Positions 1-64,000 of a stretch of DNA of 64,000 bases are shown piece after piece. A program made the position numbers and the translations under genes. Source of the stretch: Planctomycetaceae bacterium (GTDB taxonomy: Bacteria; Planctomycetota; Planctomycetia; Pirellulales; Pirellulaceae); contig PBNZ01000021.1 in assembly GCA_002723275.1 (NCBI GenBank), positions 111,931 to 175,930 of the forward strand. The letters are read 5' to 3'. The notes under the pieces are model-generated. The model was not told the origin of the DNA. It saw only the letters and a program-made list of their open reading frames with translations, and did not search any database. Each line of letters starts with the position of its first letter. The first letter of the stretch is position 1.

Positions 1-1784
1 GGCTCGTCAGGAGCGTCACCGAAATCGTAGATCGGATCGGGATCGGGATCGCCTTCGCTAATGAAGACCAGGTGATCTTCGACTTCACCATCCGGCACAG
101 CACCCGCAGGATCAGCCTTAGGCGTCAACGTGGGATTCGTCGTGCTGAAACGCCAGCGTGAATAAGTCGGTTCGTTCGGAGCTGGTTGCGCCGTGGCCGG
201 GACTGCGAAGGTCAGCACGTTCGAACCCGGAACGAGCGGCTGAGCATTGAAGATCTGCTCGGGAAGACCCATATCCCAGCTGCCGTTTCGATCGAAGTCG
301 ATCCAGGCGTTGAGATAACCATGCGTCGAAGCGATCACTTCCACCTGGGCAATGCCGCCGGGCACGATCGGCGTCAGAAAGTTAACGCCATCTTCGTCAT
401 CGATATTCGCCACGTCATCACCATCGGATGCGAATGTCGGCTGACCGTCGAGTTCAGGCTCAACTCGGTCACCCAGAAAAACGTCCGGATTGATCAAGTG
501 GTGAGCACCACCATTTGCCATCAGGGTTGGATAGGGCTGGTCCGGAGCATCGCCGAAATCGTAGATCGGATCAGGATCGGGATCAGGGTCGCCTTCACTG
601 ATGAAGGCCAAGTGATCCTCCACTTCACCATTAGGAATGGCGACACCAGCACCCTGACGGGGTTGCAAAATTGGATCGGTCGTGCTGAAACGCCAGCGTG
701 AATAGGTCGGTTCGTTAGCACCCGGCTGAATTCCGGCGGGTACCATGAAGTTCAAAATATTGACGCCCGGGTTAAGGGGTTCCGCGGAAAAGATCTCTTC
801 TGAAGTCCCAACATCCCACGAACCGCTTCGATCAAAATCGATCCACGCATTCAACCATCCCTGAGTCGATGCAACGACTTCTACCGTTGCCATATTGCCT
901 GGCACGAGCGGTGTCAGGAACGTAACACCATCTTCATCGTCGATGTTGTTCACATCGTCGCCATCCGAAGCAAACGTGGGTTGGCCATCTGCTTCGCCTT
1001 CAACGCGATTACCCAAGAATACGTCCGGATCGATCAAGTGGTGTGCACCATTATTTGCGTTGAGCGTCGGATAAGGCTCATCGGGAGCATCGCCCCAATC
1101 GAAACGATGATCAGCTTTTTCGCGAGTGCAAACATGGTCAATCCAAAGTTCTTGTCCACCAACCTTCAGCGAACTGATAGGGCCACTCATTGCAAGCCGT
1201 CCGACATCGTTGCCGAAGCCCCCACCCACCACGTTGACATTGACACCACCAATGTTCAGGCCATTAACATCTTGGAAGTCATTGAAGTTACGAAAATCGC
1301 CGTTGATTTCTAGGTTTAGGTTTCCACCGAATTCGCCAAAGTTCATCACGACACCGTCGACGGTGGCACCAAAATCAATGTCAACCAGGATGTTGTTGAC
1401 CATCATGTCCTGGCCTAAATGTCCGGCGTGGTTCGAATGATCGACCGAAGTCTGACCAGCAGCAGTGATTCCGCCACCGCTCCAAGTAAACGGCTCGCCA
1501 GTAAACTGTGCCTGCAATCCTGTGTTGTCTGCAGTGAAGGTGGCGCCAACGCCATAAACGCCTGCTGCGGGCATGTCTTCAAAATCGATGCAGTCGAGCG
1601 GCTGAATCACGACGGGCGGCTCGAATTCAATGCCCGGGTTGATCGGCAAATGATGGTCAACCGGGGCAAATACATCATCGCCGAACATCATCTGTCGGCT
1701 CTCTAGAGACTCAATCCGTCCGCCTCGTCGTTGGATTCCTTTCAAACCTGCTTTGGTTCGTTTCGTTTTCTTTTCGCGACGCAT
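1..1784 (-). CDS. Secreted GEVED-repeat surface protein, N-terminal part (runs off window)
   Basis: The minus-strand frame stays open from an ATG at 1784 to the window edge, about 594 codons with no stop. The basic N-terminus leads into RIESLESRQMMFG, a variant of the LE-x-R-x-LL export-type motif found at the start of many planctomycete extracellular proteins. A unique region of about 230 residues follows, rich in Gly, Asn and Val. Then come repeats that begin (Y/F)D(F/W)GDAPD, include DIDDEDGV and NAWIDFDRNG, and end in GEVEDH, which is the GEVED module of secreted bacterial proteins. Repeats are joined by Asp-Pro-rich linkers (GDPDPDPDP). Role inferred: large extracellular or cell-surface protein; no enzymatic motif is visible. 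The C-terminus is outside the window. ORFs on the plus strand here are shadows of the repeats. Confidence 0.85.
   Translation of the reverse strand, partial: MRREKKTKRTKAGLKGIQRRGGRIESLESRQMMFGDDVFAPVDHHLPINPGIEFEPPVVIQPLDCIDFEDMPAAGVYGVGATFTADNTGLQAQFTGEPFTWSGGGITAAGQTSVDHSNHAGHLGQDMMVNNILVDIDFGATVDGVVMNFGEFGGNLNLEINGDFRNFNDFQDVNGLNIGGVNVNVVGGGFGNDVGRLAMSGPISSLKVGGQELWIDHVCTREKADHRFDWGDAPDEPYPTLNANNGAHHLIDPDVFLGNRVEGEADGQPTFASDGDDVNNIDDEDGVTFLTPLVPGNMATVEVVASTQGWLNAWIDFDRSGSWDVGTSEEIFSAEPLNPGVNILNFMVPAGIQPGANEPTYSRWRFSTTDPILQPRQGAGVAIPNGEVEDHLAFISEGDPDPDPDPIYDFGDAPDQPYPTLMANGGAHHLINPDVFLGDRVEPELDGQPTFASDGDDVANIDDEDGVNFLTPIVPGGIAQVEVIASTHGYLNAWIDFDRNGSWDMGLPEQIFNAQPLVPGSNVLTFAVPATAQPAPNEPTYSRWRFSTTNPTLTPKADPAGAVPDGEVEDHLVFISEGDPDPDPIYDFGDAPDE
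7..1094 (-). repeat. Tandem GEVED-domain coding repeats (period 540 then 534 bp)
   Basis: The GDAP motif codons recur at about 1081-1094, 541-554 and 7-20, giving one unit of 540 bp (180 residues) and one of 534 bp (178 residues), with a third beginning at the left edge. The units are similar at DNA level over long stretches, for example the segments encoding TYSRWRFSTT and NIDDEDGV. This points to fairly recent duplication or ongoing recombination. The number of units beyond the window is unknown. Confidence 0.8.
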
Positions 1785-2212
1785 GGATCAATCTCCCAAT
1801 ATGTTTTGCGTTTGATGGCTACCACGGCGATGTAGAAGCTGCCGCATAGGCCATCAACGACGCACGCCGCTGAGGCGGTCGAAAAAATCCTGTTTTTTCA
1901 AAACTCGCTTAAACCCGTCAGAAAACAGGGCGTTTAGGGCGAATTAACGGATTGAAACAACCTGGCCGAACCGCTGAGATATTGCGGGAGAAATGGCTGT
2001 TTTCATCGCTCCGTCGACGGCGACGGCCATCGAAAGTTCTCTGACGCCGGAGCACAAAAATAATGCATTGAATCGTGAAGGGTGTCGGTTCAACAGGAAA
2101 ACCGAGCCCCTCGAGCTCGGTTCATGGACTCGATCTGAGAGTCGCGGCCGCCAGAACCATCCGGCCAGCGTTTCCTTGGCCGACTGCGTCTGAGCCTTGT
2201 GGGAGAGCGACG
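1785..2212. other. Intergenic region, no gene supported
   Basis: The 428 bases between two minus-strand genes must hold the promoter of the GEVED gene and the end of the acylase transcript. I see a terminator-like hairpin at 2097-2122 (listed separately) and a short A/T-arm hairpin at 1881-1899 (GAAAAAA / TTTTTTC, 5-base loop). The short plus-strand ORFs here have no recognisable features and overlap the hairpins. Confidence 0.6.
2097..2122 (-). terminator. Probable intrinsic terminator after the acylase gene
   Basis: Read on the minus strand, AACCGAGC and GGCTCGGTT-side arms form an 8-bp GC-rich stem (2100-2107 with 2115-2122) around a 7-base loop, followed by a short T run (TTTCC). It lies about 90 bases beyond the stop of the penicillin-acylase-family gene. 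The T tail is short, so efficiency is uncertain. Confidence 0.5.
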
Positions 2213-4378
2213 TTATTCACCGCCGGGTCGATAACTGCGAACCGCATTCGCTTCGACCTCTTCCGGGTAGAACCAGGCGGGCTTCATTTTTCGCTCAGAG
2301 AAGAGCTCGGCCTGATCGAAGTAGTTCGGTGATCCTCGGTGAGAACTTTGACCGAATTGAGTCGCCGAAACCGCTTTGACTCGTTCACCAAATTCGACGG
2401 CGCCAATGTAGGACGTTCCGACAACGGCATAACGTTTGGGGCGCAGGAAGCGAATACTTGGTGTTGAATAGACCGTGTAAATGATTCCCAAAGGACCGGG
2501 AGCACCACTGCAGGCAACACTGGGCAACAAACGATTAAAGCTGGCCGCCGCTCCGATCACATCATGGCGTCTTGTAACCCGTTGAATGCGATGGACCTCG
2601 CCCCAGGGAGTGCGCCAATCTCCGTGCATGCGTTCCACCTCTTCAGCGGCTTTTACCAGAGCATCGAGACGGCTGAGTCGATCCTGTTGATATTCTTGCT
2701 TTAAGGTTTCTGCGGGATATCCTTCGCCGTAAAGCTGGATATACCAGGCAACGCACAATGTGGTGGCCGTCGAATCGTTTTCTGATCGACAGTCCCAATC
2801 GAGCAAGTGCTCCAAATAGGGACGAACTCGTTCGGCTCGTTCCGCGTCCACTTTCTGCAGCTGTTCCAAGTCTCGTTTGAACTTGGGCAACTCAGTCATG
2901 GGCCAGTACATCTTGGTATCAAAAGCCAATTCCTGTAACTCTTCAAAAGTCAACTCGTTCGCACCGCGCAACAAATATCGAGACATCTTTGCCCGCCGCG
3001 TATCGTTATCGTCATCCTCCATCATGTAATCAGGAAAATCGCCTCGCTGAGGATTCCCTGCATCCGTTGTGGTGTAAGGCGTGGAATTGCAGTTTTGAAC
3101 GTATCCCGTCGGCGGATTGAACAATTGAGGAAGATCGTCGAATCGATGAATTCCTTTCCATTCGGTTCGAGGATCACTCCCATCAACGGGCTTCGTCCAA
3201 TCAAAACTTGCGTCTCGAACGGGAATCGAGCCGTTGTAGGCGTAAAAGATATTACCATCCTGATCCGCGTAGGCGATGTTGAACATGGGAATCGCGCACA
3301 TGCTCACCGCCTCACGCCACTCCGAATAATTCTCGGCCTTGATCATCCCGAGCGCCTGCGCGAGTCGACCAGAATCGAACAGACCCGCAATTCGCACGGC
3401 TAACCAAGTGGATTCATTTTCCCGACGGACCAGAGGCCCATGATGTGTTTTCCGCAAGTTCAATGTACGTTCTTCGAAGGTACCGTCATCTTTGCGAATT
3501 CGTACCGTGTCGACCCAAGTAACAGCCTCACGCAATTCATCACCAAAGGTGTATTGCAGCGGCCGGTCAGCATCGGGAAAGGTAACTCGATAAACATCCG
3601 CAATATCGGGCTCGTTCACAGTGTAGGTCCAGCCAAGTCGACCGTTGTGACCCTTGTTGGGAATCGGACTCCCAAAGAATCCCGCTCCTGAAAAATTAAT
3701 GCCCTCGTCACTGTAGATATGAGCTTCGTAATATTGTCCCCATCCATACCAGGGTTGATGCGGATTGAGCAGCAGCATTGCCTTGCCGGACTTCGTCTTC
3801 TGCGGTCCAATCGCCCACTGATTCGAGCCAATCGCAGCATCAACTGCGTCCGCAAACGTATCAGCCTTCGGCCGACTCACTCGAGCCCGTCCATAAACAA
3901 AGCTCAACAAGACATGGCGATCCATGGCCAGGACATGCCAGGGCTCAAACTGCTGGATCAGTCTTGGTTTTTCTTTTGGATGCGTTGCCAAATAATCATT
4001 GATGCCCTTTGTGAAGGCACTCATTTTCAACTGCATCGGTTCGGGAAGATTCTCAAAATCCTCCTTCGATCGTTGCACAACTTGAAAACTACGATTGAGC
4101 ACATCGTTACTTAAACCCGACTCACCGACGATTTCCGCGTACCGACCAACCGCTCGGATGCAATTGTCTTCCACTTGCCAGAAATAATCCTCGGCTTGCG
4201 CATAGCCCATGCCGTAAATCATGGCCTCATTCGTCTCACCATGAACATGCGGAACGCCCCACTCATCACGGTGAATCATCACCTTTTGAGCCAAGGGCGA
4301 CATGGCTTGAATAGAATCTTGAACAAGCCCGAGAACGAGCAACACGATCAGAGAGAAAAATACAGAAATCCGCGGCAT
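2213..4378 (-). CDS. Penicillin acylase (penicillin amidase) family Ntn-hydrolase, secreted
   Basis: Penicillin-acylase-family enzymes are secreted N-terminal-nucleophile hydrolases that cleave amide bonds (beta-lactam side chains, acyl-homoserine lactones, other N-acyl compounds). The hallmark beta-chain start SNQWAIG lies at about residue 185, preceded by the usual linker region; its Ser would become the catalytic N-terminus after autoproteolysis. Downstream, LGWTYTVNEPDIADVY matches the conserved region after the nucleophile. I chose the ATG at 4378 because it gives a clean signal peptide (MPRISVFFSLIVLLVLGL); an in-frame ATG at 4459 would add 27 basic residues ahead of it. About 721 residues, usual for the family. 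It follows the catabolic block in the same direction but after a 195-base gap, so it may be transcribed separately. Substrate is unknown. Confidence 0.88.
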   Translation of the reverse strand: MPRISVFFSLIVLLVLGLVQDSIQAMSPLAQKVMIHRDEWGVPHVHGETNEAMIYGMGYAQAEDYFWQVEDNCIRAVGRYAEIVGESGLSNDVLNRSFQVVQRSKEDFENLPEPMQLKMSAFTKGINDYLATHPKEKPRLIQQFEPWHVLAMDRHVLLSFVYGRARVSRPKADTFADAVDAAIGSNQWAIGPQKTKSGKAMLLLNPHQPWYGWGQYYEAHIYSDEGINFSGAGFFGSPIPNKGHNGRLGWTYTVNEPDIADVYRVTFPDADRPLQYTFGDELREAVTWVDTVRIRKDDGTFEERTLNLRKTHHGPLVRRENESTWLAVRIAGLFDSGRLAQALGMIKAENYSEWREAVSMCAIPMFNIAYADQDGNIFYAYNGSIPVRDASFDWTKPVDGSDPRTEWKGIHRFDDLPQLFNPPTGYVQNCNSTPYTTTDAGNPQRGDFPDYMMEDDDNDTRRAKMSRYLLRGANELTFEELQELAFDTKMYWPMTELPKFKRDLEQLQKVDAERAERVRPYLEHLLDWDCRSENDSTATTLCVAWYIQLYGEGYPAETLKQEYQQDRLSRLDALVKAAEEVERMHGDWRTPWGEVHRIQRVTRRHDVIGAAASFNRLLPSVACSGAPGPLGIIYTVYSTPSIRFLRPKRYAVVGTSYIGAVEFGERVKAVSATQFGQSSHRGSPNYFDQAELFSERKMKPAWFYPEEVEANAVRSYRPGGE

Positions 4379-4573
4379 TCCGAATCGAGCCTTTTTAGTC
4401 GGGGTGCATAGAATCCGTGAAATACAATCTCCTATCGAGTATGGTCTGAATCGAGCCATCGTACCAGGAGAGTAAGTAAAAACCTCTGAGATCCAAAGGC
4501 GTGGCTCAGTCGTCCAGGCAGCGGATCTGTTGCCCGAAAAGAATCACCCTGTACTCAATCTTGGATTTGCGGA

Positions 4574-5395
4574 TCAGTCGGTCTCGATCCCGGAGACCAA
4601 GTCACCAAAATCCAATTCCAGTCCGCCATCAACTACTAGAGTTTGCCCGCTGACATAGTCGGCGTCGGAACTTGCAAGATAGACAAATGCTGCTGCGATT
4701 TCCTCGGGTCGGCCCAAGCGTTTCCAGGGCAGTTTTTGAGACCCTGCCTGGAGCTGTGCTTCTGAAACGAAGGTCCGTTCATTTGGAGTGTCAATCCATC
4801 CGGGGTTCACCCCGTTAACATTGATCCGATATTTCGCCAGCTCAACTGCCAGGACTCTGGAAAAGTGTTGATTCGCCGCTTTGCACATCGAATAAACACC
4901 ATGACATTTCACGGCGATGTCGGCGTGCACGCTGCCGTTGATCAGAATTTTACCTCCCGGCCTTCCTGCCTCACATTGTTTGATCATTTGCCGCGCGGCT
5001 TGCTGACATGTGTTAAAAACTCCATACATACAGGTGTCCACAATACGTTGAACATCGTCCCATTCCGTTCGCACAATCGGCTCTTTCACATTCACCGCTG
5101 CATTGGCCAGAGCGATATCGACGTGGCCGAAGAAATCGACAGCCTGTTCGAACATCGCAAGCACTTGCTCGCGTTTACCGACGTCGGCATAGCAGACGAG
5201 AGCTCGACGTCCTAATGCTTCGATTTGCTGCTTCGTCTCTTCTGCGGAATTTTCCTTTGCCGACTGTTTGGGCGACCGACCATTGACCACGATATCGGCA
5301 CCTTCACGAGCCATCGCCAGCGCCGTCGCGCGGCCAATGCCCTGAGACGATCCGGTAATTAAAGCGACTTTTCCGGCAAGTTTACCTGCAGACAT
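4574..5395 (-). CDS. Short-chain dehydrogenase/reductase (SDR), classical type
   Basis: NAD(P)-dependent oxidoreductase of the classical SDR family, about 273 residues. Visible motifs are the cofactor site TGSSQGIG near residues 14-21, a NAA variant of the NNAG motif, the catalytic Ser in NGS, Tyr and Lys in YSMCK, and the C-terminal substrate-lid region NPGWIDTPNE ending in SGQTLVVDGG. The ATG at 5395 is preferred: GGAGAG lies about 12 bases upstream and the protein then begins MSAGKLAGKVALITG. The alternative TTG at 5446 would add 17 atypical residues and overlap the upstream gene. It is the last gene of the tightly packed block, 35 bases after another SDR. Likely role: oxidation or reduction of a hydroxyl on a sugar-derived intermediate; substrate not determinable. 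Confidence 0.88.
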   Translation of the reverse strand: MSAGKLAGKVALITGSSQGIGRATALAMAREGADIVVNGRSPKQSAKENSAEETKQQIEALGRRALVCYADVGKREQVLAMFEQAVDFFGHVDIALANAAVNVKEPIVRTEWDDVQRIVDTCMYGVFNTCQQAARQMIKQCEAGRPGGKILINGSVHADIAVKCHGVYSMCKAANQHFSRVLAVELAKYRINVNGVNPGWIDTPNERTFVSEAQLQAGSQKLPWKRLGRPEEIAAAFVYLASSDADYVSGQTLVVDGGLELDFGDLVSGIETD

Positions 5396-5430
5396 GACAG
5401 TGCTTCTCTCCGCAATTGAATTCAAACGTT

Positions 5431-6207
5431 CTACCAGGCGGTCCAACCGCCATCGACCGTCAGGTTTTGCCCAGTGACATAGCTTGAAGCAGCACTGGCG
5501 AAGAAGACAACAGCCCCCTTCAATTCGTTGGGACGTCCCATTCGCTTCATGGGCGACTTCTGTTTGAGCCGATCGACCAGTTCACGAGGAGCCGAATCGG
5601 GATTGGGGAAGGGGCCGGGGCTGATGCAATTGACTCGCACACTGTCGCTCGCCCAATAGACCGCCAGGTGTCGCGTCATATGAATCGTTCCGCCCTTCAG
5701 AGCGTGGTAGGCCACCGAACTTGCCTGGCAGATTCCTTCATAGGCATCCGGATAGGAGGCAACCTGTCCATACATCGACCCGATGTTGATGATGCTTGCT
5801 GGAGATTTTCGATCGACCGCATGACGATGCAATTGCCGCGACAATTCAAAATAGCCTGCATTGTTGACCTGGTGTTTCGCGAAATCTTCAAAGGCAACCG
5901 TATTCAGATCGTCGCCCAGGATTTCAAGTCCGTTGTTCACCAGAATATCAATCGTTCCACCTTCGAGTGCGTCTTGAAAACCAGCTGCAATGGAATCCTC
6001 AATCATGTGATCGAGTTGTATCGCTCGATGTTTCTGACCAGACTCAGTAACCAGCGAATTTGCGATACGTTCAGCACGCGCGCGTTCACGACTGGAAATA
6101 ATGACGGTGGCACCCGCTTCGGCCAAACCCTCCGCCATGGCTCGTCCGAGCCAACCTGTTCCGCCTGTGACTAAAGCTGTTTTTTGAGTAAGGTCGAAAA
6201 GATTCAT
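5431..6207 (-). CDS. Short-chain dehydrogenase/reductase (SDR), gluconate-5-dehydrogenase-like
   Basis: SDR oxidoreductase of about 258 residues beginning MNLFDLTQKTALVTGG. The nucleotide site is TGGTGWLG, a variant of TGxxxGIG in which Trp-Leu replaces Gly-Ile. NNG stands for NNAG, Ser lies in NIGSMYG, Tyr/Lys in YHALK, and the end is GQNLTVDGGWTAW. An in-frame ATG at 6228 overlaps the stop of the upstream aldo/keto reductase (ATGGTAA) and would add MVSSDTV; the ATG at 6207 fits the usual SDR start better. Neither has a clear ribosome binding site, so translation is probably coupled to the preceding gene. The two adjacent SDRs are clearly different in sequence and probably act at different steps. 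Confidence 0.85.
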   Translation of the reverse strand: MNLFDLTQKTALVTGGTGWLGRAMAEGLAEAGATVIISSRERARAERIANSLVTESGQKHRAIQLDHMIEDSIAAGFQDALEGGTIDILVNNGLEILGDDLNTVAFEDFAKHQVNNAGYFELSRQLHRHAVDRKSPASIINIGSMYGQVASYPDAYEGICQASSVAYHALKGGTIHMTRHLAVYWASDSVRVNCISPGPFPNPDSAPRELVDRLKQKSPMKRMGRPNELKGAVVFFASAASSYVTGQNLTVDGGWTAW

Positions 6208-6221
6208 GACAGTGTCTGAAC

Positions 6222-7136
6222 TTACCATTTTCGTGGGTCGATAATTTCGGCGGGCAAATTTTGAAACGAATGATCGAGCGTTTCTATCAGTTCGGGATCG
6301 AGACGTCTCGTCGCATACTCCAGGTTATCCTCCAACTGTTTCAGGTTGTCGACGCCAACCACCGCAAAGTTAACAAAGGAGTGAGACATGACGTAGGGTA
6401 AAGCAACATCCAGCACCGAACAACCAAAGTCGCTCAACAAACGATGCAATCTTTGCAAGGGCTCTCTCAGAGGGGCAATCGAGGCAGGAAGTTGATCGGG
6501 AGACATGGTCAGTGCACCCTGCAAAAGAGCGCTACGAGCAAAAACACGCGGCGATCGATGCGGTGTCGCATTCACAAATCCTGAATCACGAAAACGCCGA
6601 TCAAACAAATTGAAGGGCAATTGAATGGTGAGCTGATTACTGGAAGGGTCGGAGAATGAAAGATCGCTAACGTCATAAACGCTTACGCCGATCGAACGTG
6701 TCGCACCTCGCTCAACTTGAGTCAACATTGCATCCCAAATTGCGTCTCCATATCGCGAAATCATCGCAGCATCATGTAGCATCCACGTATCGAGTTGATC
6801 GCATCGCAAATCCTTTCGGGATGCATCAATCTGACCCGCCACCCAATCGGATAGACCTGCGACCGACACCGGTTGCTCGGGTGCGGGCAACTTTGAGATC
6901 AGCCGCACATCGTCACGTCGAGGATGCTGGCCCAAAAATCGCCCGATCCGTTCCTCAGCATTTCCATAAGCGCGAGCAGTATCCCAGTAAAGGACACCTC
7001 GCTCAATGGCTCGCTCGAGCACCTTGTCGCAGGCCATCGTATCGGGACGACCACTTGCATTCGCGACTCCATAATCAAGGCCCAGCTGAGCAGTCCCCAA
7101 ACACAGACGCGAGATGCCATCAGTATTAACGGACAA
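6222..7136 (-). CDS. Aldo/keto reductase
   Basis: NADPH-dependent aldo/keto reductase, TIM barrel. Motifs: LCLGTAQLGLDYG at the start, WDTARAYGNAEERIG carrying the catalytic Asp and Tyr, Lys in ISKLP, His in WMLHD, and the late cofactor region VVGVDNLKQLEDNL. Start: an ATG at 7196 would overlap the upstream gene by 71 bases and give an unrelated hydrophobic leader. A TTG at 7136 has GGGAG about 7 bases upstream, leaves only an 11-base overlap and puts the conserved ISRLCLG close to the start, so I prefer it. The protein is then about 304 residues. It lies between the D-threonine-aldolase-like gene and the SDR in the catabolic block. Carbonyl substrate unknown. Confidence 0.83.
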   Translation of the reverse strand: MSVNTDGISRLCLGTAQLGLDYGVANASGRPDTMACDKVLERAIERGVLYWDTARAYGNAEERIGRFLGQHPRRDDVRLISKLPAPEQPVSVAGLSDWVAGQIDASRKDLRCDQLDTWMLHDAAMISRYGDAIWDAMLTQVERGATRSIGVSVYDVSDLSFSDPSSNQLTIQLPFNLFDRRFRDSGFVNATPHRSPRVFARSALLQGALTMSPDQLPASIAPLREPLQRLHRLLSDFGCSVLDVALPYVMSHSFVNFAVVGVDNLKQLEDNLEYATRRLDPELIETLDHSFQNLPAEIIDPRKW

Positions 7137-8220
7137 TCGGAATCTCCCGTTCAAATTTACCGCCACGAAAGCCAAGAAAACCAGGATGCAGCACATTGGT
7201 CAGGTCGGCATAACCTGGAATAATTTCCACGGGCTGACCGATCTTGGGAGGCGTTGCATCCTCCGTCAATCTCAAGACACCATGTTCCGCCGAGAGTGAC
7301 TCGACCAAAAGTCCCTTAGGCTCTCGCACGCGTGGACGATAGATTTCTATATTCAGCGCTTTGCGCCCCGTATCGACAACCACGCGATCGGGCGTGGGCA
7401 TGCTGACCACCGTCGCCATGATCGTCAGCGAATTTTCCAGCTGATCGATTTGGCATGAGTGACGATAGAACTCATCCATAAAGATCGCACCACCCGCTTG
7501 TATTTCGGTAATTCCGTTTTGCTTGACGGTAATCGGAAACGATCCAGTCCCACCACAGGAGACGATCGAGCAGGGGAGTCCGCGACTTTCCAATCGGTCT
7601 CGGGCAGTCATCGCCTTTGCCAGCGCTTGCCGGATCGTCTGTTCCTTTTCCTGCAAGTCCTCAATGGTCAACAAGTGCCCTTCGTAGGCCATCACGCCAG
7701 CCAATTCGAGCCCGGGCAACGAGTGGACCTTCTCCGCTAATCGTTCAACCAGTTCAAGATCATCAACACCAACACGGTTCATACCGATTTCAAGTTCGAT
7801 CAACACACGGACGTAAACACCCGCAGTCGCCATGGCCTGTGAAATGGCATCAGCTTGATCTTGATGATCAAGACAAATGATCGGGTCAGCCTTGGATGCA
7901 AGCTCAACCAGACGTTGAATCTTGGCCGGACCCGCAATCAAATTCGCAATCAGTAGATCTCGAATCTCGGCCTCGGCCATCAACTCCGCCTCTCGGATTG
8001 TCGCACAAGTCAAACCGATCGCTCCTGCGTCAACGAGCCATCGGCCAATGATTGGAGACTTGTGACATTTTGCATGAGGTCGCCAATCGACACCGTGCTT
8101 CTGACAAGTCTCCACCATGATCTGTACGTTTGCGTCAAACAGATCAAGATCGAGACACAAGGCAGGCGTATACAAATCCGTTTTTGAACAACCGACAACC
8201 GCTTGATGAAGACTATTCAC
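7126..8220 (-). CDS. D-threonine aldolase / D-serine dehydratase-like PLP enzyme (alanine racemase fold)
   Basis: Fold-type III PLP enzyme of 364 residues. The N-terminal alanine-racemase-type barrel carries the PLP lysine in RPHAKCHK (Lys51), and TPALCLDLDLFDAN is the typical N-terminal strand. The C-terminal domain has EHGVLRL (His313), where family members bind a divalent metal. The second metal motif, usually PGH-x-(C/D), reads PGYAD here, so the expected His is Tyr337 while Asp339 remains. Family members cleave D-3-hydroxy amino acids to glycine and an aldehyde, or dehydrate them. The GTG start overlaps the symporter stop as GTGA, implying translational coupling. With an aldolase, an aminotransferase and dehydrogenases around it, a role in degrading a hydroxy-amino compound is plausible but inferred. 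Confidence 0.82.
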   Translation of the reverse strand: MNSLHQAVVGCSKTDLYTPALCLDLDLFDANVQIMVETCQKHGVDWRPHAKCHKSPIIGRWLVDAGAIGLTCATIREAELMAEAEIRDLLIANLIAGPAKIQRLVELASKADPIICLDHQDQADAISQAMATAGVYVRVLIELEIGMNRVGVDDLELVERLAEKVHSLPGLELAGVMAYEGHLLTIEDLQEKEQTIRQALAKAMTARDRLESRGLPCSIVSCGGTGSFPITVKQNGITEIQAGGAIFMDEFYRHSCQIDQLENSLTIMATVVSMPTPDRVVVDTGRKALNIEIYRPRVREPKGLLVESLSAEHGVLRLTEDATPPKIGQPVEIIPGYADLTNVLHPGFLGFRGGKFEREIPIVR

Positions 8221-10670
8221 GCATCTGCCTCAGCGATTTCAATGGAAGGGCTTGGTCGACCGCACAGCACACTTGCAATCAATCCGACCACAACGGACAC
8301 GGTAAATGAAGAGGGAATAATCCAGAGAAAACTGATTCCCTGTTCACCAAAAAGCTCTTGCCAAAAGGCGATCAGGATCGCAGTCGCAATCCCCGAGAAA
8401 GATCCCACGAGCGTTCCCAGCGTATTGGCTCGTTTGACAAACATCGCCATAAAAAACAGGTAGAAGAGCGGCGCCGTGAAAAGATTAGCAACCTTGTAAA
8501 TGACCTCCAACATATTGCCTTGAATGTTGCCGATCTGAGAGCTTAACAATACGACCAACAGGCCAACGAAAGCCGAGGTCCAACGGACGAATCGAACGGG
8601 GAGCGGTTCAAGGTGATCTTGCCGCACCAAACGTCGAATGAAATCCTCACTAATCACTGCCGCTGATGAATTCACACCCGACGATAAACTCGACATAGCA
8701 GCCGCCAACAGACCGGCGATCACCAAACCACTGAAACCGATTGGCAAGCCAACGACAACAAAGCGGGAAAAGAGACCATCGGCATTGGCATAAACCGATT
8801 GACCATCCGCCAATCGTTGTGGAAATTCAGTGAAATAAGCGAGCAAAGCCAGCCCCAACATCCCCAACAAGGCCGTCACCAGGCAATCGGTCACGAGAGA
8901 GATTCCCAACGTCCGCCGAGCGGCAGCGACATCCTTCGTCGAAAGATACCGTTGTATCGCCATTTGATCGGCTCCCGCGGTGCAAACGTACCAGGCAAAG
9001 GTCCCGAGCATCGCATTCGCCAGAGTCGCGCGAGTGTTCGGGTCAAAACTAAACCAGATCTTCGGCGTCTGCCAATGGGCAGCCCATTCTTGAGGAAACC
9101 AGGCGAATGCGCCACCTACCGCATTTGAAATCAAAACCAGCGAAACTCCCGCTCCCAAAAAGAGAATGAACGTTTGAATAACATCGGTGAATACAACCGC
9201 CTTGAGTCCGCCGAGTGAGGTGTAACAGACGGTCAATAAACCAATACCAAAGGCAAACCAGGGTGTGTAGCCTTGGCTCAAACCCGAAACCGGAATCAAG
9301 ACGATCGCGGTCGTCCAATAAATGATTGATGCCATCCACAAGAATCGCAATGTCAGAAACAGAAACGATCCCAGCAAACGCACAACGATTCCGAATCGCA
9401 ACTCAAGTATTTCATAAGCGCTGGTCACCTTGAGCCGCATGATACGAGGAATCAAGAACCAGCCAACGACCAGATAGATCAGCGGAAATGAACAATATCC
9501 CAACAAGACAATCGGCCCGTTCTTGATCATTTCACCGGGCCACGCCAGATAAGACAAGGTACTGAGCATGGTGGCAAAAAGAGAAAGTCCCACCATCCAG
9601 GAACGCATGCTCCTGCCGCCAAGCAAATAGTCACCTGTCGTTTTCGTGCGACGCGCGTAATAGACCCCAACGGCCAGCATTCCTAATCCATAGAGTGCAA
9701 CAACGCACCAATCGAGGAGGGGCAAACGTACGGTTTGACGACGACCGATTCGGCAGAGTGCATAAGCTGCACTCGTCCGCAAATCGTTTCCAGCTTCTTG
9801 TTCATTCAGCAAAGCTTGCAGGTGTGGTCGCCAGTCATCCCCCATTTCAGCGGCGAGCTCCACGACCTCCGTCCGAGCTTCAGGACTTCCCGTTTGCAGA
9901 ACCGTCAACAATTCGGATTCGACGCCGGCCCGCGCAGCATCATCCTTGGGCAGATGTTGAAAGATCGCGGTCAACAAAGGCACGCGAGCCATTGAATCTG
10001 TGGGCTCCTTGCCGAACGCCGTGGTTAATTGCTGCTGAATCGCTGGAGTCATCTGAGTCAATTGTCGCAGGACCGACCCGGCCATCGCGCGAACCGAAGG
10101 ATCCTGATCGGCCAACATTTGACCGAGCACTTGCTCCGCCTGATCATCATTTTGGTTCGCCAATAACCAGGCAGCGTGAGCTCGAGTTAAATCCGAGCCC
10201 TGATCCATCGCCACGCGAGCCGCATTTTCGAGACCCTCGATATCCCTTGGCTGAACACCGAGTTGTGCCAGAGCTGTAATCGCTTTCCCCTGTTCGAAAC
10301 TCTCTGCATCTTGAGCAGTAGCGACAAGCCGATCCAGATACTGTTGATGTAACTTTTTGTCGTGTTGTTTCAGCCGGGCAAGAACTCGCCACTTGTCGAT
10401 ACGATTGCCGACCTGATCGCCTAATACACCCGACAATGGTTCGGCCACATCCGATCGATAATCCAGACTGGTCAAATGATCGGCGGCTTGGATGATGAGT
10501 GGCCAGTCATCCGAAGCGAGTGCCGTTTGAAGCAATTGAACATGATCGTCTTCTTGCGGAGCCGCATCTTCACGCCCACAGCCGCTGGCCGACGACAGCA
10601 GAACACAGATCGCCATGATCGATATGAGACGACTTCCCGAATCGATCAGATTTTTCCTTCGGCGTGCCAT
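8217..10670 (-). CDS. HEAT-repeat domain fused to sodium:solute symporter (SSS family)
   Basis: An 817-residue fusion. Residues 1-31 are a basic start, a hydrophobic stretch and a lipobox-like SASGC. Residues about 40-310 are alpha-helical HEAT-like repeats (for example AAWLLANQNDDQAEQVLGQM and QDPSVRAMAGSVLRQL). From about residue 317 a 12- to 13-helix transporter follows, with the SSS signature TGDYLLGGRSM and the conserved helices of sodium/sugar, sodium/proline and sialic acid symporters. Plain SSS proteins have about 500 residues and no such N-terminal domain. Predicted topology puts the HEAT domain outside the inner membrane. It overlaps the PhyH gene by 25 bases and the downstream gene by 4, so it is firmly inside the block and is its only importer. 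Substrate unknown. Confidence 0.87.
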   Translation of the reverse strand: MARRRKNLIDSGSRLISIMAICVLLSSASGCGREDAAPQEDDHVQLLQTALASDDWPLIIQAADHLTSLDYRSDVAEPLSGVLGDQVGNRIDKWRVLARLKQHDKKLHQQYLDRLVATAQDAESFEQGKAITALAQLGVQPRDIEGLENAARVAMDQGSDLTRAHAAWLLANQNDDQAEQVLGQMLADQDPSVRAMAGSVLRQLTQMTPAIQQQLTTAFGKEPTDSMARVPLLTAIFQHLPKDDAARAGVESELLTVLQTGSPEARTEVVELAAEMGDDWRPHLQALLNEQEAGNDLRTSAAYALCRIGRRQTVRLPLLDWCVVALYGLGMLAVGVYYARRTKTTGDYLLGGRSMRSWMVGLSLFATMLSTLSYLAWPGEMIKNGPIVLLGYCSFPLIYLVVGWFLIPRIMRLKVTSAYEILELRFGIVVRLLGSFLFLTLRFLWMASIIYWTTAIVLIPVSGLSQGYTPWFAFGIGLLTVCYTSLGGLKAVVFTDVIQTFILFLGAGVSLVLISNAVGGAFAWFPQEWAAHWQTPKIWFSFDPNTRATLANAMLGTFAWYVCTAGADQMAIQRYLSTKDVAAARRTLGISLVTDCLVTALLGMLGLALLAYFTEFPQRLADGQSVYANADGLFSRFVVVGLPIGFSGLVIAGLLAAAMSSLSSGVNSSAAVISEDFIRRLVRQDHLEPLPVRFVRWTSAFVGLLVVLLSSQIGNIQGNMLEVIYKVANLFTAPLFYLFFMAMFVKRANTLGTLVGSFSGIATAILIAFWQELFGEQGISFLWIIPSSFTVSVVVGLIASVLCGRPSPSIEIAEADA

Positions 10671-11410
10671 TCGTCATTCAATTGCTGCTGGTATTGCTCA
10701 CTTGCCGCCTCATTCACGACCGAATCAGCGGAAAAATAGACGAAGCCCAAAGCGCGTCGCAATCGCGAGGATCGATTTGGATCAGCGCGATGTATCGTCA
10801 AGGCATGGTGGACAATCACATCACCAGGAGCCAGGCAAGCGGCCTCCTCTGCTTCAACATCCTCAGCGGTCCCATAATCAATGATTCCCTGACTGAAGCC
10901 CAGCACACGGGTGCGGGAGTGCGGTCGCATGCCTCGTTGATGCGATCCACGCACGTAGTAGATGCACCCATTCTCTCGGTCTACCGTATCCAAGGCCAAC
11001 CAGATCGTAAGGGCCTCGCACGGTTCCAGGAGAAAATAGAATCCGTCTTGGTGCGGCGGAGTCTGATCTCCGATTTTTGGCAACTTGTTGAAGAAGGCTG
11101 CGTCATGTGGCTTGAGTTTCGTGGAGCTCAGATCTCTGGCCAACTCGGCCACAGCCCCCTCTTTCAGCATTTGAGCGAAGAAGGCATTGTGCTTTTCCAT
11201 ACGAGAGAGCATACGAATTTGCCGTCGTTCTTCGGGATCCTCACAGAAGACGTCCATGTCGGGCAAGTTCGGAACCGTTTCGTCAACATACCGTTGAAGA
11301 TTCGTGCGAACGGTGTTCAACGCCCCTTCATCCAAGAAGTTACGCACAATCACAAAGCCATCTCGTTGGAAAGATGCTCTGATATCATCCTTTTGTTGCG
11401 GCCATTTCAT
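10646..11410 (-). CDS. Phytanoyl-CoA dioxygenase (PhyH) family protein
   Basis: Fe(II)/2-oxoglutarate-dependent oxygenase of the PhyH family, 254 residues. The facial triad is visible: His120-x-Asp122 in PPHQDGFYF and the distal His207 in HHALTIHRADPN, with Arg residues shortly after that could bind 2-oxoglutarate. GCIYYVRGSHQRG is the typical mid-region. Family members hydroxylate or oxidatively cleave small molecules. The ATG at 11410 is preceded by GAGAGGGA about 10 bases upstream. It overlaps the symporter gene by 25 bases. In this block it could open a C-N or C-O bond or demethylate the imported compound; that is inference from position. Confidence 0.88.
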   Translation of the reverse strand: MKWPQQKDDIRASFQRDGFVIVRNFLDEGALNTVRTNLQRYVDETVPNLPDMDVFCEDPEERRQIRMLSRMEKHNAFFAQMLKEGAVAELARDLSSTKLKPHDAAFFNKLPKIGDQTPPHQDGFYFLLEPCEALTIWLALDTVDRENGCIYYVRGSHQRGMRPHSRTRVLGFSQGIIDYGTAEDVEAEEAACLAPGDVIVHHALTIHRADPNRSSRLRRALGFVYFSADSVVNEAASEQYQQQLNDEWHAEGKI

Positions 11411-11458
11411 GTTCGTCGGTCCCTCTCGTGGAAGGCTGTTCGCTAACCCGGCTTGCCA

Positions 11459-12253
11459 TTATTTCAAGCGGTTATCAAAGGTGAAGCCAAGTGCCGCATA
11501 TTGAGCCTGCAGGGCTTCGTGAGCAAGTTTGATCGTGACGATATCCGCACCCGAACAAATGAATCGCCCCTTCATATCCATGTACTTTTGCGCTTCTTCG
11601 GGAGAACCCACGGGTCTTCCCCAATGTTTTCCACATTGAATCGCGGCATTCGCAACACGTTCCGTTGCCTCAATAATTTTGGGGTGCTGAATTTCACCGG
11701 GGATTCCCAGTTGCAAACTCATGTCGGCTGGCCCGAGCATCAACACATCAACCCCTTCCACGGCAGCGATCTGCTCGACGTTTTCCAAGGCAGCGGCCGT
11801 TTCGATCTGAATAATGATAACGGTCTCTTGGTTGGCCTGCTCCGTATATTCCGCAATGGGCATGGAGAGATAAGGCACGTCCGCGTTGGCCGCGTCGCAA
11901 CCACGGCGTCCCAGCGGCGGAAACTTGCACCAGTGGACAACCTCAGCGGCCTCTTCGGCTGTGTCACACTGCGGATACATGATGGCATGGGCTCCGACTT
12001 CGAGCATGCGGCCCATCCGCAAATACTCGCCCTTCGCTGGTCGCACGACGATGTCCGAAGATCCGACTCGAGCCGCCGCCATTAAACTGGTGACGCGTTC
12101 CAGACTGATGCCGTGGTGCTCCATGTCGACCCAAATACCATCAAAGCCCATTAGACTTGTCATCTCAAAAAGCGCAGAATCTCCAAAGTGCAAACAGGTA
12201 ATCAGCACAGGTTCATCACGCGCAAGCTTCGCCTTGATTCGACTTTGTCGCAT
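11459..12253 (-). CDS. HpcH/HpaI-family class II aldolase (2-keto-3-deoxy acid aldolase)
   Basis: Divalent-metal-dependent aldolase of 264 residues that splits 2-keto-3-deoxy acids into pyruvate and an aldehyde. Family residues are in place: the catalytic His in DMEHHGIS (His46), Arg71 in RPAKGE, and the metal ligands Glu151 (IQIETA) and Asp177 (LGPADMS). The conserved FPPLGRRGC segment is also present. Relatives include 2-dehydro-3-deoxyglucarate aldolase and 2-keto-3-deoxy-L-rhamnonate aldolase. It suggests the pathway passes through a 2-keto-3-deoxy acid and ends in pyruvate, although no obvious sugar-acid dehydratase is in the window. It lies 109 bases after the fused amidohydrolase/aminotransferase gene and 48 bases before the PhyH gene. 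Confidence 0.9.
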   Translation of the reverse strand: MRQSRIKAKLARDEPVLITCLHFGDSALFEMTSLMGFDGIWVDMEHHGISLERVTSLMAAARVGSSDIVVRPAKGEYLRMGRMLEVGAHAIMYPQCDTAEEAAEVVHWCKFPPLGRRGCDAANADVPYLSMPIAEYTEQANQETVIIIQIETAAALENVEQIAAVEGVDVLMLGPADMSLQLGIPGEIQHPKIIEATERVANAAIQCGKHWGRPVGSPEEAQKYMDMKGRFICSGADIVTIKLAHEALQAQYAALGFTFDNRLK

Positions 12254-12362
12254 TAAGCCGGATACCCTTTCTTGTCTTGTTTCAAAAATTCAAATGGCCG
12301 CCGACATATTAGCAGAATTTATTGGCGTCATTGCATTCAGGCAGGGCAGCAATCCACGAATT

Positions 12363-14780
12363 CTAAGTCAACCTGCGAAAACCAGAATGTTTGACACCAT
12401 GGTCCAGTCGTTGGTGTACGTTATTCTCGGAGATGGCGACCGCTAATTCACCGAAGACTTGATCCAGCGTCTCCAAATACCTCGCGACAATCGACTGCGT
12501 ATGGGCCAACGTCAATGAGCAGATACCGGCCACGAGATAACCGCGTGCCAACATCAAATTCGTCATCAGCGTCAGCAATGCCGCGTTGTCCGGATGGTCG
12601 AAACTCAACATACAAGAAGCGGGGCGACCGCTGATGAGAACCGGGAGTTCATGTTTTGTGGCCAATTCCCGCCAACCCTGCATTACCTGAGTTCCCACTT
12701 CTTTGAGATGAGCTGGCACATCGATGCGTTGCATTTTTTTGATCGAGGCAACCGCCGCGGCTGGCCCTACGCCTTCGGTCCAGTAAGTACTTGAGATAAA
12801 GGAATCCTGGCAAGCTTGCATGGCGTCGGCCTGACCAATCACCGCCGCCATCGGAAAACCGTTACTCATGCCCTTCGCAAACACTGCCAGATCGGGTTCG
12901 ACATCATACATTCGATGAGCTCCGCCGAGACACAAACGCCAAGCCGAAGAAATCTCATCGAAAACCAACAGAGCTCCACGCTGATGGGCACCGTCGCGAG
13001 CGGCTTCCAGAAATCCATCGATGGGATCGACACTGCGCGTGGGCTCCATCACAACGGCAGCAAGTTGGTCTCCACAACGGTCTAATGCCGATTCGAGTTG
13101 CTCAAAGTCATTGTATTGGAATGTTGCCACGGTACCGGCCAATTCGGCGGGCACCCCGGTTGGCTCGAGCCCCGGCAACAAGTGCGAATCCAGTCGATGC
13201 GGTCCCGTCTGTTCCTGATCCGTCTGCAGATTTGCGGCCAGGTACCAATCATGCCAGCCATGGTATCCGCAAACGGCGACTTTACTACGACCGGTCACTG
13301 CACGAGCAACGCGAACCGCAGCCGCCATCGCCTCGCCCCCGGTACGAGTAAACCGGGCCTGGTCGGCCCATGAATGAATGTCGATGAGCAATTGGGCCAG
13401 TTCGACTTCGTCGGCAGTTTGCTGCGTTGCCATACTGCCCAGATGCACTCGGCGAATCACAGCATCATTAACGTCTGGATCGGCATAGCCCAACACACAT
13501 GACAAGATGCCACAGTGCGACATGTCGACGTAACGATTGCCATCGGTGTCCACCACTTCACAACCGATCGCCTGTTGAAAATAGGCTGGCCAACGTCCGG
13601 GCGCGAACATTTCCGGCCGTTTCGAAAGCAGCTGAGTTCCGCCTGGAATCAGCGTTTTCGCGCGTTGATACAGCGTTTGGACATGGTTGTTGTGATCTTC
13701 GATTTCAGACTCATTCTGCGCCGTTCGCCGACGTTTACCGGCTGCCAACAATTGCCGCGCGTTATGGCTGAATATTTGCTCGACGTCCGAATCGCGAAGC
13801 GCCATTGTGCGACAGGCTTGCTGCAAGGCCAACAGTGACTCGACTCCAACAAGCTGTGGTTGATTCAACGAGGTCTCATGCCATTCGGCATTGTAATCAT
13901 GCAACCAATAGAATCCGTCCCCGATCGAAACACATCGTCCTCGCATTTCCGATACGGGAAAATCACTCCCATACAGCAGTCGTGACGGTCCAAAGTTGCG
14001 CAGGATCGCCTCCATCCCAGCAGATTCGCAAACCGCCGAGGTGTCGAACCAAACGTTAGGTATCCCACGCAATGAGGCAATGCCTTCCACCGTATGGTTT
14101 GCATTGAAGCCCCGCGCGGCATGCGCGAGAATGAGATGAGCATGAGGATATTGTCGACAATAGTTCTGAATGTATTGCTGATTCCGAACGTCACTGAGAG
14201 CACCTTCCAGCACCATGTGCATCATGATGACCAATTCGTGGCGGTTTGCGATCTCCCAGGCCCAGTCGGGCAGAAACTCACCTTGCTCTGCCGCGAAGGT
14301 ATCCTCACGGGCGGCAAACACGTGATACACCTTGAAGCCCACGAAGCCTTGACGCAAGAGAGTCGATTCGACCTCTACAGGATCGTCATCGGGTCGAATT
14401 AACATTAGCGCCGAACTACCGGGCGCATCGGCCAGCGAATCAATGACAAAATCATTGGCAACACGACAATCCAAACCGGCAATCGGAAATCCAAAATAGA
14501 GACCGTCCTGGACAACACGTTCCCCCATCCACTGTTGCATGCAACGAACGAGCGTCGAATGGTCAACGGCCGCTGGGTCGGGCAACTGCTCGGGTGAAAG
14601 CTGCGGTAACAAATGACTCAAGTCATAGAGGTGCGCGTGAAAATCGAACGAATCGGGCGGCACGAAAGAACCAATTCGCCGACCGAAAATTTCACGATCG
14701 GCTTCTTCATAACTTAAGGCATGGACGTTCGCAGCTCGCAATAAGAGCTGCTGTGCCTTCGTCAGGTTTAGATCGTTCAT
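12363..14780 (-). CDS. Bifunctional fusion: amidohydrolase-2 domain + class III aminotransferase (GSA aminomutase-like)
   Basis: An 805-residue two-enzyme fusion. Residues about 40-345 form a metal-dependent TIM-barrel amidohydrolase: HxH in DFHAH (48, 50), a candidate carbamylated Lys150 in GFKVYHVF, His188, His220 in LILAH and Asp273 in YGSDFP. Residues about 360-785 form a class III PLP aminotransferase resembling glutamate-1-semialdehyde aminomutase: LIPGGTQLLSKRP, GYHGWHDW, the FDEI cofactor aspartate (608) and the PLP lysine in VFAKGMSNGFP (Lys636). All key residues of both halves are present, so both may be active. Fusion implies that hydrolysis (ring or lactone opening, or decarboxylation) and transamination are consecutive steps. 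It starts 26 bases after the upstream secreted propeller gene. A heme-biosynthesis role is unlikely given the context. Confidence 0.87.
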   Translation of the reverse strand: MNDLNLTKAQQLLLRAANVHALSYEEADREIFGRRIGSFVPPDSFDFHAHLYDLSHLLPQLSPEQLPDPAAVDHSTLVRCMQQWMGERVVQDGLYFGFPIAGLDCRVANDFVIDSLADAPGSSALMLIRPDDDPVEVESTLLRQGFVGFKVYHVFAAREDTFAAEQGEFLPDWAWEIANRHELVIMMHMVLEGALSDVRNQQYIQNYCRQYPHAHLILAHAARGFNANHTVEGIASLRGIPNVWFDTSAVCESAGMEAILRNFGPSRLLYGSDFPVSEMRGRCVSIGDGFYWLHDYNAEWHETSLNQPQLVGVESLLALQQACRTMALRDSDVEQIFSHNARQLLAAGKRRRTAQNESEIEDHNNHVQTLYQRAKTLIPGGTQLLSKRPEMFAPGRWPAYFQQAIGCEVVDTDGNRYVDMSHCGILSCVLGYADPDVNDAVIRRVHLGSMATQQTADEVELAQLLIDIHSWADQARFTRTGGEAMAAAVRVARAVTGRSKVAVCGYHGWHDWYLAANLQTDQEQTGPHRLDSHLLPGLEPTGVPAELAGTVATFQYNDFEQLESALDRCGDQLAAVVMEPTRSVDPIDGFLEAARDGAHQRGALLVFDEISSAWRLCLGGAHRMYDVEPDLAVFAKGMSNGFPMAAVIGQADAMQACQDSFISSTYWTEGVGPAAAVASIKKMQRIDVPAHLKEVGTQVMQGWRELATKHELPVLISGRPASCMLSFDHPDNAALLTLMTNLMLARGYLVAGICSLTLAHTQSIVARYLETLDQVFGELAVAISENNVHQRLDHGVKHSGFRRLT

Positions 14781-14806
14781 GAACGGGTCAGCAGAAAAAG
14801 CTCGAA

Positions 14807-17248
14807 CTATTTGAACTGCATCGAGTAAACGTCGGCATCTTTAAGGACGAATCGAAGACGTATTGGTTTGCCTGCGAGCTCTTCAAGCTTCCCATCACCC
14901 TTCCAACGCACGACTCCCTCAAGTCGGTCGCCAATGAGCGTTGCACAATCGGCCAGGGAGAACCCGGGAATCGCCTTTCCATCCACATCCTGCAATTCAA
15001 CGGTAATCGAACCCGCCGCACTCGTCGCATAATTGAGTTGGAGTTGCGTGTCCTTGGATGCGTCAAACACGATCGGTTTGGTAATAACTTCACCCGGCTG
15101 ATAGCCTGCATGCAGCGAAGCAAAGCCATCGGTGCGAAGCGTAAATCTCTGCAAGAAGGCTGTTGGCTGTCCGTAATTTTTCTGGATATAGAACGAAATC
15201 TGCTCTTCTCCGGTCGGTACAATCCCGAGAGCAGGATAGTTGGTTCGTGAGACCCAATTCTCGAGACCAAGCCCCGGTCGCACGAAAGATTCCATGAATG
15301 TGCGATCGTATTGACTGCCACCTCGCGTCGTCAACAAGACCGCATCCGAGCAGTCACGAAAATAACGATGATCGACGTTGATCCGCTTCGCTTCTTCCGG
15401 CGTCAACACTTGTCGATTCGGCATGAATCGAGCTGCAATACCGAGGGAAATATGCGGGGCACGAAAGTAAGGTGACGTCTGATTGGTGTAGAGATGTTCG
15501 TGCGGAGTATCTCCGAAGGTCATCTCAACCGGATCAGTCCAATGAATAAAATCTTTCGAGGTGGTCCGGCTGACCGTTCGAAAACCGCTGTAACCCGATC
15601 CCGTCCAAGTCCGGAAATAACAGACATACTGTTGCTCGGATTCCGAGTAAAACGAAACGTTTTGCGAATCGAAAACGCCTTTCGTAAAGACGGGCTCTTC
15701 CTGGATTCTCTTCCAGTTAATACCGTCAGGCGAAGCGTACGCCAGCAAACCCTTCGCCGTACCACCGAGTGCCTTGTAACGTTGGCTCGCAGGGGCTCTA
15801 GGATTCGCATCCTTGAACGGCGAGAAGTTGTGTGTGGCCGGTGCGTGATTCGCTAGGATCACGTTGTTGTCACGAGTGCCATCGACTTCATAGATTTTGA
15901 GATTCGGCTTCTCCCAGTGGATACCATCGCGGCTTTCGGCATAACAGGTCACTTCTGAACTACTGCCATCGCCACCGACACGAGGAAGACCGCGATAATA
16001 CATTCTCAACAGATCACCATCATGGATCACCGTAATGTAACCACAAAAGGCGCCTTCCCACGGACGATCAAAGGTTAGAACTTTTTCAGCAGCCCGAGGA
16101 GCGTGCATCTGCAAGGTCGCATTCTCCATGCGATCGATCAGATGATGGTCCACAAAAAGTTCACGTCGACTTCCGATATCGATTGGCTCGGCTGCACTTT
16201 CCTTTGCAGCAGCATCGGTATCGAAGCGGACCTTGGCCAGGTAGATGTTCGTTTTGCCTTCATGGCTGGCGTAATAGCTGACCCAAAGCGTATCATCTCG
16301 CCAAAGCATGCCCGGATAACTAGTATCTCCGCCCGACGGTAGTCGCAAGAAGGGCTTCATCGTCCCGTCTTCAATATCCAACTCAACAAGTTCAGTTCGA
16401 GCGCCACCATCATACAAACGGCCCGATCCAATCCAGCCACCATCAAGGTCACGAATAAAATTAGGGCCACCAATACGGGCGCCCAGATCATGCCACTTCC
16501 AATCCTTGTAGGGTGGTTTGGCAACGCCAAGGTAAGCCGAATTGCCAGTTCCATCACGACGATGGAAACAATAAGCATTCCCCTGTTCATCGAAACGAAG
16601 ACGCGCTTCGGTCGGCCATCCGCCTTCGGTCAGCAATTCATCGGTAACCGTTTCGTAATGAATGCCATCTTTCGTTTTCAGCAGCGAACTCTTCCCTCGA
16701 TCATCTGGCGTGCCATACGCAACTCCGTAGGCCGTATCTCCATGCCAAGTAACTCGCCACAACCAACGTCCGAGGGGAACGACGATACGTGGCTCCGTAA
16801 AACTCTTTCCATCTTCGGAGAAACTCACGAAGGTTCCTGTAGAACGTCCAGTGGATAGATTCTGTTGAGCTCCGCCGAGCACCATCAAGCGGTCGTCAGG
16901 GGTCACTGACAGGGCAGCATCTCGCAGATCATAGTCATCCAGATCCAACAAGCCTGCCGATTCCCATTTGTCACCATCGCTGGTCACAATGATCCTGAGC
17001 TTCCCGATGTCGCCCGCATGCCCCTTGCCTTCGCGAAAAGCACAATAGATTTTCCCATTCCACTCCACCAGGTCGGTAAAGGCATTGTGCGGAGCATCAT
17101 CCCAAATTCGTTTCGTGTCAACTTGTGCAACTTTATCTTCGTAGGTGGAAGCCTCGGTCTTCTCAATCAAGCCGAACCAGGTCGTCAAACCCATGAAGGC
17201 AAGAACGCAGATCATGAAAGGGGGCAGCGAGCGATTTGGGTCACACAT
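14807..17248 (-). CDS. Secreted two-domain beta-propeller protein (sialidase-like + glycosidase-like)
   Basis: About 813 residues with an N-terminal signal or anchor (MICVLAFMGLTTWFGLIEK). Residues about 40-350 look like a sialidase-type propeller: DGDKWES, SEDGKSFTEPR and TKDGIHYETV resemble Asp-box-like turns. From about residue 360 (RRELFVDHHLID) a second, five-bladed-propeller-like domain follows, as in secreted glycosidase-family 32/43-like proteins (DGDLLRMYYRG, AESRDGIHWEKPNL, SPDGINWKRI). Catalytic acids cannot be assigned by eye. The ATG at 17248 is chosen because AGGAA lies about 7 bases upstream; the ATG at 17287 adds a charged 13-residue leader. The second half is paralogous to the next upstream gene. 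Likely role: binding or cutting of an extracellular glycan whose product the block degrades. Confidence 0.75.
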   Translation of the reverse strand: MCDPNRSLPPFMICVLAFMGLTTWFGLIEKTEASTYEDKVAQVDTKRIWDDAPHNAFTDLVEWNGKIYCAFREGKGHAGDIGKLRIIVTSDGDKWESAGLLDLDDYDLRDAALSVTPDDRLMVLGGAQQNLSTGRSTGTFVSFSEDGKSFTEPRIVVPLGRWLWRVTWHGDTAYGVAYGTPDDRGKSSLLKTKDGIHYETVTDELLTEGGWPTEARLRFDEQGNAYCFHRRDGTGNSAYLGVAKPPYKDWKWHDLGARIGGPNFIRDLDGGWIGSGRLYDGGARTELVELDIEDGTMKPFLRLPSGGDTSYPGMLWRDDTLWVSYYASHEGKTNIYLAKVRFDTDAAAKESAAEPIDIGSRRELFVDHHLIDRMENATLQMHAPRAAEKVLTFDRPWEGAFCGYITVIHDGDLLRMYYRGLPRVGGDGSSSEVTCYAESRDGIHWEKPNLKIYEVDGTRDNNVILANHAPATHNFSPFKDANPRAPASQRYKALGGTAKGLLAYASPDGINWKRIQEEPVFTKGVFDSQNVSFYSESEQQYVCYFRTWTGSGYSGFRTVSRTTSKDFIHWTDPVEMTFGDTPHEHLYTNQTSPYFRAPHISLGIAARFMPNRQVLTPEEAKRINVDHRYFRDCSDAVLLTTRGGSQYDRTFMESFVRPGLGLENWVSRTNYPALGIVPTGEEQISFYIQKNYGQPTAFLQRFTLRTDGFASLHAGYQPGEVITKPIVFDASKDTQLQLNYATSAAGSITVELQDVDGKAIPGFSLADCATLIGDRLEGVVRWKGDGKLEELAGKPIRLRFVLKDADVYSMQFK

Positions 17249-17358
17249 GGCTGATTCCTTTTCCTTTTTGCAATCACCATCCGCCAAACTCAGTGGCAGA
17301 AAGATTGGTCGTACAAAGGGAGCATGGTACAGGAGGGGGCTACGTCGACTCTACACGA

Positions 17359-18891
17359 TCAAGTGGATGGTCGGGTCACTGTGATGGCAAACAGTTTAGC
17401 ATTTTCCAGATGCAGTCGTATCTGATATTTGCCCACCGGTAGATCAGAAATCTTTTTTTCGCGCCACTGCACCTGGTGATCCAGCTGATCGCCCTTGATG
17501 GGAATCGCATCGGCCTTGGTAAAGCCAGGAATCCGATATCCGCCCTCCGAAAGCAACTCGACCTGGATCTGGCCCGACTCCGCTGCCGCATTCATTCGCA
17601 TTTTGGCGTCGCGAGTGAGAAGCTGCGGCTTCAAAGTTACCTGGGCATACTCGTCGCGAGGCTGTAGGGCCGCAAAACGATCACGAGGAATCGAAGCAAC
17701 ACCGATTCCCGTCGTACTACTATCGAAATCGGAGTTCCAACTTGGATAGGAGCCGTAATAAAAGCGAATTTCATCCTGCAAAATAACCGGCGTTCCATTG
17801 GTCCACAGGCAACCAGCGTCGAACGATTTTCCGTCACCGCTCACTGGCAAAAACATTTTTTCCTGGAAAGGTCTCTGCCATTGAATTCCGTCTCGGCTGG
17901 TCGCCAATTCGGACGGCATGTTTCCGGTGCCTCCGCGGTCATATCCACCGAAATCAAGTCGTTGCACCAGCGAGAAATAAACCCCGTGATGATCGAATAC
18001 GGGAGCACCATGTAATTGGCCAAAGTCATCGTCAGTCGGCACCATGACGACGATCGGTTCTGACCAATTAATGAAGTCGCTCGATTCAGTGCGAACAACA
18101 GCACGCTTCCAAAAGCGATCGCCCTGAGGCCCGTCGATCCAAGTTTTGGAATAAATCACATATCGCCCATTATTTGGATCGATCATCAGGTCGATAACAT
18201 CGCTGATCGCCGGGCGTTGTTTGGGTGATGAAGCTGATTCACTGACCAGCGGCGGTTGACCTGGTTCACCATAGGCACCCTGCAGTCGCGGAGGTGCCTC
18301 GAATTTTTCCCAATGGATCCCATCTGGTGAAAAGGCGACGCAAAGCCCTGGCACCTGTTTGCCCTCGACGTCGACAAAATCCCAATAGGCCAGTTTGTAG
18401 CGGCGCTGTGGGTTCTTTTCGGACTCATCATGAACCACTGCGGCACCATAATTAACACTACGTCCTCCATTACCAACCAGAACAATATTCGTCTTCTTCT
18501 GATCATTGAAATCGAAGAGATCAAGATCTGGCTTTTCCCATACAATTCCGTCTCGAGATGTCGCATAACACAAGACGACTCGACGCGTAGGATCCTTTGC
18601 ACGACCCCCAGCGTACGCCTGATACCAGGCCTGGTATTCACCGGTATCAGGTCGACGATGCACACTACAGTAACCAATCGCCAGTTCCCATGGTTTTGCA
18701 TCTGCAATGACCGGTTGGGCGCGTTTTTGGGCGGGTTGGATTTTTCGCTCTGAACCGGCGCGATAGAGAATATCGGCGTCATCGACAAAAAGAATTGTTT
18801 GTTCATTTGCGACGGCGAAACATGACAAACACGCCACGACCAAAACACACGTTGCGATGCGTCGCACCTGACGCTTCAAGAAGATCCCCAT
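17359..18891 (-). CDS. Secreted beta-propeller glycosidase-like protein
   Basis: 510 residues with a clear signal peptide (RRIATCVLVVACLSCFAVA). The mature part begins TILFVDDADILYRAGS and carries repeated propeller signatures: YATSRDGIVWEKPDLDLFD, SPDGIHWEKFEAPP, TSRDGIQWQRPF. These line up with the second half of the downstream 813-residue protein, so the two are paralogs. C-terminal YRIPGFTKADAIPIKGD also matches that protein's GFSLADCATLIGDRL region. First gene of the minus-strand block, 110 bases ahead of the next gene, facing the plus-strand surface-protein pair across a 611-base gap. Enzyme activity is presumed only from fold resemblance. Confidence 0.75.
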   Translation of the reverse strand: MGIFLKRQVRRIATCVLVVACLSCFAVANEQTILFVDDADILYRAGSERKIQPAQKRAQPVIADAKPWELAIGYCSVHRRPDTGEYQAWYQAYAGGRAKDPTRRVVLCYATSRDGIVWEKPDLDLFDFNDQKKTNIVLVGNGGRSVNYGAAVVHDESEKNPQRRYKLAYWDFVDVEGKQVPGLCVAFSPDGIHWEKFEAPPRLQGAYGEPGQPPLVSESASSPKQRPAISDVIDLMIDPNNGRYVIYSKTWIDGPQGDRFWKRAVVRTESSDFINWSEPIVVMVPTDDDFGQLHGAPVFDHHGVYFSLVQRLDFGGYDRGGTGNMPSELATSRDGIQWQRPFQEKMFLPVSGDGKSFDAGCLWTNGTPVILQDEIRFYYGSYPSWNSDFDSSTTGIGVASIPRDRFAALQPRDEYAQVTLKPQLLTRDAKMRMNAAAESGQIQVELLSEGGYRIPGFTKADAIPIKGDQLDHQVQWREKKISDLPVGKYQIRLHLENAKLFAITVTRPST

Positions 18892-19082
18892 CGATTTAAA
18901 ATCCTCTCTGAATTACTGCCGTCGAAAATCACTTGCTGAAAGCCTTGACCGAAGATTTTTACGAAGCTCAACGGCAACAATCAACATGTCAACTATCGTA
19001 AACACTTCTTCGCAATAGCAAACCTCTGGCTTTATTTTTAACCTGTTTTTGACAGTGATGGATCGGCCGAGTCACTGAGTTT

Positions 19083-19112
19083 TTGACAACTCAATTGCCA
19101 GCCACTTATGGT
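19083..19112 (+). promoter_or_regulatory. Candidate sigma-70-type promoter for the surface-protein operon
   Basis: TTGACA at 19083-19088 matches the -35 consensus exactly. An 18-base spacer leads to TATGGT at 19107-19112, which matches 4 of 6 positions of the -10 consensus. It would give a leader of about 380 bases containing the 14-bp repeats. Planctomycete promoters are poorly defined and this call rests on sequence match alone. Confidence 0.3.
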
Positions 19113-19180
19113 TGTATCTGGTCGGCAATGGTTTTTACAGCCTTTTGCGTTTTAACGGATTTCGTCACCAAGACACTATA

Positions 19181-19222
19181 TTCGATGGAATTGGTTCGAT
19201 GGAAATGGTTCGATGGAAATGC
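19181..19222 (+). repeat. Three tandem copies of a 14-bp repeat
   Basis: TTCGATGGAATTGG, TTCGATGGAAATGG and TTCGATGGAAATGC follow one another directly at 19181, 19195 and 19209. Each copy holds the invariant decamer TTCGATGGAA. The position upstream of the LamG/PEP-CTERM gene fits a regulator-binding site or a slippage-prone leader; the function is unknown. Confidence 0.8.
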
Positions 19223-19502
19223 AAAGAGAGAGAATCCGTTGTACTCGCAACAGCTCCCTGTTGAAAAACGTTGATCTTCGTCTCACTTGATGTTTTTCTC
19301 GCAATCGATGGGTGGTCCGACATCGAAGATGGCCGTGCCTAGATTACAATCGAACGACGACGTTGGAAACATTGAGATCCGTTTTCTTCCATCGATTCCG
19401 AGGGAACTAAAGAATTCGAACAATAGACATCGCAAACAGTTAGCTAAAAACTTGCCCATAGATCTATGGTTCTTAAGCACTCCAATCAGGACGAAAATTG
19501 CC

Positions 19503-21443
19503 ATGAGAAAGCAACTGCTCCCAAACTTCGCAATCTTACTGCTCGGAATGCTGACTTCGAATTTACTGGCAGTGGACATCTACTTGGACTTCGAAGAGAC
19601 GAACTCGAAGTTTGCGATCGACAAACTCACTGAGGACGGCTCGCAAGACGGTCGTTTTGTTAATGCTGTTTCCACGACACCCGTGGGAGCTCCGTTTGGC
19701 AATCGTGCCGCTTTATTTGAAGAGCCCGAGGAGCAAGAAGGAGTTCCCCCCTTTAGTACACTCGAAATTCCCGACACGTTATTCGATGAGGATTTCTCAC
19801 TGACGGTCGCCATGCACGTCGAGAATCGCGAAGAGAATCTGGACTTCACTCGACTCTTCTCAACCTTCCAGGGAGCAGGGGGACTCGTTCCCGAGCGATC
19901 CATTTTTCTGGATCACGATCCCTCGGGGAGTACGATCCCGGGTATTCGTGCGATCATCAACTCGACCGTTGTCCAAACGGATTTCGTGCCGGATGGGATG
20001 TCTGATCCGGGCTACCATCATTATGCAATGACGATCGAAGACGGTGAGGTCGTCGTTTATTTCGATGGCGAGGAAGTAATTTCTGACTTTGTCGGCGTTG
20101 GCTACAGCAACGACGTCATGAATATCCATATCGGGGAAGATCCGCACGATGGTGGTGGCTCAGCGAATGAACAACTGATCGGAAACTTTGATGAAGTCCT
20201 CGTGATTGAGCGAGCTTTATCGGCGAATGACATTTCTTTGTTGGCCGATGGAAATCTAGTTTCCAGCGTGGTGACACCCAACGGAAATGAACGAGCGGTT
20301 TATTACGACTTTGAAGGCGACACGGGGAAAACCTTTTCAGACCGATTTACGGCCGATGGGGCGCAGCACGGAATTTCACATCGAAAGGTGCGCGTCGATG
20401 AAACGGCAACTCATGCCAAACTTGGCAGCGGATCCGCTCAGATCGAACACCCCGTGTCTGAAGATTCGTCGGTTTTCAGTCAAATTGACCTGGGTGAAGT
20501 TGGCAATCTTGGTGAGCAGTTCACCCTGTCAGCAGTGGTCAACGTCTCGGGCGGCGGCTTTCCCTTTGATGGCCTGACACGATTGTTCAGTAGCTTCAAA
20601 GGATCCGGTCCCATTGGTCCGGAAGAATTGATTTTCGATTTCGATCCTTTCGCTTCCATCGAAAACATCGGTATGCGACTATTGCTGCCAGGGGGCGAGA
20701 GTGTGATGTCGGATGTGACCTTTTCGACGGATGAAGACCATTTACTGACCGCGGTCTACGACGATGGCAGCGTCAATCTCTACCTCGATGGCGAATTGGT
20801 TGGCGAGGGTGACGCGTCATTCGGCGAAATCGACTTGGGCACAACGCCCTTGAAGATTGGTGAAGACGTGGGTGGCATTGTTAACGAAAACTACATCGGC
20901 ATCATGGATGACGTTCTGGTTCTCAGTCGGGCGTTGAGCGAAAACGACGTCGCTCAATTGGCTGCGGTCGGCGCCGCGGAATTCCTGGGACTCGGAGGAC
21001 TAGCGGGTGATTTCAATGGCGACGGCATCCTCGACGTCGCAGACATTAATCGACTGAGTGCTGAATCTGCCGCGGGTAAGCATCGCGCCGAATTCGATCT
21101 CGACAACGACGGATTCGTGAATGCCAGCGACATCAGCGTTTGGGTCCGAGATCTAAAGCAGACCTGGTTGGGTGACGCAAATCTGGACGGTGAATTCAAT
21201 TCGACCGATCTTGTTGTGGTCTTCGCGGCTGGCTTGTTTGAGCTTGATCGGGATGCAACCTGGGATCAAGGCGACTGGAACGGCGACTTGCGGTTCGGCT
21301 CCGGCGACCTCGTCACCGCGTTTGTCGATGGTGGTTACGAGCAGGGTACACGCAACGCACAAGCCGTCCCTGAACCGGGCTCCTTGATGTTACTCGGTCT
21401 CGCCTTCCTAGGATTCTTTGCAAGCCGCAGAACCAACCGTTGA
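19503..21443 (+). CDS. Secreted LamG-domain protein with dockerin-like repeats and PEP-CTERM anchor
   Basis: About 646 residues from the ATG at 19503, chosen because it begins a signal peptide (MRKQLLPNFAILLLGMLTS) with AGGA about 12 bases upstream. Two LamG/concanavalin-like domains follow (YLDFEETNSKF... and YYDFEGDTGKTF..., the first with IGEDPHDGGGSANEQLIGN). Then come EF-hand/dockerin-like calcium loops: DFNGDGILDVADIN, DLDNDGFVNASDIS, DANLDGEFNSTDLV, DWNGDLRFGSGDLV. The end is a textbook PEP-CTERM tail (VPEPGSLMLLGLAFLGFFA then basic RRTNR), normally processed by an exosortase. Likely an exported surface protein that binds glycan or matrix. The stop codon shares one base with the start of the next gene (TGATG). 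Confidence 0.88.
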   Translation: MRKQLLPNFAILLLGMLTSNLLAVDIYLDFEETNSKFAIDKLTEDGSQDGRFVNAVSTTPVGAPFGNRAALFEEPEEQEGVPPFSTLEIPDTLFDEDFSLTVAMHVENREENLDFTRLFSTFQGAGGLVPERSIFLDHDPSGSTIPGIRAIINSTVVQTDFVPDGMSDPGYHHYAMTIEDGEVVVYFDGEEVISDFVGVGYSNDVMNIHIGEDPHDGGGSANEQLIGNFDEVLVIERALSANDISLLADGNLVSSVVTPNGNERAVYYDFEGDTGKTFSDRFTADGAQHGISHRKVRVDETATHAKLGSGSAQIEHPVSEDSSVFSQIDLGEVGNLGEQFTLSAVVNVSGGGFPFDGLTRLFSSFKGSGPIGPEELIFDFDPFASIENIGMRLLLPGGESVMSDVTFSTDEDHLLTAVYDDGSVNLYLDGELVGEGDASFGEIDLGTTPLKIGEDVGGIVNENYIGIMDDVLVLSRALSENDVAQLAAVGAAEFLGLGGLAGDFNGDGILDVADINRLSAESAAGKHRAEFDLDNDGFVNASDISVWVRDLKQTWLGDANLDGEFNSTDLVVVFAAGLFELDRDATWDQGDWNGDLRFGSGDLVTAFVDGGYEQGTRNAQAVPEPGSLMLLGLAFLGFFASRRTNR

Positions 21444-24400
21444 TGAAACGATCCGTGACACGAAATCACCGAACCAACCTCCGATTAGAGACCTTGGAGC
21501 AGCGTCACCTGCTGACGGGACTCCCCGTGATTTCGGAGTTCGTGGCCAGCAATCGCGACAGCCTGCTGGATGGCGATACTCCCCCCGGTTCACCGGATTG
21601 GATTGAGCTGTACAACGCGGGCGACGAAGCGGTCAATCTGGAAGGTTGGTATCTCACCGACGATCCAGGAGATCTGAAAAAATGGCGTTTTCCAGCGACA
21701 ACGCTAAACGTCAGCGATTTCAAAATCGTTTTTGCTTCTGGTGATGACGCGGTCGATCCAGCCGGAAATCTTCACACGAATTTTCGTCTCAGTGCGGGCG
21801 GCGAATATCTTGGACTCGTCAAGCCTGATGGCACATCCGTCGTGAGTGACTACGGATCTGCAGCTGAGGATTATCCGCGTCAGGCTACCGACATCTCCTT
21901 TGGACGCGTCATGGTGCCCGTTCAAAAAGCACTGGTCAGCCGAGAATCGGCAGTTCGGTTCCTGGTACCAACTTCTGAATCGGCGCAGGACTGGACGCAA
22001 ACCGACTTTGTCGATGCGCCGGAACTCACAAACTGGTCGGAGCTAAAGACTCCGCTGGGCTATAGTGACTCGGCAGCTCTGCAAGCGTTAATTCAAAATG
22101 ACGTAAGTGGTTCAATGCAGGGTTTGAATAGTTCCGCCTGGCTACGAATTCCGTTTGAGACAGACGAAGCTGTTTCCTTCGACGCGTTGACCTTGCAAGT
22201 CGCTGCCGACGATGGATTCGTCGCCTATCTGAATGGAACTCGCATTGCATCGCAAAACGCCCCAGAATCATTAACTCACGACGCCCAGGCGACGGCCTTC
22301 CATCATGTATTGGGCAAAAGCCTGGTTGTTGATCCAACGGAGCGAGCGATCTGGTATTCGTTTGAGGACGATGGCGGACAATCGGTCACCGATCAACTCA
22401 CCGCAGATGGATCCCAGGAACCTGTTTTCAACAGTGGTGGTAGCGTCGACACAAGGTCTGACCAGGCTGCGTTTGGCGAGCGATCGCTTCGATTACCGGG
22501 CTCACCAGGACCGCCGAACATTTTTAATCGAATTCAGTTACCCGAGACACGTGATTTAGGCAGCCAATTTACTCTGGCGATGCACGTTAATGCAGCCAAC
22601 CGACACCAGCGACTGTTTTCCAATTTCAATGGAACGGGTGCCGTTGGCTCCGAAAGACTCATCTTTGACATCGACCCGAGCGGTCAACAAATACCCGGCA
22701 TAAGATTCATCATCGGTAACCGCGGGGTCCTCCAGACAGATGCCGTTCCAAGTCAGCTGCAGGTCGACGGCTATCATCATTTTGCCGCTACCTATGATGA
22801 TGGATTGGTCCAGCTTTATTTGGACGGAGAGTTGGTTGCCTCGGGCCAGCTCGGTAACGGCCCGTTGGAAATGCCGCTTGATCTGTTCGTCGGTGAAGAT
22901 CCGCACGATGGTGGCGGCACCGCCAACGAACAACTCGCGGGTAATGTCGACGACCTGCTGGTGCTCTGTAACACGGCTCTCCCGGCGACCGATCTCGAAC
23001 TGTTGGCTCAGCAGGGTGGTGAAGCATTGTTCGAAACCGGAGGTCGAGACATCGTTTTCGAAGAGTTTGATGTGAGCGACCAGGTCCAAGCCTTGAGGCA
23101 GGGACACAACGTTTTGGCCATCCAAGCACTCAACAGTGCTACCGACGATGATGACTTTTTCATCGCCGCAGAATTGATTGGCGAACAACCACCGGACCGT
23201 TTTCCACCCGGATTTTTCCCCGATGCAACCCCGGGTGAAATCAACGGAGTTCCTCTGAAGGGTCTAGTCGAACAAGCGACGTTCAGCCGCACCCGAGGCT
23301 TTTATAGCGAGCCGTTCGAGGTCGATCTAACGGCGGCGACGCCAGGTGCCAGCCTGATCTATACCCTGGATGGAAGTGAGCCAACGCTCACAAATGGCAC
23401 CATCATCTCGCCCACAAATTCACAGTCAGCTCCCGTCGGTCGGCTGCTGATCGAAACGACGACGACGCTTCGCGTGGCCGCAGTCAAGGAAGGATACTTG
23501 CCCTCCAAAGCCATCACGCACTCCTACGTTTTTCTGGCAGATGTGCTGCGGCAGCCCAAGCTACCCGAAGGACACCCGAAACGCTGGGGAAGGATGAGGG
23601 CCGACTACGAGATGGATCCAGAGATTGTGGATCAGTCACCCTATCAGGAAACCATTTTGGACGACCTGAAATCGCTGCCGTCCGTTTCACTCACCATTGA
23701 TACAGACGATTTTTTTGGAAGCGAAGGAATCTATTCGAACACTGTTGAGCGAGGTCGATCTTGGGAGAAGCCGGTTTCTGTTGAATACTTCGACCCCAAA
23801 AACAATGACCAATTCCAAATCGATGCGGGACTGAGAGTTCACGGCGGATATTCACGTCAACCGGAAGCCACACCCCAACATTCATTGCGCATGCACTTCC
23901 GCAACGAGTATGGCGAAGGCAAGCTCCGCTTTCCGCTGTTTGCCGACTCGACCGTTGACGAATTCGACTCATTGGTGCTGAACGCTCAGTCGAGTGACAA
24001 CTGGACCAGTATCAATACAACCACGGGGCGGATCGCACAGTTCATGCGCGACCAATGGGCTCAGGACATGCAACGAGAAATGGGCCATCCCCATGTTCCC
24101 GGCAAATATGTCCATGTTTACATCAACGGAATGTATTGGGGGCTATACGGCTTGATGGAGCGTCCCGACGATGACTTTGCCGCAGCTCACCTTGGCGGTG
24201 ATGATGAAGAATATGACGTCATCGTGGATGAAATAGCTAACAGCGGAAATCTGACCGCCTGGAACGAATTGCTGCGCAGGGTACGGAGCGAGGAATATGA
24301 TCGCGTCCCCGAGTTGCTCGACGTCGATAACTTTATCGACTACATGATCGTCAACATCTACATGGGCAACTGGGATTGGCCAGACCATAACTGGAATGCC

Positions 24401-25489
24401 GTTCGTCGGCGCGCTGATGGAGAGCGATTCACGTTTCTGGTTTGGGACTCCGAGGTGGGACTGGGGATTGGTGTCAACTATCCAGGGCCCATCAAGGAAC
24501 GCATTTTGGACGTCGATCTGGCAGGACGACGCAGAGACGTAGGTACGGTCGACACCCGTAATGGTCCCGGCGAAATCTATCGACTGCTTAAGAAGGATCC
24601 AGAATTCCGGCTGCAGTTCGCAGATCGTTTGCAACAGCATCTATTCAATGATGGAGCACTCACCTCAAGTCGCGCTGCCGAAGTTTACCAGGCAAGGGCA
24701 AACGAGATCGAAGCGGCGCTCGTTGGCCAGGCGGCACGATGGGGCGATGTACGGCGTCGAACTCCCGACGTCCCTGACGGGGTCTGGGCTGCGGAACGAG
24801 ATTGGATCCTCAACGAATTCTTCGTTGCCAGGCCTACCATTGTGCTGGAAGATTTCCGTGACGAACAGCTCTTCCCCAATGTCTCGGCTCCCGAGTTCAA
24901 TCGTCACGGGGGTGCCGTCAAATTGGGCTTCGAGTTGACGCTCAGCCACGAAACGCCAGCGGCCCAGATCTTGTTCACGCTCGACGGAACGGACCCGCGA
25001 CAACCAGGCGGAGAGAACTCGCCAACAGCACTCTCCTACGATCAGGCCATATCCATTCGTAGTGCCACCTCAATTCGCTCACGCGCTCTGCTCAATGGGG
25101 AATGGTCGGCACTCACTCAAGCATCCTTGACGCTGGTCGATCACCCAGGCGACTTCAATCAGGACGGATCGATCGATCATGCTGACATTGCAACGATGTG
25201 CCTGGCGATTCGCACCTCCGATCCTTCCAAAGATTTGACCGAGGATGGACAAACCAATACGGACGATCTGGTGGAACTGGTCACAAACGGCATCGGCTCC
25301 ACCATGGGTGATGCCAATCTCGACGGCCAATTCAATTCATCGGATCTGGTGCAGATTTTCCAGGCCGGTCAATATGACGATGATCTGGCAAACAACTCGG
25401 TCTGGGCGACAGGCGACTGGAACTGTGACGGTGAATTCGACTCGTCGGATCTGGTATTCGCCTTTCAATTCGGCGGCTATGCTGACTGA
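21443..25489 (+). CDS. Giant surface protein: LE-x-R signal, lamin-tail, LamG, CotH kinase-like, dockerin-like
   Basis: About 1348 residues. The start has the LE-x-R-x-LL-type motif (RLETLEQRHLLTG). In order: lamin-tail domain (ISEFVASN...DWIELYNAG...GWYLTDD), a jelly-roll-like domain interrupted by a LamG module (GEDPHDGGGTANEQLAGN), a chitobiase-type C-terminal motif (LIYTLDGSEPT), a CotH kinase-like domain (MYWGLYGLMERPDDDF, NWDWPDHNWN, FLVWDSEVGLG), a second FTLDGTDPR motif, and calcium-loop dockerin-like repeats (DFNQDGSIDHADI, DANLDGQFNSSDLV, DWNCDGEFDSSDLV). CotH proteins are secreted atypical protein kinases; the Asp/Asn and Asp residues of the active site appear present. The tail closely resembles that of the preceding gene, with which it overlaps. 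Start: ATG at 21443; a TTG directly before it is also in frame. Confidence 0.88.
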   Translation: MKRSVTRNHRTNLRLETLEQRHLLTGLPVISEFVASNRDSLLDGDTPPGSPDWIELYNAGDEAVNLEGWYLTDDPGDLKKWRFPATTLNVSDFKIVFASGDDAVDPAGNLHTNFRLSAGGEYLGLVKPDGTSVVSDYGSAAEDYPRQATDISFGRVMVPVQKALVSRESAVRFLVPTSESAQDWTQTDFVDAPELTNWSELKTPLGYSDSAALQALIQNDVSGSMQGLNSSAWLRIPFETDEAVSFDALTLQVAADDGFVAYLNGTRIASQNAPESLTHDAQATAFHHVLGKSLVVDPTERAIWYSFEDDGGQSVTDQLTADGSQEPVFNSGGSVDTRSDQAAFGERSLRLPGSPGPPNIFNRIQLPETRDLGSQFTLAMHVNAANRHQRLFSNFNGTGAVGSERLIFDIDPSGQQIPGIRFIIGNRGVLQTDAVPSQLQVDGYHHFAATYDDGLVQLYLDGELVASGQLGNGPLEMPLDLFVGEDPHDGGGTANEQLAGNVDDLLVLCNTALPATDLELLAQQGGEALFETGGRDIVFEEFDVSDQVQALRQGHNVLAIQALNSATDDDDFFIAAELIGEQPPDRFPPGFFPDATPGEINGVPLKGLVEQATFSRTRGFYSEPFEVDLTAATPGASLIYTLDGSEPTLTNGTIISPTNSQSAPVGRLLIETTTTLRVAAVKEGYLPSKAITHSYVFLADVLRQPKLPEGHPKRWGRMRADYEMDPEIVDQSPYQETILDDLKSLPSVSLTIDTDDFFGSEGIYSNTVERGRSWEKPVSVEYFDPKNNDQFQIDAGLRVHGGYSRQPEATPQHSLRMHFRNEYGEGKLRFPLFADSTVDEFDSLVLNAQSSDNWTSINTTTGRIAQFMRDQWAQDMQREMGHPHVPGKYVHVYINGMYWGLYGLMERPDDDFAAAHLGGDDEEYDVIVDEIANSGNLTAWNELLRRVRSEEYDRVPELLDVDNFIDYMIVNIYMGNWDWPDHNWNAVRRRADGERFTFLVWDSEVGLGIGVNYPGPIKERILDVDLAGRRRDVGTVDTRNGPGEIYRLLKKDPEFRLQFADRLQQHLFNDGALTSSRAAEVYQARANEIEAALVGQAARWGDVRRRTPDVPDGVWAAERDWILNEFFVARPTIVLEDFRDEQLFPNVSAPEFNRHGGAVKLGFELTLSHETPAAQILFTLDGTDPRQPGGENSPTALSYDQAISIRSATSIRSRALLNGEWSALTQASLTLVDHPGDFNQDGSIDHADIATMCLAIRTSDPSKDLTEDGQTNTDDLVELVTNGIGSTMGDANLDGQFNSSDLVQIFQAGQYDDDLANNSVWATGDWNCDGEFDSSDLVFAFQFGGYAD

Positions 25490-25755
25490 TCGATAGCAAG
25501 CTCGCTTGAGTCTGTCAGATCACGTCTCTCTCTTCCAGCGGCAGACATGTCCATCCATCGAACGTCAAAGACTTGCAAGCAATACAAGCTTTGCGAAGGC
25601 TTCCGGGCAATCAATAGAATTCAAACAGAAAGGCTGCCTTTGATTGCTTATTTTTGCTATCGTATCGAACCGGTCGTGGGGACCAGTGGCCAATCCACCT
25701 TCGTCAGTGGAACGCTTATCACCCACGAAAAGGCAGGCGAAACCAACCGGGCACG

Positions 25756-25790
25756 AAAAAACCCGATTCGAGAAAAATCTCAAATCGGGT
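25756..25790 (-). terminator. Intrinsic terminator of tRNA-Ala
   Basis: On the minus strand, ACCCGATT and AATCGGGT form an 8-bp stem, extended by TGAG/CTCG around a short ATTTTT loop, and are followed by TTTTTT. It starts 11 bases after the tRNA 3' end. Confidence 0.85.
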
Positions 25791-25798
25791 CCGTTCAC

Positions 25799-25873
<75 letters not shown>

Positions 25874-25983
25874 CGAGATAATTCGGGCATGATCCGAAGA
25901 GAAAACGTTATCACCGCCAAGTTCTATTGTCAAGGACCGTCATTCGTGTCGCTCATTCACACCGATTTTAGTGGTTCGGCCGC

Positions 25984-27027
25984 ATGAATCATCCAACGTT
26001 GCGACGGATTGCAAGTTGGCTGGGATTGATCATCCCGATCGGTCTGATCATCGGTCTGTTCTGGCGAACCTGGCGGAACGATCCGGAGGCGATTGAGCTG
26101 CTGCTAAATGGTCCTCGATCACCCTGGCGATTGTACGCCTGTTTCGGATTGGTCATCTCTTCAATTCTGGTGACCTTTGTTCGATGGCATCTGCTTCTGA
26201 GAACGCTTCACATTCCGATACGCCTGCGAGACACGATGCGACTTGGCTTCTTGGGACAACTAATGAACTTCATCTCTTTAGGCCAAGTGGGCGGCGACGT
26301 TGTGAAGGCTTTTTTTATTGCAAAAGAACATAAAGAACGACGTGCTGCTGCTATCAGCTCCATTCTCGTCGATCGGGCCTGCGGCCTGTACGGGCTTTTA
26401 ATTGTGGCATCGTCGGCCTTACTTATATCAGGCGTTAGCGCGATCAGCCCTGCAATTGCGACGATCGCCAAGGCGACCTACCTGCTGACGGCCGCGGGGA
26501 CAATCGGTTGCGTCATCATTCTGACACCCGCGATCGCCAAAAGTACGTGGGTACTTCGGCTCACTGAGATCCCTCGTTTTGGGACACGTTTCCAACGATT
26601 ACTGGATGCGATTCAGTTGTTTCGAGACAATCGTATCACCTTGCTGGCAATCGGTGTCTTGAGTCTGCTTGTTCATATCCTGTCGGCGATGGGTGTGTAT
26701 TTCGCAGCGACAGGCCTTTACGCCGAAACACCTTCGATGGCAGACATGTTTGTTGCCAACCCAATCGCGTCCGTTTTTGCGGCATTGCCGATTTCGCCGG
26801 GTGGCCTGGGAACGTATGAACTGGCGATGGATTACATATACAACCATCTGAGTCCACCGTCCGAACAGGGTCGGGGAATCGTCGTTGCCAGTTGCTTCCG
26901 GATAGCCACGATTATGGTGGCCATGATTGGCGTCGTCTTCTACTGGACGCACCATCGTGAAGTCGCCAAAGCTCTTCGAGTGGCGGAGGCGGAGATACAG
27001 CAGAAACAGGCGAGTGAACGGGACTGA
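25984..27027 (+). CDS. Flippase-like / LPG-synthase-TM (UPF0104) integral membrane protein
   Basis: 347 residues with about eight hydrophobic helices. Conserved features of the lysylphosphatidylglycerol-synthase transmembrane/UPF0104 family are visible: GFLGQLMNFISLGQVGGD, AISSILVDRACGLYGLL and the signature LPISPGGLGTYELAMDY. The catalytic soluble aminoacyl-transfer domain of MprF is absent, so this is the stand-alone membrane part, generally annotated as a lipid or dolichol-type flippase-like protein. It stands alone between the tRNA gene and a convergent beta-helix gene. Substrate unknown. Confidence 0.88.
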   Translation: MNHPTLRRIASWLGLIIPIGLIIGLFWRTWRNDPEAIELLLNGPRSPWRLYACFGLVISSILVTFVRWHLLLRTLHIPIRLRDTMRLGFLGQLMNFISLGQVGGDVVKAFFIAKEHKERRAAAISSILVDRACGLYGLLIVASSALLISGVSAISPAIATIAKATYLLTAAGTIGCVIILTPAIAKSTWVLRLTEIPRFGTRFQRLLDAIQLFRDNRITLLAIGVLSLLVHILSAMGVYFAATGLYAETPSMADMFVANPIASVFAALPISPGGLGTYELAMDYIYNHLSPPSEQGRGIVVASCFRIATIMVAMIGVVFYWTHHREVAKALRVAEAEIQQKQASERD

Positions 27028-27052
27028 CGCGCGAAACGAAAATCAGACAGAG

Positions 27053-27988
27053 CTAAGGCCGATTGAGCGGAGCTGAATCGCGATTTGCGACTGTTTCTTC
27101 GCGCTGATGATCCTCACCATCTATTTTGAGACTACCGCCGTCCATCTTCCAGGATCGATCTCCAATCATCTTGGTGCCTTCGACGATAACCCGCGACCAT
27201 CCTTCGGTTCTTAATTGGACGACGTCATTGTTCTCCAACATGCAATTTACGACCTTGACTCTTGAAGCACCACCAACGGATACCCCGCTTCGGCCATTCC
27301 AGCGACATGTCAGTCCATCAAAACGACAGTCAAAAGCATTGTCATGCGCATTGACGCCATCGTATTGAAATCCGCGGATCACCAAATTGCTAACAACAAC
27401 GTGCCGGACGTTGTAGAGCGTGACGCCAACCCGTCGGACAGAAACGGACAGGTCATGATCGAAGAGAGCAATATCAGATTGCGGTCGGTAGTAGATCGAC
27501 TGGTTAAACATGCACCACGATCCCGCCGGCATCTCCTTCATGGTAGCATCAGCGAGTGAAAACTCAGGCAGAGGTTGATCAGCCAGGAAAAGTTGCTGGA
27601 AGCTGATTCGCGGCGGTTGAAACCGGATCAATCCGACCCCGCCCGGTTTCCAGAGTTCAGGGGAGATATCCGCCGTACCATCCAGCTCAGCTCCGTTTCC
27701 CTCCAGGACAAATGGAAATCGGGCTGAACCGCTATTCCTCGCACCCTGCAGCGACACCTGCTCTCGATAGGGAACGCCCGTGTTGGCCAGAACAATCCGA
27801 TCGCCAAAATTGGCCAGCGCCACGGCGCGTTTGATTGAGCGAACCGGCCCCACATGGTTTGAGATGTTTTGATCCGTCTCGCCGGTCGATTGGTCATCAC
27901 CGGTCAGGTTGTTCACGTAGAGATCTCGACCATATCCATCGCCGGAACCCAGGACCACTACGAACATCAAAATCAGAACTTTTCTCAT
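27053..27988 (-). CDS. Secreted right-handed parallel beta-helix protein
   Basis: About 311 residues from the ATG at 27988, which begins a signal peptide (MRKVLILMFVVVLGSG) cleaved near GYGRDLYV. LYVNNLTGDDQSTG and GPVRSIKRAVALANFGDRI are typical of secreted planctomycete beta-helix proteins. The helix rungs show as VVSNLVIRGFQYDGVNAHD, DCRFDGLTCRWNGRSGVSV and KVVNCMLENND. The longer GTG start at 28060 adds a charged, non-secretory leader and is less likely. Such folds usually bind or cleave polysaccharides, but no lyase or hydrolase residues can be assigned. The helix is short for the type, so an ancestral C-terminal part may be lost. Confidence 0.75.
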   Translation of the reverse strand: MRKVLILMFVVVLGSGDGYGRDLYVNNLTGDDQSTGETDQNISNHVGPVRSIKRAVALANFGDRIVLANTGVPYREQVSLQGARNSGSARFPFVLEGNGAELDGTADISPELWKPGGVGLIRFQPPRISFQQLFLADQPLPEFSLADATMKEMPAGSWCMFNQSIYYRPQSDIALFDHDLSVSVRRVGVTLYNVRHVVVSNLVIRGFQYDGVNAHDNAFDCRFDGLTCRWNGRSGVSVGGASRVKVVNCMLENNDVVQLRTEGWSRVIVEGTKMIGDRSWKMDGGSLKIDGEDHQREETVANRDSAPLNRP

Positions 27989-28193
27989 AACTATCGGCTC
28001 ACAACAGGGATTACGAGAGCGCGCAAAACGGCCATAGAGTTCTTCGTCATTCTGGGACACGTTTCTTTTCTTTGTTCTTTTCTGGATAGCCGTGGTCTTT
28101 AGGTTTCCATCCGTTATTTACTGCAGGGATACTGATTGTTCACACTGATTCATTCATCTCCGGGCCTCTTAAATCGAGAGAAGGAAACGTTTG

Positions 28194-28748
28194 ATGGATT
28201 ATTGGACTGAGAACGAGCAGAAGATCTCACTCATCCAAGGCGAAATCACCACTCAGGTAGTGGATGCGATCGTCAATGCTGCCAACTCACAATTGGCCGG
28301 CGGTGGAGGCGTGGACGGCGCAATCCACCGTCGAGGTGGGCCAACCATCATGCAAGAAACTCGTGAGCGTTATCCGAATGGTTGTCCAACGGGTTCAGCC
28401 GTCATCAGCTCAGCGGGCCATTTATCGGCAAAATACGTATTTCATGCTGTCGGTCCAATTTGGCAGGGCGGCCAAGCAGGAGAGCCTGAATTGTTACGGG
28501 CCGCCTACCGCCGCTGTCTCGATCTGGCCCGCTCAAACGAATGTCGAACGATCGCATTTCCATCGCTCAGTACAGGGGCTTATGGATATCCAATGAGCGA
28601 GGCAAGCCGAATCGCCCTGTCCTCCTGCATCGCTTATTTCCAAGAATATGATTCTCCCTCGGAGATCCTCTTCGTGCTCTTCGATGAAATGGCACTTGAG
28701 ATCTTTCGCGGTGCTCTACAAACGTTGGTCAACAACGATTCCGATTAA
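28194..28748 (+). CDS. Macro-domain protein (ADP-ribose / O-acetyl-ADP-ribose hydrolase family)
   Basis: 184 residues comprising a single macro domain of the MacroD/YmdB type. Motifs: GEITTQVVDAIVNAANSQL (Asp and Asn of the ligand site), the glycine-rich loop GGGGVDGAIHRRGG, and the phosphate loop FPSLSTGAYGYP. Enzymes of this type remove mono-ADP-ribose or deacetylate O-acetyl-ADP-ribose. The ATG at 28194 has AAGGAAA 8 bases upstream; the TTG immediately before it is not needed. It is an isolated cytosolic gene with no ADP-ribosyltransferase partner in view. Confidence 0.92.
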   Translation: MDYWTENEQKISLIQGEITTQVVDAIVNAANSQLAGGGGVDGAIHRRGGPTIMQETRERYPNGCPTGSAVISSAGHLSAKYVFHAVGPIWQGGQAGEPELLRAAYRRCLDLARSNECRTIAFPSLSTGAYGYPMSEASRIALSSCIAYFQEYDSPSEILFVLFDEMALEIFRGALQTLVNNDSD

Positions 28749-28765
28749 CGCATTTCTATTCTGCG

Positions 28766-29679
28766 TCACCATAAATCCGCCACAACCGTATCCATGAGCA
28801 ATTGCACCACGTGATAGATGACAAGCGGAATCAGAACGAGACCGCCGAAGTAATGAATGGCCACATACAAGCCAACCATCAAGCTCTTCTGCCTTCCAGC
28901 AATAGCCACTGCGATCCGGTCGCTGGAGGCAATTCCCGCAGCTCGCGTAAGGGCTAATCCAGTAAGTAACCCGAGTCCGTGAAGCAAGATTACCGATAAC
29001 GTCATGACGGCAAGGTCGGCCCAAGGCAGCGCGTTATCAAAGGAAGCCATCCACTAAGTCCGCCGGGCATGAACCGCACCGATCGCCACCATGCTCACCA
29101 TCCAAAACTGAGCCGCAATTCTCAATTGAACCTTACGCAAGTCAGCGAAGCGCGCCAGTGGACTAATCCTTCGCGCAAGTTGAGGTACAACCATCGGCAA
29201 CACAACAAGCATGCCTAATGTTGTGATCATTTTGGCAACGTCAATGCTTACGGCTTGCGAGGTGAGACCAACAGCCAAAACGGAGTGACCATGAAACAGA
29301 TGCCGTTGGTCACCACCGTCGCCATCAACGCCACGGCATCATTCCAGCCTGCTCGTCGCGTCCAGACGGATGCCGATGCCATGGTGCTCGGCACAACCGC
29401 GGCCAGTAGCAGGCCGACGAAAAGGTCGCCAGTCAGCAGATTTGATAGTCGCCAGGCGATGAGAGGCATGAGAGCCATGTTCAGAAAACTGGATAGGCAG
29501 GCTGCACCTGGTCGACGAACGACCCGCCAAACGGCGTCGATCGGCAGCGGTAGGGCCATCAAAAACAACAGGGTCGCGACGATCGCGTTACGCAGATAAA
29601 CCGAATCCGCCTTCACCGTGACGCGGGCAGGAGCGAGAAAACTAAGGGCGAGTGCAAAGGCTAAAGCCAAAAGAAACCA
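28766..29679 (-). pseudogene. Decayed SBF-like (bile acid:sodium symporter family) transporter
   Basis: Pieces of one roughly 300-residue SBF-like membrane transporter lie in order on the minus strand. Frame 1 (29679-29248) gives WFLLALAFALALSFLAP through VPSTMASASVWTRRAG and FMVTPFWLL. The homology then moves to another frame (29278-29054: VGLTSQAVSIDVAKMITTLG) after a frameshift near 29260-29285. An in-frame TAG at 29054-29056 then interrupts that frame before the family's C-terminal signature (AVAIAGRQKSLMVGLYVAIH and IPLVIYHVVQLLMD). A TAA also sits directly before the first Trp codon, and no good start is present. A sequencing error could explain one lesion but hardly three. Confidence 0.8.
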
Positions 29680-29791
29680 TTAGCTTGAGAGGAATCGACC
29701 GATCCAATGATCTGACCCCTTTCGGCGGGGATTCCAGGAGGCGAATTCGCACTGTTTGTGACGTACATTAGTCTACTGCGAAGGCTGCTCA

Positions 29792-29815
29792 CTGCCAGCA
29801 CTTGCGTGCTGGCAG
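29792..29815 (+). repeat. Perfect inverted repeat upstream of aroC
   Basis: CTGCCAGCAC and GTGCTGGCAG are exact 10-bp complements around a TTGC loop, about 120 bases before the aroC start. Neither strand has a T run after it, so it is not a classical intrinsic terminator. It may be a transcript-end structure, a leader hairpin or a regulator site. Confidence 0.8.
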
Positions 29816-29937
29816 CCGGCTCAATCGCCCTATCGAGACCTTCCTGTTACGACTACAATAAACGGGGTTTCAGGTGGATTCGCTGGTGCGCACTGTGCTG
29901 CCGGCCTCGATTTACAATCAGGAATAAGCAGAAGATC

Positions 29938-31077
29938 ATGTTGCGGTATTGGACAGCTGGAGAATCCCATGGCAAAACGCTGTTGGCCACCATCGATGGC
30001 TTCCCAGCTGGCGTCCAGCTTAAAACCGATTCGATCGATGCGGAACTGAAACGACGGCAGGGTGGATATGGCCGTGGTGGACGCCAACGGATCGAAACCG
30101 ATCGCGTTGAGATACTCACGGGCATTTGGAAAGATACAACGCTCGGCAGTCCGATCGCTCTTCAGGTCATCAACCGCGATTACAAACTTGAGAGACTCGA
30201 CGATCTGCAACGCCCTCGTCCTGGCCATGGTGATCTGACGGGTGCCATCAAATACTTGGGCTCGATTCGCGGCATCCTGGAACGAGCCAGCGCGAGAGAG
30301 ACGGCGGTCCGCGTTGCTGTCGGCGCACTGTGCACCCAATTGCTGGGGCATTTTGGAATCAAGACCCTTGGTTACGTTGTTGAACTGGGTGGAAAAGCGG
30401 TAACACCGCTGGAAGGCAACATCGACGAACATCGAAAACTGCGTGACGAAAGCATCATCTACTCGCTCAATCCTGAACAGGATCCAGAGTTCAAGGAACT
30501 CATCGATACCACGGGGAGGCAGGGCGATACGCTGGGAGGCATCGTCGAGGTGAGGGTGGAAGGCCTGCCTTTCGGTCTGGGAACGCATACACAATGGGAT
30601 ATCAAGCTAGACGGTCGTATCGCGCATGCTGTTATGGCCGTTCAGGCGATCAAGGGAGTGGAGATTGGCCTTGGCTTCGAGGCCGCACGGCGCCCCGGAT
30701 CGCAGGTGCATGATCCCATTAGCTATGACAAAGACGAAGTCGAATCGAACACTCTCGGCTTTGAACGACCAACCAATAACGCAGGCGGGCTCGAGGCAGG
30801 CATGACGAATGGCCAGCCCTTAGTCGTTCGCGCGGCAAAGAAACCGATTAGTACACTTCGAAAACCGCTCGGTTCCATCAATTTGGAAACCAAGGAAGGT
30901 GAGGAGGCGGAATACGAACGCAGCGACGTCTGTGCCGTCTCAGCAGCGAGTGTGATTGTTGAGAACGTTGTCGCCTTCGAGATCGCGCGAGTGATGATCG
31001 AGAAATTCGGGGGTGATAGTCTCGCCGAAATGAAGGGACGTTGGGACTTGTTCCACAAATTAGCCAAAGACCGATAA
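29938..31077 (+). CDS. aroC: Chorismate synthase
   Basis: Final step of the shikimate pathway: converts 5-enolpyruvylshikimate 3-phosphate to chorismate using reduced FMN. The protein of about 379 residues begins MLRYWTAGESHGKTLLATIDGFP (family signature GESHG), with RRQGGYGRGGRQRIETD, GDLTGAIKY, RASARETA and a C-terminal AVSAASVIVE segment. The ATG at 29938 is chosen because the conserved N-terminus starts there; the open frame extends upstream to 29758 without homology and runs over a hairpin. It is followed within a few bases by an uncharacterised membrane-anchored protein, probably co-transcribed. Confidence 0.95.
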   Translation: MLRYWTAGESHGKTLLATIDGFPAGVQLKTDSIDAELKRRQGGYGRGGRQRIETDRVEILTGIWKDTTLGSPIALQVINRDYKLERLDDLQRPRPGHGDLTGAIKYLGSIRGILERASARETAVRVAVGALCTQLLGHFGIKTLGYVVELGGKAVTPLEGNIDEHRKLRDESIIYSLNPEQDPEFKELIDTTGRQGDTLGGIVEVRVEGLPFGLGTHTQWDIKLDGRIAHAVMAVQAIKGVEIGLGFEAARRPGSQVHDPISYDKDEVESNTLGFERPTNNAGGLEAGMTNGQPLVVRAAKKPISTLRKPLGSINLETKEGEEAEYERSDVCAVSAASVIVENVVAFEIARVMIEKFGGDSLAEMKGRWDLFHKLAKDR

Positions 31078-31080
31078 GGG

Positions 31081-32214
31081 ATGATCGGATCGATGCGCGA
31101 AGCAACTCAACGCAGCGTCATGCGATGCGCGTTCATCATTTGTTGCGTGGCTCCGACGCTTGCCGTCGTTGGCTGGTCGATTGCCTGGGCACTTCCAAGC
31201 CATACAACAGCGGTCGAAGGTCGCCTCCAACAATGGCTGGGATCTGCCGTCTCGATCGGTGAGGTTCAACATCCACGACCGCGAGAGGTCGACCTCCGGA
31301 ATCTGCAACTCCTCGACCCTGAAACCGGTAAGCCACTCGCCTCGATCAATCAAGTTTTCGCCAGCTGGAACTCCGCTCAGTTGAGGTTGGAATTCGATAC
31401 CATCGAGGTCGTATCGAACCAACGACGGCGTCTATGGAATCTGTTGAGAACCCACCTTGAATCTCACGCCGCATTCCCCTGGACCAACGTCGCAATTCAC
31501 GCTCGGCAAGCCCAACTCACTGACGCTGCCGATGAAACGATTCACAACATCGCAGGTCATTTGAAATCCAATCAGCATAAGCTCGAGGCTCGCGTTGCTT
31601 TCGCACTTCATGAAGCCGATGCTCACGCCCCGTCGATCGAAGTCACGGTCTTGCGAGATCGCCAGACAAGCCCCCTTGAAACGCGAATGCTCATCAACAG
31701 CCATGATCAGCGATTGCCTGTGAGCCTGCTGTCGCAACGTTGGGCGGAACGACTGGGTCCCAACGTTCAACTACGTGGAAACCTGCTCGCGAACTGGCTC
31801 TCTGACGAATGGAAGATCCGATGGGTCGGAGACCTGGAAGAAATCGCTCTGAAATCAGCTAAAATCACCGGAAATGGTCAGCTCGAACAACTGGACGCAA
31901 CGTTCACCCATGAGGGAATCCAAGAACTCAGCGGCACCCTCGAAGTTCGGGACGGTACCGTCGATAAACAGGTCTTGAGTCAGTTAGGGATTCGAACGGA
32001 ATCAAGCGGCAATTCGAATCGGATTGGAATCGAGAACATGAAGGTCCGGTTTCAAGCCAATGACACCTCCATTCAATTAATCGGGTGTTGCGATTCAGCA
32101 ACGCCGCAGGCATCAGCGAAACGTCCCTTTCTGATCAGCGAGGATGGGACTGAATTCCAAATCGAGCGGCCCACCTATTGGTTGGCACCCATTCAAGGAA
32201 TCTTCACCCCGTGA
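31081..32214 (+). CDS. Membrane-anchored AsmA-like protein of unknown function
   Basis: 377 residues. An N-terminal transmembrane anchor (CAFIICCVAPTLAVVGWSIA) is followed by a large predicted periplasmic beta-rich domain. The pattern TAVEGRLQQWLGSAVSIGEVQ with later DLRNLQLLDPETGKPLASIN resembles AsmA/TamB-type proteins, where a lipid-transfer groove follows a single membrane helix. Resemblance is weak and function is not assigned. It begins three bases after the aroC stop. An ATG at 31093 has AAGGG at a better distance and may be the true start. Conserved co-occurrence with aroC would argue for coincidental operon membership rather than shared pathway. Confidence 0.7.
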   Translation: MIGSMREATQRSVMRCAFIICCVAPTLAVVGWSIAWALPSHTTAVEGRLQQWLGSAVSIGEVQHPRPREVDLRNLQLLDPETGKPLASINQVFASWNSAQLRLEFDTIEVVSNQRRRLWNLLRTHLESHAAFPWTNVAIHARQAQLTDAADETIHNIAGHLKSNQHKLEARVAFALHEADAHAPSIEVTVLRDRQTSPLETRMLINSHDQRLPVSLLSQRWAERLGPNVQLRGNLLANWLSDEWKIRWVGDLEEIALKSAKITGNGQLEQLDATFTHEGIQELSGTLEVRDGTVDKQVLSQLGIRTESSGNSNRIGIENMKVRFQANDTSIQLIGCCDSATPQASAKRPFLISEDGTEFQIERPTYWLAPIQGIFTP

Positions 32215-32227
32215 TTGAGCCCACCGA

Positions 32228-32977
32228 TTAAACAACCCGTAGTCGTTCGCTGTTGAGTCGATTGACAATGAATTGAATGACGGGTGTCGCCATCTGGTTG
32301 TAATAATCGAATCCATGCCCACCCGCGACGGTATCGAGATCGCATTCGAAGGGCACGCCCAAAGATCCCAACTTCATGCGTAAACGATCCGCGCTGTCGT
32401 ACCAACTAACATCAGTTGGGTCACAGCAGAAAAACTGGCTGCGGGGCCAATACAAAGGATGGATGTGGAGTAGGGCCGTATCTTGTCGAGCCGCCTCTGG
32501 GTCCTCGTACATTTGTAGCAATGGATCCGTTTCGTCCTCACAGTCTTCAATTCTCTTTTGAAAATCGATTGCCGGGGATATCGCTGCCACGACAGGAAAC
32601 GTATCGGGAAATCGATAGGCTAGATTCAGCGCGCCTTGGCCCCCCATGCTCGTACCTAGTAACGCAACACGAGGCGGCTCCGCACCCAGCTGGTCGCGAA
32701 CATAGGGCAAAACATTATCAAAGATGTGTTGATGCGTGGTGATCTGATCATCAAATTCAGGACAGATTCGATTGGTCCACCAGCTGCGCCCCGTAATCGG
32801 ACCGACAACTCGCAAGCCGTATTCTTCGAACAATTCCGTGAAGCGAGGCTGATCTCGCAGACGTCCGATGTGGACGCCATGCAGATACAACACGACGTAA
32901 CCATTCGGGTTTGGCTCAGTAGGCTCGAATAAATCGCACGGATGCCCGCCAACCGTTTCCTCACGCCAACCTTGCAT
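32228..32977 (-). CDS. Alpha/beta hydrolase, esterase (EstD/FGH-like)
   Basis: 249-residue cytosolic serine hydrolase. The nucleophile elbow is GTSMGGQGA, preceded by the oxyanion strand VVLYLHGVHIG, and the likely catalytic His is in GGHGFDYY near the C-terminus, with Asp candidates in CDPTDVSWYD. The organisation resembles esterases of the S-formylglutathione-hydrolase/EstD group. AGAGG lies about 11 bases ahead of the ATG. It is convergent with the aroC operon, stops being 13 bases apart. Substrate unknown. Confidence 0.85.
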   Translation of the reverse strand: MQGWREETVGGHPCDLFEPTEPNPNGYVVLYLHGVHIGRLRDQPRFTELFEEYGLRVVGPITGRSWWTNRICPEFDDQITTHQHIFDNVLPYVRDQLGAEPPRVALLGTSMGGQGALNLAYRFPDTFPVVAAISPAIDFQKRIEDCEDETDPLLQMYEDPEAARQDTALLHIHPLYWPRSQFFCCDPTDVSWYDSADRLRMKLGSLGVPFECDLDTVAGGHGFDYYNQMATPVIQFIVNRLNSERLRVV

Positions 32978-33312
32978 TTCGGACGAATCCTCTTAAGTCT
33001 ATTTATGTCATAAATCTCGGATGCTTTTCTTTTATCGAAGTCGACGTCCCGCCACAATCGGGCTAGTCGATCTTCTGCGGCCATAAACCCTGTTCTGTAG
33101 CTCCATCAGGAATTTCCGGAATGCCTGAGATCATTTAGAATTCGGAGACACGTGAGGTCACCGGTGCCAGTTTCCACCATGATGCGACGCTACGATAATG
33201 GAGTTCGAGGATCATTTTGTGGGAACCCGATCAGCAGTAACCAAAACGGCTGCTCTTGCGAAGACCCTCACGAATTTGCCAGAGACGAGAAAAAGACAAA
33301 GGCGACCAGAGC
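32978..33312. other. Divergent intergenic region, no gene supported
   Basis: 335 bases between the esterase and hpt start sites; it must hold both promoters. No repeat, hairpin or convincing -35/-10 pair was found. The short ORFs here have no recognisable sequence features. Confidence 0.5.
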
Positions 33313-33834
33313 ATGCGTACCCTGCTCAGCGAAGAACAAATTCAACAAGCCGTGTCAAATATGGCATGCGAAGTCGTCGAAACCTATGGCGACAAGCCAC
33401 TAACCATTGTCGGAGTCTTGACCGGCAGCGTGGTGTTGCTGGCAGATATGATTCGCAAATTGAGTATGCCGTTACGAGTAGGCGTGGTCCAGGCGAGCAG
33501 TTACCGCGGTGCTACTCAGCGAGGTCCGCTCGTGATCAATTCGGATTTGATGCCGAATATTGCCAACCAGGACGTGCTTGTTCTGGACGACATTTTCGAC
33601 ACGGGCAATACGCTCGTTGAATTGCTTGCCTTGATGGATCAACTCGGACCAACCTCCATCCGCACTGCGGTACTTTTGAGAAAACTCGGTCAACAAGAGG
33701 TCGACTTACAACCGGATTTTGTGGGGTTTGATATACCCAACGAATTCGTTGTCGGTTACGGTCTTGATTACCAGGACGAATTCCGCAACCTTCCCTACGT
33801 GGCCTGTTTGGAACCTGATGATTTGCGAGACTAA
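33313..33834 (+). CDS. hpt: Hypoxanthine phosphoribosyltransferase
   Basis: Purine salvage enzyme that joins hypoxanthine (or guanine) to PRPP. About 173 residues starting MRTLLSEEQIQ. The PRPP-binding motif VLVLDDIFDTGNTL is intact, the flexible-loop SSYRG is present, and DFVGFDIPNEFVVGYGLDY is the typical purine-binding end. The ATG at 33313 matches family N-termini; the frame is open to 33256 with no homology. The downstream glycosyltransferase start overlaps its last 17 bases. Confidence 0.93.
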   Translation: MRTLLSEEQIQQAVSNMACEVVETYGDKPLTIVGVLTGSVVLLADMIRKLSMPLRVGVVQASSYRGATQRGPLVINSDLMPNIANQDVLVLDDIFDTGNTLVELLALMDQLGPTSIRTAVLLRKLGQQEVDLQPDFVGFDIPNEFVVGYGLDYQDEFRNLPYVACLEPDDLRD

Positions 33835-34963
33835 CGTCAACAGCCAATTTTCTTCGACGGCACCTGACCCAAGAAGAACCCGCATCCTGCAGGTGGTACC
33901 CTCCCTGGACTACCACGGGCACCATCGGCAAATGGCGATGGTCAGTGCCCACCTTCCTCGCGATCGGTTTGATGTGCGCGTCATCAGCTTACAAGGCATG
34001 GGCCCGATCTCGAATACGTTGCAAGAGGCAAAAATCCAGATTCTGCATGCGGATACGAGAGCTCGTGGCCGCACGCTCCAACAATTGTCGTCGATCGTCA
34101 AACAGTGGTCGCCACACATTGTGCATACCTGGGGTGGATCAGCAGACATTGCGGGACGTGCAATCGCAGTCCGGCATCGTATTTCAAACATTGTCGCAAC
34201 CTCATGCAATGAACGCTGGATGTCGTCGGCCAATCTCATTTCTGACTGTGTCTTACGTCGATGGACAACAGCTTATGTCGTCAAGGACGAGCAGACATGC
34301 AAAGATGCTGAACGACGTGGTATCGACCCTGCCAAAATCACGATCATTCCTCATGGCGTGCTTCCGACCGGTGAGCGATCGTTGAGTCGTCAGGCCGTAC
34401 TGGAAAGGCTAAAGTTACCCGCCGATGCCAGACTGATTGGTACCGCAGGCCCCTTGAATTCTGAGAAACGCATCAAGGATCTCATCTGGGCCGCCGACCT
34501 GCTGAAGGTCGTCCGCGATGACGCCTATCTCGTGATTGCTGGTACAGGACCTCAAGAGTGGCGATTACATCGTTTCCGCGATCAGGTTCAAATCCGAGAT
34601 CGCGTGTTGTTTCTGGGTGAACGTGACGATTGGCTCGACCTACTCCCACAACTCGATTGTATCTGGCTGGGAAACCGTTACGAATCCATGTCCAATTCGC
34701 TGCTCGAGGCGATGGCCGCGGGTATTCCGGTGATTGCGACGAATGTCGATGGGAACCGAGAAATCGTGAAATCGGGTGAAAACGGCTTTCTTGTACGAGT
34801 GGGTGATCGCGCCGGATTTGCTCGACGCACTCATTTGCTGCTCGACGATCGGCCACTGGCACAGCGATGTGGCAAAGCGGGCCAAGATTATGTCCTGCAA
34901 AGACATCACGCCAAGTCAATTACGACGCAATATGTCGAGTTGTACAGCCGGATCCTTCACTGA
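33818..34963 (+). CDS. Glycosyltransferase, GT4-type (GT-B fold)
   Basis: About 381 residues. The N-terminal domain opens RILQVVPSLDYHGHHRQMAM and contains HIVHTWGGSADIAG. The C-terminal glycosyltransferases group 1 domain has LIGTAGPLNSEKRIKDLI, VIAGTGPQE, NRYESMSNSLLEAMAAGIPVIAT and DGNREIVKSGENGFLV, including the E-x7-E nucleotide-sugar motif. It transfers a sugar from an NDP-sugar to an unknown lipid, glycan or small-molecule acceptor. The ATG at 33818 overlaps hpt by 17 bases, so translation is probably coupled. The open frame extends 33 codons further upstream inside hpt without homology. Confidence 0.9.
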   Translation: MICETNVNSQFSSTAPDPRRTRILQVVPSLDYHGHHRQMAMVSAHLPRDRFDVRVISLQGMGPISNTLQEAKIQILHADTRARGRTLQQLSSIVKQWSPHIVHTWGGSADIAGRAIAVRHRISNIVATSCNERWMSSANLISDCVLRRWTTAYVVKDEQTCKDAERRGIDPAKITIIPHGVLPTGERSLSRQAVLERLKLPADARLIGTAGPLNSEKRIKDLIWAADLLKVVRDDAYLVIAGTGPQEWRLHRFRDQVQIRDRVLFLGERDDWLDLLPQLDCIWLGNRYESMSNSLLEAMAAGIPVIATNVDGNREIVKSGENGFLVRVGDRAGFARRTHLLLDDRPLAQRCGKAGQDYVLQRHHAKSITTQYVELYSRILH

Positions 34964-35581
34964 GTCCCAGGGTACGTCTTCAACAAGCGGTTATTCTCGA
35001 CACCGTCGCTGGCATTTCCGACCGTGTCCTTTGCAATTTTTCTGTTGGATCGTTTTTACCAATTTCAATCCGTCGATTCTCTTCTGGATTGTGCGTCGAC
35101 GTCACCGCATCGAACTTATGCGCAAGCACCTCATGGATGCATTCGCATGCTCTATTCAAGTCAGGTCTGTCTTGTTTTGAGCTGATATTCTTTGAAAAGC
35201 TTCTAGCAGCGTAAACGCCTAACTTACGGGAAATACCAGCCAACATCAGGGATCTTGAAGGTCTAGAAAGTCAGAGGTTATCACCGTTTGCTGACGCTGA
35301 TGGGAAAGTTGCCCGACCTGATTCACACCAAAGCTTCAGCCATCTCAAACGGGATATCGCAACTCAGCGGCGCTTCGTGACCGGATTTGCCTGCACAAGC
35401 GTGCTAATGTACGACCGAATGGATTTCCTGTTTTTCGCATTTAGCGAAACCGATAAAATGCCGACAGGTAGCGAAAGTTATAAGTGGCAGCAGAATCTCC
35501 GCATCGGTGCTGGGCTGGCACGTTCCGAACAAGAAGACAAGGTCGAGTATGCACCGAGCGACCTGAATTCGGAGTAAGGCG
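34964..35581. other. Intergenic region, no gene supported
   Basis: 618 bases before glgC. A short hairpin, TTTCGC-ATTTA-GCGAAA at 35433-35449, lies about 130 bases ahead of the glgC start. ORFs at 34980-35246 (minus) and 35377-35577 (plus) show neither domains, signal peptides nor convincing ribosome sites and are left out. Promoter elements for glgC must lie here but were not identified. Confidence 0.5.
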
Positions 35582-36838
35582 ATGAAAGACTGTTTGGCGG
35601 TAGTTTTAGCCGGAGGTAAGGGTTCGCGTTTGGAACCACTGACGCGAGATCGAGCAAAACCAGCAGTTCCCTTCGGAGGATCTTACCGCATCATTGACTT
35701 CTCGCTCTCCAATTGCCTCAATAGCGGTCTTCGCCGCATGTTGCTGCTCACTCAATACAAGGCGATGAGCCTCGATCGTCACATCAACCTGGGCTGGCGA
35801 CACTTTTTCTGCCGAGAACTAGGTGAATTCATTGATGTCGTTCCTCCACAACAGCGAATTGACGAGCAGTGGTACCAAGGCACTGCGGACGCTGTTTACC
35901 AGAACATCTATACGATTGAGAAAGAACGGCCCGAATACGTTGTCATCCTGGCCGGTGATCACATCTACAAGATGAATTACCGAAAAATGGTGGATTACCA
36001 CAAGGAAAACAACGCAGATCTTACGATCGGCGCCTTGCACGTGACCCCCGACCAGGCAAAACAATTTGGCGTCATGCAGGTAGACAGTGACCAGCGAATC
36101 GTCGGTTTTCAAGAAAAACCGGAAGAACCCCAGACGATTCCGGGTGACGACGAGCATTGCCTCGCATCCATGGGCATTTATGTGTTCACGGCACGTTTCC
36201 TCTTCGAGCAACTGTGCCAAGATGCGACACGTAGTCACAGCACCCATGACTTCGGTCGCGATTTGATTCCGGCCATCATCGATTCATGTCGCGTCTTCGC
36301 TTTCCCGTTCCGCGACGAAAACCGCAAAGGCGACTCTTATTGGCGCGACGTCGGCACGCTGGACGCCTACTACGAAGCGAACATGGATCTGATTTCGGTC
36401 GACCCACAATTGAACATGTACGATCAACGCTGGCCAATCCGAACGTACCAACCGAATTTCCCGCCGCCGAAGTTTGTTTTCAGCGGAGCCGATGGGGATT
36501 ACGAGCGATGTGGCCGCGCGATGGACAGTATCATTTGTCCAGGTTCGATTATTTCCGGTGGACTTGTCGAACACAGCATTCTAAGCCCCAACGTTCGCAT
36601 CAACAGTTACGCTCACGTCGAAGGCTCGATCCTCTACGAAGGCGTGAACGTCGGTCGCCGTGCTCATGTTCGCAATGCGATCATCGACAAGGGTATTTCG
36701 ATTCCAGCGGGAGCAAGAATCGGTCTAGACCCAGAAGAAGATCGAGCGAACGGTTTCACGATCAGTGACAACGGCATTGTCGTGATCGCGAACAGCGATG
36801 GCGTCGAGCACCTTGAGCATCAGGTGCAACTGGCGTAA
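35582..36838 (+). CDS. glgC: Glucose-1-phosphate adenylyltransferase
   Basis: Makes ADP-glucose from ATP and glucose-1-phosphate for glycogen synthesis. 418 residues, normal length. The N-terminal nucleotidyltransferase domain shows VVLAGGKGSRLEPLTRDRAKPAVPFGG split over the family pyrophosphorylase signature, RIIDFSLSNCLNSG, WYQGTADAVYQN and VVILAGDHIYKMNY. The C-terminal left-handed beta-helix domain begins near residue 290 (SIICPGSIISGG, VRINSYAHVEGS). GGAGTAAGG precedes the ATG. Single gene; no other glycogen genes are in the window. Confidence 0.96.
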   Translation: MKDCLAVVLAGGKGSRLEPLTRDRAKPAVPFGGSYRIIDFSLSNCLNSGLRRMLLLTQYKAMSLDRHINLGWRHFFCRELGEFIDVVPPQQRIDEQWYQGTADAVYQNIYTIEKERPEYVVILAGDHIYKMNYRKMVDYHKENNADLTIGALHVTPDQAKQFGVMQVDSDQRIVGFQEKPEEPQTIPGDDEHCLASMGIYVFTARFLFEQLCQDATRSHSTHDFGRDLIPAIIDSCRVFAFPFRDENRKGDSYWRDVGTLDAYYEANMDLISVDPQLNMYDQRWPIRTYQPNFPPPKFVFSGADGDYERCGRAMDSIICPGSIISGGLVEHSILSPNVRINSYAHVEGSILYEGVNVGRRAHVRNAIIDKGISIPAGARIGLDPEEDRANGFTISDNGIVVIANSDGVEHLEHQVQLA

Positions 36839-36909
36839 CGAGCTCCAAAATGTGACAGAAATCTGTGGCAGCGGTTTCGGCGGCAAGGGTCATCCCCTGT
36901 GCCGCGCCG

Positions 36910-37650
36910 CTAACGCCACATGTCACCATCAGCGAAGGGGTTGCCCGGGCCCTGAAGTTTTGGCTTGGGCATCGCTTTCAACATCTGCTCGGCGATTCGC
37001 AGATCGCCTCTCGACGTGATCTTCATGTTGATTTCCGAACAGGGAACCAGAGTTACGGTGTGCCCCGCCAGCTCCATGACCTGGGCATCATCAGTCGGTT
37101 TTTCTGAGGACAGTTTGCTGTAAGCATCTTGCAGAGCTTGACGACGAAAGACCTGCGGGGTCTGAGCCGCCCAAAGCCCTTCGCGGGACGTTGTTCCATC
37201 GATCGTCTGGCCATCGACCGACTTTTTGAGCGTGCTTGTGACCGGACTGGCAAGAATGGCTGCGCCAGACTTTTCAGCCGCCGAAAAGACGTCATCAATC
37301 CATTCGTTCGCCAAACACGGTCTCGCCGCATCGTGCACGGCAACAAAATCCACGTCATCGCGAACTTGAGCCAGGCCTGCACGAATCGATTCGTGACGTT
37401 CCTGACCACCATCGACAACCTCGACACCGAGAATGGCCACGTTGGCACCGAATTTCGAATGAAACTCTTCGCGATCCTCGGGGGAGATAACGATGATCAA
37501 CTGTTTCACATCATCTCGATTCAAGAAACGCTCGGCCGAATAAAGCCAAACCGACTTATTGGCCAGCGGAATGAAAGGCTTCTTGTAATGCTGGTCGTTG
37601 AACCGACGGCTTTGACCCGCCGCCGCCAAAATCACTGCAAAACTCGCCAT
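36910..37650 (-). CDS. ispD: 2-C-methyl-D-erythritol 4-phosphate cytidylyltransferase
   Basis: Third step of the non-mevalonate isoprenoid (MEP) pathway. About 246 residues from the ATG at 37650, giving MASFAVILAAAGQSRRFN, the cytidylyltransferase loop. The signature VHDAARPCL is intact, followed by AAQTPQVFRRQAL and DDAQVMELAGHTV, and the end carries SEINMKITSRGDLRIAEQML. AGGGG lies upstream of the ATG; the frame is open to 37707 without homology. Convergent with glgC. Confidence 0.94.
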   Translation of the reverse strand: MASFAVILAAAGQSRRFNDQHYKKPFIPLANKSVWLYSAERFLNRDDVKQLIIVISPEDREEFHSKFGANVAILGVEVVDGGQERHESIRAGLAQVRDDVDFVAVHDAARPCLANEWIDDVFSAAEKSGAAILASPVTSTLKKSVDGQTIDGTTSREGLWAAQTPQVFRRQALQDAYSKLSSEKPTDDAQVMELAGHTVTLVPCSEINMKITSRGDLRIAEQMLKAMPKPKLQGPGNPFADGDMWR

Positions 37651-37735
37651 GCGTTCAGATCCCCTGGGCTGGAGTCGATGAGAAAAACGTCGTCTTCTCG
37701 TTCCCAACAGCTTACCGCGCGGGAGGCCCTGGAGT

Positions 37736-37761
37736 CACTGGGAAATCCATCACTGGGAAAT
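37736..37761. repeat. Direct repeat of CACTGGGAAAT, 15-bp spacing
   Basis: CACTGGGAAAT occurs at 37736-37746 and again at 37751-37761 in the leader of ispD, about 90 bases from its start codon. It may be a binding site or chance duplication. Confidence 0.6.
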
Positions 37762-37788
37762 TCTCGTCGTGCTCTCTTGACGCGAATC

Positions 37789-37812
37789 CCCGCCTCGCGA
37801 TCGCGAGGCGGG
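37789..37812. repeat. Perfect 24-bp palindrome between the acyl-CoA dehydrogenase gene and ispD
   Basis: CCCGCCTCGCGA is followed immediately by its exact reverse complement, TCGCGAGGCGGG, centred between 37800 and 37801. It has no loop and no T tail on either strand, so it is a better fit to a protein-binding site or a mobile palindrome than to an intrinsic terminator. It sits 115 bases beyond the dehydrogenase stop and about 140 bases ahead of ispD. Confidence 0.85.
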
Positions 37813-37927
37813 CCGGAACTTTGCAGAAGTCATTTCGCACCCGAACGCAAGCAGATGTAAGGGTGCCGACACACGCGATTCAGGCGGGGGCTGAGAGAAT
37901 CGGATTGCTCCCGAGCCCCAACCTGCG

Positions 37928-39871
37928 TTACTCCGCATCATACCGCATGAGGATCTCGTCGGACTGCACATCAGCGATCGACTTATGACCGCCATCGACG
38001 AGTTGCTGTCCGAGTTTCGTGACAGCTCGGAAGTAGCGATCGGAAGGTCGACGACCTGACAATTGACGCCTCAGATCTTGGCAGAGAATGTCGGCAGCGG
38101 CATGGATGATCTCATCATCTCGACGAGCCGCATACAAACTGGTGCAAAGGATGATGACGTAGTTCTGAATACGAGCGGATAGCTCGGACATGCGGCACTG
38201 CCGATCAGCAAGTTTAAGCTGATGTTTCTGCATGACACCGCTGATTTCCAGCGGGCTACGCTGCAACTCGTTCGCGGCAAACTCAGCATGCTCTTTCAAT
38301 CGTGGCGACATATTGGGCAAGGCAGGCTTAGGTTTGCCGCCTATTTTTTCGCCCAAGAACCATTTTCCGTAAGGCATCAGCACCTTGCGCAGAGCCCAAG
38401 CGTGAGCGGGATTGGCTGGATTGGGTTTCTTGATACCGGCCGCCTGCAGAGCACGTCCAATCGGCTCGAAGTAGGTCGTCCCGTGATGTTTAACCAGAGA
38501 CTTGAAGAAGGCCATGCCCAACATTTCACCTTCGCCCTCATAGATACAGGGCGCCAGATATTCGTGGACGTTGTCCCCGAACATATGACCATGCAGGAAC
38601 GATCGACCGCCATGGGTCTTCATGTATAGTTCAATCGCTGCTTCTTTCTGTACCTCGCTACCGAAGATCTTCGCGATGATACATTCCATTTCCCCGCGAT
38701 AGCCTTCATCGATCAATTGTGAGCACCATTCCACAAGTCCGTCGCAAGCAACGATCAATCCGGCCAATCTTCCGAGCCGTCTCTGAACGAGTTCGCGTTT
38801 GGCAATCGTTTCACCATAGGTGACTCGATATTCCGCCCAGGGGAGCATGCTTGCCATCATCAATCGCATCGTGCCCGCCGAATTTGCACAGAGAGCGACG
38901 CGTCCCAAATTCAAACCGTGGTAGGCAATCGTCAGACCATTGCCACGTTTTGGCTCCAACAGATTTTCAGCGGGGACCTTGAAGTCTTTGAAGATAATGC
39001 CTTGATTATAAGTGTGCTTCAGCGCCCACAGACCGTACTTCCGTAATTGGAACTGGTCGTTTTCCTCAGAGGGCAAATCACAAACGAGGACGGCCGGGGT
39101 ATCGTCAATCAGGCAAACGAGACCGATCGTTCGACCGGGTACCACATTCGTGATAAAAAGTTTTTCGCCATTCACCAGGTAATGATCGCCCTTGAGTTCC
39201 GCACGTGTTTGCAAGGCCGTGAGATCGGAACCGGCACAAGGTTCGGTCAGCGCGAATGCCGACAGCCGTTCGCCGCTGGCGAGCTTGGGCAAGAATCGCT
39301 GCTTCTGCTCTTCGTTGCCGAACGAACTGACCGGATCCACTGCTCCAATACAGCCGTGAACAGACGCCAAACCAGCAATGGTGGGATCGACCGTTGCCAT
39401 CCGGGTCAAGAACGGAGCAAAATTACGAAACGCAGCTCCCGAACCGCCATAATTTTGATCAACGAGGAGTCCCCAATAGCCGACGCCGCCGAGATCTTCG
39501 AGCACCGTGTTGGGAATCTTCTTGTTTTCGTCCAGTAAAGTACCAGCATCGCGATGTCGTGTGACGACATCGACGGAATCATCCATCACCTTGCGGACTT
39601 CGGCCCGAGCTTCTGAAGGCGTGCTTTGAAAAAGTTCGACGGGGAGACCACGGTCCCAAACGGCACGATGCGCCGGGCTGTTGACCGTTTGGTATTGGGC
39701 TTTGAAAAGTTGCTCAACATTATCATCGGCCGAATCGATAGCACCCGTTCGACGTGCCTCGTCTTCGCTTTTGCCTCCCAACTTCAGGGCGGTTTCGGCA
39801 AAGGACTCTTGCGGTAATTCATCAGCATGAGTCGTCGTATTATTGTCGGTTCGAGAATTATCGAGCGTCAT
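37928..39871 (-). CDS. Acyl-CoA dehydrogenase
   Basis: FAD-dependent first step of fatty acid beta-oxidation. At 647 residues it has the very-long-chain/ACAD9-like size, with extra N- and C-terminal parts around the standard domain. Visible: the helical N-domain ([16 protein letters not shown]), the FAD signature [17 protein letters not shown], the [16 protein letters not shown] region and the end [15 protein letters not shown], which takes the place of the usual catalytic YEG(T)NE. AAGGATGAAACC precedes the ATG. It follows the thiolase gene by 192 bases in the same direction, so the three beta-oxidation genes are clustered but may not be on one transcript. Confidence 0.92.
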
Positions 39872-40063
39872 GGTTTCATCCTTTCAGGGAGCGTAATTCG
39901 CCCGGTTTGTTCCGAGGCATCACAATTCGCTCTGTAATACATCATATCTCGCGGCAAGCCGGCGGGAAGCAAGCGTGGCACCATACCCACAATCGCGCCA
40001 GGAAAATCCTGACGGTTTACGAGGGTTGGGGGCAAAAAACCCGGCCAAAAACAAGATTTACCC

Positions 40064-41221
40064 TTAAATCCGTTGGAAGATGGTCGCAATTCCCTGGCCA
40101 GCCCCGATACACATGGTGGCCAATCCGAACTCGACATCTTCATCGATCATCGTGTGAATCAAGGTGGTGGCGATGCGCGCGCCACTCGCTCCCAGAGGAT
40201 GCCCAATGGCGATTGAGCCACCGCGTACGTTGACTTTTTCGAGATCTAGTTTGAGCATGCGGGCACACGCGAGAGCTTGAGCTGCAAAAGCCTCGTTCAG
40301 TTCCACCAGCCCGATATCGTCCAATTCCATGCCGACTCGCTTCAAAACCTTCTTCGTTGCCGGCACGGGTCCGGTCCCCATCACCGAGGGTTCGACGCCA
40401 GCGACAGCGGTACCAACGATTTTAACGAGCGGCTTGAGTCCGAGTTCTTCCGCAGATGCTTCCGACATCACCAACATTGCAGCGGCACCATCATTCAGAG
40501 GCGAGCTATTGCCAGCAGTGACGGTCCCCATTTTCGGCATGAAGGCCGGGGCGAGTTGGGAGAGCGCTTCGAGACTAGAATCGGCTCGTACACACTGATC
40601 TCGAGTGGTCAGGATTTGGTTACCCTCCTCATCCAATGCATACATCGGAGTCACCTCTGCCTCGAACAAGCCCTTATCGTGAGCGTCGCTTGCGAGCTGA
40701 TGACTGCGGAGCGCGAACTCATCTTGTTCCTCGCGCGAAATGTCGTTGGTTTGAGCGAGGAATTCGGCGGTGACCCCCATCATCATGGCGCCCTTGGAGG
40801 TTCGGCGAAACATTTTCGGATTCAGATCGAGTCCATAATCCATGGGCAGGTGTTGCATGTGCTCCAATCCGCCCACAATTTGAACGTCTTCAAATCCAGC
40901 CATGATGGCATGGGTCGCCTGATTGAGTGCCTGCAAACTACTGCCGCAGAGTCGATTGATCGTCGCTCCACCTGCTTCGACGGGAAGTCCGGCCATGAGA
41001 GCAACGTTGCGGGCAACATTCAGGCCCTGTTCCATCGTTTGTTGCGTGTTTCCAAGAATCACGTCTTCGATGGCGGCGGGATCAACACCGGATCTTTCCG
41101 TCAATGCGGTAATGCATGCCACCGCGAGATCATCACTACGGACGTGTCGAAAATAGCCACGCTCTGGGTGAGCGCGTCCCACGGGGGTACGAACGCAATC
41201 AACAACGACGGCTCTCTTCAT
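40064..41221 (-). CDS. fadA: Acetyl-CoA acyltransferase (3-ketoacyl-CoA thiolase)
   Basis: Cleaves 3-ketoacyl-CoA with CoA in the last step of beta-oxidation. 385 residues. The acyl-accepting Cys92 is in [12 protein letters not shown], the active-site His in [16 protein letters not shown] and the second Cys in [21 protein letters not shown] is the usual beginning. It lies 68 bases behind the multifunctional hydratase/dehydrogenase gene, the common fadBA order. The partner of FadA in the trifunctional complex is FadB, next door. Confidence 0.95.
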
Positions 41222-41289
41222 TTTTCTGACTCCTTACTGTGCCACCGCTCCGACGCGGCGAGAAATTGCGTTGTGCGAGGTACACCCGT

Positions 41290-43428
41290 TTATGAATCGT
41301 AGAATTTCTTTCCTGCGGCTGCCATTTCGAGCAACAACGGGGTCGGTTGGGCTCTCGGCCCCATGTCTTCCAACGGCTTGAGAGCCTCGACAATATTGGC
41401 AGCGCCAAGCGTATCGGCCCAGTAGAGCAATCCGCCTTTGAAGGGAGGGAACCCGATGCCAAAAATCAGCCCCAAATCGACATCTCGGACGTCTCGGACC
41501 AGTTTTTCCTCGAGCACGCGCGTGGCCTCAAGCAACATTGGCAAGAACAAACGCGATTCGATCTCAGCCGCCGTGAACTCGCGCGTCTCTTCCTGCATGT
41601 ACGGTTCGACATACTGCTGCAGATCGGGATCCGGTTGAGCTCGTTTCTTTTTGTTCTGGTAGGAGAAGAATCCCAGGCCAGATTTTCGTCCGAGTCGGCC
41701 GGCCTTGACCAGGGCTGGCAGAATTGGCGAGGCGGAAATTCGATCCGGAAACGCCTCCCACATAGTACGGCCGGCGTAAAAGGCAGTATCGAGACCGACC
41801 ATGTCATAGAGCGTAATGGGGCCCATCGGCATCCCGAATTGCTTGGCGACCTTCTCAATATCCTTGATCTGCGCCCCATTCACAATCAATTCCAAAGCCT
41901 CGTTCATGTACGGCAAGAGCAGCCGGTTCACGAGAAAACCAGGGCCATCATTCACCACAATCGGTGACTTGCCTAAGCGTTTGGCATAAGCAACCGCTGT
42001 CGCAACCGTCTGGTCACTTGTCTTTTCGCCACGAATCACCTCGACAAGCTTCATCTTGCGTACGGGGTTGAAGAAGTGAATCCCGCAAAACTGCTCGGGT
42101 CGCTCTAACTCCGCCGCCAATTCCGTGATGGGAATGGTGGAGGTATTCGAAGCGAGAATCGCGTCCTCCCGCAATAGAGGCTCGAGGCGCCCGTAGATCT
42201 GGCGCTTCACCTCAAGGTTTTCGACAATCGCCTCAATCACGACATCAGCGGAAGCAACCTCCGCATCCGACTCAGTCGCGTTCAGCAGGGGAGCAAATTC
42301 GATTGCCCGATCCAGATCGGGTTTGCGAGTCTTTTTATTGAAGGACACCTCATCCAGAATGCCCTTCACGCCGCTCTGCAAGGCTTTCTGGTTCGCATCG
42401 GAAAGAGCCGTCACCACCTGGCGTTTCACGTTTGCGGCAGCGATCCCCGCACCCATGATCCCCGCGCCAATCACCGCGGCTGAATTGATCTTTTGGGGCG
42501 TGAATTCCCCATCTACCCCTGTATCTTTCTTGTTGCGATCGGTCAGAAAAAAGATATTGAGCAGCGCCGAGTTAACCGGAGAACCAAACAGTTTGGCCAT
42601 TCCGCGAGCTTCCAGGTCGAGAGCGGCATTCACATCCAGTCCGGCTCCTCCCAACATGACCTCCAATGCGGCAATGGGAGCCGGATATTGGCCCTTGGTT
42701 TGCTGCTGGATCATGGCGGAAGCGGTCGCACCCAAGAAACCCAACTCAGTCTCACTGATGTCGATCGGTCCCGCCCAACGCTCCCGATCCGCCAGATAGT
42801 CTTTGGATTTCTGCTCGTTCCGAATCAGGCGGATGGCGGCGTCGGTCAGCCGATCAACCGGTGCAATCTGGCTAATCCAACCGAGCTTATGTGCCTCCTC
42901 AGCACCAATCGAAGCTCCCCCCGTAACCATCTCGACCGCGTTTGCGAGGCCGATCATGCGCGGCGATCTCGCTGTTCCTCCCCACCCAGGAAAGATTCCT
43001 AACTTGACCTCTGGGAATCCTAATTCCGTTTTGGCCCCGTCACTCATGATGCGGCGGTCGCACCACATCGCCAGCTCGGCACCACCTCCCACACAGATGC
43101 CATCGATCGCGGCGACCGTGACAAAGGGGACTTCAGAAAGCCGCTGGAACAACTTTTGGCCAAGCACACACTTGTCGACGATCGCTTCATCCGGAGCATC
43201 GAGCGACGACAAGAATTCGCGTAAATCGGCACCAGCAATGAAGATGCCGGGTTTTCCCGAAGTGATTACGAGCCCAGCCAGATCACCACGCTCTTCGAGC
43301 CGATCCAAATTGACGGAAAGCTCTTCAAGGATCGGTCGAGACAGAATATTGGCGCCCTTTCCAGGCATGTCCAACGTCAGGACAGCAAGATCCGATTCGG
43401 GAAAGGACAGATTCATCGAAGTGGCCAT
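41290..43428 (-). CDS. fadB: Multifunctional enoyl-CoA hydratase / 3-hydroxyacyl-CoA dehydrogenase
   Basis: Two-enzyme beta-oxidation protein, 712 residues. N-terminal crotonase domain: GKPGIFIAGADLREF, GGGAELAMWCDRRIM, GFPEVKLGIFPGWGGTAR with both catalytic Glu positions. The Rossmann 3-hydroxyacyl-CoA dehydrogenase starts near residue 315 (GAGIMGAGIA), with HFFNPVRKMKLVEVIRG and NDGPGFLVNRLLLPYMNEA, and a second C-terminal dehydrogenase half (GIGFPPFKGGLLYW). FadJ-type identity cannot be excluded. First gene of the beta-oxidation cluster. Confidence 0.93.
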   Translation of the reverse strand: MATSMNLSFPESDLAVLTLDMPGKGANILSRPILEELSVNLDRLEERGDLAGLVITSGKPGIFIAGADLREFLSSLDAPDEAIVDKCVLGQKLFQRLSEVPFVTVAAIDGICVGGGAELAMWCDRRIMSDGAKTELGFPEVKLGIFPGWGGTARSPRMIGLANAVEMVTGGASIGAEEAHKLGWISQIAPVDRLTDAAIRLIRNEQKSKDYLADRERWAGPIDISETELGFLGATASAMIQQQTKGQYPAPIAALEVMLGGAGLDVNAALDLEARGMAKLFGSPVNSALLNIFFLTDRNKKDTGVDGEFTPQKINSAAVIGAGIMGAGIAAANVKRQVVTALSDANQKALQSGVKGILDEVSFNKKTRKPDLDRAIEFAPLLNATESDAEVASADVVIEAIVENLEVKRQIYGRLEPLLREDAILASNTSTIPITELAAELERPEQFCGIHFFNPVRKMKLVEVIRGEKTSDQTVATAVAYAKRLGKSPIVVNDGPGFLVNRLLLPYMNEALELIVNGAQIKDIEKVAKQFGMPMGPITLYDMVGLDTAFYAGRTMWEAFPDRISASPILPALVKAGRLGRKSGLGFFSYQNKKKRAQPDPDLQQYVEPYMQEETREFTAAEIESRLFLPMLLEATRVLEEKLVRDVRDVDLGLIFGIGFPPFKGGLLYWADTLGAANIVEALKPLEDMGPRAQPTPLLLEMAAAGKKFYDS

Positions 43429-43783
43429 AGCGAGCCCCGTTGTAGTTCCATGGGTCTAGGGAACTCCGCTTCGTCGAGCGGACGTCCCCGGCATTCCAAA
43501 TTTGCCTGGTCGATAAGCTGATAAGCTCCCCCGAGAAAGCTGGGGCCGTGACCGATCGCAAATCCCCTATTTTCTAATATCCGCAATTCTTTGGCACGAG
43601 AGTAGGCTAAATAGATGGTACGGCTCAAAATCTCCCCGTCAACGCTTCTCAAACCATCTAGCTATCCTATTCCAAAGTGCTCTTAGGGTCGTTAAGTTCA
43701 GAACCAACGACATCCTGTCTTCGAAATATGCATCCTGCCTTCGGAATATCACGTCCGCCCCCATCACCAAGAAAGCTGAAACG
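43429..43783. other. Divergent intergenic region with a tandem repeat; no gene supported
   Basis: 355 bases between the fadB start and the DUF4430-like gene, so it must carry both promoters. A 20-bp tandem repeat at 43711-43750 is listed separately. Small ORFs here lack supporting features. Confidence 0.5.
43711..43750. repeat. Two tandem 20-bp repeats upstream of the DUF4430-like gene
   Basis: CATCCTGTCTTCGAAATATG is followed directly by CATCCTGCCTTCGGAATATC, 17 of 20 bases identical, ending 33 bases before the start codon at 43784. Position and 20-bp (two-turn) spacing suggest an operator or a duplicated leader element. Confidence 0.75.
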
Positions 43784-44197
43784 ATGTCTACCAAGAAGCT
43801 TGTTCTGTTGGGACTCTTTCTCCCCATCGTCTACGCCTCGATCAGCTCTGCCCCCGCTGTGGCTGAGGAAAAAGAAGCACCAGTCAGTCACGTAGAATTG
43901 ATTTTTGACTTCGGTGACGGCACGGAAAAGCACTTTAAACGTCTCGCTTGGCGAGAAAAAATGACGGTTTTTGATGCGATGCGGCAGGCCGCCGCCCATC
44001 CCCGCGGCATTTCCTTCAAACACCAGGGCAAGAGAGATACGCTATTTGTGACTCAAATCGACGATCTGAAGAATGAGGGAGGGGGTAAGCGGAACTGGAT
44101 TTACCGAGTCAATGGGGAATTGGGGGATCGCAGCATCGGGATCAAGACACTGAAGGTGGGAGACGCCATCTTGTGGAGCTTCAAGCCCTATCAGTAG
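43784..44197 (+). CDS. Secreted small DUF4430-like protein
   Basis: 137 residues: a signal peptide (MSTKKLVLLGLFLPIVYASI, cleaved after SSAPAVA) and one small beta-grasp-like domain. The pattern VELIFDFGDGTEKHFKRL, MTVFDAMRQAAAHP, RNWIYRVNGE and LKVGDAILWSFKPY matches the DUF4430 type of domain, which resembles the C-terminal domain of transcobalamin and intrinsic factor. The ligand is not known; a corrinoid or other small molecule is a guess from that resemblance. The following membrane protein, 46 bases downstream, is likely co-transcribed. Confidence 0.75.
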   Translation: MSTKKLVLLGLFLPIVYASISSAPAVAEEKEAPVSHVELIFDFGDGTEKHFKRLAWREKMTVFDAMRQAAAHPRGISFKHQGKRDTLFVTQIDDLKNEGGGKRNWIYRVNGELGDRSIGIKTLKVGDAILWSFKPYQ

Positions 44198-44243
44198 AAT
44201 CTAAGGCCGCCAAAAGATATAGAAATGCTGAGGAGCCATTACT

Positions 44244-44807
44244 GTGGAACGTCGCACTGAAAAAATCCTGGTTTTCATCGCCCTGATCGCTGCCGCCGTA
44301 GGTTTGCGTCTTTATTTTCAAGTGATCCCCAACTTTGCCCCGATCGCTGCCGTCGCTCTGTTCGCGGGATTTTATTTCTCTAACCGTTGGTTCGCAGTTC
44401 TGGTTCCGATTGGAGCGATGGTGATCAGTGACCAATTCATCGGTGGTTATCAGCCGTTTTTGATGGCCGTCGTCTACAGTTTTCTGATTCTCCCAGCCTT
44501 TCTGGGAAGCCCACTGCGAAAGATATTGCAGGATCGAGGGGCAATGACCACCACATTGTCACTCGTCGGCTGCAGTCTCACCTCCTCCTTGCTGTTCTTT
44601 GTCGCAACAAACTTTGCATGTTGGCTGGTGTCGTCCTGGTACCCGCGTTCGCTGGCGGGACTCTGGCAATGCTACGTGGCCGCAATTCCATTTTTCCGAT
44701 ACACGCTGATGGGCGATCTTTTCTTTGCCGGCGTGCTGTTCGGAGGCTATGCGCTGTTCCACGCAAAGACGACAGCCACCACGCTCAATCGAGTGAGCGT
44801 GGACTAG
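44244..44807 (+). CDS. Small polytopic membrane protein (DUF6580-like, ECF S-component-like)
   Basis: 187 residues with five to six hydrophobic helices. The segment NFAPIAAVALFAGFYFSNRW, then VVYSFLILPAFLGSPLR and GLWQCYVAAIPFFRYTLMGD, is characteristic of a conserved bacterial family of unknown function that looks like ECF-transporter substrate-binding subunits. The GTG start is supported by GAGGAG about 9 bases upstream. It follows the secreted DUF4430-like protein, suggesting a binding-protein/uptake-subunit pair. No ECF ATPase or T-component is in the window, so a shared energising module would have to lie elsewhere. Confidence 0.7.
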   Translation: MERRTEKILVFIALIAAAVGLRLYFQVIPNFAPIAAVALFAGFYFSNRWFAVLVPIGAMVISDQFIGGYQPFLMAVVYSFLILPAFLGSPLRKILQDRGAMTTTLSLVGCSLTSSLLFFVATNFACWLVSSWYPRSLAGLWQCYVAAIPFFRYTLMGDLFFAGVLFGGYALFHAKTTATTLNRVSVD

Positions 44808-44829
44808 AGAGAACGAATCGAGCAATCCG

Positions 44830-46098
44830 CTACTGGATAGCCTGCTCAAGTTCGAGAGCAGGCGGTCCGATCTTCTCCAGCAGTTCTTGTGGAGTGGTCT
44901 GCTCGGGATTATCGTCGAGACCTTGCTCGATCGCGCCGACTTGCGTCTTGACCGTGGCCAGCAGCGTTGACGACTGTCCCGCCGATGACGATTCAAGCCC
45001 ACTCAGTCCCTTGCTGACACAAGCGAGATAGTGCTTCAAGGTTCGACGAGCTTCGGTCACCGCAGGATTCGCTTCCACCTTGTTGTTTTCACCAAAACCA
45101 CCAAGATTCACGCGATTCTCTTCCTGCGGATTCTCTGCGTCGTATTTCTTGACTCGCTCAATCTCCACAAGGCAAGCAGCCAAGGCAACTTGGCCCAACC
45201 CTTTCACAAGCTCGTCACTGTTGAGATTCTGTGCCGAGCTATAGTCCAGTTTTCCAATCGACTCAGCTGCCGCACAGCGAACCCACAAAGGAGCCTCTTG
45301 GCTGGAAACAACACCGCCAATCGTTTTCGCAGCTCCGCTTAAACCAATATCGCCGAGCGTATCGATGGCCAGTTTCTTCTTCCAATAATGAGTGTCATGC
45401 TCAAGTGAGTTTTCAGGAAGTGGCGATTGGATGATTTTAACAAGCGGCGGAATCATTTTGTTGTCGGTTTGACCATCCGCTCGCAAGAGTCCTGCGTGTC
45501 GATTGAGGCTGATTAGCGCCGCTAACTGCACAACCTCAGGCTGTTTGTTTCTAGGATCCATCAGCTTAATCAAGAATGCCCTACTCTCAGCGTGGGGCAG
45601 CGGATACACCCGATTGTTCACCCGTGCCTCAACATCGTTGAGCAGACCAAGCATCAGAGTCGCGTTGTAACGACACGCCGGATGATAATTCTTCGTCGCA
45701 AGCTGGCGCAAATACTTTACGACTAACTCATCTCGAATGAATCGATGTACGTCAGGGCGATTACGGACCGACTCCAGGTCCTTCACCACCGTTGCCCGCC
45801 ACTTCGGGTAATCCTCCGGGCTCTGCTGGGCCGAGGGTTGTGTCATCGGGGCAAAGATGCAACGAACATAAAAGTTCTGCAACGTCTTTTGGTCGTCGGC
45901 CGATAAAGCTCCACCACCGGACAAAACTCGCCGGAGTTCGCGGCGGGCAGCACCCACCTGCTTGGAATCGACAATGGCCGACTTCACGGTGCGGTAGGGT
46001 TCCGATTGAGCTCGAGCCTTTTCAACGAAAAGGCCAAGAAAGGTCGTAAGCGTCAGAATGAGCGTCCAGCGGACGACTGGATTGGACAGTTTCAACAT
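44830..46098 (-). CDS. Secreted HEAT-like helical-repeat protein, function unknown
   Basis: About 422 residues from the ATG at 46098, preceded by TTGGAGTT (GGAG 6 bases away) and giving a signal peptide (RWTLILTLTTFLGLFVEKARAQ). The mature protein is alpha-helical with HEAT-like units such as YNATLMLGLLNDVEARV, VVQLAALISLNRHAG, KLAIDTLGDIGLSGAAKTI and LWVRCAAAESIGKLD. The C-terminal 60 residues are Gln/Ser-rich and end in a helix. Repeat domains of this sort usually mediate protein binding. No catalytic motif is visible. Convergent with the preceding membrane gene. Confidence 0.7.
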   Translation of the reverse strand: MLKLSNPVVRWTLILTLTTFLGLFVEKARAQSEPYRTVKSAIVDSKQVGAARRELRRVLSGGGALSADDQKTLQNFYVRCIFAPMTQPSAQQSPEDYPKWRATVVKDLESVRNRPDVHRFIRDELVVKYLRQLATKNYHPACRYNATLMLGLLNDVEARVNNRVYPLPHAESRAFLIKLMDPRNKQPEVVQLAALISLNRHAGLLRADGQTDNKMIPPLVKIIQSPLPENSLEHDTHYWKKKLAIDTLGDIGLSGAAKTIGGVVSSQEAPLWVRCAAAESIGKLDYSSAQNLNSDELVKGLGQVALAACLVEIERVKKYDAENPQEENRVNLGGFGENNKVEANPAVTEARRTLKHYLACVSKGLSGLESSSAGQSSTLLATVKTQVGAIEQGLDDNPEQTTPQELLEKIGPPALELEQAIQ

Positions 46099-46357
46099 GA
46101 CAACTCCAAGTCGCAGCAGCGGTTGTGGACGGGAAGAGACTTCCGACCTCTGGCCATGCGACAAGTTCTGTTCCGGGAAAGGCAGGGTAAAAATCGCCTA
46201 TCCTTCCAGAGTAATCTTTGAGAAAGATTCGTGTCAACGATTCTCGGCTGCGTTTGACACCAATCCGCCCGATGTCGTAGATTGGCACGAATACGACGCC
46301 TGTACCGTAAGTTCAAGCCCAATAATGCTTTCCGGCAGATACTGCCAGACCAAGACG

Positions 46358-46843
46358 ATGACTGAATTCGAAGAACGACTCTCAAAGGCGATCCACCGTG
46401 GTCGCCAGCGCAACGCGGAAGAGCAGCAGAAGGCTCGAGAACAGGCACTTAGTGAAGAGGAGTTAAAAAATCTTCACAATCAATATCGGCTTGAATTCTC
46501 GGAACATATCGAAGCTTGCTGCGGCCAGCTGCCCAATCATTTCCCCGGGTTTCAACTCGAATCGATTTATGGAGAGCGAGGCTGGGGTGCCGCCTGTTCA
46601 CGAGATGACATTGGTCCGGGTCCTGACGGTCGCCGGGCCAATTATTTCAGTCGACTCGAAATGAGCATCCGACCGTACAACAATCTGCACGTTGTCGAGC
46701 TGACGTCGAAGGGGACCATCCGCAACAAAGAGGTGTTCAATCGCACGCACTTCGAATTAATCAACAAGGTCGACACCGATACGTTCCTGCATCTTATCGA
46801 CGTCTGGGTTTTAGAATACGCGGAACTCTACGCAGCCAATTAG
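46358..46843 (+). CDS. Conserved hypothetical protein, 161 residues
   Basis: Not recognised. The ATG at 46358 begins MTEFEERLSKAIHRGRQRN; the frame is open to 46058 but that part lies over the divergent promoter region. The first 45 residues are a charged helix, probably coiled coil (EEQQKAREQALSEEELKN). The rest is a mixed alpha/beta domain with a C-C pair (HIEACCGQ) and conserved-looking FNRTHFELINKVDTDTF. It has no signal peptide or membrane segment, so it is cytosolic. The next gene follows after 12 bases and may be co-transcribed. Confidence 0.65.
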   Translation: MTEFEERLSKAIHRGRQRNAEEQQKAREQALSEEELKNLHNQYRLEFSEHIEACCGQLPNHFPGFQLESIYGERGWGAACSRDDIGPGPDGRRANYFSRLEMSIRPYNNLHVVELTSKGTIRNKEVFNRTHFELINKVDTDTFLHLIDVWVLEYAELYAAN

Positions 46844-46855
46844 GGCGATCATTTC

Positions 46856-47518
46856 TTGAGCGTGACCAGCCGTTTCGCATCATCTCGTAGCAATCGGCCT
46901 AGCCTAGGACATCTCATCCTGTGGGTCAGCTGTTGCGCTGTCTTTTTTGGTCTCTCTCGATCCTTTGCGTTTGACCTAACAAATCCATTGGACGTTGTGC
47001 TGTTGAGTTCTTTGGCGGCTGTTTACGGAGCTTGTTGGGCAGGATGCTTGACGGTCATCTACCGTTGCGTTTTCACTTCACGACCCGAAATAGCCCCGGG
47101 TGAGTGGCTTCTCTTTTGTCTCGGTTTGATCATGACCGTTGAGGTGCTCTTGTCGCAACTTCCGGAAGACCTGGTCATTCGCAAACCAGCATTGAGTCTG
47201 GCCTTTACTTGCGCAATCCTAATCACACCCACACTGAGCCGTCGTTTGGTAACGCGATGGAAAGTACTTTTCGTTTTATTCGTACTTGCCTACATAGCGC
47301 CGCTGTCACTGGCGTTGACTCAATCCCTCGCACTCACCGACGCGCCGACGGTGTTGGTTGTGATGCAACGCGCGCGACCCTACCTGATTCTTATCGCCCT
47401 GGCTGTGATTGTTTTCCTGGATACTCTAGCAGGCCAAAAACAGGTTTGGTCCCATTGGCTCGGAATAGCATGTACCACCATCTGGCTCCTATTCGAAGCC
47501 ATTCGTGACCTTACGTAG
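46856..47518 (+). CDS. Polytopic membrane protein, function unknown
   Basis: 220 residues with about six hydrophobic helices (HLILWVSCCAVFFGL, VVLLSSLAAVYGACWAGCL, EWLLFCLGLIMTVEVLL, KVLFVLFVLAYIAPLSLAL, PYLILIALAVIVFLDTL, WLGIACTTIWLLFEAI). No family motif recognised. The TTG at 46856 has AGGG upstream; a GTG two codons on is an alternative. It lies 12 bases behind the 161-residue hypothetical gene and is convergent with the PQQ-propeller gene. Confidence 0.65.
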   Translation: MSVTSRFASSRSNRPSLGHLILWVSCCAVFFGLSRSFAFDLTNPLDVVLLSSLAAVYGACWAGCLTVIYRCVFTSRPEIAPGEWLLFCLGLIMTVEVLLSQLPEDLVIRKPALSLAFTCAILITPTLSRRLVTRWKVLFVLFVLAYIAPLSLALTQSLALTDAPTVLVVMQRARPYLILIALAVIVFLDTLAGQKQVWSHWLGIACTTIWLLFEAIRDLT

Positions 47519-47545
47519 AATTCGTGTAGGTCGTCGACAGGGGCA

Positions 47546-48919
47546 CTATTCCTGACGCAAACAATAGATACGATCGGCGGTACGAATGAGCAGGTAGCCG
47601 TCAACCATGGCAGGTGTTGCCATGCAAAGTTCATCTTCTTCGAGTTCATTCACATGAAGCACTTCGAATTCACGCCCCGCTTTGATCACAAAGGTCTTTC
47701 CATCTTCGTTCAGACAGAAGATCTTGCCGTTGTAGGCCCAAGGTGAGCTAGTAAAGGCTCGACCTCCCGGAATTCGCTGTCTGCCATAAACTTCTTTGCC
47801 CGTAGCCGCATCGTAGCAGGCAAAAAATCCGCGATCATAGAGCACGTAAATCAGTCCATCGTAGAGCAGCGTGCTGGGATTGTAGGGAGCCGCCTTGGGC
47901 TGGCACCAGGCAATGAATTCATTGGAGGTGGAGTCAGGCTCTAGCGAAATATCACCCTCTGCTCCCGGGCGAACCGCGAATAATGGTTTGCGCCGATCCA
48001 TGACGTACCCAGAACTCACAAACAAAAAGTCATCGTTGGCGTACGGCATCGCAATGGTAATCGACGAACAACCTCCAAATTCATACAGCAGATTTCCGTC
48101 CAGATCATAGCTGCGAACCTTACCGGTTCCGGGAGTAATGATTTCCGTGCGAAGGTCATTTTCCCAAATGAACGGTGTTGCCCAATTGCTTTTCTCATCC
48201 CGTTCAACTCGCCAGATCGTTTCGCCTGTCGCTGCATCAAGAGCCGTCAAATAAGATTCTTCTTCATTGTCGTTGACGTAATACAACCGCCCTTCAAACA
48301 ACACGGGTGATGCCGCGGTACCCCATTCAAATCTCGTCTTATGAGCAGCAAGCTCCTGTTGCCAGATCAACTCACCATCCAACGACAGACAAAAAATGCC
48401 CACGTTTCCGAAAAGACAATAGATGCGTTCTCCGTCTGTGACCGGTGTCTCAGAGGCGTAACTGTTTTTGATGTGTAAACCCTTCTCAGGGATTCCTTCA
48501 TCGACCGTCTTCTCCCACAAGAGTTCGCCATCCGTTAGCCGCAAACAGATCACTTTCCAGAAATGCTTTGACCGGGGCGGGGCAGGGCGGTTTCCACCAA
48601 AGTACAGTCCCTTTTTGACAGGCTCACTCACCTCTTCATTCACCACGGTGGTCACGAAAACCCGATCGCCCCAAACGATCGGCGATGACCAACCCCGGCC
48701 AGCCAGATCATGTTTCCAAACGACTTTTTCCTCCGCCGACCAACGATCAGGCAGAGAAGCATCATCTGCCACTGCGCCCCGCGAGTTTGCGCCCCGGAAT
48801 TGAGGCCAAGACTTCATCTCCTTGTTGACCTCACTCCAGACTTCGGGCGGAGACAGCAGAACCCAAGAAAGAGCGACGGGTAGAAGACAAAGCAGCGGAA
48901 GGCGCAGGATCAAATGCAT
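47546..48919 (-). CDS. Secreted PQQ-like beta-propeller protein (BamB-like repeats)
   Basis: 457 residues with a signal peptide (MHLILRLPLLCLLPVALSW). The mature part begins WPQFRGANSRGAVADD, a hallmark of planctomycete PQQ-like propellers, followed by eight-bladed repeats such as DGELLWEKTVDEG, LDGELIWQQELAAH, LDAATGETIWRVER and CYDAATGKEVYGRQ. It lacks the cytochrome and calcium-site features of true PQQ dehydrogenases, so it is likely a binding or scaffold propeller. Probably periplasmic. Confidence 0.85.
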   Translation of the reverse strand: MHLILRLPLLCLLPVALSWVLLSPPEVWSEVNKEMKSWPQFRGANSRGAVADDASLPDRWSAEEKVVWKHDLAGRGWSSPIVWGDRVFVTTVVNEEVSEPVKKGLYFGGNRPAPPRSKHFWKVICLRLTDGELLWEKTVDEGIPEKGLHIKNSYASETPVTDGERIYCLFGNVGIFCLSLDGELIWQQELAAHKTRFEWGTAASPVLFEGRLYYVNDNEEESYLTALDAATGETIWRVERDEKSNWATPFIWENDLRTEIITPGTGKVRSYDLDGNLLYEFGGCSSITIAMPYANDDFLFVSSGYVMDRRKPLFAVRPGAEGDISLEPDSTSNEFIAWCQPKAAPYNPSTLLYDGLIYVLYDRGFFACYDAATGKEVYGRQRIPGGRAFTSSPWAYNGKIFCLNEDGKTFVIKAGREFEVLHVNELEEDELCMATPAMVDGYLLIRTADRIYCLRQE

Positions 48920-49314
48920 TTTTCGTTGACTCGCAAAGTGGTGGAGGAAACTCGACCCAAATTGTACTTATCGAGAATCATTTGGCGACGGCGATTTGCG
49001 TAACTTTGCGTATCTCAATCGGCGGCCAGCCGACCAATGCAGACGGCATTGGTGATGGGCGGGCCGGGCTATCCGCCCCGCGTTAGACAGTTAGCCTGCA
49101 CTGCACTCCTCCGCATCCATTGAAGAAATCTGACGATTTGACAAGACGATCGCAGTGATGCCACCGAGAGGAATTTGGGGATCAGCTTTTGCTCCCGAGG
49201 CCCGAGAAAGAGAAGACGCTATAATTCGAATAATTGTTCCGTGTACAGCTCACTGTATAGCTCACCCGGCAATCTCCCATTTTTTGGAGTGATCCGACCC
49301 CTTTTCCACTAACC
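48920..49314. other. Divergent intergenic region, no gene supported
   Basis: 395 bases between the PQQ-propeller gene and the cytochrome gene. A perfect -10-like TATAAT lies at 49220-49225 on the plus strand, 90 bases ahead of the cytochrome start, but there is no good -35 at 16-18 bases. AGCTCACTGTATAGCTCAC at about 49247 contains an imperfect short direct repeat (AGCTCAC). No hairpin or small gene stands out. Confidence 0.45.
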
Positions 49315-50919
49315 GTGCCTGTATCCCTTCGAACATTACGCTCACGCCGCACCTTGCTGCTCGCCAGCCTGTTTGCCCTTACCCTAGGCTGCAATCCCTC
49401 CGAGCACCCATCTTCGCCGGAAACTCATTCCGAGGAGGAGGAGGCGGGAACGATCCACGGCCGGGTCATCGCTGATGGGAAAGGGGTCGCTGACGCTCGA
49501 GTTCGCATCAAGGGCACAACGATCAGCACACGGAGTGACGCGGATGGCATTTTTAAAATTGATGCCGTAGCCAATCCGCAAGACCCGCCAACGGTAACCG
49601 CAGCCAAAAAGGGTTTCTTTATTCAGGGCACGGTTGCCGAAACGCTTCCGGTCGTTCTGGAACTGCAATCGATCCCTTCCGTCGACTACGAGGCCTACAA
49701 GTGGACGGATCCCCATCCTGACGAAACAAAGGACCACAACTGCGGCAACTGTCATCTTGAGATCTACGAGGAGTGGACGTCAGACGCGCATGCTCATTCG
49801 GCGACCAATCCGAGATTTTTAAATCTCTACGACGGCACCGATTGGCATGGTACACCCAATGTTGGCTGGAATCTTCTTGAAGATTATCCAGAGGGCGCGG
49901 GGGTGTGTAATTCGTGTCATGCCCCGAGCGCTTCGCTAGATGAGTTAGCCGTCGAGGACATTCGCAATATTCAGGGCGTCGCGAAAGAGGGCGTCCATTG
50001 CGACTTCTGCCATAAGGTCCAAGACATCTCAACCGAGGCCGTCGGATTAGCTCATGGACGTTTTGGCATGTCGTTGCTTCGTCCGGATCATGGGCAATTG
50101 TTCTTCGGTCCCCTGGACGACGTGGATCGTGGCGACGACGTTTATTCCCCGCTGCAGTCGCAAAGTCAGTATTGCGCGAGCTGCCACGAAGGAGTGATCT
50201 TTGGTGTACACGTCTACAGCACTTATTCGGAGTGGCTGGAAAGCCCTGCACGGCAAAAAGGATTGGAATGCCAATCCTGTCATATGCGTCCCACGGGTAA
50301 GATGACGAATATCGCGCCGAATTCCGGAGGGATCAATCGCGATCCGCACACGTTGGCCAGCCACCAATTCCTGCGTGGCGATCGAGAGCAGATGCTCAAC
50401 GACTGTTTACAGGTCGAAAGTGACGTCGAGTTTATGGAAGAGGAGACGGAGGCCGAGATTCGTATTACGACTCGAAATGTGGGCCATCGAGTTCCGACCG
50501 GCTTCATCGACCGTCATCTAATCCTGGTCGTAGAAGCCTTTCGTGCTGACGGCACTGCGGTGAGTAATTCAGATAGCGAGCTTCAGTTGCCGGAACGAGC
50601 GGGTGATTCTTCTGGCAAAGCAGGAAAACTCTATGCCAAATACGCGCCGGACAACGGTGAACCGCGTCCATTCTGGCAACTCGAGCAAGAAACCATTGAC
50701 ACGCGTTTGCTTCCCGATCACGTGGAGCAGCAGAAGTTCCAGTTCGGTTCTGACGTTGATTCATTGCGAGTCCGTTTACTCTACCGTCGATTTTGGCAGG
50801 CCACTGCCGACGAAAAGCAGTGGCCAGAGAACGAGATCGTCGTTTATGACGAAACGTTTTCAAGACCCACGAAAAGCACTTCTCCACAGGTCAGCCCAGA
50901 ATCAGATCCTGTAGACTAG
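49315..50919 (+). CDS. Five-heme c-type cytochrome lipoprotein with carboxypeptidase-regulatory-like domain
   Basis: 534 residues. The GTG start gives a lipoprotein signal with lipobox LTLGC (Cys26). Residues about 45-115 form a carboxypeptidase-regulatory-like (Ig-type) domain (GTIHGRVIADGKGVADARVR). Five CxxCH heme sites follow at about 143, 198, 229, 287 and 319 (CGNCH, CNSCH, CDFCH, CASCH, CQSCH), as in cytochrome c554-like multiheme proteins. The last 160 residues are a beta-sandwich-like domain (EAEIRITTRNVGHRVPTGF). Likely an outer-surface or periplasmic electron carrier. The start of the next gene lies 4 bases after its stop. No electron-transfer partner is evident nearby. Confidence 0.88.
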   Translation: MPVSLRTLRSRRTLLLASLFALTLGCNPSEHPSSPETHSEEEEAGTIHGRVIADGKGVADARVRIKGTTISTRSDADGIFKIDAVANPQDPPTVTAAKKGFFIQGTVAETLPVVLELQSIPSVDYEAYKWTDPHPDETKDHNCGNCHLEIYEEWTSDAHAHSATNPRFLNLYDGTDWHGTPNVGWNLLEDYPEGAGVCNSCHAPSASLDELAVEDIRNIQGVAKEGVHCDFCHKVQDISTEAVGLAHGRFGMSLLRPDHGQLFFGPLDDVDRGDDVYSPLQSQSQYCASCHEGVIFGVHVYSTYSEWLESPARQKGLECQSCHMRPTGKMTNIAPNSGGINRDPHTLASHQFLRGDREQMLNDCLQVESDVEFMEEETEAEIRITTRNVGHRVPTGFIDRHLILVVEAFRADGTAVSNSDSELQLPERAGDSSGKAGKLYAKYAPDNGEPRPFWQLEQETIDTRLLPDHVEQQKFQFGSDVDSLRVRLLYRRFWQATADEKQWPENEIVVYDETFSRPTKSTSPQVSPESDPVD

Positions 50920-50923
50920 GGGC

Positions 50924-52639
50924 ATGCCAGCGTCGTTTCGAAATCCCGTCTATGCTCAAGTCGGCATGTTTCTGGCCGTTTTGGTGACTGTCAGGCTCTA
51001 CTACGCGCTGATCGAAGCGAATACTGCAACTCTTTATCCTTGGATCACCTCGACGAATTCTCGCCTCATCACGTTACACCTGCTCGCGATTCCGGCCGCG
51101 ACGCTGGGCGGTATGGCCGCGAGAAAATGGCTCACCAAGCTCACAATCATCCCGGTCAGTCTCGTGTGCGGAAGTTTGCTCACACTCGTCTACAGCAGTC
51201 TGTCAGGGGCTTTCATCGGCTTGGCCTGCGGCATTTACGTCCAGAATCTTCGGCTGCGAACATTTCTTCATCATCTAATTCGACCTTTTATTTCGCTTTG
51301 GCTACCTGGACTCTGCGCAGGGGTGTTACTCGGGCTCATCTCTTTCCGAATAAGGATTTCCACCCAAGAGAATCTACCGATCGCCTACCTGCTACCTTGG
51401 CTAGGGATCTTCGGACTCGCGATCTTGGCGACGTGGATTGTCTTCACCCGCGTCCCATGGTCAGCATGGGGAATCAAACGCCCATTGATCCTGTTAGGGT
51501 TTATGTTTGCGTTGTCGTTGGGCCTGGTCACAGGCCCGACCGTTGATCATTTCTACCGGATCCATCGAATCGGTGACGCAGGCAGTTACTGGTGGCAGAT
51601 TCCAACCTGGGAGGAGATTCCGACACATGGGATCTGTTTTGTAAATGGGATCGAATTGCGCGACGGTTCGAATGATCACATTCATCAATTACGTGGCTTT
51701 CGCCACTGCAATTGGCTGGTGATCGAAGATGTCGAGGCAATACCGGATACCTTCGCTTCGTCGCTGCTGCCGCTACAGCACCTATGGCATGTCAGAATCC
51801 GAGACGCGCAGTTGGGCGATTCTGGGTTATCGGCATTGGCGCATTGTCCTCAGCTGTCATCACTGACACTCGAACGCGCAGGGATTACTCAAAACGGCCT
51901 CAAACACCTGACGAGAATGACTCGTCTTCAACATCTAACCATCGACGGCATCGAGGGGGACACGCCGGACCTCACAGAACTGGTAGGAAGTGGCAGCATT
52001 ACTGCTTTGGATTTACGCAATGTCATGATCGATGATGACGCATTGATGAAACTCCAGGGCCTGCGCGGCTTGGAAAAGCTCATCTTCAGTGATTGCCCGA
52101 TCACGGGCCGGGGATTCACCCATCTACAGACACATCAACGATTGAGTAGTTTGGTTTTGATCGACTGTCCAATCGAAGATCGATATTTGACAGATCTCAG
52201 AAAGCTGCCGATGAACTGGGTGACACTCGAAGGTTTTCCAATCAGCGATGAGAGTATCAAGGTCCTTGGGTCGATCAACTCTCTAATTGGCCTTTCGCTC
52301 CGCCGCACCGGTCTCTCCGATGAACAAGTCCAATCGCTGTTAGCTTCTCCGACTGAACATCTGATTCTGGACGCGAGTCAATTGACGGCAAATTCACGTG
52401 AATCTCTCATTGGCACCGACGACGTCCATTTGTATGTCGATGATCAAGAGATCACGGCACAGGACATCGAACGACTCAGCCAACTCGAACACGATGTCAC
52501 CCTTCACGGTTGCCAATTCGACCATGAAAGTCTCGAGGCTTTACGGAATCATCAGGGCAAAACAATCTTCCATTTGCTCGAGTGCAAACTCAGCCCTGCA
52601 GAACTCAAATCCATCCAAAGCGATTGTGTTCGGTATTAA
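50924..52639 (+). CDS. Integral membrane protein with C-terminal leucine-rich repeats
   Basis: 571 residues. The first 210 contain about six membrane helices (MFLAVLVTVRLYYALI, LLAIPAATLGGMAA, LVCGSLLTLVYSSLSGA, LWLPGLCAGVLLGLI, LPWLGIFGLAILATW, LLGFMFALSLGLVTG). From about residue 235, leucine-rich repeats follow (LGDSGLSALAHCPQLSSLTL, GITQNGLKHLTRMTRLQHLT, GSGSITALDLRNVMIDD). LRR domains bind proteins; the membrane part is unlike any family I recognise. It starts 4 bases after the multiheme cytochrome, so the two are very likely one operon. Confidence 0.8.
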   Translation: MPASFRNPVYAQVGMFLAVLVTVRLYYALIEANTATLYPWITSTNSRLITLHLLAIPAATLGGMAARKWLTKLTIIPVSLVCGSLLTLVYSSLSGAFIGLACGIYVQNLRLRTFLHHLIRPFISLWLPGLCAGVLLGLISFRIRISTQENLPIAYLLPWLGIFGLAILATWIVFTRVPWSAWGIKRPLILLGFMFALSLGLVTGPTVDHFYRIHRIGDAGSYWWQIPTWEEIPTHGICFVNGIELRDGSNDHIHQLRGFRHCNWLVIEDVEAIPDTFASSLLPLQHLWHVRIRDAQLGDSGLSALAHCPQLSSLTLERAGITQNGLKHLTRMTRLQHLTIDGIEGDTPDLTELVGSGSITALDLRNVMIDDDALMKLQGLRGLEKLIFSDCPITGRGFTHLQTHQRLSSLVLIDCPIEDRYLTDLRKLPMNWVTLEGFPISDESIKVLGSINSLIGLSLRRTGLSDEQVQSLLASPTEHLILDASQLTANSRESLIGTDDVHLYVDDQEITAQDIERLSQLEHDVTLHGCQFDHESLEALRNHQGKTIFHLLECKLSPAELKSIQSDCVRY

Positions 52640-52652
52640 TGAAGTCCGACAG

Positions 52653-53123
52653 CTATTTCTGCTTCGCGGCGACACGCTGGATGGCGTCAAATTCCTTCTT
52701 GCGAACCGGTTGCACTGACAGGCGAGATCCTTTGCGGAGCAATTCCATTTCTTTCAAGGCAGCCACCTTTCGCAGATCAGCCAGCGAGATAGGCTCCAAA
52801 AAGATCTCATCCAGCTGAATATCCACCATGAACCAGCGAGGATTCTCCGCAGAGGATTTGGGATCGAAGTGTTTGTCCTTCGGATCCCAAGCGGTAAAGT
52901 CTGGATACGATTCTTTGACGATCTTGGCGGTTCCCACGACGGCACTGGGATCGGCGTTGGAATGATAGAGCAAAACCCGGTCGCCGATTCGCATGTCATC
53001 ACGCATAAAATTGCGTGCTTGATAATTACGAACGCCATCCCAATGGGTCGTCTTCTTTTTTGCCTTGGCGAGATCCTGAATGGAAAACTCGCTCGGCTCC
53101 GTCTTCATCAACCAATACTTCAT
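52653..53123 (-). CDS. EVE-domain protein (PUA-like, thymocyte nuclear protein 1 homologue)
   Basis: 156 residues: MKYWLMKTEPSEFSIQDL is the EVE-domain start, followed by THWDGVRNYQARNFMRDDM, VLLYHSNADPSAVVG and ENPRWFMVDIQLDE. EVE proteins of this size bind modified bases (5-methylcytosine family) in DNA or RNA; bacterial members are poorly characterised. The ATG at 53123 has AGGGA upstream; the TTG at 53138 is not needed. It stands alone, convergent with the LRR gene. No restriction or toxin gene is adjacent, although EVE genes often sit in defence contexts. Confidence 0.92.
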   Translation of the reverse strand: MKYWLMKTEPSEFSIQDLAKAKKKTTHWDGVRNYQARNFMRDDMRIGDRVLLYHSNADPSAVVGTAKIVKESYPDFTAWDPKDKHFDPKSSAENPRWFMVDIQLDEIFLEPISLADLRKVAALKEMELLRKGSRLSVQPVRKKEFDAIQRVAAKQK

Positions 53124-53206
53124 GTTGAATCCCTGCAATTAGCTCGTGACGCGACTCGAATGGGTCGCGTTGCGTCGCCAATTATGATGGAGATTCGCCG
53201 AAAACT

Positions 53207-56200
53207 CTACCGCTGTTGCAATTCAGAATCCTGTTCGTTCTGACTGATCCGATCAGTACCCGACGAGAGATAAGCAAACAGGTCGGTAATCTCCTGCAGA
53301 GTCAACGAATCAAGCAGTCCGGACGGCATCGCCGACGTGCGACTGGGTTCGGATTCATCAATTTCGGCTCTTTGGATTCTGACTTTTTGCCCATTGGCCT
53401 GAAGCACGACGACTTCATCTTCACCGGCAGGAGCAACAATTCCGGTAAAGGTACGACCATCTTCCGTAAAGAGGGTTTGGGCCGCATATTGATCGGAAAT
53501 TATCTTCGACGGATAGATAATCGAATCTAGGATTTCTTTCGTTAGAAAACGCTTGCGAACGGTCGTCAGATCCGGCCCCATTGACTCACCCACCGTTTCG
53601 AAACGATGACATTTAGCACATTCAATTTTTTCGAAGACTAACCGACCGTTGTCGACGGATCCCGTCGATTCAAGTTGAGCACTTTCTAGATGTTTGAGGA
53701 GGGCATCGTAATCCCATTTGCCACCGGTCGTTGCTGCGAGTTCAGGTAGTGGTTCTTCCGGAAAAGTGTCTACGAACCATGCTTTCCACGCTCCAAGTGC
53801 TTTATCCGAGGGGATCGTCGTATCGGACATCGCATAGCCTTGCCATTTTTCAAGTAAAGCAATGGCCTGCAAAGCGTCTTGGTTACCCAGCTGCTGGGCG
53901 ACCAAAAGGAGCTGCCGATAGCTTTCGGCCTTCTTGGCCTTCCGGTCGACCGTTTTCAACCGAGAGATCACGTGGACAGCCGACTGATTATCCAACACCG
54001 GCAGACTTCGGACCAACACATCCCAGTTATCTCCCTGAGGTGCTTCTGCCAGTCCTAAAGCGACTTCGACTCGGCGCGACGGATCACGATCGAAAACCTC
54101 TCGCAGATAAGCAAATGCCGAGTCACTCCCATCGCGAGCCAACACGGCAACGATTCCTACTTTTAATCGCCTGATCGTTTCGCTGTTGTTATCACCGGCC
54201 ATCAATTGTTCATCGAGGTCTTTGATCTGGTCCACTTGTTCATCTGAAAGATCATCAGGCAAGCGGAACAGGGCCGCCAGAGCGGCGCCCGGAACACGGG
54301 CCCCCTGCTCAAGGACCGCAGTGATCTCTTCATCGGTAAAGGTCTTACCGAAATCGCGTGCTACATTCTGCAGATAGCCGGGCAGACTGTTGCCGCTTTG
54401 CGAAGAGGCGTTCAATTGCTCGAAGATTGCCAGCTTTTCTGTGGTGGTCCAATTGGCGGGAATCCGTGTGAGATGAATCGCCAGATGCAGACGTTCTACA
54501 TCCGGAATATCGCTTTGGAGTTCGGCCAGATAGCGATCTTTGATCGTTCCCATTTGCAGATAGGCCAGCAAGCGAATCAGCTCACGATTAATCACGTGGC
54601 TACTCGATGGATACTCTTCACTCAGCCGTTGTCGGAGCAGAGGCACATCCGTCCGAGTCAATTCACCTCGCAACAGGGCTAACTGTTGGACCCGCAATAA
54701 ATCAATAAAGTTTTGATCGTTGATAAATCCATCCATCAGTACCATTGTTCGATTCAGAATCGCCTTGGCCGTTTCAGGATCCGGATCGGCGATCAGTACG
54801 GCTGTTGAAGCACGCAGGAACAGTGGGTGATCATCCGTCGTTAAGACCTGTTCGATCCAACCGTTTTTGGGCATCCGTTCGAGCATCCGTCGCGCGACCC
54901 ATGCTTCGGAGCGGTCCTTCGCGACCAACATGTGCTTGATTCGGTCGAAAGTTGGCAAATGACCCATCCGGACCATCGCCTCACAGGCATGCCGCCGTAC
55001 GAGTGGATCCTGATCATTGAGTAATTCAGTAAGACGCTGAGCCGCCTCAGCTTCTTCCAAGAGTCCAAGTTCGTAGACAGCCTGCCGTCTCACGGACGAA
55101 TCCTGGTCCTGGGTCAAGGCTAGCAACATTTTCAAGTCCGGATTGGGCCCCATCCATCTCATGATACGGAGCGCTTGCACGCGTTCCGCAGGATCGCGTT
55201 CGGTACTCAGAGCTGCTTGCGTGATCTCAGCGTCCCAGCGATCACCGAGTTGTTGGCGGATTTGTGCGACCCGTTGCCGCGCCCAGCTGCTATTGATTTG
55301 CGGTTGCTTGACAACTCGATCAATCCCCTCTCCTAGATCGGATTCAGCGTAACGATTCCCCTTCCAGGACACTCGATAGATATTTCCAGCGGTACCCCGT
55401 CCACCCGTTGCCAGATACAAAGCTCCATCGGGTCCCACCTCAACGTCGGTGACGTTCAGTGGAGTCCCTCGGATAAAGGTTTTGGGACGAGCGTGATAAG
55501 TTGCGCCATCCGGTTTGAGTCGAATCGCGAGTACTTCACCTTCCGTCCAATCGCAGGAGAAAACAGTGTTTCGATACTCTTCAGGAAAGGTTTTGTGTTC
55601 GTAAATCGTGATGCCGGAAGGCGATCCACGCCCCGTATCCGCAATCCCCGACATCCCATCGAGATGGCTTTCTGGCCACTTGGACCAGCCACTTCGCCAT
55701 CCAAACTCGGCCCCGGAAATGACGTGATAAAGACGAGTTGGGCGGGACCAGGTCGTCCCCTCATCAGACTCCATATCCGAATCGTGCGTAAAAATTTCAC
55801 CACTGGCGTTAATCGCTAAATCGTAGGCATTGCGAAGCCCGCCGGCGATCAATTCAACCTGTTCACCCTGGGGATCACAACGGAAAATAACACCACCCGG
55901 CGCTTTGATGCCCGCCGCGTGACCGCCCGGATCCTCAAGTTTCGGTTGGAGCAAATCTCCTTCGTAATAATGCTGGTACGGACTCGCCGCATCAGCCTTC
56001 ACCTCAAGCTGAGAATGGTTACCGACCACTCCGTAAATCAGACCGTCCGGTCCAAGCATCAGTCCATGCGGACCGTGCTCAATGTTTTTCCCTTCGAACT
56101 TCAACAACAATTCCACTTTGTCGAGAAAAGCGTTTTGGCTTGAATCCGTAAGTCGATAGAGGCCAGATCCTTGAGGACCTTGGCCGGTGACGTAAACCGC

Positions 56201-57118
56201 TCCGTTAACCGCAAGAATACCGTGGCAGTTTTTGACACCGTCTGCATATTCACGCACCTTCGAGAAGCTGCCGTCTTCGTTGTTTCCATACAGCAACAAT
56301 AACGAGCCGTTTTCCTTCGAGGCGATGATGTGCCCAAATTCATTGAAGGTCATCGCGATCAACGAACCTACATCCCGGTGTCCCGCAACCTGCTCCAATT
56401 CAAACTCGCGAGGCACTTCGAGCTGTTCACCAGAAGCCGGTAGCCGTACGAGCGTTCGTTGAGATCCTGACGCCGATGGCGTCTTGTCATCATTCGCAGC
56501 AACGGGTCTTGTTGACTGCTCGGCAGACTCTTTCTCCGCGGTCCGCTCTTGCCGTCGGCGGTCCTGTTGCTGTTTCACTGCGAAATCGGAAAATTCGCCG
56601 ATGCGTCTGGCTTGCGTCCAACGTCGGTCCGAATACGAATTACGATTCCAGAGAGGCAGCGGTGACAAGGATGTTCTCCAGTTTCCATCCGTCACCAGCG
56701 TTACTTGTTGATCTCCCGGTTGGCTCGCGACAAGTCTTAACGCCAGACCCGCAGTCGATCCCTTGCGGTTCAGTACCTTGACTGCAATGAGATTCTCACC
56801 CGAACGCACATGTTGACTCGCGTCCAAAGAGACGATGCCGCGTTCGTTCGTGCCCTCTCCAAGCTTCCTGCCATTGATATAAATCTCGAATGCGTCGTCA
56901 GCCGCGATTCCGATTCGTGCTCCGGTCATGTCAGCGGGCAGCCGCACAACGTGGCGAAAGTAACAGGCCGTTGTCGGAACATGGCCTGGATTATGGGCGG
57001 AGGACCAGATCCATTGAGGCACCGGCTCGGAATACTGCCAACCGTAACAAAAGGAAGCAATCACGCTGCTCACCAGCAACGTAAGGAGGATTGTCGGTCG
57101 CGATTTTCGCAGAGTCAT
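53207..57118 (-). CDS. PVC-type membrane-bound dehydrogenase with HEAT repeats and C-terminal heme domain
   Basis: 1303 residues with a signal peptide (ILLTLLVSSVIASFCYG). Order: a galactose-binding-like N-domain (GARIGIAADDAFEIYINGRK, about 30-150), a low-complexity linker, an L-sorbosone/glucose-dehydrogenase-like propeller (about 240-590, with GPHGLMLGPDGLIYG and DVEVGPDGALYLATGG), HEAT repeats (about 610-1090), and the PVC-type heme-binding domain with CAKCH at 1167 and the Met ligand in SAMPSGLLD. The ATG has GAGGTGA upstream. This type oxidises sugars or alcohols and passes electrons to the attached cytochrome c. Substrate unknown; no transporter or partner is next to it. Confidence 0.88.
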   Translation of the reverse strand: MTLRKSRPTILLTLLVSSVIASFCYGWQYSEPVPQWIWSSAHNPGHVPTTACYFRHVVRLPADMTGARIGIAADDAFEIYINGRKLGEGTNERGIVSLDASQHVRSGENLIAVKVLNRKGSTAGLALRLVASQPGDQQVTLVTDGNWRTSLSPLPLWNRNSYSDRRWTQARRIGEFSDFAVKQQQDRRRQERTAEKESAEQSTRPVAANDDKTPSASGSQRTLVRLPASGEQLEVPREFELEQVAGHRDVGSLIAMTFNEFGHIIASKENGSLLLLYGNNEDGSFSKVREYADGVKNCHGILAVNGAVYVTGQGPQGSGLYRLTDSSQNAFLDKVELLLKFEGKNIEHGPHGLMLGPDGLIYGVVGNHSQLEVKADAASPYQHYYEGDLLQPKLEDPGGHAAGIKAPGGVIFRCDPQGEQVELIAGGLRNAYDLAINASGEIFTHDSDMESDEGTTWSRPTRLYHVISGAEFGWRSGWSKWPESHLDGMSGIADTGRGSPSGITIYEHKTFPEEYRNTVFSCDWTEGEVLAIRLKPDGATYHARPKTFIRGTPLNVTDVEVGPDGALYLATGGRGTAGNIYRVSWKGNRYAESDLGEGIDRVVKQPQINSSWARQRVAQIRQQLGDRWDAEITQAALSTERDPAERVQALRIMRWMGPNPDLKMLLALTQDQDSSVRRQAVYELGLLEEAEAAQRLTELLNDQDPLVRRHACEAMVRMGHLPTFDRIKHMLVAKDRSEAWVARRMLERMPKNGWIEQVLTTDDHPLFLRASTAVLIADPDPETAKAILNRTMVLMDGFINDQNFIDLLRVQQLALLRGELTRTDVPLLRQRLSEEYPSSSHVINRELIRLLAYLQMGTIKDRYLAELQSDIPDVERLHLAIHLTRIPANWTTTEKLAIFEQLNASSQSGNSLPGYLQNVARDFGKTFTDEEITAVLEQGARVPGAALAALFRLPDDLSDEQVDQIKDLDEQLMAGDNNSETIRRLKVGIVAVLARDGSDSAFAYLREVFDRDPSRRVEVALGLAEAPQGDNWDVLVRSLPVLDNQSAVHVISRLKTVDRKAKKAESYRQLLLVAQQLGNQDALQAIALLEKWQGYAMSDTTIPSDKALGAWKAWFVDTFPEEPLPELAATTGGKWDYDALLKHLESAQLESTGSVDNGRLVFEKIECAKCHRFETVGESMGPDLTTVRKRFLTKEILDSIIYPSKIISDQYAAQTLFTEDGRTFTGIVAPAGEDEVVVLQANGQKVRIQRAEIDESEPSRTSAMPSGLLDSLTLQEITDLFAYLSSGTDRISQNEQDSELQQR

Positions 57119-57432
57119 GCACTCACCTCACTGAGTTACCATCGGAACTTCTCGAGGATGTTCGAGTTCGAGAAGGTCGCGAACGGTACCAGCAAGATGG
57201 ATCGTAATGCAACAGCTTTTTCTTGATGCTAGCTTGCATCAGCTGACGGTTCGACCAGCCAGCACGCCACTCGATGTCGATCCGCATACTCGACTAACGG
57301 TGGTATTTCTTCGCGACAGCGGGATTCGATGAGCGACAGCAGCATCGCGCTCGCGCCGATCATCCGGCATGCTACTAAGATCAAGCGAGCGTCTCCAGAT
57401 CACGCATCATGTCCCCCCAGAACGGAGAAGGT
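57119..57432. other. Intergenic region, no gene supported
   Basis: 314 bases between the PVC-type dehydrogenase start and the end of the secretion operon. No repeat or strong hairpin with T tail was noticed, and the plus-strand ORFs here have no recognisable features. Confidence 0.45.
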
Positions 57433-57822
57433 TCATGTAGGTCGACCAAGTTTTGAGGTGATACGAATGCACACAGTCAAGACAATCAAAATCCCAGACC
57501 CAATCAAACAACTCATCGTGACCTGTTCAAAATCATTAGTGACGACGATCGGTCCTAGAAAGGCTCCCGTAAATATTCCGACAAACATTCCCCAGCCGAT
57601 ACCGCGACGACGCCGATAATGATAGAGCCCGATCAGGGCTCCGAGAAACATCCCCAAAATGGCCAGGACGATCATCCACGCCACCAGATCGCCATAATCA
57701 ATGTCTCCGCCAGCCACGAATACCGGTGCCACTAATGAAAAGAGTACCGCAGCAACAGCAACGATGTAGAACACGGCCGACAATGGATATTTGCTCTTCA
57801 TGTGCGTTGAACCCGTGGACAT
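57433..57822 (-). CDS. Small membrane protein, function unknown
   Basis: 129 residues with about four hydrophobic helices (LSAVFYIVAVAAVLFSLVA, LVAWMIVLAILGMFLGALIG, IGWGMFVGIFTGAFLGPI, SCLIGSGILIVLTVCI) and a basic HYRRRR loop. The ATG at 57822 has AGGAAG about 6 bases upstream; the TTG before it is dispensable. It starts 8 bases after the DUF1559 gene stop and is the last gene of the secretion/pseudopilus operon. Unrecognised family. Confidence 0.65.
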   Translation of the reverse strand: MSTGSTHMKSKYPLSAVFYIVAVAAVLFSLVAPVFVAGGDIDYGDLVAWMIVLAILGMFLGALIGLYHYRRRRGIGWGMFVGIFTGAFLGPIVVTNDFEQVTMSCLIGSGILIVLTVCIRITSKLGRPT

Positions 57823-57830
57823 CAAGCTTC

Positions 57831-58973
57831 CTAATCGATTAAACGTGAGTCGATCACCTGACCATCGTTCCGCCCGCCCATACTTTTGTAGACGGCAGGA
57901 TCAATATCGTCGGTGATATATTTGATGTGTCCGTCTGCGAATGCGAAGTTAGCCCCACCCAGGTGATGGCTTCCAAATCCACCGACGTAAAGCCCCGCTG
58001 TTTTGGTAGCCGCCCAGGGATCGTCAGGAGAAATCTTCTCCTGGGTGACGATCACATCAAACTTTTCAATCGGTCCTTCATCTTCTTCTTCGGCATTCAC
58101 AAATTCGCCCGGAGCATCGGCATCATCACCCGGGAATTCACCGTCCTCGGTGGACTCGCTCGTCTCCGATTCCGCTTCATCAGACAATTCTTCATCATCA
58201 AATTCGTCATCGAATGCAGCATCCGATTCGTCAGAGTTCTCCCACGGCTCAGATTCTTGCGAGCCGTCCGGATCAAAATTCTCGATCGTTTCTCGGCTTA
58301 GCGTCTGGACAGCAGTCGCCATAGGCCCGGTTCGATTGGGCAGAGTCCCCGTATTACGTAACGAAGATCTCGCCCCCGTCATCCAACCCATCGTATTAAT
58401 CTCCGGCGTATGTTTTTCGCCAATTATTAAGGTGTATTGCGCCCCATCAGTAATTTCGTCTCGAGCAATCCGGCTATTCAAGAAAAGGATCCCGCGATTG
58501 TCACTATTGATCGGAGCCTCCGCATCGTGATGAACTCCGGCATAATCCGTGGTGCCGACACCCGATGACCCATAGGGCGACGAAGGACATTTCAACGCTT
58601 CCATCTGAATGTAACGGACCGGTTGATTCTCTTTCGCATAGACACTCTTCTCATGGTCGATCATCCGGTAGATCGTTCCCTCTTCGATGAACGGCAGTAC
58701 CTGAATGATCCAACTATGGTGGAAGCCTTGAGGCTGACTGATAATCGGCGCCTGCACGGGATCGATGACCCCGGAGGGGAAATGTCCTCTCGAGAGATTG
58801 TAACTCTGCAGTCCAAGGGCAAGTTGCGACACCTTACTCATGCATTGAGTCCGCCTTGCGCTTTCTCGCATGGCGCTAATCGCTGGTAACAGCATCAACA
58901 CGAGAATGGCAATGATCGCAATCACGACCAGGAGTTCAACCAATGTGAATCCTATATTGTTTCTTGGTTTCAT
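57831..58973 (-). CDS. DUF1559 pseudopilin-like protein with acidic insert
   Basis: 380 residues. The type IV prepilin N-terminus is canonical: GFTLVELLVVIAIIAILVL, with Glu at position +5, cut by prepilin peptidase after Gly8. The rest follows the planctomycete DUF1559 pattern: RRTQCMSKVSQLALGLQSYN, SWIIQVLPFIEEG, CPSSP, and the C-terminal HHLGGANFAFADGHIKYI. A strongly acidic, low-complexity stretch at about residues 230-302 interrupts the domain, which is unusual. Its ATG overlaps the upstream gene as ATGA. It is the only DUF1559 protein here and probably the major pseudopilin of this secretion machine. Confidence 0.92.
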   Translation of the reverse strand: MKPRNNIGFTLVELLVVIAIIAILVLMLLPAISAMRESARRTQCMSKVSQLALGLQSYNLSRGHFPSGVIDPVQAPIISQPQGFHHSWIIQVLPFIEEGTIYRMIDHEKSVYAKENQPVRYIQMEALKCPSSPYGSSGVGTTDYAGVHHDAEAPINSDNRGILFLNSRIARDEITDGAQYTLIIGEKHTPEINTMGWMTGARSSLRNTGTLPNRTGPMATAVQTLSRETIENFDPDGSQESEPWENSDESDAAFDDEFDDEELSDEAESETSESTEDGEFPGDDADAPGEFVNAEEEDEGPIEKFDVIVTQEKISPDDPWAATKTAGLYVGGFGSHHLGGANFAFADGHIKYITDDIDPAVYKSMGGRNDGQVIDSRLID

Positions 58974-59389
58974 TCGTTCGGTGTCTCCACGGCGTAAATC
59001 GCTCGCCTTTCAGTTCTTATTCCTAGGTCGCGATCTGGATAGACGGCCACCACTCGAATTGACTTAAGCTGACCCTCTTTCGACTCAACGACGATCTCAG
59101 CTCGTCCAGCCCGATTATCGGGAAGATTGTCAAACGAAATCAGCCAATCTTCACCCTGATAGTCGAGATCTGAGTCCAAACGTTGACGGGCTAATTCAAT
59201 CGCAGACTCAGCAATTTGCTGAGATTGTACTTTCTGCTGTCGCTGGATCACTCGCTGATGGAACACGACGGCACGTTGCACGATCACGACCAACAATAAC
59301 GTGGCGATCGTCATGCCGACGAGGACCATCGCCAAGGCAAAGCCATTTCTACGGCCCGATCGTCTTTTCGAGGAACGGCTTCTGATCAT
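58970..59389 (-). CDS. Minor pseudopilin-like protein (GspK/PilX type)
   Basis: 139 residues: a basic leader and a long hydrophobic helix (GFALAMVLVGMTIATLLLVV), then an alpha/beta part. The Glu normally at +5 of pseudopilins is missing (Met here), as in the GspK/PilX-type tip subunits. AESAIELARQRLDSD is the typical PilX/GspK follow-on helix. It is much shorter than true GspK (about 300 residues). It overlaps the neighbours on both sides by 4 bases (ATGA). Confidence 0.75.
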   Translation of the reverse strand: MIRSRSSKRRSGRRNGFALAMVLVGMTIATLLLVVIVQRAVVFHQRVIQRQQKVQSQQIAESAIELARQRLDSDLDYQGEDWLISFDNLPDNRAGRAEIVVESKEGQLKSIRVVAVYPDRDLGIRTERRAIYAVETPNE

Positions 59390-59904
59390 GGCTCCACTTT
59401 TCCGTCCGTGACCGCGACGATCGGGATGAGCTCTTGCTCAGCAACGACAATCATGGCAAACCGTCGCTCCGGGGAAAAACGCATTCGAAAATACGTCCGA
59501 CCGTTGTTTTCCACTCGCTCCCAAATCACTCTGGTATCCCTGGGCAAGCGAAATCCTTCTCGACTGATCCTCTGATCCCCGCGTTTTTCAGTACGCACCA
59601 GGGACCGACCCACGAGGGCATATTCGATTTGTTGTTCCGTTTCTTGATTGATCAAGAGGCGATTTGACAGCGGATCCGATAACTGGACTTCGCGAGCACC
59701 ACGAATGTCTTGACGAAATTGGTCCGTGAGGCGGGAAACCGACTCGACTTGAACGACCTGCTCTCGAGTCTGGTTCTCCATCCTCAACATATTCACAATG
59801 ACATTGGTCGAGATCGCAAGAATCAGGGATCCGATTGCGAAGACACCGACGAGTTCAAGAAGCGTGATGCCCGAACGGCGACATTGTTTAGGTGGTTGCG
59901 TCAT
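59386..59904 (-). CDS. Minor pseudopilin-like protein (GspJ type)
   Basis: About 172 residues. The prepilin start is SGITLLELVGVFAIGSLIL with Glu at +5, followed by a helix (SRLTDQFRQDIRGAREV) and a beta-rich domain, as in GspJ. The ATG at 59904 is chosen: GGAGG lies 7 bases upstream and it overlaps the previous gene as ATGA; a TTG at 59928 would only add a leader. GspJ sits near the tip of the pseudopilus in type II secretion. Confidence 0.8.
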   Translation of the reverse strand: MTQPPKQCRRSGITLLELVGVFAIGSLILAISTNVIVNMLRMENQTREQVVQVESVSRLTDQFRQDIRGAREVQLSDPLSNRLLINQETEQQIEYALVGRSLVRTEKRGDQRISREGFRLPRDTRVIWERVENNGRTYFRMRFSPERRFAMIVVAEQELIPIVAVTDGKVEP

Positions 59905-60320
59905 GGCAATGCCTCCGCGAATCTCCAACCGACGAGCCGGTAAGGTCTTAATGACTCAATTTCGGTCACTGGCAAAACGGAAAGTTCAAATCTTTTGCCG
60001 GGTGCCGGCGTTGCGACCTCCGTCACGTTCAAATCCAAGACCCATCGATCTAAGCCTGGCCCGATGATTTGCGAAAATTCTGGTCGATTCAACACCGAGT
60101 CGTCCAGATCGTCGTAGGGCAGGGCGGAGATAATTTCGAAGACACTATTGGCGATTTCAACATTGGCCAGACGACGTTGGCCCGTAAGATTTTGTTGCAG
60201 GCTAATCGACATCATCTGGGCGACCAGGGCCAAGGTCACCCCGACCAGGAGGATCGCCACCAATAACTCAACAAAAGTGAAGCCGTGCCTTTTTCGTTTT
60301 TTCGAGTGGAAATTATTCAT
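59901..60320 (-). CDS. Minor pseudopilin-like protein (GspI type)
   Basis: 139 residues with a canonical prepilin N-terminus, HGFTFVELLVAILLVGVTL, after a basic leader (KKRKR). The following helix (NLTGQRRLANVEIANSVFEI) and short C-terminal beta domain match GspI-type minor pseudopilins. Overlaps both neighbours by 4 bases. Confidence 0.8.
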   Translation of the reverse strand: MNNFHSKKRKRHGFTFVELLVAILLVGVTLALVAQMMSISLQQNLTGQRRLANVEIANSVFEIISALPYDDLDDSVLNRPEFSQIIGPGLDRWVLDLNVTEVATPAPGKRFELSVLPVTEIESLRPYRLVGWRFAEALP

Positions 60321-61549
60321 CGAGCTAACGCCTCAATGACACTGGCAATTGGCATCAGCATCCCGATCGCAAAAAACGCGATTGGGATCCCCAACCCTAG
60401 CGCAAATAGCGGTCCAACGAAACGGGCCAACGCTGCGGTTCGATATTTGAAGCGGCGTGACTTCGCGTCAGCCAGCTCTCGGCACGCCCATTCAAGATTA
60501 TCAACGCGTTGCGCAGCCTTAAGGACAGCCGCGTCAGTCGCTGAAACGAGCCTACCGGTAAGCAGACTGTCACACCAATCCGCGCCTTGTCGAACTCGCT
60601 CGCCGGCGGCGGCTAACTTAGCTCCGACGTGAGGCACTGGATACCAATGAGCTAACAGATCGATGGTCTGATCGATGGGTCGTTTCTGGGCCAGTCCACT
60701 GGCCAATGATCTCAAGATGATCGCGGTATCCATGCGACCCCAAAAGCGGCCGATGAATGGCAGGGTTGGCAATCGAAATCCCAGATATCCGAGCAAGGCG
60801 TAACAGAGGAGGGCCATGGAAAGCATGGCTAATGGCAAGCCTAAGAACCAATAATTTCCGATCCAATGTCCAGATTGGATGAGCATATTCGTAATGCTCG
60901 GCATCTCAACGTCAAAATCGGCCGTGATCGCCTGATAGGTCGGCAGGATGCGAATCACCGTGAAGAAGAAGATGAGGATCATGGCATTGAGGACACAGAA
61001 GAAATAAAGCAGTCCACCGTAAGCGGCATTTGCCGCCACGACAGCCTGGTTTCGATCCTGTGCAGCTTCCTTTAGGGTGATCGCCAAAGTGTCTGTCGCA
61101 AATCCGAGACGAGCTGCCAGAATCCCTTCCGACGGCAAAGTATTCCTGGAATGATCAAGAGCATTCGGCAGCGACATTCCTTGCTCCAGATAGTCTGCCA
61201 ACGCGGCGCCACGGCGACCCATTTCATCCGTTCGGCCGGCCGCGTAGGACCGCGCCGCCTGAGAAAGTGGAATTCCCTTTTCCGCAGCGATCGCCAATAG
61301 CCAAAGCAAGGTGCATCTTTCGGATTGTCGATATCGCGACACAACCATGCCGCCAATGATCAACGAAACAAAAAACAGCAGCGGCCCAAAAACAACACCG
61401 AAGCTTAAGTAGAACAGCACCCAAGCTCCGAGCGTCATCACCAGCATCATGGAATCGTCACGTCCGCGCATGTGGCGTCCGTAAAACTGCTGGAGACTCC
61501 AAAGCAGGATTACTGCGAACAAGGGAACGGCGATCAGGTGAAGGTACAT
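60317..61549 (-). CDS. GspF-type inner-membrane platform protein, third copy
   Basis: 410 residues. Type II secretion/type IV pilus F domains show as LWLLAIAAEKGIPLSQAARSY (first) and IILRSLASGLAQKRPIDQTI (second), each with the following ARLGFATDTLAITLKEA or VLKAAQRVDNLEWACREL region. Extra N-terminal helices (LIAVPLFAVILLWSL, VLFYLSFGVVFGPLLFFV) distinguish it from its two upstream paralogs. GspF anchors the ATPase to the pseudopilus base. It starts 4 bases after the preceding gspF-like gene and overlaps the gspI-like gene by 4. Confidence 0.88.
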   Translation of the reverse strand: MYLHLIAVPLFAVILLWSLQQFYGRHMRGRDDSMMLVMTLGAWVLFYLSFGVVFGPLLFFVSLIIGGMVVSRYRQSERCTLLWLLAIAAEKGIPLSQAARSYAAGRTDEMGRRGAALADYLEQGMSLPNALDHSRNTLPSEGILAARLGFATDTLAITLKEAAQDRNQAVVAANAAYGGLLYFFCVLNAMILIFFFTVIRILPTYQAITADFDVEMPSITNMLIQSGHWIGNYWFLGLPLAMLSMALLCYALLGYLGFRLPTLPFIGRFWGRMDTAIILRSLASGLAQKRPIDQTIDLLAHWYPVPHVGAKLAAAGERVRQGADWCDSLLTGRLVSATDAAVLKAAQRVDNLEWACRELADAKSRRFKYRTAALARFVGPLFALGLGIPIAFFAIGMLMPIASVIEALAR

Positions 61550-61553
61550 CGGA

Positions 61554-62600
61554 CTAAAACGCCAAATATTGAATCAAGGAAAGCAAGGGCGTGAACAAAC
61601 CCAGTAGCAATGCGACTACAAAACCCCCGATCAACAGAAACATGACCGGTGGCAAAATCGACAAGAGTAATCGGGACCTCAGATCAATCTGCCCTTCAAA
61701 CAACTCGTAAACAATACGCAACGAATCGGGAAGCTTGTCATTCTGTTCGCCCAGGCGAATGACCGGGATCATATGGGGAGGAACTTGATCAGACGACACC
61801 ATCGCATCCGCCAGAGACCGTCCGTTCTCAACTTGATTAGCAAGCTCGTGGGTCACTGCAGCAACGTTGGCATTACGTACCGCAATGGCGGTCAACCGGA
61901 GAGACTCGCCTAACGGGACTTCCTGCATTAACAGTAATCGCAATAACTCAGAGAACTCAGCAAACCCCTGCCACTGCATGATCTTGCCAAAACCAGGAAT
62001 GGTCGCCACCACCTGCATCCAGCTGGCAGATCCCCCCAAAACTCGAATCAAAATAGCAATGAGTAAAGCACCCACCATGGCACCGACCACATATTGCCAA
62101 CCGATTTTGGAAAACCAAATCAGACTCAGTGTCGATTGAGATAATTCAACTTCGAATTCCAAATAGATCCGATTCAATTCAGGAATTACCCCGAACAAAA
62201 CGATCGCCAACACGATGCCCATCAGGCCGATCAGGCAGAGCGGATAAAACAGGACCGACCAGATTTGCCGCGACTGATCCTGACTCGATCGATAATGGTC
62301 CGTCAGTTGAAGCAGAACCTCGGGAAGCTTTCCAGCACGTGCTCCAGCTTGTATTAATCCAGACAGATAGGTCGGAATACGAAGACCACTCGACACCAAT
62401 CCCTCATCCAGCGTTTTGCCATGTTCGATGCAATCCGCCAACTGAGAGAGTCCCGTTCGTACTCTCAGATTCGAAACATCAGTGGCAGCCGCGCGCAGAC
62501 CGTCGGAAAGTGGAAGATTCGATTCGGTGATACGAACGATTTCTTCAGTGAGCTCCGTCACCTCTTCGGTCGAGAGAAATTCGCTGCCTTTGCGTTTCAT
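61554..62600 (-). CDS. GspF-type inner-membrane platform protein, second copy
   Basis: About 348 residues. Two GspF domains: EEIVRITESNLPLSDGLRAA with GLIQAGARAGKLPEVLLQLTD, and FSELLRLLLMQEVPLGESLR with PVIRLGEQNDKLPDSLRIV, each followed by membrane helices (FYPLCLIGLMGIVLAIVLFG, ILPPVMFLLIGGFVVALLLG). The ATG at 62600 has AGGTC about 8 bases upstream; the TTG at 62639 gives an unlikely extra leader. This copy keeps the most canonical GspF pattern. Confidence 0.9.
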   Translation of the reverse strand: MKRKGSEFLSTEEVTELTEEIVRITESNLPLSDGLRAAATDVSNLRVRTGLSQLADCIEHGKTLDEGLVSSGLRIPTYLSGLIQAGARAGKLPEVLLQLTDHYRSSQDQSRQIWSVLFYPLCLIGLMGIVLAIVLFGVIPELNRIYLEFEVELSQSTLSLIWFSKIGWQYVVGAMVGALLIAILIRVLGGSASWMQVVATIPGFGKIMQWQGFAEFSELLRLLLMQEVPLGESLRLTAIAVRNANVAAVTHELANQVENGRSLADAMVSSDQVPPHMIPVIRLGEQNDKLPDSLRIVYELFEGQIDLRSRLLLSILPPVMFLLIGGFVVALLLGLFTPLLSLIQYLAF

Positions 62601-62642
62601 CAATTGACCTGCACCCAAGAAAAAGCGACACCACGCCAAATC

Positions 62643-63716
62643 TCACCGAGCAAGATTTTGCTCGGCAATACTTGTCAAAAGACTGTACCAGGGTCCCATC
62701 ACCGCCATCGCGTAAAGGAGCGTCGCACCGCCCCCCACTCCGATCGTCAATATAACGGGCAACTGCTGAGCCAACAAATCAGCCAATTGATTGGCTCGTC
62801 GCTGCTGCGAATACGATGTTGTGCGGAGAGACTTGACGAGTTGGGGGGTTGGCTTCTGCGCCATGAGTTGCCAACGCAACAGCGTCGGTATCACCGCCTG
62901 TGACTCGTCAATCGAGTTACCTTCCTCACCTCTTTCGAGTGATTCCGCGATGAGAACTGCTTCGCGATGTAGCGGCTCGTCACCACTCGCCTCCCCGGCG
63001 AGCCGCAGAGATTCAGGAAGTGGTATCTCCTGCTCCAGGAGCAACGACAACACATCGGTGAAGATGGCCAACCGCCCCAAACGCAACAACTTGTGAGTCC
63101 AAGGCAAACGCAGCATGCAGCTAGCAAATCCCTGTGACTGCAGGAAACTGGCCCGTGCAGAGACCGTGAACCAAACAAAAAACAAAAGTAAAGCAGCCAG
63201 AGTCACGAGCCACGACCAGTTTCCCCAAATCGACAGCAAGCCAATCCCCACGGGCATCGAATCGACGTTCTGAGCCACGCTGGCATCGACATACGCCTCA
63301 CTGAGTCGGGAGAGCACTAATAGGCACAAGCCGCTGATCACAACCAGGACGATCAGGGGATAGATTGAGGCTTGAACGATCGACCGACGCAATTCAGCCA
63401 TCCGCCGAGCGGTGGCCGCCATGCCTTCCAATGCGACACTCAGATGACCGGATCGAATACCGGCTGCGACGACGGCCTTGAAGACTGGCGGCAGCTGCAA
63501 GTGATCACTTTCAATGATCTGTTCCAGTGACTCTCCTGCGTCCCCGCGTTCGCCAATTTCAGCGGCGATACGACCAAGCTCCGATGGCAACTCCGCCGCC
63601 ATTTGCAGCATATTCTTTTCCATCGGAACGCCGGTGCGCGCAAGAGCACGCATTTCGTCACACAACGCAATCAGTTGGTCAAGGGTGATCGGTTTTTGAG
63701 AGTCAGATCGATTCAT
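62643..63716 (-). CDS. GspF-type inner-membrane platform protein, first copy
   Basis: 357 residues with two GspF domains: LIALCDEMRALARTGVPMEK with AVVAAGIRSGHLSVALEGMA, and FTDVLSLLLEQEIPLPESLR, and helices YPLIVLVVISGLCLLVL and LPVILTIGVGGGATLLYAM. It begins 8 bases after the GspE stop, so ATPase and platform are adjacent as expected. Confidence 0.9.
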   Translation of the reverse strand: MNRSDSQKPITLDQLIALCDEMRALARTGVPMEKNMLQMAAELPSELGRIAAEIGERGDAGESLEQIIESDHLQLPPVFKAVVAAGIRSGHLSVALEGMAATARRMAELRRSIVQASIYPLIVLVVISGLCLLVLSRLSEAYVDASVAQNVDSMPVGIGLLSIWGNWSWLVTLAALLLFFVWFTVSARASFLQSQGFASCMLRLPWTHKLLRLGRLAIFTDVLSLLLEQEIPLPESLRLAGEASGDEPLHREAVLIAESLERGEEGNSIDESQAVIPTLLRWQLMAQKPTPQLVKSLRTTSYSQQRRANQLADLLAQQLPVILTIGVGGGATLLYAMAVMGPWYSLLTSIAEQNLAR

Positions 63717-63724
63717 TTCGGCGA

Positions 63725-64000
63725 TTATCTCGGTTCCTCACCAGATTCAAATCGGAAGCCCAAAACTCGACGTACTTCAGCAGGACTCGTCCAGCCCTCG
63801 TTGATCGCATTGAGAGCTCGGTCATGCAAAGAGATCATACCGGCACTTTGCGATAACATCTGTATTTGTTGAACTTCATGTCGTTGCAGAATTGCCTGCC
63901 CGATCTCTACCGTTGACATCTTCATAAGTTCTGCGAGCACGCGCCGACCCCGATAGCCGGTATGCTGACATTCTTCACAACCTACCGGGCGAAGTGCACG
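63725..64000 (-). CDS. GspE/PilB-type secretion ATPase, C-terminal end (5' part outside window)
   Basis: The minus-strand frame is open from the right edge to a stop at 63725, 91 codons. It contains the zinc-finger-type motif C-x2-C-x2-TGYRGR of GspE/PilB, then ELMKMSTVEIGQAI and the final helices (GMISLHDRALNAINEGWTS). Only the C-terminal part is visible; the Walker A/B region lies beyond the window. It would power the secretion machine encoded downstream. Confidence 0.88.
   Translation of the reverse strand, partial: RALRPVGCEECQHTGYRGRRVLAELMKMSTVEIGQAILQRHEVQQIQMLSQSAGMISLHDRALNAINEGWTSPAEVRRVLGFRFESGEEPR

Follow-up and report, generated by a model that had tools for sequence, protein, structure and literature searches.

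The window, that is the whole stretch of 64,000 nucleotides analysed here, contains ten tightly packed minus-strand genes (positions 4574–18891) which may form one catabolic operon, and we tentatively suggest that its substrate is a nonulosonate-type acidic amino sugar carrying an N-acyl group, an assignment which we regard as plausible without being probable. More broadly, bacterial nonulosonic acids other than sialic acids, amino-modified ones among them, would here have their first catabolic pathway, with the deacylase–transaminase fusion and the reductases reversing the hydroxyl-to-amine module of biosynthesis and a class II aldolase of the HpaI family acting as nonulosonate lyase across Planctomycetota, Verrucomicrobiota, and Bacteroidota; in this full form the proposal is rather unlikely. 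Versions of the gene kit occur across several bacterial phyla.

Organization of the ten-gene block

In gene order the block starts with a 510-aa secreted protein, a probable propeller (17359–18891, minus strand like all the others), and an 826-aa secreted protein for which a predicted model and Foldseek indicate a sialidase-fold N-terminal propeller and a GH43/GH32-like C-terminal propeller (14807–17287); neither has a Pfam match. Pfam assigns the third gene as a fusion of an Amidohydro_2 domain (AH) with a class III aminotransferase (AT; 12363–14780), followed by an HpcH/HpaI-family class II pyruvate aldolase (PF03328; 11459–12253), a PhyH-family Fe/2-oxoglutarate oxygenase (PF05721; 10646–11410), and a sodium:solute symporter with an N-terminal HEAT region (PF00474, PF13646; 8217–10670). 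The last four genes, likewise assigned by Pfam, code for a fold-III PLP enzyme of the D-threonine aldolase/D-serine dehydratase type, GYxD subfamily (7126–8220), an aldo/keto reductase (AKR, PF00248; 6222–7136), and two short-chain dehydrogenases, SDR1 (5431–6228) and SDR2 (4574–5395).

Neighboring genes of the block are spaced by 71, 26, 109, 48, −25, −4, −11, −7, and 35 bases, using two starts re-read by eye (a TTG at 7136 for the AKR and an ATG at 5395 for the last SDR). The tight packing noticed originally is thus real, with a largest gap of 109 bases and four overlaps. The next gene on the same strand, a penicillin amidase, lies 114 bases beyond the block. Neither promoter-like sites (12 versus 13.4 in shuffles) nor terminator-like sites (17 versus 22.3) are in excess. 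One terminator-like site (4500–4482) falls after the last gene.

Proposed catabolic route

We suggest that the secreted propeller proteins, whose folds are predicted, would release an acidic amino sugar from an external glycan and that the symporter would take up the released sugar. The AH domain would strip the N-acyl group and the AT domain fused to it would convert the freed amine to a ketone. The AKR and SDR enzymes, or a GFO/IDH dehydrogenase in relatives, might interconvert ketone and alcohol, such that the AKR/SDR and AT steps would amount to the nonulosonate hydroxyl-to-amine biosynthetic module in reverse. The HpaI-family aldolase, a class of known chemistry, would cleave a 2-keto-3-deoxy acid to pyruvate and an aldehyde, and the PhyH and PLP enzymes may act on the remaining side groups or nitrogen. 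The missing sugar-acid dehydratase which the original prediction had pointed out can be explained in two ways: none would be needed because HpaI would split a substrate that is already a 2-keto-3-deoxy acid, or 7126–8220 could be a PLP ammonia-lyase like OngC (see below).

Gene company in relatives

SDR1 is the most strongly conserved marker gene here, and relatives of it were sought in 198 genomes of the class (E ≤ 1e-50) and found in 54. The window itself is one of these 54 loci and about ten others are near-copies belonging to a single genus (g10), so that the loci are not independent; the company counts are lower bounds, as loci often end at contig ends, and SDR-named matches were excluded from the tally. 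A GFO/IDH dehydrogenase lies near the SDR1 relative in 41/54 loci, an HpaI aldolase relative in 28 (in 21 of these, window included, at ≥49% identity, in the other seven at only 32–39%), and relatives of the 826-aa protein, the symporter, and PhyH in 22, 15, and 11 loci, respectively. AKR relatives were seen in L170 and L179 (32–34%) and in L212 (27%). By comparison, GFO/IDH, HpaI aldolase, or propeller protein was present in none of 20 control loci, and this company well above control argues for the nonulosonate reading. D-serine-dehydratase-like enzymes (10/54 loci) fit the aldonate route discussed below at least as well.

The original prediction was to fall if these genes were scattered in other genomes without conserved order. 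There is indeed no fixed ten-gene order in relatives, the best loci (L170, L060, L195) having about seven of the ten families, and the set is modular; nevertheless, the genes keep company far above the 20-locus control. The PLP enzyme of L170 is of another subtype than that of the window, and the HEAT part, which in the window is fused to the symporter, stands as its own protein in L060. In the minimal loci L045, L066, and L067 HpaI directly adjoins AH–AT, which favors the nonulosonate reading. A DoeB-like and a PhyH protein are also present, which brought ectoine degradation into consideration.

Probable secreted propeller proteins

Judged by eye from their hydrophobic N-termini, the 510-aa and the 826-aa protein are probably both secreted. 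The model of the 826-aa protein (mean pLDDT 86.8) has two predicted propeller domains, of which the C-terminal one appears GH43/GH32-like. In structure comparison the modeled N domain (about residues 50–357) reaches Z 28–34, with Z 28.3–30.0 to sialidases of six-bladed fold over about 295–305 residues. This fold and the residues E227, R243, R290, and Y324, which are kept among relatives, count for the nonulosonate reading. On the other side, the position of the FRIP-motif arginine of sialidases, as placed by the alignment and the motif, is presumably Asn68, and the acid aspartate appears to be replaced by His90; Asn68 and His90 are conserved in 20/20 aligned rows (including the window protein twice and several near-copies), which counts against this reading. 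BNR proteins aligned from cluster loci are also without the FRIP arginine. Going by this motif, the N domain appears to be devoid of a full sialidase active site.

For one protein family of the relatives, the best match in L039 and L043 is the 826-aa protein, namely its C half (22–24%), and in L040 and L042 the 510-aa protein (26%). Because one family matches both, the 510-aa protein is probably related to this C half, hence a probable propeller, and it may have a role in glycan binding or cutting.

Fused AH–AT gene and aldolase

The fused aminotransferase of the original prediction is confirmed as a fusion, with the correction that its partner is an Amidohydro_2 domain. Full-length matches occur in 18/392 genomes of the phylum, its own included. 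The AH residues H48, H50, H188, H220, and D273, which we take to be the metal ligands, are invariant in 16/16 sequences. A fold search with AH gave near-tied matches (TM about 0.5) to COG3618 lactonase-type, decarboxylase, and uncharacterised amidohydrolase proteins, and the superfamily comprises lactonases, decarboxylases, and hydrolases, which counts against the assumed amide hydrolysis; that AH hydrolyses an amide is a guess.

A genome-contig scan yielded at least 580 AT relatives, of which the best 80 comprise 48 fused and 32 standalone genes, "fused" being assigned by a rule on match start (L274, which starts at a contig end, may be a cut fused gene). Among these best 80 of at least 580, the fused gene is found in Planctomycetota, Verrucomicrobiota, and Bacteroidota, and three Bacteroidota loci (L250, L253, L267) have SusC/SusD beside it, which again favors the nonulosonate reading. 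Chitinophaga alhagiae T22 and Membranihabitans marinus are named strains with the fused gene (L253, L256, L267). Against it counts that, in the same best 80 of at least 580, 18/48 fused loci and likewise 10/30 longer fused loci have none of seven core partners.

The aldolase 11459–12253 scores 100.3 bits with PF03328 (cut-off 25) and stays under the equivalog cut-off of TIGR02311 for 4-hydroxy-2-oxoheptanedioate aldolase, HpaI proper (148.8 versus 368.8 bits). In an alignment to E. coli-type HpaI structures the residues which we assume to be catalytic are kept. However, we know of no HpaI-type nonulosonate lyase, which speaks against the nonulosonate reading.

Taken together, the recurrence of the genes, SusC/SusD at the three Bacteroidota fused-gene loci (top 80 of at least 580 AT relatives), and the nitrogen-removing or amide-hydrolysing enzymes that accompany the aldolase support the earlier idea that part of an external glycan carrying an amino or amide group is imported and broken down.

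The fold-III PLP enzyme and a possible route via oxidised amino sugars

The second aldolase-type enzyme of the original prediction is not supported, as 7126–8220, like all 22 GYxD sequences (the window and 21 of 58 other genomes with a match), lacks one metal ligand as well as the catalytic base of aldolases. The PLP-binding lysine (Lys59 in AxDTA) is kept in the window and in 21/21 relatives. His193, described in PMC4401734 as the catalytic base of D-threonine aldolase and present in four solved aldolases (4v15, 7dib, 7yqa, 6qkb), corresponds to Thr in the window and to His in none of the 22 GYxD sequences, and the metal ligands His347/Asp349 correspond to Tyr and Asp in 22/22. On these missing residues we reject a D-threonine or hydroxyaspartate aldolase role; the score with NCBIfam BhcC is 235.2 bits and does not reach the cut-off of 690. 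We infer that the enzyme may be an ammonia-lyase or have another role. Whichever route applies, members of the GYxD branch within the D-threonine-aldolase family call for a test before they are annotated as aldolases. Twenty of the 22 members are located away from this cluster, and clustering of the neighbors of these 20 loci revealed no recurrent partner.

A close, if doubtful, alternative to the nonulosonate reading follows from such a lyase: an amino sugar would be oxidised at C1 by SDR or GFO/IDH, AH would open the lactone or N-acyl bond, the PLP enzyme, being the "missing dehydratase", would take ammonia off a 2-amino-2-deoxy-aldonate, and HpaI would cleave the 2-keto-3-deoxy acid. The precedent is OngC, according to PMC9537276 a fold-III PLP enzyme and distant relative of D-serine deaminases and D-threonine aldolases which converts GlcN1A to KDG and ammonia, and whose cluster also holds a sodium:solute symporter, an amidohydrolase-fold deacetylase (OngB; fold as given in PMC12017989), and a RidA protein. 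In line with this route, a D-serine-dehydratase-like enzyme adjoins DapA-like and Amidohydro_2 genes in six loci (L171, L172, L195, L221, L222, L226), two of them with RidA nearby (L172, L226), and the PLP enzymes of L170, L171, L172, L208, L216, and L226 carry the dehydratase-type His-x-Cys metal pair; the missing aldolase base of the window enzyme also fits. The window enzyme, however, has Tyr-x-Asp at this pair, that is Tyr where dehydratases carry the metal His, and its subfamily mostly occurs elsewhere. In addition, L045 has HpaI beside AH–AT alone, without PLP enzyme, the route does not account for the aminotransferase, and a KdgK-like gene is absent among the ten genes.

Quite unlikely is the catabolism of another amino compound (a neutral amino sugar, β-hydroxy amino acid, or N-acyl amino acid), in which the 4-hydroxy-2-keto acid used by HpaI would come from a source other than a sugar acid. 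AspA-like (14/54) and M19-type (7/54) hydrolases in the SDR1 loci would agree with it, as would the nearest solved relatives of the PLP enzyme, which act on β-hydroxy amino acids, but this enzyme lacks the aldolase residues, and SusC/SusD and the secreted propellers indicate a glycan.

Relation to nonulosonate biosynthesis

The nonulosonate reading itself draws on the standalone AT relatives, which are 48–59% identical (top 80 of at least 580). In this set of 80 out of at least 580, NeuB is found at 12/32 standalone loci and a CMP-transferase at 14/32, either of them at 0/48 fused loci, and five planctomycete standalone loci have both; the 15 loci with NeuB or CMP-transferase contain AKR in six and GFO in seven cases, in this search never together. 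This NeuB company counts for the nonulosonate reading, whereas the window AKR is just 24–34% like the AKRs of NeuB-side loci, which counts against it. In a quick AT tree of 118 rows (73 with AH, 20 with NeuB, 25 with neither) the AH and NeuB labels alone need five changes; the AH label needs 17 once the rows with neither are included.

That AT and AKR relatives sit in biosynthesis clusters would also suit a role in making or editing an amino sugar on the surface of the cell itself, HpaI then working in the condensing direction. We consider this very unlikely in view of the importer, the secreted propellers, the SusC/SusD company, the absence of NeuB and CMP-transferase from all fused loci among the best 80 of at least 580, and a single weak NeuB match (35.7 bits) in the window genome. 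A chance run of unrelated same-strand neighbors, to which the missing fixed order and the 510-aa protein in just 2/54 SDR1 loci would correspond, can practically be dismissed given the four gene overlaps and the gene company at SDR1 versus control loci.

Comparison with known systems

Bacterial nonulosonic acids, for example pseudaminic and legionaminic acid, are found on flagella, on surface glycans, and in the biofilm matrix. If the nonulosonate reading is true, the cluster shows recycling of nonulosonate carbon and nitrogen and would supply enzymes to detect or remove such sugars; if the aldonate route applies instead, the oxidised-amino-sugar pathway extends to new phyla with a different end step. 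Our literature search gave no title describing this gene set and, within one open-access literature collection, no paper on catabolism, utilisation, or lyases of bacterial nonulosonic acids.

The nan cluster for sialic acid shares with the window a sialidase-fold secreted domain, the symporter family, which also serves sialic acid uptake, and a pyruvate-forming aldolase. The nan aldolase, however, is of the NanA family and that of the window of the HpaI family, and the sialidase residues appear incomplete in the window protein. NanE gave 0 matches in the 96.6% complete window genome, the same search being positive in 8/14 control genomes. With no NanE match and with doubtful sialidase residues, we reject a plain sialic-acid route.

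The ong cluster for oxidised chitin (GlcNAc1A) of Pseudoalteromonas, described in PMC9537276, resembles the window in its symporter, amidohydrolase-fold enzyme, and fold-III PLP enzyme, and its route passes via a 2-keto-3-deoxy acid. RidA, which like KdgK has no Pfam match among the ten genes, is found in some relatives only. OngB belongs to the D-aminoacylase family whereas the window AH is Amidohydro_2, the metal-site residues of the window PLP enzyme differ from those of OngC, and the window has in addition AT, PhyH, AKR, SDRs, propellers, and an HpaI-family aldolase. With BhcC and D-threonine aldolase, 7126–8220 has the fold, the PLP lysine, and sequence similarity in common but neither the His193 base nor the metal His347.

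Some fused-gene loci (L250, L253, L267, all within the top 80 of at least 580 AT relatives) are Bacteroidota polysaccharide utilisation loci; by Pfam, the SusC/SusD pair is absent among the ten window genes. Finally, the pse islands of Aeromonas combine an aldo/keto-type reductase with a class III aminotransferase (PMC7874193), and such pseudaminic-type islands (also L281–L306) have, like the window, an AKR or GFO partner and a related AT. The nonulosonate biosynthesis islands contain NeuB, CMP-transferase, and DegT, all three missing from the window cluster (NeuB and CMP-transferase by Pfam), whereas the window, unlike these islands, has an importer, an aldolase, and secreted propellers.

Organization and conservation of the gene cluster

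Re-reading of the window confirmed the original prediction that ten genes, all on the minus strand, occupy positions 4574–18891; the intergenic distances are 71, 26, 109, 48, −25, −4, −11, −7, and 35 bases. The symporter gene (8217–10670, minus strand) encodes a sodium:solute symporter with an N-terminal HEAT region after an apparent lipoprotein signal; in the related locus L060, a gene of its own encodes the HEAT protein. To one side of the block an open frame with GEVED domains runs off the left end (1–1784, minus strand). To the other, two divergent plus-strand genes within 19287–25489 encode a 718 aa Laminin_G_3, dockerin, and PEP-CTERM protein and a 1349 aa CotH kinase protein that also matches lamin-tail, LamG, and, weakly, dockerin domains.

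Every match to the short-chain dehydrogenase SDR1 (5431–6228) at E ≤ 1e-50 among 198 class genomes was taken, yielding 54 loci including the window, and partner genes were searched 8.5 kb to each side. A GFO/IDH dehydrogenase, a common cluster member that is absent from the window block, was found in 41 loci, the HpaI-family aldolase (11459–12253) in 28 (21 of these at least 49% identical), either half of the secreted propeller protein in 22, the symporter in 15, an AspA-like hydrolase in 14, PhyH in 11, the Amidohydro_2 domain (AH) or class III aminotransferase (AT) in 11, a D-Ser-dehydratase-like PLP enzyme in 10 (8 + 2), a second Amidohydro_2 in 8, DapA-like and M19-type enzymes in 7 each, the aldo/keto reductase AKR (6222–7136) in 4, and the window-type PLP enzyme and the 510-aa protein (17359–18891) in 2 each. 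When the same queries were run on 20 control loci picked solely for the GYxD PLP enzyme, the dehydrogenase SDR2 (4574–5395) matched in two and M19 in one, and the remaining partner queries (GFO/IDH, HpaI, propeller, symporter, and others) gave zero matches. The shared gene company around SDR1 is real, yet modular, and the 54 loci are not independent because about 10 come from one genus. Locus L195 carries on one strand two AH–AT segments, a second Amidohydro_2, DapA, PLP enzyme, SDR1, PhyH, GFO/IDH, HpaI, propeller, and symporter; L060 has AH, AT, SDR1, PhyH, GFO/IDH, HpaI, propeller, and symporter; and L170 has symporter, a PLP enzyme of different subtype, propeller, HpaI, AKR, PhyH, and SDR1. 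A penicillin-amidase-family protein (2213–4459, minus strand), 114 bases past the last gene of the block, could be an eleventh member, as an amide hydrolase; it was matched in one of the 54 loci only, the window itself.

Within the SDR1–HpaI cluster, a triad of D-Ser-dehydratase-like, DapA-like, and Amidohydro_2 genes occurs in L171, L172, L195, L221, L222, and L226, accompanied by M19 dipeptidase-like genes in L171, L172, L221, and L222. It looks like a second amino-acid-sugar module.

The fused aminotransferase and nonulosonate biosynthesis

The predicted fused aminotransferase (12363–14780) stands as a fusion and as a class III enzyme, and Pfam identifies its partner as an Amidohydro_2 domain. 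Full-length matches occur in 18 of 392 phylum genomes, its own included. In a wider contig scan, the best 80 of at least 580 relatives were taken and "fused" was assigned by a match-start rule; 48 of these 80 loci are fused (19 in Verrucomicrobiota, 13 in Planctomycetota, 8 in Bacteroidota, and 8 in another phylum or with none listed). Neighbors of these 48 are SDR1 (15), propeller (14), symporter (11), BNR (10), HpaI (10), PhyH (9), GFO/IDH (9), and SusD (5); all seven core partners are absent in 18 of the 48, many of which are short loci. At L250, L253, and L267, Pfam matches verified both SusC-type and SusD proteins. Separate adjoining AH and AT genes also exist, and their ATs (four compared) are 38–41% identical to the window AT, whereas standalone ATs among the best 80 are 48–59% identical; judged from these sequences, AH and AT may therefore have been paired more than once.

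Among the 32 standalone-AT loci of the best 80, the nonulosonic-acid biosynthesis markers NeuB and CMP-transferase occur in 12 and 14, respectively (either in 15), and neither occurs in any of the 48 fused loci. Pfam confirms NeuB in L289, L294, and L301 and cytidylyltransferase in these and L281; five planctomycete loci (L052, L053, L055, L063, L064) combine standalone AT, NeuB, and CMP-transferase. A quickly built AT tree places the window AT in supported sets of AH-linked rows only, with 5 changes of the AH/NeuB label over 93 rows. The 15 marker-bearing loci have AKR in 6 and a GFO/IDH match in 7, and by the search used none has both. We infer that biosynthesis uses AKR or GFO/IDH together with AT as a hydroxyl-to-amine module, and that the window cluster carries the reverse.

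The secreted propeller protein

The predicted model of the 826-aa propeller protein (14807–17287) has a mean pLDDT of 86.8. In structure comparison its N-terminal domain matches sialidases at Z 28.3–30.0, the best match being 5hx0 (Z 33.6), a protein of unknown function; with the whole model as Foldseek query, the C-terminal part falls in the GH43/GH32 propeller range. Glu227, Arg243, Arg290, and Tyr324 are conserved in 19–20 of 20 rows at plausible sialidase positions. However, what we take to be the Arg position of the sialidase FRIP motif is held by Asn68, and His90 stands near the acid position, each conserved in 20 of 20; the motif Arg is absent also from the BNR proteins of cluster loci. 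On the model, the protein is a sialidase-fold protein whose residues do not establish sialidase activity.

Proposed pathway and its main alternative

From the genes, families, predicted folds, and gene company we infer the following route. Secreted propellers would cut a sugar from an external polymer and the symporter would import it. AH would deacylate the sugar, AT would turn the amine into a ketone, the reductases would adjust this ketone, and the HpaI-family aldolase would release pyruvate; PhyH and the PLP enzyme would deal with side groups or any nitrogen left. Tentatively, the substrate could be of the nonulosonate type, although we would not put this at even chances.

The PLP enzyme (7126–8220) bears on the main alternative. 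According to PMC4401734, D-threonine aldolase has the metal ligands His347 and Asp349 and the base His193, and D-Ser dehydratase a His and Cys metal pair without His193. In the window enzyme, positions 193, 347, and 349 are occupied by Thr, Tyr, and Asp. With base His193 and metal His347 both replaced, the enzyme is, judged by its residues, no aldolase, and the second aldolase-type enzyme of the original prediction is not supported. In 22 sequences of the GYxD subfamily, Tyr, Asp, and the PLP Lys are kept in all and His193 in none; the subfamily (L098–L117) is planctomycete-wide, D-threonine-aldolase-related, and mostly outside the SDR1 cluster, with the invariant GYxD replacing the metal His. 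The H-x-C pair of dehydratases occurs in cluster relatives L170, L171, L172, L208, L216, and L226; the enzymes of L195, L221, and L222 are readable only as far as His, and L225 has His and Asn. An aldonate route like the ong pathway of oxidized-chitin catabolism would draw on such an enzyme, as the fold-III enzyme OngC converts 2-amino-2-deoxygluconate to KDG and ammonia (PMC9537276). Against this route, 20 of the 22 subfamily members examined sit outside the cluster. We rate it somewhat less probable than a nonulosonate-type substrate, though not by much.

Comparison with known systems

For nonulosonate breakdown, our literature search found no paper on how pseudaminic, legionaminic, or nonulosonic acid is catabolized, utilized, or split by lyases, and in the literature searched by title no description of the window gene set or the AH–AT fusion was found. 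The literature found on such acids concerns biosynthesis, plus sialic-acid catabolism. As a whole, the locus is of a known kind, a glycan-linked catabolic cluster.
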